Positions 1-29,221 of a DNA stretch of 29,221 nucleotides are shown piece by piece. Made by a program: the position numbers and the translations under genes. This DNA is from a virus, in IMG/VR virus record IMGVR_UViG_3300005577_000804, positions 1 through 29,221 of that record. One strand, given 5' to 3'. Within the stretch, counting starts at the first letter, position 1; each line of letters starts with the position of its first letter. The notes below the pieces were generated by a model, which was not told where the DNA came from, did no database searches, and worked only from the letters and a program-made list of their open reading frames with translations.

Positions 1-821
1 ATTGGGAAAGAAATATTCGTTGGCTTTATAATAGAGCTTCTAAACAATTAATTGATACTAAAAAGAAATCAAAAGCTGAATATAAAATTCTTCTAGAACA
101 TTTATTTAGTAAATTACAAGATTATGCTGCTACTCATGAAGCTTCAGATGCTATTATTCCATCTAAACAACTTGATGGAAATGTTACAAGTACAGTTTCA
201 CAAAAACCTAGTGGTCCAACAATTCCAGCATCAAATGATTCAAATTCTGAAGGAGTTGATGAACAAACTAATTCTGTAGAAAAAATACTTCCGGCGCCAT
301 TTGGTTATAAATTTGATTTAACTAATTTGCATGAACAATATGGCACCGTTATGAATGCTTATGATCAATATGCTTATTTATTAAATGATGTAACGTTTGA
401 TGTTAATGATTTTGGTTATGATGTTACCGCTATTGCTACAACTTATATCAAATTAACAATAGATAAAATACTTCAATTAAATAGACTTAATCCTAATGAT
501 TTTGTTCCAAATTTAAAAATTAAAGGGCAACCAGTAACATACACTCAACTTTTCAGCTATTTTGGAAATGTACCGTATGTAATTGATATAAAGGCTAAAG
601 CTTATGATTATGCATTATATCAAGTATGTTCAGGTTTATTAAATGATCTTTCCAACGTAATGGCTTATTGGAAGAGAAATACCAAACATGCTCAGCAATC
701 TTCAGAATTACTTGATGCTGCTTGGAAGAAATGGTCAGAATCATTACGAAGAACATTAGGCAGAATTAATCAAGATTTAGCTCAAAATGGACCTTCTCCT
801 TCATTACAAGGATCTTACTAA
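1..821 (+). CDS. 5'-truncated protein of unknown function
   Basis: The reading frame is open from the first complete codon at position 3 to the TAA at 819-821, giving at least 272 residues, so the gene begins before the window. A TTG at 327 could serve as a start, but the coding sense of the upstream 108 codons argues against it. The visible N-terminal part is basic and helical, followed by a Ser/Pro/Asn-rich linker (about residues 60-95 of the visible part), then a mixed helical domain rich in Tyr, Asp and Asn. I see no catalytic motif, signal peptide or membrane segment. The stop codon abuts the next ATG, so it is the first visible member of a four-gene translational unit placed just before the head genes. 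A virion or head-assembly role is possible from position alone. I do not recognise the family. Confidence 0.75.
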   Translation, partial: WERNIRWLYNRASKQLIDTKKKSKAEYKILLEHLFSKLQDYAATHEASDAIIPSKQLDGNVTSTVSQKPSGPTIPASNDSNSEGVDEQTNSVEKILPAPFGYKFDLTNLHEQYGTVMNAYDQYAYLLNDVTFDVNDFGYDVTAIATTYIKLTIDKILQLNRLNPNDFVPNLKIKGQPVTYTQLFSYFGNVPYVIDIKAKAYDYALYQVCSGLLNDLSNVMAYWKRNTKHAQQSSELLDAAWKKWSESLRRTLGRINQDLAQNGPSPSLQGSY

Positions 822-1913
822 ATGAAAGGTTATGGTCAATATTTAGCTGATACCATGCTAATCGAAAAATTAGCTACAATGGAAATTGGATTATCTAAAA
901 CTGCCGGGATTACTGATTTACTTGGCGGTTTAGGTGATAAAATTAAATCTGAAGTATCATCCGTAGCTCAAGATAAAGGTTTAGTCTCTACTCTTGAAGA
1001 ATATTTGGCTACCGGTGTTATTTTAAAATTATTAGGTCCTTGGGGCTGGGTTATTTCTACAGCCGCCTCTTTTCTTGGTTTTGATATTGGATCTTTTATT
1101 GGTAAAATAATAGAATTTGTTAAAAATAAAATAGCTAATGGTCAAGATATTTCTTTAGATGATATTAATTCTACAGGAAAATCTTTAGCCGAATCAGCTT
1201 CTTCGTTTGCCGCTAATGATGGTTTAACTTCTCATTCTTCAGATATGTTAATTTTTCTAAAAAAAGCCGATGCTAATGAATCTATTATGAAATTAGCAGC
1301 AGGATATTTTGAAGCTGCCAATGAAGCTACTCCTTTTCTAGGTGGTAAAGGTGGAATTATAGGAAGAATATTCGGTAATTTATTTTCACAAGGAGCTCAC
1401 GGTAAATCTAAAATATTAATGATTATCGCAGGACTTATTGTTTGGGTTATTAAAACTGTTCTCCTCGGCGCTGGTGCTGTTAAAGCTTCTTCTATGATTA
1501 AAAATTATGTAGATAAAAATAAATCACATTCTGAAAATGAAACAGAAACTACTAAATCTGAAAATACCGAAGTTCATTATAATATTCCTCTAGCTATACC
1601 CAATTCATTTAAATCAAGTGGAGATGGAAATCAATATCATATAAATGACGGAACCTCTATGTGGATTGTCCCGCTTTTAAATAAAGATATTAAAAAAACA
1701 CTACTTTGGTGGACTATTACTATTTATCCAGAACTTAAAGGATATGAAAATGAACTTAGCTCAGCAAGTTCTTTCACTAATATGGTATCTTTATTAAGTA
1801 AAGGTATTGATCCAAATCATCCAGATTATGTAAAAATACCAATAGGATTACACACAAGAAAAGAAATCGTTGATCGATTTGCTGGCGAAGTTAAATTAAA
1901 GGATATGAAATGA
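822..1913 (+). CDS. unknown protein with hydrophobic segments
   Basis: This 363-residue protein starts at an ATG directly after the preceding TAA. Hydrophobic stretches lie at about residues 62-100 (with GPWGW near 72-76) and 178-222 (Gly-rich, then an Ile/Leu/Val run), compatible with membrane insertion or amphipathic packing. A charged Ser/Glu/Thr/Asn linker at about 230-250 separates them from a soluble C-terminal domain with several Trp residues (near 282 and 297-298). There is no N-terminal signal peptide. The end overlaps the next start as ATGA, implying translational coupling. In phages, internal hydrophobic segments occur in holins, ejected channel-forming proteins and tape measures; the length and position do not decide among these. 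I cannot assign a function. Confidence 0.8.
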   Translation: MKGYGQYLADTMLIEKLATMEIGLSKTAGITDLLGGLGDKIKSEVSSVAQDKGLVSTLEEYLATGVILKLLGPWGWVISTAASFLGFDIGSFIGKIIEFVKNKIANGQDISLDDINSTGKSLAESASSFAANDGLTSHSSDMLIFLKKADANESIMKLAAGYFEAANEATPFLGGKGGIIGRIFGNLFSQGAHGKSKILMIIAGLIVWVIKTVLLGAGAVKASSMIKNYVDKNKSHSENETETTKSENTEVHYNIPLAIPNSFKSSGDGNQYHINDGTSMWIVPLLNKDIKKTLLWWTITIYPELKGYENELSSASSFTNMVSLLSKGIDPNHPDYVKIPIGLHTRKEIVDRFAGEVKLKDMK

Positions 1914-3079
1914 AACTTAGAAGAAGCGAAATATTAGACAACTTTGCTAAAATAGCCTTAGAAAAAGGATTAATCGATAATAAATTAACATCAAAAGCCG
2001 AAGCTATGTCAAAAGAAGATAAATACAAAGATTCGGAATGGAAAAAAAATATCGAAGCTCTTTATGGTGTTAAATTAGATAATGAAGATATTTTAGATAA
2101 AGCTCATCCTAAACCCGTAGTCACTCTCCCGGCGTATGATAATGTTAATGGTTTAGTCGAAAATCTAAAAGAACGTCATAATATTATGGTCGGTATTGTT
2201 AATAAAATGCCTAATGGTGCTTATGTAGGTACTAAATATGCTTCAGCGTATGATGATTTATTAAAAGAATTAATCAAAATTGGCTACTCCATGGATAATA
2301 AAAATATACACGAATTAAGAGTTTTAGCCGATTCTTGTTCCGAACGATTTACTAAAACTGCTTTCGCTCCACTTGCTATTGCCGGAGGGATTGCTGCAGT
2401 TTTAGGTTTAATAGCCATAATTAATCACACCACTCCTAGCGATCAAGGTGTTATTAATAATTGCGAAAAAGCTATAGCTGAAATAGAAGAAGTTAAACCC
2501 AAATTACCACAAATTTCTAAAAATGTTGACGCTCTTTTAAGTGATCTAAAAGCATTAGAAGATTTGGCCAAACAATATAATAATTTAGGTGGAATTGACG
2601 CTTCCACTCCAGAAAAATTAATGGATGCAGCCAATAAAGAAAAATCTTCTTTTGATGTCGTTAAAAAATATAAAAGCGCTTGTTCTTTAATGTCAGAAAA
2701 AATTCCAAAGTATATCGATCTAATTTCTTCGTATCATACCCAAACTGAAAGAACTTGGGATTGGTGGCAGAAAATTAAAAATGTGACCGAATTATTAACC
2801 GGTACTGATCAAGAAGATGCAGTTTTAGCTCTTCAAACTTTAAAAAATTCTCTAGAAGATTCAGTTAAAGAAGCTAATAATTTTATGGATTTAGCTAGAA
2901 AACAAGAGCCAAGTTTAGTTGCTGCTCTCTCTAAATTAAATACCGAAGAACCAAATCAACATACTGAATCTAAATCAAATAATAATTCACAACCAGCTAA
3001 TCATCAAAAATTTAATCCAAATGATGATATCGATCCAGAAGAAATTTGGAAAGATAACGGAATTCAACCATTAACATGA
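1910..3079 (+). CDS. unknown protein, one membrane-like segment and long helical region
   Basis: This 389-residue protein begins in the ATGA overlap with the preceding gene. The N-terminal 140 residues are charged and helical. A single hydrophobic segment, Ala/Ile/Gly/Leu-rich, spans about residues 151-171. The following region, about 180-340, is rich in Lys, Glu, Leu and Ala with heptad-like spacing and probably forms long helices. The last 50 residues are a low-complexity Asn/Gln/Ser/Pro tail ending in an acidic stretch. I find no enzyme motif. The tandem arrangement with another hydrophobic protein suggests the two may act together, for example as internal virion or envelope-interacting proteins, but this is inference only. 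The 3' end overlaps the next gene by ATGA. Confidence 0.8.
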   Translation: MKLRRSEILDNFAKIALEKGLIDNKLTSKAEAMSKEDKYKDSEWKKNIEALYGVKLDNEDILDKAHPKPVVTLPAYDNVNGLVENLKERHNIMVGIVNKMPNGAYVGTKYASAYDDLLKELIKIGYSMDNKNIHELRVLADSCSERFTKTAFAPLAIAGGIAAVLGLIAIINHTTPSDQGVINNCEKAIAEIEEVKPKLPQISKNVDALLSDLKALEDLAKQYNNLGGIDASTPEKLMDAANKEKSSFDVVKKYKSACSLMSEKIPKYIDLISSYHTQTERTWDWWQKIKNVTELLTGTDQEDAVLALQTLKNSLEDSVKEANNFMDLARKQEPSLVAALSKLNTEEPNQHTESKSNNNSQPANHQKFNPNDDIDPEEIWKDNGIQPLT

Positions 3080-3528
3080 ATATCGTTCCTAATACAAGTT
3101 TAGATGAAACTACTATTAATGATAATGTTCCAGCTTTAACTTTCGTAAAAGAACCTAATGTTCAATTAATCACTAGAGATATACCAAAAAGCATGAATAC
3201 CGTACCTAACGAAAATATAGAAAATATCCAAAATTATCTTAAAAATAATGAAGATGTTAACTATTTAATTAACGAAAATTATGATGGTCCCATTGATGGC
3301 TTACTTAATGAAAAATTAATTAATATTGCTAAATCTCTTGAAAAGGCAATTTCTGAAACAATTAATAAAAATGTTAATGGAATAATCTTAAAAACTACCG
3401 CTAATGATCTGAAATCTGCTCTTAAAAAAGTAGTCGCATTTAAAAAAAATAATCAAACAAAACAAGTTAAAATTAGCCAAGATCAAAGAATTTATGAACT
3501 TGGTAAATTAAAAATGTCAAAAAAATAA
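3076..3528 (+). CDS. small charged protein of unknown function
   Basis: This 150-residue protein is the last member of the coupled four-gene unit; its ATG overlaps the preceding TGA. It is Asn/Lys/Ile-rich. The N-terminal 45 residues look extended, the middle (about 50-125) helical, and the C-terminus strongly basic (a Lys-rich stretch at about 113-125 and again at the very end). It lies about 100 bases before the head decoration gene. A small, basic, helical protein next to capsid genes could be a scaffold or head-interior protein, but nothing in the sequence proves this. I do not recognise it. Confidence 0.75.
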   Translation: MNIVPNTSLDETTINDNVPALTFVKEPNVQLITRDIPKSMNTVPNENIENIQNYLKNNEDVNYLINENYDGPIDGLLNEKLINIAKSLEKAISETINKNVNGIILKTTANDLKSALKKVVAFKKNNQTKQVKISQDQRIYELGKLKMSKK

Positions 3529-3588
3529 AATTTTCTATCATTAAATCAATATATTTTTAGATTTATGTAAGTTTAGAATAAGAAATAC

Positions 3589-3617
3589 GTGCATTATATA
3601 ATTTGCACATACAAGGA
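3589..3617 (+). promoter_or_regulatory. candidate promoter/operator and RBS of decoration gene
   Basis: A TATAAT box at 3597-3602 lies in the centre of an inverted repeat with arms GTGCA (3589-3593) and TGCAC (3604-3608). The Shine-Dalgarno sequence AAGGA at 3613-3617 follows, seven bases before the ATG at 3625. No good -35 box is visible. The sequence TATAATTTGCACATA resembles the elements upstream of the small genes near 28560 and 28970. This region also shows that the in-frame ATG at 3589 is not the start, because it precedes the RBS and falls in the inverted repeat. Promoter function is inference. Confidence 0.4.
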
Positions 3618-3624
3618 AATCAAA

Positions 3625-4290
3625 ATGGCTCTTAAAATTTTACAATCAGGTATGAATCCCCTCGGTCAGTTCGACTGCTTAGACTCCGAACTCACCTCAT
3701 TTAAAGGTGGCGAAGTTTGCACGTTAACCAGAGTAACCTATAAAGGTTCAGATGTTAATGCTGCTGACGTTAATGACGGTTATTCAGGTTCTACTTCTAA
3801 AACCCGTCCTGCCGTAACTCTTACTCTCGTTTCCGGTACTCGTCCGTTATTCTTAGCTGATGACGGTACGACTGGTTACGGTACGCTTTTTGGTCAGGTA
3901 GTTGGTTCTTCAGTTGGTCAATCAGTAACTGGTGGCGCTCAGTTAGGTCCGCACACTGCTGCTGGCTCTGGCAAAATGACGCTCTGGGATAAAGAAGGTC
4001 TTTATGGCGTAACGTTAGATGCTGTTGATACGACCGTTGCTACTGGCCTCGTTCCTACTAATACCAGCATTACCTGCGGAGACCCCCTCTTCGCTACGAC
4101 TGCCGGTAAATTAACCCCCAACACTGGTAACCGCTTTGAAGCTTATACCGTTGCTCGTTTTATTGAATTTGCAACGAATGGCAGCTTAGTTACGACTGGT
4201 GCTGGCGCTGTAGGTACTGGTGTTCTTGCTGCCCCAGGTGGTTTCTCAGCTTTCACTCAAGCTATTATCCACTTCCAGCTCGGCGTCTGA
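3625..4290 (+). CDS. head decoration/fibre protein (probable)
   Basis: The start at 3625 follows AAGGA at seven bases and gives a 221-residue product; the longer frame from 3589 adds 12 residues without an RBS. The protein is beta-rich with many Gly, Thr, Ser and Ala, few charges and no hydrophobic segment. It carries short phrases I recognise from phage proteins encoded just before the major capsid gene: MALKILQSG near the start, RPLFLADDGT, GPHTAAGSGK, LYGVTLDAVDTT and a C-terminal aromatic strand. Such proteins are generally described as capsid decoration or head fibre proteins. The gene uses more C- and G-ending codons than the genes before it, as expected for an abundant virion protein. 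Assignment rests on remembered family similarity plus context and would need a profile search. Confidence 0.7.
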   Translation: MALKILQSGMNPLGQFDCLDSELTSFKGGEVCTLTRVTYKGSDVNAADVNDGYSGSTSKTRPAVTLTLVSGTRPLFLADDGTTGYGTLFGQVVGSSVGQSVTGGAQLGPHTAAGSGKMTLWDKEGLYGVTLDAVDTTVATGLVPTNTSITCGDPLFATTAGKLTPNTGNRFEAYTVARFIEFATNGSLVTTGAGAVGTGVLAAPGGFSAFTQAIIHFQLGV

Positions 4291-4310
4291 TACTTAATTA
4301 ACACAATCTT

Positions 4311-4343
4311 TGGGAGACTTTTTTATAAGAGTCTCCCATCTTT
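4311..4343 (+). terminator. hairpin between decoration and capsid genes
   Basis: TGGGAGACT at 4311-4319 pairs perfectly with AGTCTCCCA at 4330-4338, loop of ten bases (4320-4329), followed by TCTTTAA. The stem is strong, but the downstream U-run is short and interrupted, so it may act as a partial terminator or an mRNA 3'-end stabiliser between two highly expressed genes rather than a full stop. Confidence 0.65.
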
Positions 4344-4356
4344 AATAAACAAATTA

Positions 4357-4387
4357 ATTATCTATAATTTCATAGATAATCAGGAGA
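4357..4387 (+). promoter_or_regulatory. inverted repeat and RBS upstream of capsid gene
   Basis: ATTATCTAT at 4357-4365 and ATAGATAAT at 4372-4380 form a perfect nine-base inverted repeat with a six-base spacer. A TATAAT box at 4363-4368 spans the left arm and spacer, with TTTAAT at 4341-4346 as a weak possible -35. The RBS AGGAGA at 4382-4387 follows at once, six bases before the ATG. It may be a promoter with an operator, or a 5' stem-loop that stabilises the capsid mRNA. Confidence 0.45.
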
Positions 4388-4393
4388 AACAGA

Positions 4394-5404
4394 ATGAATA
4401 TATTTAATAACAAAGGTGAGCTCAATGCTTCATCGCTCCAAGAAGCGATGCAGACGCTTGCTAAATTCGCTTCCGTTTTGGAAGAGAATGCCCCCTCAAA
4501 TTTAGCTCTCTCAAGTCAGTCAGCTCTCTCAGTTAATGCTCGTGATGAGTTAATTGAGCGCGCTATTATGTCACATGAGGGTAAAATTGCTCTAGCTCAG
4601 GCTATGGCTAACCCCATTCGCAAAAACCTTGATTATCAAGGTATTGCCCGCAGAGCACTCGTTGTTGACCCGCTTCCGCAAGGTGCTTTACCGGTTTATG
4701 ACCGTGATATTGATGTAACTGCTGTTGTAATTTCAAGCAACGGTTCAGGTCCCGAGAGCCGTGTATTCGGTGATCGCGTATCAGTTCCTACGTTTGAATT
4801 ATTCTCAAATCCTACTGTTCGTATTTCTGAGGTTCGTCGTCGTCGTTTCAACGTCATCGACCGTGCTGTTCAGAAAGCTCGTCAGGAAATCATGGCTCAA
4901 GAAGATGCTAACGTCTTCGCTGCTCTTGATTCAGCCGGTGGTGTTGAAAACGTTGTTCAGGATATCGCCGATGGTGGTATGCTCAAACGCGACTTAGTTG
5001 AAATTAAGGTCCAGATTGATCGCTGGGACTTGGTTACTACGAAGTTCTTCATGAATATCTCTGAGTACACCGATATCCTTAACTGGGCTTCTGGTGGTGG
5101 TCAGGGTCCCACGGGCGGTGAAATCGATCCCGTAACTCAGCGTGAAGTTCTCCAGACTGGTCTATTTGCTCATATCTGGGGTGCTGATCTAATGGTATCA
5201 AAGATTGTTCCGCCTGGTACGGTTTATGGTTGTGCTGATCCGGAATTCGTAGGCGTAATGCCCGTTCGCCAGGAGATTGAAGTATATCCGGCTGACGAAC
5301 CTAAGCAGTTAAAGCTCGGGTGGGTAATCAGCGAAGAAATAGGAATTTGTATTGCAAATTCGAGGGGTTGCGCTGTTGGTCGTAAGTCAACTGCTGTTGG
5401 CTGA
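4394..5404 (+). CDS. major capsid protein, HK97 fold
   Basis: This 336-residue protein forms the icosahedral head shell. I recognise the family from phrases shared by major capsid proteins of many large myoviruses: a helical N-terminal segment (about 1-75), then NPIRKNLDYQGIARRALVVD (about 73-92), LPVYDRDIDV, the RVFGDRVSVPTFELFSNP stretch, FNVIDRAVQKARQEIMAQED on the presumed spine helix, and a late strand with QLKLGWVISEEIGI. Length is at the short end for HK97-fold capsid proteins but complete. The start is fixed by the strong RBS AGGAGA at 4382-4387. It sits directly after the decoration protein and is followed by a strong terminator, so the two probably form the main head transcript. Codon use is richer in C and G than most of the window, consistent with high expression. 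Confidence 0.88.
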   Translation: MNIFNNKGELNASSLQEAMQTLAKFASVLEENAPSNLALSSQSALSVNARDELIERAIMSHEGKIALAQAMANPIRKNLDYQGIARRALVVDPLPQGALPVYDRDIDVTAVVISSNGSGPESRVFGDRVSVPTFELFSNPTVRISEVRRRRFNVIDRAVQKARQEIMAQEDANVFAALDSAGGVENVVQDIADGGMLKRDLVEIKVQIDRWDLVTTKFFMNISEYTDILNWASGGGQGPTGGEIDPVTQREVLQTGLFAHIWGADLMVSKIVPPGTVYGCADPEFVGVMPVRQEIEVYPADEPKQLKLGWVISEEIGICIANSRGCAVGRKSTAVG

Positions 5405-5440
5405 AACTAATAATCTTTAATTAATACTTAAAGGTTTAAT

Positions 5441-5474
5441 AAAAGCTGTCATAGAAATATGGCAGCTTTTTTAT
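5441..5474 (+). terminator. rho-independent terminator after capsid gene
   Basis: AAAAGCTGTCAT (5441-5452) pairs with ATGGCAGCTTTT (5459-5470), with one G-U pair and a six-base loop, followed by a T run to 5472. This is a textbook intrinsic terminator closing the capsid transcript before the HNH gene. Confidence 0.9.
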
Positions 5475-5572
5475 TTCTATTTAAACGGTAAATTTTATAC
5501 TCTGAAAAGAAATATCGATGGATCCAAGTTTTACAATTCATATTTTTAAACCCTAATAGTAAAGGATAAAAT

Positions 5573-6760
5573 ATGGGCTCATTTGAAGATATTACAGGTC
5601 AGAGATTTGGAAAATTAATTGTTACGAAACGAATAGAAAATAGAGATAATAGACCTTATTTTTTGTGTACATGTGATTGCGGAAAGACAAAAGAGGTATC
5701 ATCACAAAATTTAAAAAAAGGTTCTGTACAATCATGTGGTTGTTTTAGAAGAGAAGTTAAATTTGTTGATCTTACCGGTAAAGTTTTTAGTAGAATGACT
5801 GTTTTAAAAGAAAATGGTGTTCTTGGCGCAGGAAAAGATAAAAAAACGGCATATCTTTGTCGTTGTGCTTGTGGAGCAGAAAAAACTGTAAGAGGAGCGG
5901 ATTTAGTTTCAAAGAAAATAGTTTCATGTGGATGCTGGAGAGATGAGAAAGCATTAGAAAATATAAAAGATGTTAAAAATACTTCAGAAGATGCTAGATT
6001 ATCTAGTGCAATGGCCATGTATAATGCTAATTATAATGATGGAAATTTAACATTTGAACAATTTTTAGAAATGTCGAGCAAAGATTGTTATTATTGTGGA
6101 TTGCCTCCTTCAAACAATTGCAATAAATTCATTGGTCCTAATTATGCCAAAATTTCTATTGAAAATGGAAATTTTAATTATAATGGATTAGACAGAGTAA
6201 ATTCAAATTTACCACATAATTTTGAAAATTTGGTCACGAGCTGTATAGCTTGTAACGCGTCCAAATCTGATATGACAATTGATGAATTTAAATTATTAAT
6301 ATATAATTCTTACAATCATATTATATCAAACACGAGTTATATTGGTGATAGTAATAAATATTTGAAATTATTAAATGAAGAACATATTAATAAAGAAGAA
6401 TATAATAGAAAAAATCATCCAGCAATTACTAGTGCTAAAGGAATGTATAGAAATTATGATGATGGTGATTTAACATTTGAGCAATTTTTAAAAATGACTC
6501 AGCATCATTGCGTATATTGTGGTTGTGCACCTAAAAATAAATATAACGCATTTAAAAATAGATCTGATGCTTCTACATATTCTATCGAAAACGGAGATTT
6601 TATCTATAATGGTTTAGATAGAATAGATTCAAACTTACCTCATAATGTAGATAATTTAACTCCAGCTTGTTTGACTTGTAATTGGAGTAAGTCTAATAAA
6701 TCAGTTGAAGAATATATAAATTGGGTAACAAGGGCATATAAACATTTATATTCAGAATAA
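5573..6760 (+). CDS. HNH homing endonuclease with duplicated domains
   Basis: This 395-residue protein is a DNA-cleaving HNH nuclease, probably a free-standing homing endonuclease. Two N-terminal zinc-ribbon-like units of the type seen in phage HNH/AP2 proteins come first: residues about 5-60 with C32, C34, C36, C55, C57, and 66-123 with C96, C98, C100, C119, C121, each beginning D(I/L)TG. Two HNH domains follow. The first (about 143-250) has C172xxC175, GLDRVNS at 205-211, H215-N216 and C224xxC227-N228; the second (about 285-392) has C313xxC316, GLDRIDS at 347-353, H357-N358 and C366xxC369-N370. Both keep the metal-binding and catalytic residues. The start is supported by AAAGGA at 5561-5566. 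The gene stands alone between two terminators, beside the capsid gene, a common site for such elements. Confidence 0.9.
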   Translation: MGSFEDITGQRFGKLIVTKRIENRDNRPYFLCTCDCGKTKEVSSQNLKKGSVQSCGCFRREVKFVDLTGKVFSRMTVLKENGVLGAGKDKKTAYLCRCACGAEKTVRGADLVSKKIVSCGCWRDEKALENIKDVKNTSEDARLSSAMAMYNANYNDGNLTFEQFLEMSSKDCYYCGLPPSNNCNKFIGPNYAKISIENGNFNYNGLDRVNSNLPHNFENLVTSCIACNASKSDMTIDEFKLLIYNSYNHIISNTSYIGDSNKYLKLLNEEHINKEEYNRKNHPAITSAKGMYRNYDDGDLTFEQFLKMTQHHCVYCGCAPKNKYNAFKNRSDASTYSIENGDFIYNGLDRIDSNLPHNVDNLTPACLTCNWSKSNKSVEEYINWVTRAYKHLYSE

Positions 6761-6783
6761 AATAATACTTAAAATTTTTATTT

Positions 6784-6812
6784 AAAGCCACTGAGATATC
6801 GGTGGCTTTTTT
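6784..6812 (+). terminator. rho-independent terminator after HNH gene
   Basis: AAAGCCACTGA (6784-6794) pairs with TCGGTGGCTTT (6799-6809), one G-U pair and a four-base GATA loop, followed by TTT to 6812. This is a strong intrinsic terminator that separates the HNH gene from the downstream virion genes. Confidence 0.9.
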
Positions 6813-6828
6813 ATTTGGTGCATTAAAG

Positions 6829-6852
6829 TTCGGCATAATTTAGTATAAAAAT
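6829..6852 (+). promoter_or_regulatory. candidate promoter after terminator
   Basis: Because a terminator ends at 6812, transcription of the next gene probably restarts in this short gap. It holds CATAAT at 6835-6840 and TATAAA at 6844-6849, the latter ending three bases before the ATG. No Shine-Dalgarno sequence is visible, so the message could have a very short leader. No clear -35 box is present. Confidence 0.3.
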
Positions 6853-7662
6853 ATGACAATGAGTGATAAAAAGTTACCTTTTTCAGGAAATGCTACTCTT
6901 TTAGAAAAAATTGTAATAGATTTTAATAAATTAGTAGAAGCTGATGCCGCAGAAATTCCCAAAACCCGAGTATATAAAATAGCGTGTGAGAGTGAATCTC
7001 CGAAGGTAGAAAGATCTGCGAGAAAATCTGCGCTTGAAAGTATGCAAAATTCTGAAGGGTTTACAAAATTAGCTATTGATTCACGACGTATAAATCAAAC
7101 AATTGAGAGAAGTCCACGTCCCACAATTCAATATTTTTCTCGTTCTGAACCATATATTGATAATAGAGATCAAGAAACGATAAATGTATTTTCTAAATTA
7201 ATGGTACCTTTAATGGAAATAAAGGCGTCATTTGGAGAACAGCCGGAATATTTTGAGTCATATTCTAGGGTTTTACATGATCAAGTAGAGAGAATTTTGC
7301 GATTAAAAGTAGCTGATCAGGATATATTTAGACCACAATTAGCGTATTTAGAACAGTTAATATATGCCCGGTATCGTTTATCTATGGAAGAAATATCAAG
7401 AATGGATAAGAGTAGTTTAAAGGCAAAATTATTAGATAAGGATGAGGCATTAATGAAGCGCGGAGCATTTATGCATATGACTGCTGCTCCTGAAGAAAAT
7501 AAAAAAGTAGCAAATATACCGTTAAAAACTGGAGATCAAACGGGAAATACGCAAGAGGCTATAGTTAATGCGATATTTGGAAATAATAATATTCGTAGAG
7601 AAGGTGAAAAAGTAGTAGAGCGCACCATTACAATTACAATAAAAGATGAAGTTAAAGATTGA
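6853..7662 (+). CDS. unknown protein, probably virion-related
   Basis: This 269-residue soluble protein has no signal peptide, membrane segment or enzyme motif that I recognise. It is mostly helical and charged; residues about 105-225 (with paired Met/Leu/Glu helices) look like one compact helical domain, and the last 35 residues alternate as beta strands (TITITIK). The start could be ATG 6853 or ATG 6859; neither has a clear RBS. It is the first gene after a strong terminator and is followed by two genes that look like virion proteins, so a structural or assembly role is likely by context only. Confidence 0.7.
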   Translation: MTMSDKKLPFSGNATLLEKIVIDFNKLVEADAAEIPKTRVYKIACESESPKVERSARKSALESMQNSEGFTKLAIDSRRINQTIERSPRPTIQYFSRSEPYIDNRDQETINVFSKLMVPLMEIKASFGEQPEYFESYSRVLHDQVERILRLKVADQDIFRPQLAYLEQLIYARYRLSMEEISRMDKSSLKAKLLDKDEALMKRGAFMHMTAAPEENKKVANIPLKTGDQTGNTQEAIVNAIFGNNNIRREGEKVVERTITITIKDEVKD

Positions 7663-7696
7663 TATATAATAAATATATATTGAATTGAGGTAAAGA

Positions 7697-8314
7697 ATGG
7701 GCGGAGCTGTTGGTTATGATTTATGGTTTCCAAAGACGTGCGATACAAAATTTGTTGTGCGGAATATTGCCCGTGGAAATAAAACGGTAAGAGTTTGGAA
7801 TTATCCTATATTAAATGGAAAAACTCGTGATTTAATGACTATTCCGGCTATAAGTGAAGCTGATATTAGAAATGGTTTATTAAAGGGTGAATTAGGAATT
7901 AAATTTAAAACTAGAGAATTAGTGGTAGTGGAAAGTAATATAGATTTAATTCAATTTGATCCATGTCAGAAGGAATTTTTAGAATCTATTGGAATAACGG
8001 TTGGATTATCAGCTGGAGGTGATGGAAGTTTGCCTGTAAATTTCAAACAAAACATTTCATTAATTGGGGCTAGAGATGGAAATAATAGAATTTTTAAAGT
8101 TCCCAGTCCTGATAAATTTATAAATGGAATATTTCAGAACAATGAATTTCGTATTTTAGTTAGACATAATGGTAAAGGTTTAGAAGAAAATATAGATTAC
8201 ATTGTAGCGGAGAGTGGTGGAAGTGGAACGGGTTATGACACAATAATATTAACAAATATGTCTCCACCACCTAGAAGTAGATTATTATGTGATTATGTAG
8301 TTCAAATTGGATAA
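7697..8314 (+). CDS. probable virion structural protein
   Basis: This 205-residue beta-rich protein has an RBS-like TGAGG at 7686-7690 before its ATG. The N-terminal part (about 1-100) is unassigned. The C-terminal part, from DGNNRIFKVP (about 126) through the (E/D)NIDYIV strand and the final LLCDYV strand, matches the pattern common in phage tail and baseplate proteins in which an 'ARDGxNxxFxxP ... DY ... L ... DY' module repeats. This is recognition of a widespread virion fold rather than a precise family. It lies three bases before the next gene, with which it is probably co-translated. Confidence 0.65.
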   Translation: MGGAVGYDLWFPKTCDTKFVVRNIARGNKTVRVWNYPILNGKTRDLMTIPAISEADIRNGLLKGELGIKFKTRELVVVESNIDLIQFDPCQKEFLESIGITVGLSAGGDGSLPVNFKQNISLIGARDGNNRIFKVPSPDKFINGIFQNNEFRILVRHNGKGLEENIDYIVAESGGSGTGYDTIILTNMSPPPRSRLLCDYVVQIG

Positions 8315-8317
8315 ATA

Positions 8318-9436
8318 ATGGCAGTAATAGATAATAGATTAGATCCGGCATTAGATATAGCGGGTTCATTAAATCAACAAGAAAATTTAGTAAAAAATGA
8401 AGAGCCGTTACAATATGGCTCTAGAATTCCTGGTCAAATAGGATTTACTGCATCAATAATAAATTCAGGAGTGGTAACAATTTCTGGATTAAGTGGGATG
8501 ACTGATCAAAGTGTTGGAAGATTTTTGACATTATTTGGAGCGACTAATTCAAATAATAATGGAACTTTTTTAATTACATTATTTAATAGTCCAACTAGTG
8601 TAGATATAAAAAATGATAATGCTGTAAATGATTTAAATAATGGTCATATAAATTGGATAGAGAGAAAGTCATATTCATTAGAGGATGATTTAAATTATAT
8701 TAGGACAGATAGAGCTGATATTAAAGGTGTTGGATATTCGGCAGATGTACCTACTTATTTTAGATGTGATGATTCTGTTACTCCTATACCGGCAAATTTA
8801 GCTAATATTGCGGGACATACTACAGATGCTAAGTCATTAGTTAATAGTAGAAAATATGAAAGAGCAATGCCTATAACTGGGCAAAGTTATATACGATTAG
8901 CAGGGACATTGGGAGAATTTCCTTATGCAAATTTGGTTAATAGATTAGGTATACCAATTCATGATGGATTTGATTCGAGTAATGATTATGCGTGTTATTG
9001 TGATATTATAAGTCAAGATACTGGAGCTGGGTTTAATGTTTTATCTGGATCGCATAGTGGGGAAAAAATATTTGGATTTTCTAGGAAAGGAAGTACGGGG
9101 GTAGATGGAACAAGTTTTGAAGTTGAATTAAGATCGATGAAGGATGGATATTCATTTAGTCAATCTTCAATATATTTATGGGAACCTACGCAACCTAATG
9201 TAGTTGATGTATATTTTCCTTATAGAGAATGTTTTGCAGATATGGATGAATCTGCATTAAGATTTACTGTAGTACATGGAGTAACGGCTGGAGGTATATC
9301 AGTTAAGCCTACAGCGATTGGACAAATTTTATATTCAGTTGAAAGTGATAATTTAATATTTACAGTAGAGCAACCAATTGTTAATGATGAAAGTTTAATA
9401 ATGGTAAATGATGATGATGTTATATTGGTAATGTAG
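8318..9436 (+). CDS. probable tail/virion structural protein
   Basis: This 372-residue protein begins three bases after the preceding TAA. An N-terminal linker (1-40) is followed by a beta-rich segment (about 40-115) with the phrases VVTISGLSGMT and NNGTFLIT, which resemble small beta-sandwich insert domains of phage structural proteins. The middle (about 125-320) carries several Cys, Tyr and Asp residues without a catalytic pattern, and the C-terminus ends in an acidic strand (MVNDDDVILVM). No membrane segment. Its place directly upstream of the first giant fibre suggests a tail or baseplate component that may connect to the fibre, which is inference. Confidence 0.6.
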   Translation: MAVIDNRLDPALDIAGSLNQQENLVKNEEPLQYGSRIPGQIGFTASIINSGVVTISGLSGMTDQSVGRFLTLFGATNSNNNGTFLITLFNSPTSVDIKNDNAVNDLNNGHINWIERKSYSLEDDLNYIRTDRADIKGVGYSADVPTYFRCDDSVTPIPANLANIAGHTTDAKSLVNSRKYERAMPITGQSYIRLAGTLGEFPYANLVNRLGIPIHDGFDSSNDYACYCDIISQDTGAGFNVLSGSHSGEKIFGFSRKGSTGVDGTSFEVELRSMKDGYSFSQSSIYLWEPTQPNVVDVYFPYRECFADMDESALRFTVVHGVTAGGISVKPTAIGQILYSVESDNLIFTVEQPIVNDESLIMVNDDDVILVM

Positions 9437-9443
9437 TTTTTAA

Positions 9444-9451
9444 TATAAATA
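9444..9451 (+). promoter_or_regulatory. TATAAATA late-promoter-like element
   Basis: The octamer TATAAATA, identical to the T4 late-promoter -10 consensus, lies in the 67-base gap before the first fibre gene. The fibre RBS TTGGAGC at about 9493-9499 follows. In sequence this AT-rich the octamer can occur by chance. Confidence 0.25.
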
Positions 9452-9503
9452 TCAATATTATAGCATTATTCTGAACTGCTAAAAATTATATCTTTGGAGC
9501 ACA

Positions 9504-12500
9504 ATGGTTAGCGCTAGGCATAAAAATCAAACGATAGATCAGGGCATACATTCCATTGTAGCTTATTATTACGCTGATTCTACAGAGCGTTTAGCGACTT
9601 CAGGATTTAGAGCTTATGATTTATATAAATTAGCTATTGATTTAAATGATAATACTTTTTGGATTATTACAAATATTGATGGTTTTGGAAATGCAACTTG
9701 GCAAAATTTAGTAGCTTCAACAGGTGGGGCAGTAGGTGGAGATTTAAGTGGAGCTTTACCAAATCCATCTGTAGTAGATCTAACAATTTCGGGGCAGCAG
9801 CAAGGTTCTATATTATATTATAATGGAACAAATTGGGTAGTATTAAATCCTGGTACTGATGGATATGTATTAACTACTCATGATGTTGGAAATAATCCTA
9901 CCTGGACGGCTGCTAGTGGTGGAGGTGGTGGAGCAAATTTAGCAAATACGGCTCCTGTTGATGTTACTAAAGCGGCAGCATCTGTAGGCACTTCATTATT
10001 TGCGGCTAGAGCAGATCATAAACATAATATATTAACTGATGTACCTATTTCTATTGGTCCAGTTAATTCAGAAGGTGTATCGACTGCATTAGCAAGAGCT
10101 GATCATAAACATGCAGTTACAGATTTGGCAATTCCTGGACAAACTCAGGGTGACATTATATTTTTTAATGGTACAAATTGGGTTAAGTTAGCAATTGGTT
10201 CAGATGGATATGTATTAACGGCGCATGGACCTGGAACAAATCCTGAGTGGGACAAACCTGCAACTCCTGGACCGTCTGGAATATTTGCTGGAGCGCAATT
10301 AGCAACAACTGGAAATGTTACTTTTGCAAATTCTAATGGTATTTCTTTTGGAATGAGTAATTTTAATCAAATTACTGCTAGTTATACAGTTCCTTCTACA
10401 GCTGGATTGATTTCAAATATAAATGTAAGTGCTGGGACTACATCAAATAATTTATCCGCATTAACATTTAGCAATTCAAACGGGTTAAGTTTTGGATTAA
10501 ATGGTTCAGTTATTACAGGATCGTATACAGTTCCTACACAGACGAATTTTGTATTTTCAAATTCAAATGGATTAAGTTTTGGAACTAATGGGTCTACAGT
10601 AACGGGTAGTTATACAGTTCCAAATGTTCCTGTACAAACTAATCAAACTGAGGGATTTTATGCAATTGGAAATACAGTAGGACAATCTTCGAGTTCAACA
10701 TTTGATGCTCGAACTTTATCTATTTCTGGTGCAGGTATTGCTTCTGTTGGATATTCAGGAAATGCATTAATAGTTTCAGTTCCTGCAGGGCTGGCTAATA
10801 TTAATATAAGTGCAGGTACTACGTCAAATAATCTTTCAGCTCTTACATTTAGTAATTCAAATGGTTTAAGTTTTGGATTAAACGGTTCTGTAGTTACCGG
10901 GTCATATACTGTACCTACGCAAAGTAATCAAACTGAAGGAATGTATGCGATAGGTAATACAGCTGGACAGAGTTCTAGTTCTACGTTTGATGCTAGGACG
11001 ATGAGTGTATCTGGAGCTGGAAATATTTCTGTAGGTTATTCTGGAAATGCTTTAGTTATTTCTGGATCACAATCAGCGCAAACTCAAAATGTAGTTGTAC
11101 CATCTGCTGGAACTCAATCTGCAACTTCTGGTACAGTAATATTTAGTAATTCCAATGGTATTAGTTTTGGGATGAGTAATTCTAGTGTTATTACTGCGAG
11201 TTATACAGTTCCTTCTACGGCTGGATTATTATCAAATGTTAATGTAAGTGCAGGAACTACTTCAAATAATTTAAGTGCTTTTGTATTTAGTAATTCTAAT
11301 AATGTATCTTTCGGATTAAATGGAAGTACTATTACAGCTACAGTTACAACTCCGGCTCAAACAAATCAAAGTATAGGATTATATGCTCTAGGTAATACTA
11401 CCCAAAATAGTTCTACTACTTTAGACGCACGTAGTTTATCGTTTAATGGTTTAGGTATCATTACGGCTGGTTATTCTAATGGTTCTATTCAATTATCAGC
11501 TACGCAATCAGTTCAGACTCAAAATGTAGTTGCTCCCTCTGCTGGAACTCAGACAGCTACATCGGGAACTGTAATATTCAGTAATTCTAACGGTATTTCT
11601 TTCGGTATGAGTAATTCTAGTGTTATTACTGCTAGTTATACGGTACCAACTCAAACTGCTCAGACTGTAGGATTATATGCATTAGGAAATACAACCCAAA
11701 ATAGTTCAACTACTTTGGATGCTAGGACTTTATCTTTTAATGGATTAGGTGCTGCTACTGTAGGTTATTCAAACGGATCAATTCAGATCTCAGTTCCTAC
11801 ACAAACAGCTCAAACCCAGAGTAATATTCAAGCTATTTATGACGGCGCAAATTCAATAAGTACGGGAACAATTCGTTTCTCAAATTCAAATGGTTTAAGT
11901 TTTGGAATAAATGGTCAGACTATAACTGGATCTTATACAGTTCCTTCAACGGCTGGATTAATTTCTGCAATAAATGTATCAGCAGGGACTACATCTAATA
12001 ATCTTTCAGCTGTAACTTTTAGTAACTCTAATGGTTTAAGTTTTGGATTAAATGGATCGATTATAACTGGGTCATATACAGTTCCTACTCAAAGTAATCA
12101 AACAGAGGGAAGATATGCAGTAGGTAATACTACTGGGCAAAGTTCTAGTTCTACATTTGACGCTAGGACAATGAGTGTATCAGGTGCTGGAAATATTTCT
12201 GTAGGTTATTCTGGTGGTAATCTTGTAATTTCAGGAACAGCTCCGAGTGGATCACTTAATTTTTCTGCAGGTACAACATCAAATAATTTAACTGCATTAA
12301 CATTTAGTAATTCAAATGGAGTTTCTTTTGGATTAAATGGGTCAGTGGTAACAGGATCAGTTGCCGCCCAAAGCAATCAGACGGCCGGATTCTATGCAGT
12401 TGGTAATACTACAGGTCAATCTTCAAGTTCTACATTTGATGTAAGAACATTAAGCTTGTCTGGAGCTGGTATCGCATCTGTAGGTTATTCAGGAAATAAT

Positions 12501-15500
12501 ATTATAATTAATGTACCTGCAGCTGGAGCAAGTGTTAATTTCTCTGCCGGCACTACTTCTGGTAATTTAAATGCTGTAACTTTTTCAAATTCAAATGGTA
12601 TAAGTTTTGGATTAAATAATGGTGTTATTACCGCCACTGTAACTCCTGGAGCTGCGGCGGGTATAGCGGCTATTCAAGGTGGAACACAAACAGCAACATC
12701 TGGAACTGTAATATTTAGTAATTCAAATGGTATATCTTTTGGATTATCAAATTCTAGTATAATGACCGCTAGTTATACAGTACCCACTCAAACTGCACAA
12801 ACTGTAGGACTTTATGCCTTAGGTAATACTACTCAAAATAGTTCTACTACATTAGATGCCAGAACTTTAAGTTTTAATGGTTTAGGTGCCGCTACAGTAG
12901 GTTATTCTAATGGGTCTATTCAGATTTCTGTTCCTACACAGACCGCACAAACTCAGAGTAATATTCAGGCTATTTATGATGGTGCTAATTCAATAAGTAC
13001 TGGAACAATTAGATATTCAAATTCAAATGGTGTATCTTTTGGAATTAACGGACAAACTTTAACTGCATCTGTAGCTGCTCAAACTGCGCAGACGGTAGGA
13101 TTATATGCTTTAGGTAATACTACGCAAAATTCCAGCACAACTTTAGATGCTAGAACATTATCATTTAATGGTTTAGGAGCAGCAACTGTAGGATATTCAA
13201 ATGGATCAATTCAAATTTCAGTTCCTAATGCATTAACCAATGTAAATATTTCCGCTGGCACTACATCGAATAATTTAACTAATTTTGTATTTTCAAATTC
13301 AAATAATGTATCTTTCGGATTAAACGGAAGTACTATTACAGCTACGGTAACTACTCCAGCTCAAACCGCTCAGACCATTGGACTTTATGCTTTAGGAAAT
13401 ACTACTCAGAATAGCTCTACTACTTTAGATGCTCGTACTTTAAGTTTCAATGGTTTGGGTATTATCACTGCTGGTTATTCTAATGGATCTATTCAATTAT
13501 CTGCAACTCAATCTGCGCAGACTCAGAACGTAGTCGTACCTTCTGCTGGTACTCAAACAGCAACTTCTGGAACTGTAGTATTTAGCAATTCTAATGGCAT
13601 TTCTTTTGGTATGAGTAATTCTAGTGTTATTACCGCTAGCTATACAGTACCAACTCAAACTGCGCAAACTATAGGTCTTTATGCAATTGGAAATACCACT
13701 CAGAATAGTTCAACTACATTAGACGCAAGAACATTAAGCTTCAATGGTTTGGGAGCTGCAACGGTTGGGTATTCTAATGGATCAATTCAGGTTTCCGTTC
13801 CCACACAAACGGCTCAAACTCAAAGCAATATTCAGGCTATTTATGATGGTGCAAATTCTATTAGTACGGGAACTATTAGATATTCGAATGCTAATGGTGT
13901 TTCATTCGGTATTAATGGTCAAACTTTAACTGGGTCTGTAGCTGCTCAGACAAATCAAACAATTGGGCTTTATGCAATTGGAAATACTACACAGAATTCT
14001 AGTACTACCTTAGATGCTCGTACATTATCTTTTAATGGATTAGGGGCTGCAACAGTTGGATATTCTAATGGATCGATCCAAATTTCAGTTCCTAATGCAT
14101 TAACTAATATAAATATTTCTGCTGGTACAACGAGTAATAATTTAACTAATTTTGTATTTTCAAATTCCAATAACGTATCTTTCGGATTAAATGGAAGTAC
14201 TGTTACAGCTACAGTTACTACTCCAGCTCAAACAAATCAAACAATCGGGCTTTATGCAGTTGGTAATACTACTCAAAATTCCAGTACAACTTTAGATGCT
14301 AGAACTTTGTCTTTTAATGGTTTAGGTATTATTACTGCTGGATATTCTAATGGGTCAGTGCAAATTTCAGCCACTCAATCTGCACAAACTCAAAATGTAG
14401 TTGTACCGTCTGCTGGAACTCAATCTGCAACTTCTGGTACAGTAATATTTAGTAATTCCAATGGTATTAGTTTTGGAATGAGCAATAGTTCTGTAATTAC
14501 TGCTAGTTATACAGTTCCTTCTACTGCCGGTTTAATTTCAGCAATAAATGTTTCTGCAGGCACTACATCTAATAATCTTTCGGCTATTACATTTAGTAAT
14601 TCAAATGGTTTAAGTTTTGGATTAAATGGGTCTGTAGTAACCGGTTCTTACACTGTCCCAACTCAAACAAATCAGACAATTGGATTATACGCTGTTGGAA
14701 ATACTACTCAAAATAGTTCAACTACTTTAGATGCGCGGACATTAAGTTTTGATGGTTTAGGTGCTGCAAGTGTAGGTTATTCAAATGGGTCAGTTCAAAT
14801 TTCTGTACCAGTTCAGTCAGCTCAAAGTCAAAGTAATATTCAGGCTATTTATGACGGTGTAAATTCTATTAGTACTGGAACAATTAGATTTTCAAATGCT
14901 AATGGAGTTTCTTTTGGGGTTAATGGTCAAACTTTAACTGGATCTGTAGCAGCTCAATCTAGAGTTCAAGTTTCACATTTAATGTTTCCTGAAAATCCTT
15001 GGCAAACAAATTATCCAATATCAAATGCAAGTTTTTCATTACAACATTTTAATCCTAAAGTTGATATTCTGGCAACTCAAGCCAATTTATTGATGGCATT
15101 AACAGGAAATACTGATTCTACTGGAGCATTTACTGTAAGTTTAGGTATATATACAATGGCAGGTTCAGTTATGTCATTAGCTTCTTCAAATTCTAGGGTA
15201 ATAACTTGGACTTCTGGATCTCAAACAACTAATTCAAGTGTTTATGGAGGTATTTCTGGAACAAGGTATAGAACTGTAGGATTAAATTGGTCAATATCTG
15301 CTGGCGATTATGTATTAGGTATGTGGTTTAGAACTACAAATAATGGAACTTGGAATGCATTTGGTGTTCAAGGTCCTACTATCGTTGGTGGATTAGATGG
15401 AAATGAAACAAATCATTACTTAAATGGATATTCTACTAGTTCCTATTCAACTGCTATGATTGGAAGCGTAAATGTTACAAATACAAATTATGTTAGAACT

Positions 15501-15551
15501 GGTGGTAATGCATTTCAGCAACCTGGCATAATTTTCTTAGGTAGCTATTAA
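9504..15551 (+). CDS. giant repetitive tail fibre protein 1
   Basis: This 2015-residue protein is an extended, probably trimeric, host-recognition fibre. The N-terminal 250 residues look like the virion-attachment part: GDLSGALPNPSVVDLTI near 76-92, two copies of a 'GxxLYYNGTNWVxL...DGYVLTTH' unit, and two ADHKH motifs at 170-174 and 199-203, whose HxH pairs are known metal sites in some phage fibres. A Gly run at about 140 may be a hinge. Residues about 268-1819 are a long shaft of alternating beta repeats: a 'FSNSNGxSFGxNGS' unit and a 'GLYALGNTTQNSSTTLDAR' unit; I count 13 of the latter including variants. Residues about 1820-2015 form a unique, non-repetitive, Trp/Tyr-rich tip that is the likely receptor-binding domain. 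No enzymatic motif is seen. The RBS is TTGGAG. Confidence 0.85.
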   Translation: MVSARHKNQTIDQGIHSIVAYYYADSTERLATSGFRAYDLYKLAIDLNDNTFWIITNIDGFGNATWQNLVASTGGAVGGDLSGALPNPSVVDLTISGQQQGSILYYNGTNWVVLNPGTDGYVLTTHDVGNNPTWTAASGGGGGANLANTAPVDVTKAAASVGTSLFAARADHKHNILTDVPISIGPVNSEGVSTALARADHKHAVTDLAIPGQTQGDIIFFNGTNWVKLAIGSDGYVLTAHGPGTNPEWDKPATPGPSGIFAGAQLATTGNVTFANSNGISFGMSNFNQITASYTVPSTAGLISNINVSAGTTSNNLSALTFSNSNGLSFGLNGSVITGSYTVPTQTNFVFSNSNGLSFGTNGSTVTGSYTVPNVPVQTNQTEGFYAIGNTVGQSSSSTFDARTLSISGAGIASVGYSGNALIVSVPAGLANINISAGTTSNNLSALTFSNSNGLSFGLNGSVVTGSYTVPTQSNQTEGMYAIGNTAGQSSSSTFDARTMSVSGAGNISVGYSGNALVISGSQSAQTQNVVVPSAGTQSATSGTVIFSNSNGISFGMSNSSVITASYTVPSTAGLLSNVNVSAGTTSNNLSAFVFSNSNNVSFGLNGSTITATVTTPAQTNQSIGLYALGNTTQNSSTTLDARSLSFNGLGIITAGYSNGSIQLSATQSVQTQNVVAPSAGTQTATSGTVIFSNSNGISFGMSNSSVITASYTVPTQTAQTVGLYALGNTTQNSSTTLDARTLSFNGLGAATVGYSNGSIQISVPTQTAQTQSNIQAIYDGANSISTGTIRFSNSNGLSFGINGQTITGSYTVPSTAGLISAINVSAGTTSNNLSAVTFSNSNGLSFGLNGSIITGSYTVPTQSNQTEGRYAVGNTTGQSSSSTFDARTMSVSGAGNISVGYSGGNLVISGTAPSGSLNFSAGTTSNNLTALTFSNSNGVSFGLNGSVVTGSVAAQSNQTAGFYAVGNTTGQSSSSTFDVRTLSLSGAGIASVGYSGNNIIINVPAAGASVNFSAGTTSGNLNAVTFSNSNGISFGLNNGVITATVTPGAAAGIAAIQGGTQTATSGTVIFSNSNGISFGLSNSSIMTASYTVPTQTAQTVGLYALGNTTQNSSTTLDARTLSFNGLGAATVGYSNGSIQISVPTQTAQTQSNIQAIYDGANSISTGTIRYSNSNGVSFGINGQTLTASVAAQTAQTVGLYALGNTTQNSSTTLDARTLSFNGLGAATVGYSNGSIQISVPNALTNVNISAGTTSNNLTNFVFSNSNNVSFGLNGSTITATVTTPAQTAQTIGLYALGNTTQNSSTTLDARTLSFNGLGIITAGYSNGSIQLSATQSAQTQNVVVPSAGTQTATSGTVVFSNSNGISFGMSNSSVITASYTVPTQTAQTIGLYAIGNTTQNSSTTLDARTLSFNGLGAATVGYSNGSIQVSVPTQTAQTQSNIQAIYDGANSISTGTIRYSNANGVSFGINGQTLTGSVAAQTNQTIGLYAIGNTTQNSSTTLDARTLSFNGLGAATVGYSNGSIQISVPNALTNINISAGTTSNNLTNFVFSNSNNVSFGLNGSTVTATVTTPAQTNQTIGLYAVGNTTQNSSTTLDARTLSFNGLGIITAGYSNGSVQISATQSAQTQNVVVPSAGTQSATSGTVIFSNSNGISFGMSNSSVITASYTVPSTAGLISAINVSAGTTSNNLSAITFSNSNGLSFGLNGSVVTGSYTVPTQTNQTIGLYAVGNTTQNSSTTLDARTLSFDGLGAASVGYSNGSVQISVPVQSAQSQSNIQAIYDGVNSISTGTIRFSNANGVSFGVNGQTLTGSVAAQSRVQVSHLMFPENPWQTNYPISNASFSLQHFNPKVDILATQANLLMALTGNTDSTGAFTVSLGIYTMAGSVMSLASSNSRVITWTSGSQTTNSSVYGGISGTRYRTVGLNWSISAGDYVLGMWFRTTNNGTWNAFGVQGPTIVGGLDGNETNHYLNGYSTSSYSTAMIGSVNVTNTNYVRTGGNAFQQPGIIFLGSY
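10308..14951 (+). repeat. protein-level tandem repeats of fibre 1 shaft
   Basis: About 4.6 kb encodes alternating modules, one built on FSNSNG(I/L/V)SFG and the other on (G)LYA(L/I/V)GNTTQNSS or YA(I/V)GNTxGQSSSST. The amino-acid repeats are nearly identical, while the DNA differs mostly at third codon positions, with a few patches of exact DNA identity. Confidence 0.85.
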
Positions 15552-15583
15552 CTAATATTATGATATTTAAAGGGAATATATAA

Positions 15584-18500
15584 ATGGCTGAAAATTTTCA
15601 AGATAATATAAGTTATGGCGGATCAACCTTAGCGGTGAGCGGAGATGCTGTTGCTATAGGATCAACAAATGCCGGAGCAAAAAGTGTTATTTTTAATAAT
15701 ACCGGGTCACAAGGGCATTTAGCGTGGCAACCTACAGCTAATCGAACAATTAATTTACCTGATTCTGGTGGTACTCTCCAATTAACTGGTCAAGCGCCTG
15801 GTGCTCTTGCGGCTGGTACCCAAACTGCTACTTCAGGAACTATAGTATTTAGTAATTCTAATGGTCTTACTTTTGGTATGAGTAATTCCAGTGTAGTCAC
15901 GGCAAGTTATACAGTTCCTTCTACAGCTGGTTTAATCTCTAATATTAACGTTTCCGCCGGTACTACTTCCAATAATCTTTCTGCTCTTACATTTAGTAAT
16001 TCGAATGGTCTAAGTTTTGGATTAAATGGTTCTACTATCACTGGATCATACACAGTTCCAAACGTTCCTGCCCAAACTAATCAAACTGTAGGATTATATG
16101 CTCTAGGTAATACTACACAAAACAGCTCTACTACTTTAGATGCTAGAACTTTGTCATTTAATGGTTTGGGAGCAGCAACTGTAGGATATTCTAATGGATC
16201 GATTCAGGTTTCAGTCCCTGTACAATCAGCACAAACACAAAATGTAATTCAAGCAATATCAGGTGGTACTAGTAGTCAAAGCTCAGGTACTATTGTTTTT
16301 GGAAATTCTAACGGTATTACTTTCGGATTATCAAATGGAACAATTACTGCAACAGTAAACCCTGGAGCTGCAGCAGGTTTAGCAGCAGCACAAGCCGGTA
16401 CTCAAACTGCTACTTCTGGTACGTTAGTATTTAGTAACTCAAACGGTATTTCTTTCGGTATGAGCAATTCTAGCGTTGTTACAGCTAGCTATACTGTACC
16501 TTCTACCGCTGGATTAATTTCAAATATTAATGTTAGTGCAGGTACTACTTCTAATAATCTTTCAGCTGTAACTTTTAGTAACTCTAATGGTTTAGCTTTC
16601 GGATTAAATGGATCGGTTGTAACTGGTTCATATACAGTTCCTACCCAAACTGCTCAGACTATTGGTTTATATGCTTTAGGTAATACTACACAAAACTCTA
16701 GTACAACTTTAGACGCAAGAACATTAAGTTTTAACGGATTAGGTATTATTACAGCTGGATATTCTAACGGCTCTATTCAATTATCAGCTACCCAATCTGC
16801 TCAAACACAAAATGTAGTTGTTCCTTCTGCCGGAACTCAAACTGCTACATCAGGCACTGTAGTATTCAGTAATTCTAACGGTATTTCTTTCGGTATGAGT
16901 AATTCTAGCGTTGTTACAGCTAGCTATACAGTTCCAACACAAACAAATCAAAGTGTAGGCCTTTATGCATTAGGAAATACTACACAGAATAGCTCAACTA
17001 CTTTAGATGCGCGAAGTTTATCTTTTAATGGTTTAGGTATTATTACGGCTGGTTATTCTAACGGATCAATTCAAATTTCAGCCACTCAATCAGCTTATCA
17101 ATTTAGTAACTCAAATAACGTAAGTTTTGGTACAAATGGTTCAACTGTTACTGCTACTGCTACTTTTGCTCAAACTAACCAAACTGTAGGATTATATGCT
17201 TTAGGTAATACTACTCAAAATTCTAGTACTACATTAGACGCTAGAACATTATCTTTTAACGGATTAGGTGCTGCTACAGTCGGTTACTCTAATGGATCAA
17301 TTCAGATTTCAGTACCTACTCAAACTGCTCAAACTCAGAGTAATATTCAAGCAATTTATGATGGAGCAAATTCTATTAGTACCGGAACAATTCGTTTTTC
17401 AAATTCTAATGGAGTTTCTTTCGGAGTTAATGGTCAAACATTAACAGCATCAGTAGCAGCTCAAACAAATCAATCAATCGGCGTTTATGCTGTAAGTAAT
17501 ACTACACAAAGTAGTTCAGGTACCTTAGATGCTCGTTCTTTATCTTTTCAAGGGGCAGGTATAGCTTCTGTTGGTTATACAAATGGATCGGTTGTTATTT
17601 CTGTACCTTCAGGTGGTGCAGGTTCAGTTAATATTTCGGCCGGTACTACTTCAAATAATTTAACTAACTTTGTGTTTTCAAATTCCAATAACGTATCTTT
17701 CGGATTAAATGGATCTACTGTTACCGCTACTGTAACTACTCCTGCACAAACAGCTCAAACTGTCGGTCTTTATGCTTTGGGCAATACTACTCAAAATAGT
17801 TCAACTACTTTGGATGCTCGCACTCTAAGTTTTAATGGGTTGGGTGCAGCTACTGTAGGATATTCTAATGGATCAATTCAAATTTCTGTACCAGTTCAAT
17901 CAGCACAGACTCAAAGCAATATTCAGGCTATTTATGATGGTGCTAATTCAATAAGTACTGGCACAATACAATTTGCCAATGCTAATGGTGTTTCATTTAG
18001 TATTAACGGTCAAACAATAAGTGGTTCAGTTGCAGCTCAAACAAATCAAACTATAGGAATTTATGCTACTTCGAATACTACTGGAGCTTCAAGTTCTAGT
18101 ACTTATGATGCAAGAAGTATAACATTTCAAGGGGCAGGTATAGCTTCAGTTGGTCATTCAAATGGGTCTGTAATTATCAGCGTTCCTTCAGGTGGTGGAG
18201 CTGGTGATGGCGTTAATATATTAGCAGCTGGTACTCAAACCGCTAATACAACCGGAACTGTATTATTTAGCAATTCAAATGGTATTTCTTTTGGTATGAG
18301 TAATAGTTCCATAATTACAGCAAGTTATACAGTTCCTACTCAGACTGCTCAAACTATTGGACTTTATGCCTTAGGTAATACTACACAAAATAGTTCTACT
18401 ACTTTAGATGCACGAACTTTATCTTTTAACGGTTTAGGTATCATTACTGCTGGATATTCTAATGGTTCAATTCAGTTATCTGCTACTCAATCTGCTCAGA

Positions 18501-19945
18501 CACAAAATGTAGTTGTCCCTTCAGCTGGTACACAAACAGCTACTTCTGGAACTGCAATATTTAGCAATTCTAATGGTGTTTCTTTCGGTATGAGTAATAG
18601 TTCTGTTATTACTGCATCATTTAATGGAACTTTAAATTCAGTTGTGTTTTCTAATGCTAATAATATTACTTTCGGGTCTGCTGGTAATACTACAATTACC
18701 GCGTCTTATTTAGGTGTTAATTATTCAGCAGGTACAACCAGTAATAATTTAGGCTCTATAGTATTCAGTAACTCAAATGGAGTATCTTTTGGATTAAATG
18801 GATCAACTATAACAGCTTCAGCTTCATTACAAACTGAGGGGCTTTATGCACTCGGAAATACTGTTGGTCAAAGTTCTTCAACAACTATTGACCCGCGATC
18901 TCAATCAATCTCAGGTATAGGAAATATTTCAGTAGGTTATTCGGCTGGAGCGATTATTATATCAGGATCAGGTGGTGGAGGTGGTGTAGCCTTATCTGCC
19001 GGCACAAATAGTACATCGACTGGAACTGTAGTATTTAGTAATTCAAACGGTATTAGCTTTGGTATGAATACCGATGGTGTTGTTACCGCCTCTGTACCAG
19101 CAATAGCAGGATCAGATGTTGTATTTTCAAATTCAAATAATATAATTTTTGGAAATAATGTCAGCACGATCACAGCAAGCGCAGTGCCTTATAATATATC
19201 CCAATTAGATCCTTTTGGTTATTTGCCAGTTGTTAGCAATTCAGGTTTAGGACAAAATTCATTATATTTCGTTCCATTTGATGTTCCTGAATATTTGAGT
19301 GCTAATCGTATTAATGTTTTCGTTTCAGTGGCAACAACATTCGTTACAACAGCCAATAGCTCTGGTACAGGTGGTTATACTCAAAGTGCAGCAATTTATG
19401 TAAGAGATTCTGGAACAAATAGTACTCGAATAACTTCTCAATGGTCAGGAAGTTGGTTTATGAGTTATTCAGCCAGCAGCGGCACGCAAATAAAAATAAC
19501 ATATCCTAATGGTATTTCGAATTCAACAGCGGTATCTACAAATAGTACCGGATTAACAACATCAAACGCTTCAACATTTCCATTAAATAGCATTGGTGGA
19601 TATAGAGCTATTGCTATGCCGATTAGTTCAATTATGACTCCTGGGCGTTATTGGTTAGCTATAGCTAATTCAAGTACTAGTAATAATGCCGTCGCAATTT
19701 TAAATTGTAGCGTTATGCAAGTTACATATAGTAATAATATAGCTTTTAGACCATTTGGAACATCTTCGGCAGCTAGCAATGCTTCATTTTATGGAATAAG
19801 AGATGGATTAGGTACATATAGCGTTACATCTAACGCTTTCCCTGGAACTGTTATTATGAACTCTGATTCAATTCGAGCAGCAGTTACAGGTATTATTCCA
19901 TATTTTAATTTCTCTGGGTATACAACTGCAACTAATATGATTTAA
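15584..19945 (+). CDS. giant repetitive tail fibre protein 2
   Basis: This 1453-residue protein is a paralogue of the preceding fibre. Its N-terminus (about 1-75) is different and contains the phage-fibre phrase HLAWQPTANRTINLPDSGGT (about 45-64), which resembles attachment segments of other fibres. Residues about 78-1200 repeat the same shaft modules as fibre 1; I count nine 'LYALGNTTQNSS'-type units including variants. Gly-rich breaks near 690, 875 and 1130 may be flexible joints. The C-terminal 250 residues (from about 1203) are unique, Ser/Thr/Asn/Tyr-rich and unlike the tip of fibre 1, so the two fibres probably recognise different receptors or sit at different positions. The RBS AAAGGG at 15569-15574 fixes the start. 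It is 32 bases after fibre 1 and probably cotranscribed. Confidence 0.85.
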   Translation: MAENFQDNISYGGSTLAVSGDAVAIGSTNAGAKSVIFNNTGSQGHLAWQPTANRTINLPDSGGTLQLTGQAPGALAAGTQTATSGTIVFSNSNGLTFGMSNSSVVTASYTVPSTAGLISNINVSAGTTSNNLSALTFSNSNGLSFGLNGSTITGSYTVPNVPAQTNQTVGLYALGNTTQNSSTTLDARTLSFNGLGAATVGYSNGSIQVSVPVQSAQTQNVIQAISGGTSSQSSGTIVFGNSNGITFGLSNGTITATVNPGAAAGLAAAQAGTQTATSGTLVFSNSNGISFGMSNSSVVTASYTVPSTAGLISNINVSAGTTSNNLSAVTFSNSNGLAFGLNGSVVTGSYTVPTQTAQTIGLYALGNTTQNSSTTLDARTLSFNGLGIITAGYSNGSIQLSATQSAQTQNVVVPSAGTQTATSGTVVFSNSNGISFGMSNSSVVTASYTVPTQTNQSVGLYALGNTTQNSSTTLDARSLSFNGLGIITAGYSNGSIQISATQSAYQFSNSNNVSFGTNGSTVTATATFAQTNQTVGLYALGNTTQNSSTTLDARTLSFNGLGAATVGYSNGSIQISVPTQTAQTQSNIQAIYDGANSISTGTIRFSNSNGVSFGVNGQTLTASVAAQTNQSIGVYAVSNTTQSSSGTLDARSLSFQGAGIASVGYTNGSVVISVPSGGAGSVNISAGTTSNNLTNFVFSNSNNVSFGLNGSTVTATVTTPAQTAQTVGLYALGNTTQNSSTTLDARTLSFNGLGAATVGYSNGSIQISVPVQSAQTQSNIQAIYDGANSISTGTIQFANANGVSFSINGQTISGSVAAQTNQTIGIYATSNTTGASSSSTYDARSITFQGAGIASVGHSNGSVIISVPSGGGAGDGVNILAAGTQTANTTGTVLFSNSNGISFGMSNSSIITASYTVPTQTAQTIGLYALGNTTQNSSTTLDARTLSFNGLGIITAGYSNGSIQLSATQSAQTQNVVVPSAGTQTATSGTAIFSNSNGVSFGMSNSSVITASFNGTLNSVVFSNANNITFGSAGNTTITASYLGVNYSAGTTSNNLGSIVFSNSNGVSFGLNGSTITASASLQTEGLYALGNTVGQSSSTTIDPRSQSISGIGNISVGYSAGAIIISGSGGGGGVALSAGTNSTSTGTVVFSNSNGISFGMNTDGVVTASVPAIAGSDVVFSNSNNIIFGNNVSTITASAVPYNISQLDPFGYLPVVSNSGLGQNSLYFVPFDVPEYLSANRINVFVSVATTFVTTANSSGTGGYTQSAAIYVRDSGTNSTRITSQWSGSWFMSYSASSGTQIKITYPNGISNSTAVSTNSTGLTTSNASTFPLNSIGGYRAIAMPISSIMTPGRYWLAIANSSTSNNAVAILNCSVMQVTYSNNIAFRPFGTSSAASNASFYGIRDGLGTYSVTSNAFPGTVIMNSDSIRAAVTGIIPYFNFSGYTTATNMI
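15814..19180 (+). repeat. protein-level tandem repeats of fibre 2 shaft
   Basis: About 3.4 kb encodes the same FSNSNGxSFG and LYALGNTTQNSS modules as fibre 1. Several segments match fibre 1 DNA closely, for example CAAATTCCAATAACGTATCT, present near 14159 and near 17680, suggesting exchange between the two genes. Confidence 0.85.
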
Positions 19946-19988
19946 TAAATGAATAATATTAATATTTAATTATATATGGAGTTATAGT

Positions 19989-20663
19989 TTGGCAATTTCA
20001 ATCGTACAAGTATTACCACTAAGTGAAAGTAACGGGCCCTCTGGAGCTACATTTCATGCAGCAAGTCTAGGTGGCGTTAATTTTACTGCCGGTAATACTG
20101 TATTTTATTGTCATTCATACTGGTTTCAAGCTCCTACTAGTTTATCTATAGCTGGCTCTGCTGCAACACTTGATTTAGCTCGACAAACTACTTCTGGTGA
20201 TCTTCTTCAAATTTGGAGATTATCAAATGTTGGTAGCGGTCGTGATGACGTTGTACTTTCCGGTGATGCTGGTGGTTATAATTGTGGGGCCATTTTAGAA
20301 GTATCCGGCCTTGATTCAAATCCACTAGATCAAATTTCAGGCCCATCTTCCGGAACTGATAATCAACCAACAGCATCAACAAGTACTACTACTGTCGCGG
20401 ATGAATTAATAATTGCTTTATTTGCTAATGGTAGCGATGGAGGTGGTTCTTCTCCTCCAACTGGTTATTCATTATTATATCCGTCAGCACAAGAAGGTGG
20501 TTCAGGTGCCTATAAAATTGTTTCAGCAACTGGAACGCAAAGTGTAACATTTACTACTCCAGGAAATATCGTTTGGGTTTGCGGTATAGCTACGTATAAA
20601 GCCGCAGATACTGGAGTAAGTGGAGTTACAATTCCAACATATAGCTCTTACATTACCGTATAA
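19989..20663 (+). CDS. small beta-sandwich virion protein (probable)
   Basis: This 224-residue protein starts at TTG 19989, chosen because GGAG at about 19978-19981 is well placed and the second residue onward (AISIVQ) matches the usual beginning of this family. It is rich in Gly, Ser, Thr and hydrophobic strand residues, with phrases such as GNTVFYCHSYW, a 'SGLDSNPLDQ' turn, TSTTTVADELIIALFAN and AYKIVSATGTQSVTFTTPGN. I recognise this pattern from small beta-sandwich proteins found beside phage fibres and in bacterial surface proteins. It follows the two fibres by 43 bases and may be an accessory tip, adhesin or baseplate decoration. There is no signal peptide or catalytic motif. The exact role is not known to me. 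Confidence 0.65.
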   Translation: MAISIVQVLPLSESNGPSGATFHAASLGGVNFTAGNTVFYCHSYWFQAPTSLSIAGSAATLDLARQTTSGDLLQIWRLSNVGSGRDDVVLSGDAGGYNCGAILEVSGLDSNPLDQISGPSSGTDNQPTASTSTTTVADELIIALFANGSDGGGSSPPTGYSLLYPSAQEGGSGAYKIVSATGTQSVTFTTPGNIVWVCGIATYKAADTGVSGVTIPTYSSYITV

Positions 20664-20703
20664 TTTTCAAAATACTCGTTATATAGATTAAAACTTGAAA
20701 ATT
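20662..20703. repeat. inverted repeat at the 3' end of the fibre block
   Basis: AATTTTCAA (20662-20670, overlapping the stop codon) and TTGAAAATT (20695-20703) are perfect nine-base inverted arms with a 24-base spacer; T-rich sequence (20719-20723) follows 16 bases later. The stem is AT-only, so it is a weak terminator candidate at best. Confidence 0.3.
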
Positions 20704-20747
20704 CAGGGTATTTGTATATTTTTTAAAATATTTTGCACGGAATGATA

Positions 20748-20782
20748 TATAAATATAAGTAAAAATTTTGTCGACCAAAATT
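20748..20782 (+). promoter_or_regulatory. candidate promoter and palindrome before glycosyltransferase
   Basis: The 166-base gap 20664-20829 holds TATAAATA at 20748-20755, identical to the T4 late-promoter consensus, and AATTTTG (20764-20770) with CAAAATT (20776-20782), an inverted repeat around TCGAC. The palindrome sits just downstream of where a transcript from this box would start, suiting an operator or 5' hairpin. The RBS TTGGAG at 20816-20821 follows. Function is inference. Confidence 0.3.
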
Positions 20783-20829
20783 GACGTAATAAATTTTAAA
20801 ATAAATAGTTAAATCTTGGAGAAAGAAAT

Positions 20830-21570
20830 ATGGGAAATAAGCCTGAAATTATAATGATGGATACAGCTGGTGCGCATAATAATGATCTTGAAGGTAGTAG
20901 GGCAAGATTAATGCGTGGAGGTTCTTGGAAACGACAAAATATAGTTGTGGTACTTCCGGCCTCAAATACAATTTCAACAAGAGTTATGTTATCACATTGG
21001 AATTTAGCTTTTCCTCCGAATAACGGTGTTGTGAAAATAATAACTCAAAATATGGAAGTTGGCGACGCTTATTCATCAACCATCGAGATGGTTTTAGCTG
21101 ATCCTAATTTATCTAAGTTTCAATTTTTCTTGTTCATAGAACACGATAACATTCCGCCTTCTGATGCTGTTTTAAAATTGCTTGAAAGAATGGAAGAGCA
21201 TCCAGAATATGCAGCAATTTCGGGCGGATACTGGACAAAAGGGCCCAACGGAGTATTTCAGGCGTGGGGCGACGTTAAGGACCCAGTATTAAATTTTCGC
21301 CCTCAATTACCTGATCCTAACGGTGGTCTTATTGAATGTTGTGGAATTGGTATGGGGTTCGCTATATTTAGATTAGATATGTTTAAAGATGTAAGACTTC
21401 GTAAGCCGTGGTTTCATACTCAAACTGTCGGCGGGGTTAGCACTCAAGATTTATATTTTTGGTCTGATGCTCGTAAGGCAGGATATCGCTGTGCTGTAGA
21501 TTGCAGCATAAAAGTGGGTCATTTTGACGCGGACGGATCGATCGGAGGGATCCCGGAATTTACTTGGTAA
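20830..21570 (+). CDS. GT-A-like glycosyltransferase
   Basis: This 246-residue protein resembles family-2-like (GT-A fold) glycosyltransferases found in tailed phages. After a short N-terminal extension (1-36) come the nucleotide-binding strand NIVVVLPAS (37-45), MEVGDAYSSTIEMVLADP (about 75-92), FLFIEHDNIPP (100-110) in the place of the DxD metal/nucleotide-sugar motif (D106 most likely), a GGYWTKG loop (132-138), a Cys-Gly-Ile-Gly-Met-Gly-Phe segment (171-177), and STQDLYFW (204-211) with an acidic residue where the catalytic base usually lies; a late His (H231) could bind metal. It would transfer a sugar to DNA, virion protein or host glycan; the acceptor cannot be read. No membrane segment. 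It opens a block with a methyltransferase and a desulfurase. The RBS is TTGGAG. Confidence 0.8.
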   Translation: MGNKPEIIMMDTAGAHNNDLEGSRARLMRGGSWKRQNIVVVLPASNTISTRVMLSHWNLAFPPNNGVVKIITQNMEVGDAYSSTIEMVLADPNLSKFQFFLFIEHDNIPPSDAVLKLLERMEEHPEYAAISGGYWTKGPNGVFQAWGDVKDPVLNFRPQLPDPNGGLIECCGIGMGFAIFRLDMFKDVRLRKPWFHTQTVGGVSTQDLYFWSDARKAGYRCAVDCSIKVGHFDADGSIGGIPEFTW

Positions 21571-21572
21571 TG

Positions 21573-21610
21573 ATTTAAATTAATATAATTAATTTAAATT
21601 AATATAATAA
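21573..21610. repeat. 19-base tandem direct repeat
   Basis: A 19-base AT-only unit (ATTTAAATTAATATAATTA) at 21573-21591 is repeated at 21592-21610 with changes only in its last bases. It sits in the short gap between the glycosyltransferase and the GIY-YIG gene, right at the likely insertion edge of the latter. Confidence 0.75.
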
Positions 21611-21618
21611 AGATAATA

Positions 21619-22569
21619 ATGAAGAAAAAAAATGAAGATGAACTTAATAATTTAAATTGTGATATTTGGAAAATATATTTAATTTATCGTATTGATGATA
21701 ATGGTGAAATATGTAATAAAGTTTATATTGGTCAAACATGCCGAAGTATAAATAAAAGATTTCAATGTCACATAACTGATAAAAAAGGAGGATGCATTAA
21801 ATTATTTAATGCATTTAATAAATATGGGCGTGAAAATTTTAGAATTATAACATTAGCTGAAACAAAATGTCATGATTGTGCTAATTATTTAGAAGCAACA
21901 TTAATAAATCAATATGATAGTATTAATAATGGTTATAATATAAGAAATGGTGGCAGTAACGGTAAATTATCTGAAGAGACTAAGAAAAAAATATCTCAAA
22001 GTAGAATTGGTAAATATACCGGTGAAAATAGTTCTTTTTATGGACGCCATCATACTGAAGAAAATAGAAAAAAAATATCTGAATTAACAAAAGCTAGAGT
22101 TCAAGGTGAAGATAATCCTTTTTTCGGTAAGAAACATACTGAAGAAACTAAAAAAATATTAGTTGAGATGACAAAAGCTAGAGTTCAGGGTGAGGATAAT
22201 CCTATGTTTGGTAAAACTCATTCACCAGAAACTATTAAAAAAATTTCACAAAGTAGAATTGGCAAAACCGCTGGAAAGAATAATCCAATGTACGGTAAAA
22301 GACATCCACCAGAATTATTAAAACAAATAGCTGAATCACATAAAGGTCAAGTTGCCTGGAATAAAGGTATACCCAATTCAGAAGCAGCTAGAGAAAAAAT
22401 GAAATTAGCCTGGGTAAAACGAAGAGCTCAAAAAGAATTGGCTAAACAGATGAAAAATTTCTACGGCTCAACAATTGGGGCAAAACTCGATTTAACTGAA
22501 TCAGAGATTGATAATTTAGAAATTAAAGAATTTAAATATAGTTTTCAAAATAATAAGGAAGATAAATGA
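21619..22569 (+). CDS. GIY-YIG homing endonuclease with NUMOD3 repeats
   Basis: This 316-residue protein is a probable free-standing homing endonuclease of the Seg/I-TevI type. The N-terminal GIY-YIG domain (about 16-112) shows IYLIYR (19-24) in the GIY position, VYIGQT (35-40), R47, the catalytic Glu E92 in NYLEATLINQYD, and GYNIRNGG (105-112). It is followed by about four NUMOD3 DNA-binding repeats (roughly 118-145, 146-172, 173-200, 201-228), each of the form E(E)T+KKIS...GE(D/N)NPMFGK, then a basic helical region with the NKGIPNSEAA pattern (248-257). Its end overlaps the methyltransferase as ATGA, so it is translationally coupled to that gene despite being a likely insertion. Catalytic residues look intact. 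Confidence 0.9.
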   Translation: MKKKNEDELNNLNCDIWKIYLIYRIDDNGEICNKVYIGQTCRSINKRFQCHITDKKGGCIKLFNAFNKYGRENFRIITLAETKCHDCANYLEATLINQYDSINNGYNIRNGGSNGKLSEETKKKISQSRIGKYTGENSSFYGRHHTEENRKKISELTKARVQGEDNPFFGKKHTEETKKILVEMTKARVQGEDNPMFGKTHSPETIKKISQSRIGKTAGKNNPMYGKRHPPELLKQIAESHKGQVAWNKGIPNSEAAREKMKLAWVKRRAQKELAKQMKNFYGSTIGAKLDLTESEIDNLEIKEFKYSFQNNKEDK

Positions 22570-23207
22570 CGGAAGTAACAAAGACAGAAGAAGTAAAACC
22601 GCTACGATTGGATTTCGGATGTGGCCCAAATAAACTCAAAGAAGCTGGTAAAGAATTTATTGGCGTTGATGCAATAGCTTTTCCAGGAGTAGATGTTGTA
22701 TTAGATCTCACTGAAAAAGAATCATCAGTTCAGAATAAAGATTTTTCAGTTACACATAAATATAAGAAATGGATTTGGGAAGATAATTCAGTAGATGAGA
22801 TTCATTGTTCACATTTTCTTGAGCATTTAAATATGGAAGAGCGATGTCACTTTATGAATGAGACATATCGTATTTTAAAGCCTGGAGCACAATGTAGAAT
22901 TATTGTACCGCATTGGGCTAGTGCAAGAGCTTATGGTGATGTTACTCATGATCCCATGCCAGTTTCAGAATTCTTTTTTTATTATTTATCAAAGCCGTGG
23001 AGAGAAGCAAATGCACCTCATACGGTAGCTTCTGAAAGAAATCCCAATTTATTTCATGACGAAGTGGATTTTGCTGCAACATGGGGATATTCTTTACATC
23101 AATCATTACTTGTACGAAATCAAGAATATCAGACATTTGCGTTAGGTTTTTTTAAGGAAGCTGCACAAGATATAATTGCAACGCTAACTAAAAATGTAAA
23201 ACAGTAA
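22566..23207 (+). CDS. class I SAM-dependent methyltransferase
   Basis: This 213-residue protein has the SAM-binding motif I LDFGCGPNK (15-23), the acidic ribose-contact strand FIGVDA (31-36), an aspartate strand at VVLDL (44-48), and the post-motif HFLEHL (83-88) followed by YRILKPGAQCRIIVPHW (101-117), typical of the methyltransferase-11-like group often found in sugar or polysaccharide clusters. No DNA target-recognition domain or (D/N)PPY motif is seen, so a DNA base methyltransferase is less likely; a glycan, small-molecule or protein substrate fits better. It starts inside the stop of the GIY-YIG gene (ATGA) and ends three bases before the desulfurase, so the genes form one translational unit with the glycosyltransferase upstream. 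Confidence 0.82.
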   Translation: MTEVTKTEEVKPLRLDFGCGPNKLKEAGKEFIGVDAIAFPGVDVVLDLTEKESSVQNKDFSVTHKYKKWIWEDNSVDEIHCSHFLEHLNMEERCHFMNETYRILKPGAQCRIIVPHWASARAYGDVTHDPMPVSEFFFYYLSKPWREANAPHTVASERNPNLFHDEVDFAATWGYSLHQSLLVRNQEYQTFALGFFKEAAQDIIATLTKNVKQ

Positions 23208-23210
23208 AAT

Positions 23211-24290
23211 TTGAAACATTATTATTTAGATTCGGCCGCACATGTTCCGATGTCAATAGCGGCCCAGAGAGCATATATAGACTTTCAGAATTCAGAAATT
23301 TCACCGGGACATGCTAGTTCATTAAATTTAATTGGAAGAAAAGTATCCGGATTAATTGAAAAAGCTAGAGTAGAAATTTCTGAATTATTGGGGGCTGAAA
23401 AATCTTCACAGATAATATTTACAAATACATGTACGGAGGCATGTAATTGGGCTGTGGAGATAATATTTAATAAAGCTAAAAGTGATATAGTTTATTATTC
23501 TCCATTTGAACATTCTGCTATTAAATATTTAACAGAAACCAAAAATAATATTAAAAAATTAAATATTATAAATGGTAAAGTTAATGAATTTAATAATAAA
23601 TATAATATATGTATGCATGTTCAGAATGAGGTTGGATTAATTCAGCCAATAGAGAAGTTTACTGGATATTTATTTAGTGATATGAGTCAAAGTTTGGGGA
23701 AAATAAAGATAAATTTAAAAGAAAGTAATGTGAATTTAGCTTGTTTTTCCGGACATAAGATTGGGGCCGGGTCAATAGGGATATTATATATAAAAGATAA
23801 TAAGGATTGGGTTACATATGGGATGGGTTCTAGGTATTATCAGGATAGGGTGGGTAGTCCTGATGCGGCTGGAATAATTGGGTTAGCGGCGGGATTGAGG
23901 GATAATTTGAGTAAAATGGATGATAAAGTTATTCAGATGAAAGAATTTAGAGAAAGTTTGGAAAAAAGATTAAAAAGTTATGGATTGAATGTTATATATG
24001 TAGAGGAAGATAGAATAGCGAATATATCGATGATTCATCTTCCGAAGGTAGCTCATTTAGTATTAGATGAGTTATCAGAAAAATTTAATATACATTGCTC
24101 ATTAGGGGCAGCGTGTTCATCGAAGTTAACTACGACAAATCCTACGATGTCAGTTTTAGGATTTGAAGGATCGGTTAATGATTTTTTGCGAATATCTTCA
24201 AATGGGGATTATGGTAAAAAAGATGGTGAATATGTGGCAGAAACAATTATTAATATAACAAAAAATTATAAGGTAAAATATGGAACATAA
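23211..24290 (+). CDS. cysteine desulfurase-like PLP enzyme
   Basis: This 359-residue protein belongs to the class V aminotransferase fold and resembles NifS/IscS cysteine desulfurases, which take sulfur from cysteine as a persulfide. I see YLDSAAHVP (5-13), TNTCTEACNW (71-80), the PLP-stacking His in EHSAI (H101), NEVGLIQPI (139-147), D157 and Q160 in SDMSQSLGK, the PLP lysine in SGHKIGAG (K183), a GSPDAAG loop (215-221), the persulfide cysteine in GAACSS (C302) and the substrate arginine in FLRISS (R327). All catalytic residues are present, so it may be active. It is somewhat shorter than usual (about 390-400). It starts at TTG 23211 with no strong RBS, three bases after the methyltransferase, and overlaps the next gene by 11 bases. 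An aminotransferase or selenocysteine lyase is the alternative. Confidence 0.82.
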   Translation: MKHYYLDSAAHVPMSIAAQRAYIDFQNSEISPGHASSLNLIGRKVSGLIEKARVEISELLGAEKSSQIIFTNTCTEACNWAVEIIFNKAKSDIVYYSPFEHSAIKYLTETKNNIKKLNIINGKVNEFNNKYNICMHVQNEVGLIQPIEKFTGYLFSDMSQSLGKIKINLKESNVNLACFSGHKIGAGSIGILYIKDNKDWVTYGMGSRYYQDRVGSPDAAGIIGLAAGLRDNLSKMDDKVIQMKEFRESLEKRLKSYGLNVIYVEEDRIANISMIHLPKVAHLVLDELSEKFNIHCSLGAACSSKLTTTNPTMSVLGFEGSVNDFLRISSNGDYGKKDGEYVAETIINITKNYKVKYGT

Positions 24291-25182
24291 TATACAGAGT
24301 AATCAGTATGAATTTAAAATTATATCACGAGATGAAATATCAAATGGTAAGGTATTGAAGCAATATGATATAAATAATGAAAAAGTTATTGGGGTTTATG
24401 AGAATGAGCCGTTTATGATTCAATTTAAAAATAATTCTTGGAATAGAGTTCAGGTAAAATTTTCAATTGATGGGACGGATATTTTAACGGGAAAATTGGC
24501 GGATACTAGTGTGACATCGGAAATGTGGGTATGTGAAGCATATTCGACATTAGAGTTAAAAGCATTTCCTGAGACAAATAAAGGCGGAGCTGAATTTATA
24601 TTTGGTAAGGTAAAAGATAGTGTTGCGGTAAATACACATGGAGTTCAGACGGGTATTGGATATATTGCTGTGGCGGTATATGTTGAAGAAAGTATTAATC
24701 AGGATATTTTTAGGAGTTTATTAAGTAACCAAGAAACTATATATAATGCTAAACCTTACTGGCAATATAATAATCATACTTATACATATGGCGGCAGTGG
24801 CGGAAGTTCTTTTGGCAATTCAGGTATATCATATAATATAGGTAGTTTATGTGCTAGTAGTTCTCCAGATGTTGTTATAACAAATTCAGTAACAAATAGT
24901 GTACCAGCAGTTGGAGCTGGAGAATATGTAGCTCAAGAAATAGTAAAAACAGCAGGATTAAAGCAACCGAAGCTTTTTACAACGATGTCAATTAAATATG
25001 AGTGGTGGACTAGTTTGCGTAGTAAGATTAGGCAAACAAATAATAAGCCAATAAATCCAGCATTTCCGGGAGATCATCAGGAAGTGAAAATGTTAGATTT
25101 AAAGAAAACTCCGCGTAAGAGGAAGAGTAGGGCTGAGAATAAAGCTGAAAATAAGTATCCTGAATTAAATCGATTTGGATGA
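24280..25182 (+). CDS. probable virion protein with beta-rich N-terminal domain
   Basis: This 300-residue protein starts within the end of the desulfurase gene. Residues about 48-160 match a beta-rich domain I have seen in many phage and prophage proteins: NEPFMIQFKNNS, WNRVQVKFSIDGTDILTGK, a 'ADTS...' turn, a strand with LELKAF, AEFIFG and a final IGYIAVAVYVEE strand. The family has no confirmed biochemical role that I know of. A Tyr/Gly/Ser-rich linker (about 180-220) follows, then a C-terminal part with YVAQEI, a Trp-containing segment (YEWW) and a strongly basic tail (PRKRKSRAE, about 280-288). The tail could bind nucleic acid or an acidic partner. Translational overlap with the desulfurase is noteworthy but may be incidental. 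Confidence 0.65.
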   Translation: MEHNIQSNQYEFKIISRDEISNGKVLKQYDINNEKVIGVYENEPFMIQFKNNSWNRVQVKFSIDGTDILTGKLADTSVTSEMWVCEAYSTLELKAFPETNKGGAEFIFGKVKDSVAVNTHGVQTGIGYIAVAVYVEESINQDIFRSLLSNQETIYNAKPYWQYNNHTYTYGGSGGSSFGNSGISYNIGSLCASSSPDVVITNSVTNSVPAVGAGEYVAQEIVKTAGLKQPKLFTTMSIKYEWWTSLRSKIRQTNNKPINPAFPGDHQEVKMLDLKKTPRKRKSRAENKAENKYPELNRFG

Positions 25183-25185
25183 TAG

Positions 25186-25533
25186 GTGAAATTAAAGAAG
25201 TCATTGGATGAATTATGTCCTAAGGTAAATTGTGAGATATGTGGAGAGAGTAATAAAGAAATTTTACACAGGCATCATTTAATACCTAGGACAGATTCAA
25301 ATTGTACAAATCATCCATTTAATTTAGCTGTATTATGTCCTAATTGTCATAATTTAACGCATTTGAATGTTATTAAAATAATTGGAGTTTTTCCGTCTAC
25401 AAAAGCATCTGGAAGAATTTTGATATATGTTAGAGATGGAGTTTGCAATGTTCCTGGAATGGAAGATAGTGAACCTTATTATAAACCTGAAGTTGAATTA
25501 ATGAAAGTGAGACCAGATGGCAAAAAAACCTGA
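25186..25533 (+). CDS. small HNH nuclease
   Basis: This 115-residue protein begins at GTG 25186, just after the TGA-TAG pair that ends the preceding gene. It has a compact HNH domain: C16xxC19, HRHHLIPR (28-35) with the catalytic His, N46, and LCPNCH (50-55) followed by H59. This zinc-stabilised form is seen in stand-alone phage HNH proteins. Some phage HNH proteins assist the terminase in DNA packaging, others are homing or accessory nucleases; no terminase is visible here, so the role stays open. The last third (about 68-115) is a short strand-rich tail without known motif. It overlaps the following gene by 17 bases. Confidence 0.8.
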   Translation: MKLKKSLDELCPKVNCEICGESNKEILHRHHLIPRTDSNCTNHPFNLAVLCPNCHNLTHLNVIKIIGVFPSTKASGRILIYVRDGVCNVPGMEDSEPYYKPEVELMKVRPDGKKT

Positions 25534-25870
25534 ATATATACCTCCTTATATAAATCCTAAAAGAATACAAACTGAGGAACAATCGAGAATAAATGTAATA
25601 AATATAGCTACTGGGTTGGGATTAAAGTTTGATGCAGAGGCTATTTTTAGAAAATATGATGCGATTTTGGCTAAGCATCAAAATCCAGATGAGCGAAAGC
25701 AAATAGCTACGATGGCTGCAGCTGAGATTTATAAATTGTTAGGTTTTCAGGACGGATTACAAGTTGGGGGTACTGAAGTAATTCCGCCATCTGAAGCTTA
25801 TATTGCAGCTTTACCGGATAAAAAAGAAGATAAAGTTGAAGATAAGAGTGAAAATAAAATAATTGTTTAA
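25517..25870 (+). CDS. small protein of unknown function
   Basis: This 117-residue protein overlaps the HNH gene by 17 bases. It has a short Pro-rich N-terminus (EYIPPYINPKRIQ), a helical middle (about 18-75) with Ala/Ile/Leu-rich helices (IATMAAAEIYKLLG), and an acidic-basic low-complexity C-terminus rich in Lys, Glu and Asp. There is no catalytic motif, signal peptide or membrane segment. Small helical proteins of this kind are common in phage virion modules. I do not recognise a family. Confidence 0.7.
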   Translation: MAKKPEYIPPYINPKRIQTEEQSRINVINIATGLGLKFDAEAIFRKYDAILAKHQNPDERKQIATMAAAEIYKLLGFQDGLQVGGTEVIPPSEAYIAALPDKKEDKVEDKSENKIIV

Positions 25871-25926
25871 TATTCTGCATATATTGATATATTTAATAGG
25901 AAAGATATTATATTTAAGGAATATTA

Positions 25927-26151
25927 ATGACTAATTCAGATAAGAAATATAGTGGTGAAGTTTGTTGGTTTGATAATAAACTAGGGATTGGTTTTATTTT
26001 ATGGGAAGGTGCTAATGATATGTTTGTTCATTTTAGCGATATAGTATCTTCTGGATTTAAGACTTTGAAAAAGGGACAAAAGGTAGAATTTGGTATTGGT
26101 CAAAATAAAAAGGGTGAACCAAAAGCTATTGAAGTTGTAGTTATAGAATGA
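25927..26151 (+). CDS. cold-shock domain protein
   Basis: This 74-residue protein is a complete single cold-shock domain, a small OB-fold that binds single-stranded RNA or DNA. GEVCWFDNKLGIGFI (10-24) covers strand 1 and the RNP1 region, DMFVHFSDI (31-39) is RNP2, and the closing strands are GQKVEFGI and KGEPKAIEVVVIE. RNP1 is degenerate: the usual K-G-F-G-F-I reads L-G-I-G-F-I, so one stacking aromatic is lost. An RNA chaperone or transcript-stability role for phage messages is plausible. The RBS AAGGA at 25916-25920 is well placed. The end overlaps the next gene as ATGA, so the two are coupled. Confidence 0.88.
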   Translation: MTNSDKKYSGEVCWFDNKLGIGFILWEGANDMFVHFSDIVSSGFKTLKKGQKVEFGIGQNKKGEPKAIEVVVIE

Positions 26152-26519
26152 GAAAAATTGTTAAAGAGTTAGAATTTTGGGTATCGAATATAACTGATCT
26201 TAATGTATGTTTATCTGATTTAGCATTAACGATTCCATCTCGAAAAAATGTTAATTTATTAGATAGTAGACATTATTCATATACATTAGAGCAACTTGAA
26301 GCTTCGGCAAAATCTGGTTCTTTAAAAGCTAAGAGTGATAAATTAAAGGTGAGAAAAGTTGCTCCTGAGATTTTAGTTAAGCCGGGGGTGAATGTTTCAA
26401 CGATGCCAAGATTTATTGCTCAAAATTCTCAAAGAACAAAAATTATAATTAATGAAGAAAAATATGAAGAATTGCAAGTAAGTGAAGAAAAATTTGCTGA
26501 AGAAATGAGTGAAGATTAA
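26148..26519 (+). CDS. small phage protein, possibly virion-associated
   Basis: This 123-residue protein is coupled to the cold-shock gene by ATGA. The segment VSNITDLNVCLSDLALTIP (about 12-30), followed by an NLLD...YT.EQLEASAKSGSL pattern (about 36-59), resembles a short module found in many phage proteins encoded among virion genes, in which a 'DLxLxIxxxxxxDL' strand precedes a helix and a 'GxLxxxS' turn. The rest is Lys/Glu-rich, ending in an acidic tail. No enzyme motif is present. Function unknown; the resemblance is a remembered pattern and should be checked by a profile search. Confidence 0.65.
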   Translation: MRKIVKELEFWVSNITDLNVCLSDLALTIPSRKNVNLLDSRHYSYTLEQLEASAKSGSLKAKSDKLKVRKVAPEILVKPGVNVSTMPRFIAQNSQRTKIIINEEKYEELQVSEEKFAEEMSED

Positions 26520-26536
26520 TATTCTTGTATATAGGT

Positions 26537-27538
26537 ATGAGGATATTTAAATTATTTGCAATTCATTTATATTTAATTTTATGTTTTGTTATTTCGTGTG
26601 GTGGTGGAAAAGAAAGTAAAATAAACAATGATGGTGGAGCTGTATCGATGGGAGGTTCGGGTGATGCTGGACTTTATTCTACAGGTCAGGGTGGATTAAT
26701 ATTAAATTTAGGTGGACAAAGTGATTATGATGCTGGAGTAGAAATGGGAGGAGCTCCGGTATATATGTTACCTTCAGATTTTACAAAAGGTAAATTTGGT
26801 GGATATAAATTAGGATCTGAATATACGGGAAATATGGGTGATTCTGGAGGAATGAGTTCGGAATGTGGAACTCAAATTTTAGGAATTGTTAGAGATTTTC
26901 GTGGAAATAATGAAGTAAATGGCCATCCTGATTTTGAACATTTTTTTGGTAATACTCCTTCATTGGGAATAGTTAAAGAAGATTTGGGAATTGATCAGAA
27001 ACCTATTTATTCTGGAAGTGGACCTATTATTGATCCAAATAATAATCAACAAACTACGAGTAAAGAATATTTTGATGAATGGTATAGAAATATAGATGGG
27101 GTAAATGGGCCTTATATAGTATATTTTTATTTTGAGCCTAATGGGAATATATTAAGTTTTGAGAGTACAGCATTTTTTCCATTAGATAAAGCTGGATTTG
27201 GAAATACTCCTGGTCAAATGCATAATTTTGCTTTTACTACTGAAGTGCATACTAAATTTGATTATAAGGGTGGAGAGGTATTTTCTTTTATTGGTGATGA
27301 CGATGTTTGGGTATTTATAAATAATAAATTAGCTATAGATTTGGGAGGGTTACATTCAAAGCAGACGAAATCAATATCTTTGGATGTGGTAGCTAAGGAC
27401 TTAAATATAGAAGTTGGTAAAAATTATAATTTAGATTTATTTCATGCGGAGAGGCATACGATAGAGAGTAATTTTAGAATTGATACAAATTTATCATTTA
27501 CGAATTGTGGAACTATAGTAGATGGTCCGCTTAAATAG
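26537..27538 (+). CDS. lipoprotein with fibro-slime (PA14-like) domain
   Basis: From ATG 26537 the product has 333 residues; a TTG at 26525 would add four. I prefer the ATG because the octamer TTGTATAT then lies 12 bases upstream, as it lies 13 bases upstream of the next gene. Residues 1-21 are a lipoprotein signal: R2 and K5, a hydrophobic core, and Cys21 after FVIS, so the mature protein should be lipid-anchored. A Gly/Ser-rich, low-complexity linker runs to about 95. Residues about 107-325 form a fibro-slime domain: LGIVRDF, HPDFEHFFG, KPIYSGSG, a YFDEWYR segment, FFPLDKAGFGN, HNFAFTTEVH, the GDDDVWVFINNKLAIDLGGLH core and LFHAERHTIESNFRID. The domain is known from myxobacterial and amoebal surface proteins and probably binds carbohydrate. 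A lipoprotein among virion genes could act on the host surface, for example in superinfection exclusion; that is inference. Confidence 0.85.
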   Translation: MRIFKLFAIHLYLILCFVISCGGGKESKINNDGGAVSMGGSGDAGLYSTGQGGLILNLGGQSDYDAGVEMGGAPVYMLPSDFTKGKFGGYKLGSEYTGNMGDSGGMSSECGTQILGIVRDFRGNNEVNGHPDFEHFFGNTPSLGIVKEDLGIDQKPIYSGSGPIIDPNNNQQTTSKEYFDEWYRNIDGVNGPYIVYFYFEPNGNILSFESTAFFPLDKAGFGNTPGQMHNFAFTTEVHTKFDYKGGEVFSFIGDDDVWVFINNKLAIDLGGLHSKQTKSISLDVVAKDLNIEVGKNYNLDLFHAERHTIESNFRIDTNLSFTNCGTIVDGPLK

Positions 27539-27561
27539 TTAATGTAATAGAACTAATAATT

Positions 27562-27577
27562 TTGTATATTCTATATG
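27562..27577 (+). promoter_or_regulatory. TTGTATAT element close to start codon
   Basis: TTGTATAT at 27562-27569 lies 13 bases before the ATG at 27575, and the same octamer at 26525-26532 lies 12 bases before the ATG of the lipoprotein gene. Neither gene has a Shine-Dalgarno sequence. The pair may be -10 elements of very short leaders or translation signals. Confidence 0.3.
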
Positions 27578-28471
27578 GTAACTATACGATCAAGAGGCGA
27601 ACATGCCCAACCCTCGGAAGCAATTCAATTAACTGCTAAATTTTATGATTTTAGTGGTAATTTAACTGATTTGGATTCATTTCCAACTGTTTCTATAATT
27701 CAACCTTCAGGAAATGTAGCGATAACGACTACAAGTGCTGGAGTATATAGGTTAGCAGTTGGAACGTATGCATTTTTGTATCAGATACCGTATACTAGTG
27801 ATTATGGTGTATTTACAGATAGGTGGCAGGGTACATTTGATGGATATGTATTAAAATTTGAGTATAATTTCGTTGTTGAATTAAGTCAGCAGCCTAGTTT
27901 AAATACGGATGGATATGCTGCTTTGGGGGATTTTGTACCATTTAATTATTCACAAACGGCGATAAATAATATAAATCAATTATTAAAGGGATTAAAAGCT
28001 AGATTAAATAGTTCTGGAAAATCTAAAAGAATAGATCAATTTGGAAATGTAGTATATGAAGATTGTGATATTTATACTATAGATCAGTTGGTTGTATTTT
28101 TAGCTACGGCATTAAGTGCATTTAATGAGATTCCTACATTTACTGAATTTACATTTGAAGATTCGGAAATTATGAGAATTTATTATGATGTAATTATGCA
28201 GTATGCTTTAATTTTGGCATTAAGTAGTAAGGCATTATTGGAGAGAGGAAGAGAATTTACTATAACTGATAATGGTGTATCTTTTAATCCACCGGGAGTT
28301 AGTGAAGTTTTAATGACTCAGTATTCGGCAGAGATGGGTAATTGGAATGAAAAGGTAAAATTAATTAAAGCTAATATGAAGCCGAGTCCTTTGGGTTTGA
28401 GTAATTATGCAACTTTAACTTCTCCAAGAATAAGGATATTGCGGAATTTGAGGCAAAGAGTACTTCTGTGA
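27575..28471 (+). CDS. probable virion structural protein
   Basis: This 298-residue protein has an N-terminal Ig-like beta domain (about 12-105) with the phrases AIQLTAKFYDFSGNLTDLDSF, SGNVAI and GVFTDRWQGTFDG, a pattern I know from phage neck and tail-associated proteins in which a beta domain ends in 'DxWxGxxDG'. The middle (about 120-240) is helical, with a Tyr/Leu/Ile-rich helix pair at about 195-225 that is hydrophobic but interrupted by charges. The C-terminus is basic with several Arg. No enzymatic residues are seen. The start is ATG 27575 without RBS. A head-tail connector or neck role is possible. It is followed by a 107-base AT-rich gap. Confidence 0.65.
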   Translation: MVTIRSRGEHAQPSEAIQLTAKFYDFSGNLTDLDSFPTVSIIQPSGNVAITTTSAGVYRLAVGTYAFLYQIPYTSDYGVFTDRWQGTFDGYVLKFEYNFVVELSQQPSLNTDGYAALGDFVPFNYSQTAINNINQLLKGLKARLNSSGKSKRIDQFGNVVYEDCDIYTIDQLVVFLATALSAFNEIPTFTEFTFEDSEIMRIYYDVIMQYALILALSSKALLERGREFTITDNGVSFNPPGVSEVLMTQYSAEMGNWNEKVKLIKANMKPSPLGLSNYATLTSPRIRILRNLRQRVLL

Positions 28472-28501
28472 GTCAGCGTAAACTTTTTTAGTTGCTTAGA
28501 A

Positions 28502-28578
28502 TATAATTTTATACGCAGAATAAAATATAACTCCACATGTATAATAAAATATAAATTTCATAATTGTCGCATATCTTT
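28502..28578 (+). promoter_or_regulatory. AT-rich upstream region with repeated element, copy 1
   Basis: This gap holds TATAAT at 28502-28507 and, at about 28543-28573, the sequence AATAAAATATAAATTTCATA continuing into ATTGTCGCATA. The second half recurs almost exactly before the next small gene (ATTTCATAATT, then TCG and CATA). It ends a few bases before ATG 28579 and no Shine-Dalgarno sequence is present. It is likely a promoter of the small-gene array; strength and factor are unknown. Confidence 0.4.
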
Positions 28579-28938
28579 ATGGATATTAAAGATTTAATTT
28601 TTTATATAAATAAATTTAAAGCCGAATGCGAAAAGCTTAAACCTATAAATGATGATAAAATTTCTATATTTCTTTGTGAGAAAGATTTTGAAGAATTTAT
28701 AAAGTAAATTTTCCGGAAAAAGTATCAATCTATAATTACAGCCACAGGTTCATCTGGTGAATACATGGGAAAATTATTTATAATAAATGGATATGATTAT
28801 ATAGTTCAACCTTATAATCCAGAAGATCCAAATGATTTTTTAAATGTAAATGAAGTTTTTTATTACATGAATGGACATTTTGGAGAAGACACTGTTTATG
28901 CTGAAAATGAAAGAATAATACAAAATATTATAGATTAA
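28579..28938 (+). pseudogene. small gene interrupted by an in-frame TAA
   Basis: One frame runs from ATG 28579 to TAA 28936-28938, 119 sense or stop positions, broken only by TAA at 28705-28707 (position 43). The first 42 residues begin MDIKDLIFYINKFKAECEK and resemble the next gene (MLFEDLKFYIEKFKFEQES): both have DL.FYI.KFK.E.E. The likeness fades beyond this, but a DF.E motif lies just before the TAA and also in the neighbour, where the TAA aligns with a sense codon. The rest (57 residues from ATG 28765, with GGTGA just before it) is also coding-like, so the two halves may be made separately. TAA ends many genes here, so code reassignment is unlikely. I read it as a recently broken gene or a split gene; sequencing error is the third option. 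Function unknown. Confidence 0.55.
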
Positions 28939-28952
28939 ATTTTATAAATGCC

Positions 28953-28984
28953 GAATTAAAATATGATTTCATAATTTTCGACAT
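28953..28984 (+). promoter_or_regulatory. repeated upstream element, copy 2
   Basis: GAATTAAAATATGATTTCAT followed by AATTTTCGACATA repeats the element before the preceding small gene. The start codon (29016) is 32 bases further downstream here, compared with only a few bases in copy 1, so the element behaves like a promoter rather than a ribosome-binding site. Confidence 0.4.
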
Positions 28985-29015
28985 AGACATCGTTCTTTCT
29001 TCTTTCATTATAAGA

Positions 29016-29221
29016 ATGTTATTTGAGGATTTAAAATTTTATATAGAAAAATTTAAATTTGAGCAAGAGTCAAAAAACGAATATAATATTGTCACTGAAA
29101 TACGTGTAATATTAAATATTATAGATTTTAAAGAAATTTATAATAATATTTTAAATAATGATATGAGTGAAATATTATCACTTCATACTGAAAATGGTAT
29201 TATAAAATATACGTTAGAAAA
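29016..29221 (+). CDS. small AT-rich gene, 3'-truncated by window
   Basis: The frame opens at ATG 29016 and is still open at the last base, giving at least 68 residues. The product is rich in Ile, Asn, Lys and Glu and mostly helical. Its first 18 residues match the preceding interrupted gene (DL.FYI.KF..E.E), so the two are paralogues in tandem. No RBS, signal peptide or catalytic motif is visible. The family is unknown to me. Very AT-rich small tandem genes at the edge of a virion block are often phage accessory or host-interaction genes, but nothing here proves that. Confidence 0.6.
   Translation, partial: MLFEDLKFYIEKFKFEQESKNEYNIVTEIRVILNIIDFKEIYNNILNNDMSEILSLHTENGIIKYTLE

Follow-up and report, generated by a model that had tools for sequence, protein, structure and literature searches.

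What does a phage gain from a cysteine desulfurase, and does the enzyme act together with the glycosyltransferase (GT) and methyltransferase (MT) encoded beside it? Desulfurase genes in phages have mostly been recorded as auxiliary metabolic genes of sporadic occurrence. The locus considered here lies on a 29,221-base IMG/VR fragment, referred to throughout in its entirety as the window, and a preliminary description had proposed that the three genes form one pathway placing thio, methyl and sugar groups on DNA, RNA, virion or host glycan. The features of the window that bear on this question are collected in Table 1.

Table 1. Features of the window used in the analysis
Feature	Coordinates	Strand	Remark
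Major head protein, PHROG 2522	4394..5404	+	Puts the fragment in a jumbo/huge-phage lineage
GT-A-like glycosyltransferase (GT)	20830..21570	+	First gene of the GT-MT pair; outside the desulfurase unit
GIY-YIG/NUMOD3 homing endonuclease	21619..22569	+	Inserted between GT and MT; E=3e-32 to 1e-36
SAM methyltransferase (MT)	22566..23207	+	Second gene of the GT-MT pair
Cysteine desulfurase, 359 aa, TTG start	23211..24290	+	Phage-specific, compact, NifS/IscS-like, group I
P5, conserved protein, no assigned function	24280..25182	+	Start overlaps the desulfurase stop
Small HNH protein	25186..25533	+	Conserved downstream neighbour of the desulfurase at nearly all loci; also in relatives without desulfurase
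P7, small conserved protein	25517..25870	+	Follows the HNH gene
P8, lineage marker	26148..26519	+	Plus strand in desulfurase-positive phages, minus in nearly all negatives
P10, lineage marker	27575..28471	+	Behind the phage tree

The window most probably derives from the genome of a huge phage: its major head protein shares 55% identity with gp27 of Bacillus phage G, and on the phage tree its P10 falls beside that of L378, a contig of 459 kb, both being long branches whose exact pairing is uncertain. Several other genes on it deserve mention. Two proteins of 2015 and 1453 aa (9504-15551 and 15584-19945) are giant, fibre-like, rich in Ser/Asn/Gly and highly repetitive, with many near-identical repeats (FSNSNG...SYTVP), and similar repeats are found in two other phages, L008 and L124. 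Just 3' of the major head gene, an ORF (5573-6760) that combines CxC repeats with HNH-like blocks is probably another homing endonuclease, and P8 and P10 are separated by an inserted gene for a Fibro-slime/PA14 domain protein (26525-27538) that was seen, among the related loci, only in the window.

A compact and divergent group I desulfurase

The assignment to the NifS/IscS family is supported by both residues and predicted fold. The six residues singled out in the preliminary description (H101, D157, Q160, K183, C302 and R327) are all where it had placed them, and they align in the same order with H104, D180, Q183, K206, C328 and R354 of E. coli IscS. The protein matches Pfam Aminotran_5 (E=7e-28) and, as its best NCBIfam model, NifS (E=1e-34), but at 119.8 bits, short of the 530.75 required; none of the NCBIfam equivalog cut-offs for NifS, IscS, SufS, CsdA or DndA is reached. 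In the alignment the TTG start codon coincides exactly with the ATG of most relatives. The AlphaFold model (pLDDT 94.7) has the class-V PLP fold of group I cysteine desulfurases, and a structure search with it returned the T. maritima NifS-like protein 1ecx first (E=2.5e-27), with IscS/Nfs1 next. Superposed on 1ecx and E. coli IscS (TM about 0.85), it carries the PLP lysine, His, Asn, Asp, Gln, persulfide Cys and Arg at matching places, and the Schiff-base Lys, catalytic His, Asp/Gln PLP contacts, Arg and persulfide Cys are present and invariant in 17 of 17 phage members. Judged from sequence and model, membership of group I is thus well supported.

The enzyme is nevertheless highly divergent, at 21-28% identity to E. 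coli IscS, a NifS and SufS. Identity to group I enzymes is about 24-28%, the phage proteins forming a clade of their own on a long stem, while E. coli SufS, of group II in the same superfamily, stands at 21% to the window protein and SufS/CsdA branch apart in the trees. Given this divergence and the unreached NCBIfam cut-offs, some other class-V lyase activity is possible; the conserved residues and the model suggest activity on L-cysteine. Compared with E. coli IscS the phage enzyme is shortened, lacking the equivalents of residues 138-145 and 168-174 (two helical segments) and of C-terminal residues 383-390 and 394-403.

The GT-MT pair as a separate cassette

The case for a joint pathway began with gene arrangement: the genes are adjacent, on the same strand, and the MT stop (23207) is followed after 3 bases by the desulfurase start (23211). 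That close spacing stands, but the single run with the GT that the preliminary description reported does not, as the run is interrupted by a mobile element, the GIY-YIG/NUMOD3 homing endonuclease, which splits GT from MT. Recognition of the GT itself is weak, with Glycos_transf_2 at E=0.008, which misses the cut-off, and a PHROG glycosyltransferase match at E=1e-7.

Relatives of the pair were gathered from viral contigs. An MT follows the GT in the same orientation, in many cases after only a few bases, for 128 of the 148 GT genes with room downstream, and MW202524, an unrelated podovirus genome, has the pair intact with neither endonuclease nor desulfurase. Across more than 150 GT/MT viral loci, a desulfurase was found at none except the window; conversely, all relatives of the desulfurase are without GT-MT, and the order GT-MT-desulfurase is shared by no relative. 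With the GTs of L008 and L124, phages outside the desulfurase-positive clade, the window GT shares 69% and 65% identity, whereas its P10 shares only 48-49% with theirs (and 48-57% with those of desulfurase-positive loci), which suggests that the pair was acquired separately. This distribution largely refutes a shared thio/methyl/sugar pathway, and we regard one as extremely improbable. The genes flanking GT-MT pairs match head, scaffold, DNA-ejection, tail-fibre, decoration and lysis families, and a role in virion decoration is plausible from this context. The pair is an independent, mobile and conserved virion-associated cassette, widespread in unrelated phages, whose place next to the desulfurase is, as far as comparative gene order can tell, accidental.

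A core gene of a huge-phage clade

Single-sequence viral scans with the desulfurase and with the MT gave no matches; alignment queries did match. The 17 distinct phage desulfurase sequences form one monophyletic clade (100/100 support) on a long stem, with the window as its first branch under the drawn rooting. In a first tree the window stood as a lone branch of length 4.5, a placement resolved once phage relatives were added. DndA and SspA were left out of the tree, and no DndA above cut-off was found in the 297 genomes where one was sought as a reference. Within the clade 48 columns are invariant, including H101, N139, D157, Q160, H182, K183, C302 and R327, and dN/dS is 0.055-0.15 among comparable pairs, values that point to strong purifying selection.

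Using P10, which lies 27.6 kb into the window, we fetched 77 related loci, seven of which have the desulfurase in the same slot, without GT-MT. A family-specific scan gave 20 desulfurase loci on contigs of up to 458,729 bases, most of them fragments. Gene order there runs from variable genes through the desulfurase and sometimes P5 to HNH, P7, P8 and P10. The slot 5' of HNH-P7-P8-P10 is common to at least 20 loci, with the desulfurase almost always just upstream of the small HNH gene and in most loci overlapping or nearly touching it. P5 is also directly 3' of the desulfurase in L375, L377 and L378 (36-48% identity). HNH-P7 is common in desulfurase-free phages too, so the HNH protein is a neighbour rather than a proven partner.

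The P10 tree unites the desulfurase-positive phages in a single group (96/92) with one change, although the branches leading to the window and to L378 are long; this fits a single gain or loss of the enzyme and therefore an inherited core gene. In five large positive contigs the desulfurase is among about 73 clusters common to all five, and it comes after the terminase and head genes and before the tail genes. Taken at the level of sequence, then, the gene is a vertically inherited core component of the head/tail module in one huge-phage clade.

Among the INPHARED matches listed, desulfurases are 22-31% identical to the window protein and the phage family is absent; none of the plasmid matches listed exceeds about 30% identity to the phage desulfurase. 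Several of the INPHARED desulfurase records look bacterial. Of two examined, both filed as phage, MT835511.1 has its desulfurase beside a BREX-like gene island, and MT835613.1 carries a NifS-IscU-MnmA cluster. Desulfurases have been listed as auxiliary genes in viromes of the Cariaco basin (PMC7785012), Patescibacteriota phages (PMC12911398) and sponges (PMC7863781). Those are catalogue entries, one of them ascribed to a transposable element, whereas here the gene is core across a clade and fixed in synteny. Our literature search found no paper naming both a huge phage and a cysteine desulfurase. A deeply diverged desulfurase subfamily, its catalytic residues intact, thus sits in the structural module across a clade of huge phages, and this raises the testable question of why a phage would need mobilised sulfur.

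Sulfur acceptors and alternative roles

Partners were sought in 20 large contigs, 10 desulfurase-positive and 10 negative, which may be incomplete, so that absence from them is not proof. PAPS_reduct, the domain of DndC and SspD, was found in none of the 10 positive contigs (up to 459 kb), while 14 of 14 control genomes match; MnmA (tRNA_Me_trans), TusA and the NifU_N/IscU scaffold were likewise found in none of the 10. ATP_bind_3 matches in three positive contigs, which at first resembled thiolases, belong to the TilS/TtcA superfamily; the two examined have an SGGLDS loop and look like TilS.

A desulfurase of this class could in principle be the DndA/SspA-type sulfur donor for phosphorothioation of phage DNA, an option the preliminary description had raised, and PADLOC models do match it (SspA E=1e-40, DndA E=4e-38). 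Such models, however, match IscS-like enzymes in general, the NCBIfam DndA model scores 85.9 where 480 is required, and the lack of a DndC/SspD match in the 10 positive contigs speaks against the idea, which we consider scarcely credible. Service to Fe-S proteins of the phage, for example the radical SAM enzymes that some positive contigs encode, is less far-fetched and yet unlikely: radical SAM matches occur in four of 10 positive contigs against nine of 10 negative ones, and the positive contigs have no IscU scaffold to receive the sulfur. IscS binds IscU partly through its C-terminal region, and with that segment mostly missing from the phage enzyme the usual scaffold contact is doubtful.

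The fixed place beside structural genes also invites the thought that the enzyme travels with the particle, either packaged or attached to head or tail, and is delivered on infection. Family 2A encapsulins, which have the HK97 fold, sequester a cysteine desulfurase (PMC11946847). That cargo has a long N-terminal targeting region, whereas the phage proteins have no N-terminal extension ahead of the fold, and the encapsulin-cargo model matches the desulfurase domain only (E=9e-8, model positions 268-462 of 623). Encapsulin-like behaviour is for this reason speculation, and a virion-associated enzyme seems very unlikely.

The reading we favour, and hold to be likely, is that of an active, compact group I desulfurase, vertically inherited as a huge-phage core gene, that passes persulfide to a host acceptor or to an unrecognised one of the phage. 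With PLP bound to K183, the sulfur of L-cysteine would move to C302 to form a persulfide, alanine would be released, and the persulfide would then be handed to an acceptor protein. Because no acceptor is recognisable in the phages and the enzyme is without the C-terminal segment of IscS, the most likely recipient is a host protein (tRNA thiolation, Fe-S or trafficking) or an unrecognised phage protein; supply to host enzymes, the other suggestion of the preliminary description, is the best remaining reading. From the position of its gene, the enzyme would be used late in infection. More narrowly, the clade might have a late sulfur-transfer step of its own, in which the persulfide goes to an unrecognised phage acceptor near HNH-P7 (virion, packaging or nucleic-acid related). 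The outcome would be a sulfur modification peculiar to these phages or a desulfurase carried by the virion, though we think this improbable.

The accessory region around the desulfurase slot holds some further genes. A patatin-like phospholipase occurs there in 34 of the 77 P10-related loci. In four of the desulfurase loci (L365, L374, L375 and L377) it lies directly 5' of the desulfurase, sometimes overlapping its start. Upstream of the desulfurase in L361 (8206-9600), a 465-aa protein without a Pfam match resembles, by eye, CapK/PaaK-type adenylate-forming enzymes. Elsewhere, at L417 (contig G016, 11938-15078), the large subunit of ribonucleotide reductase is split by an intein with a LAGLIDADG domain.
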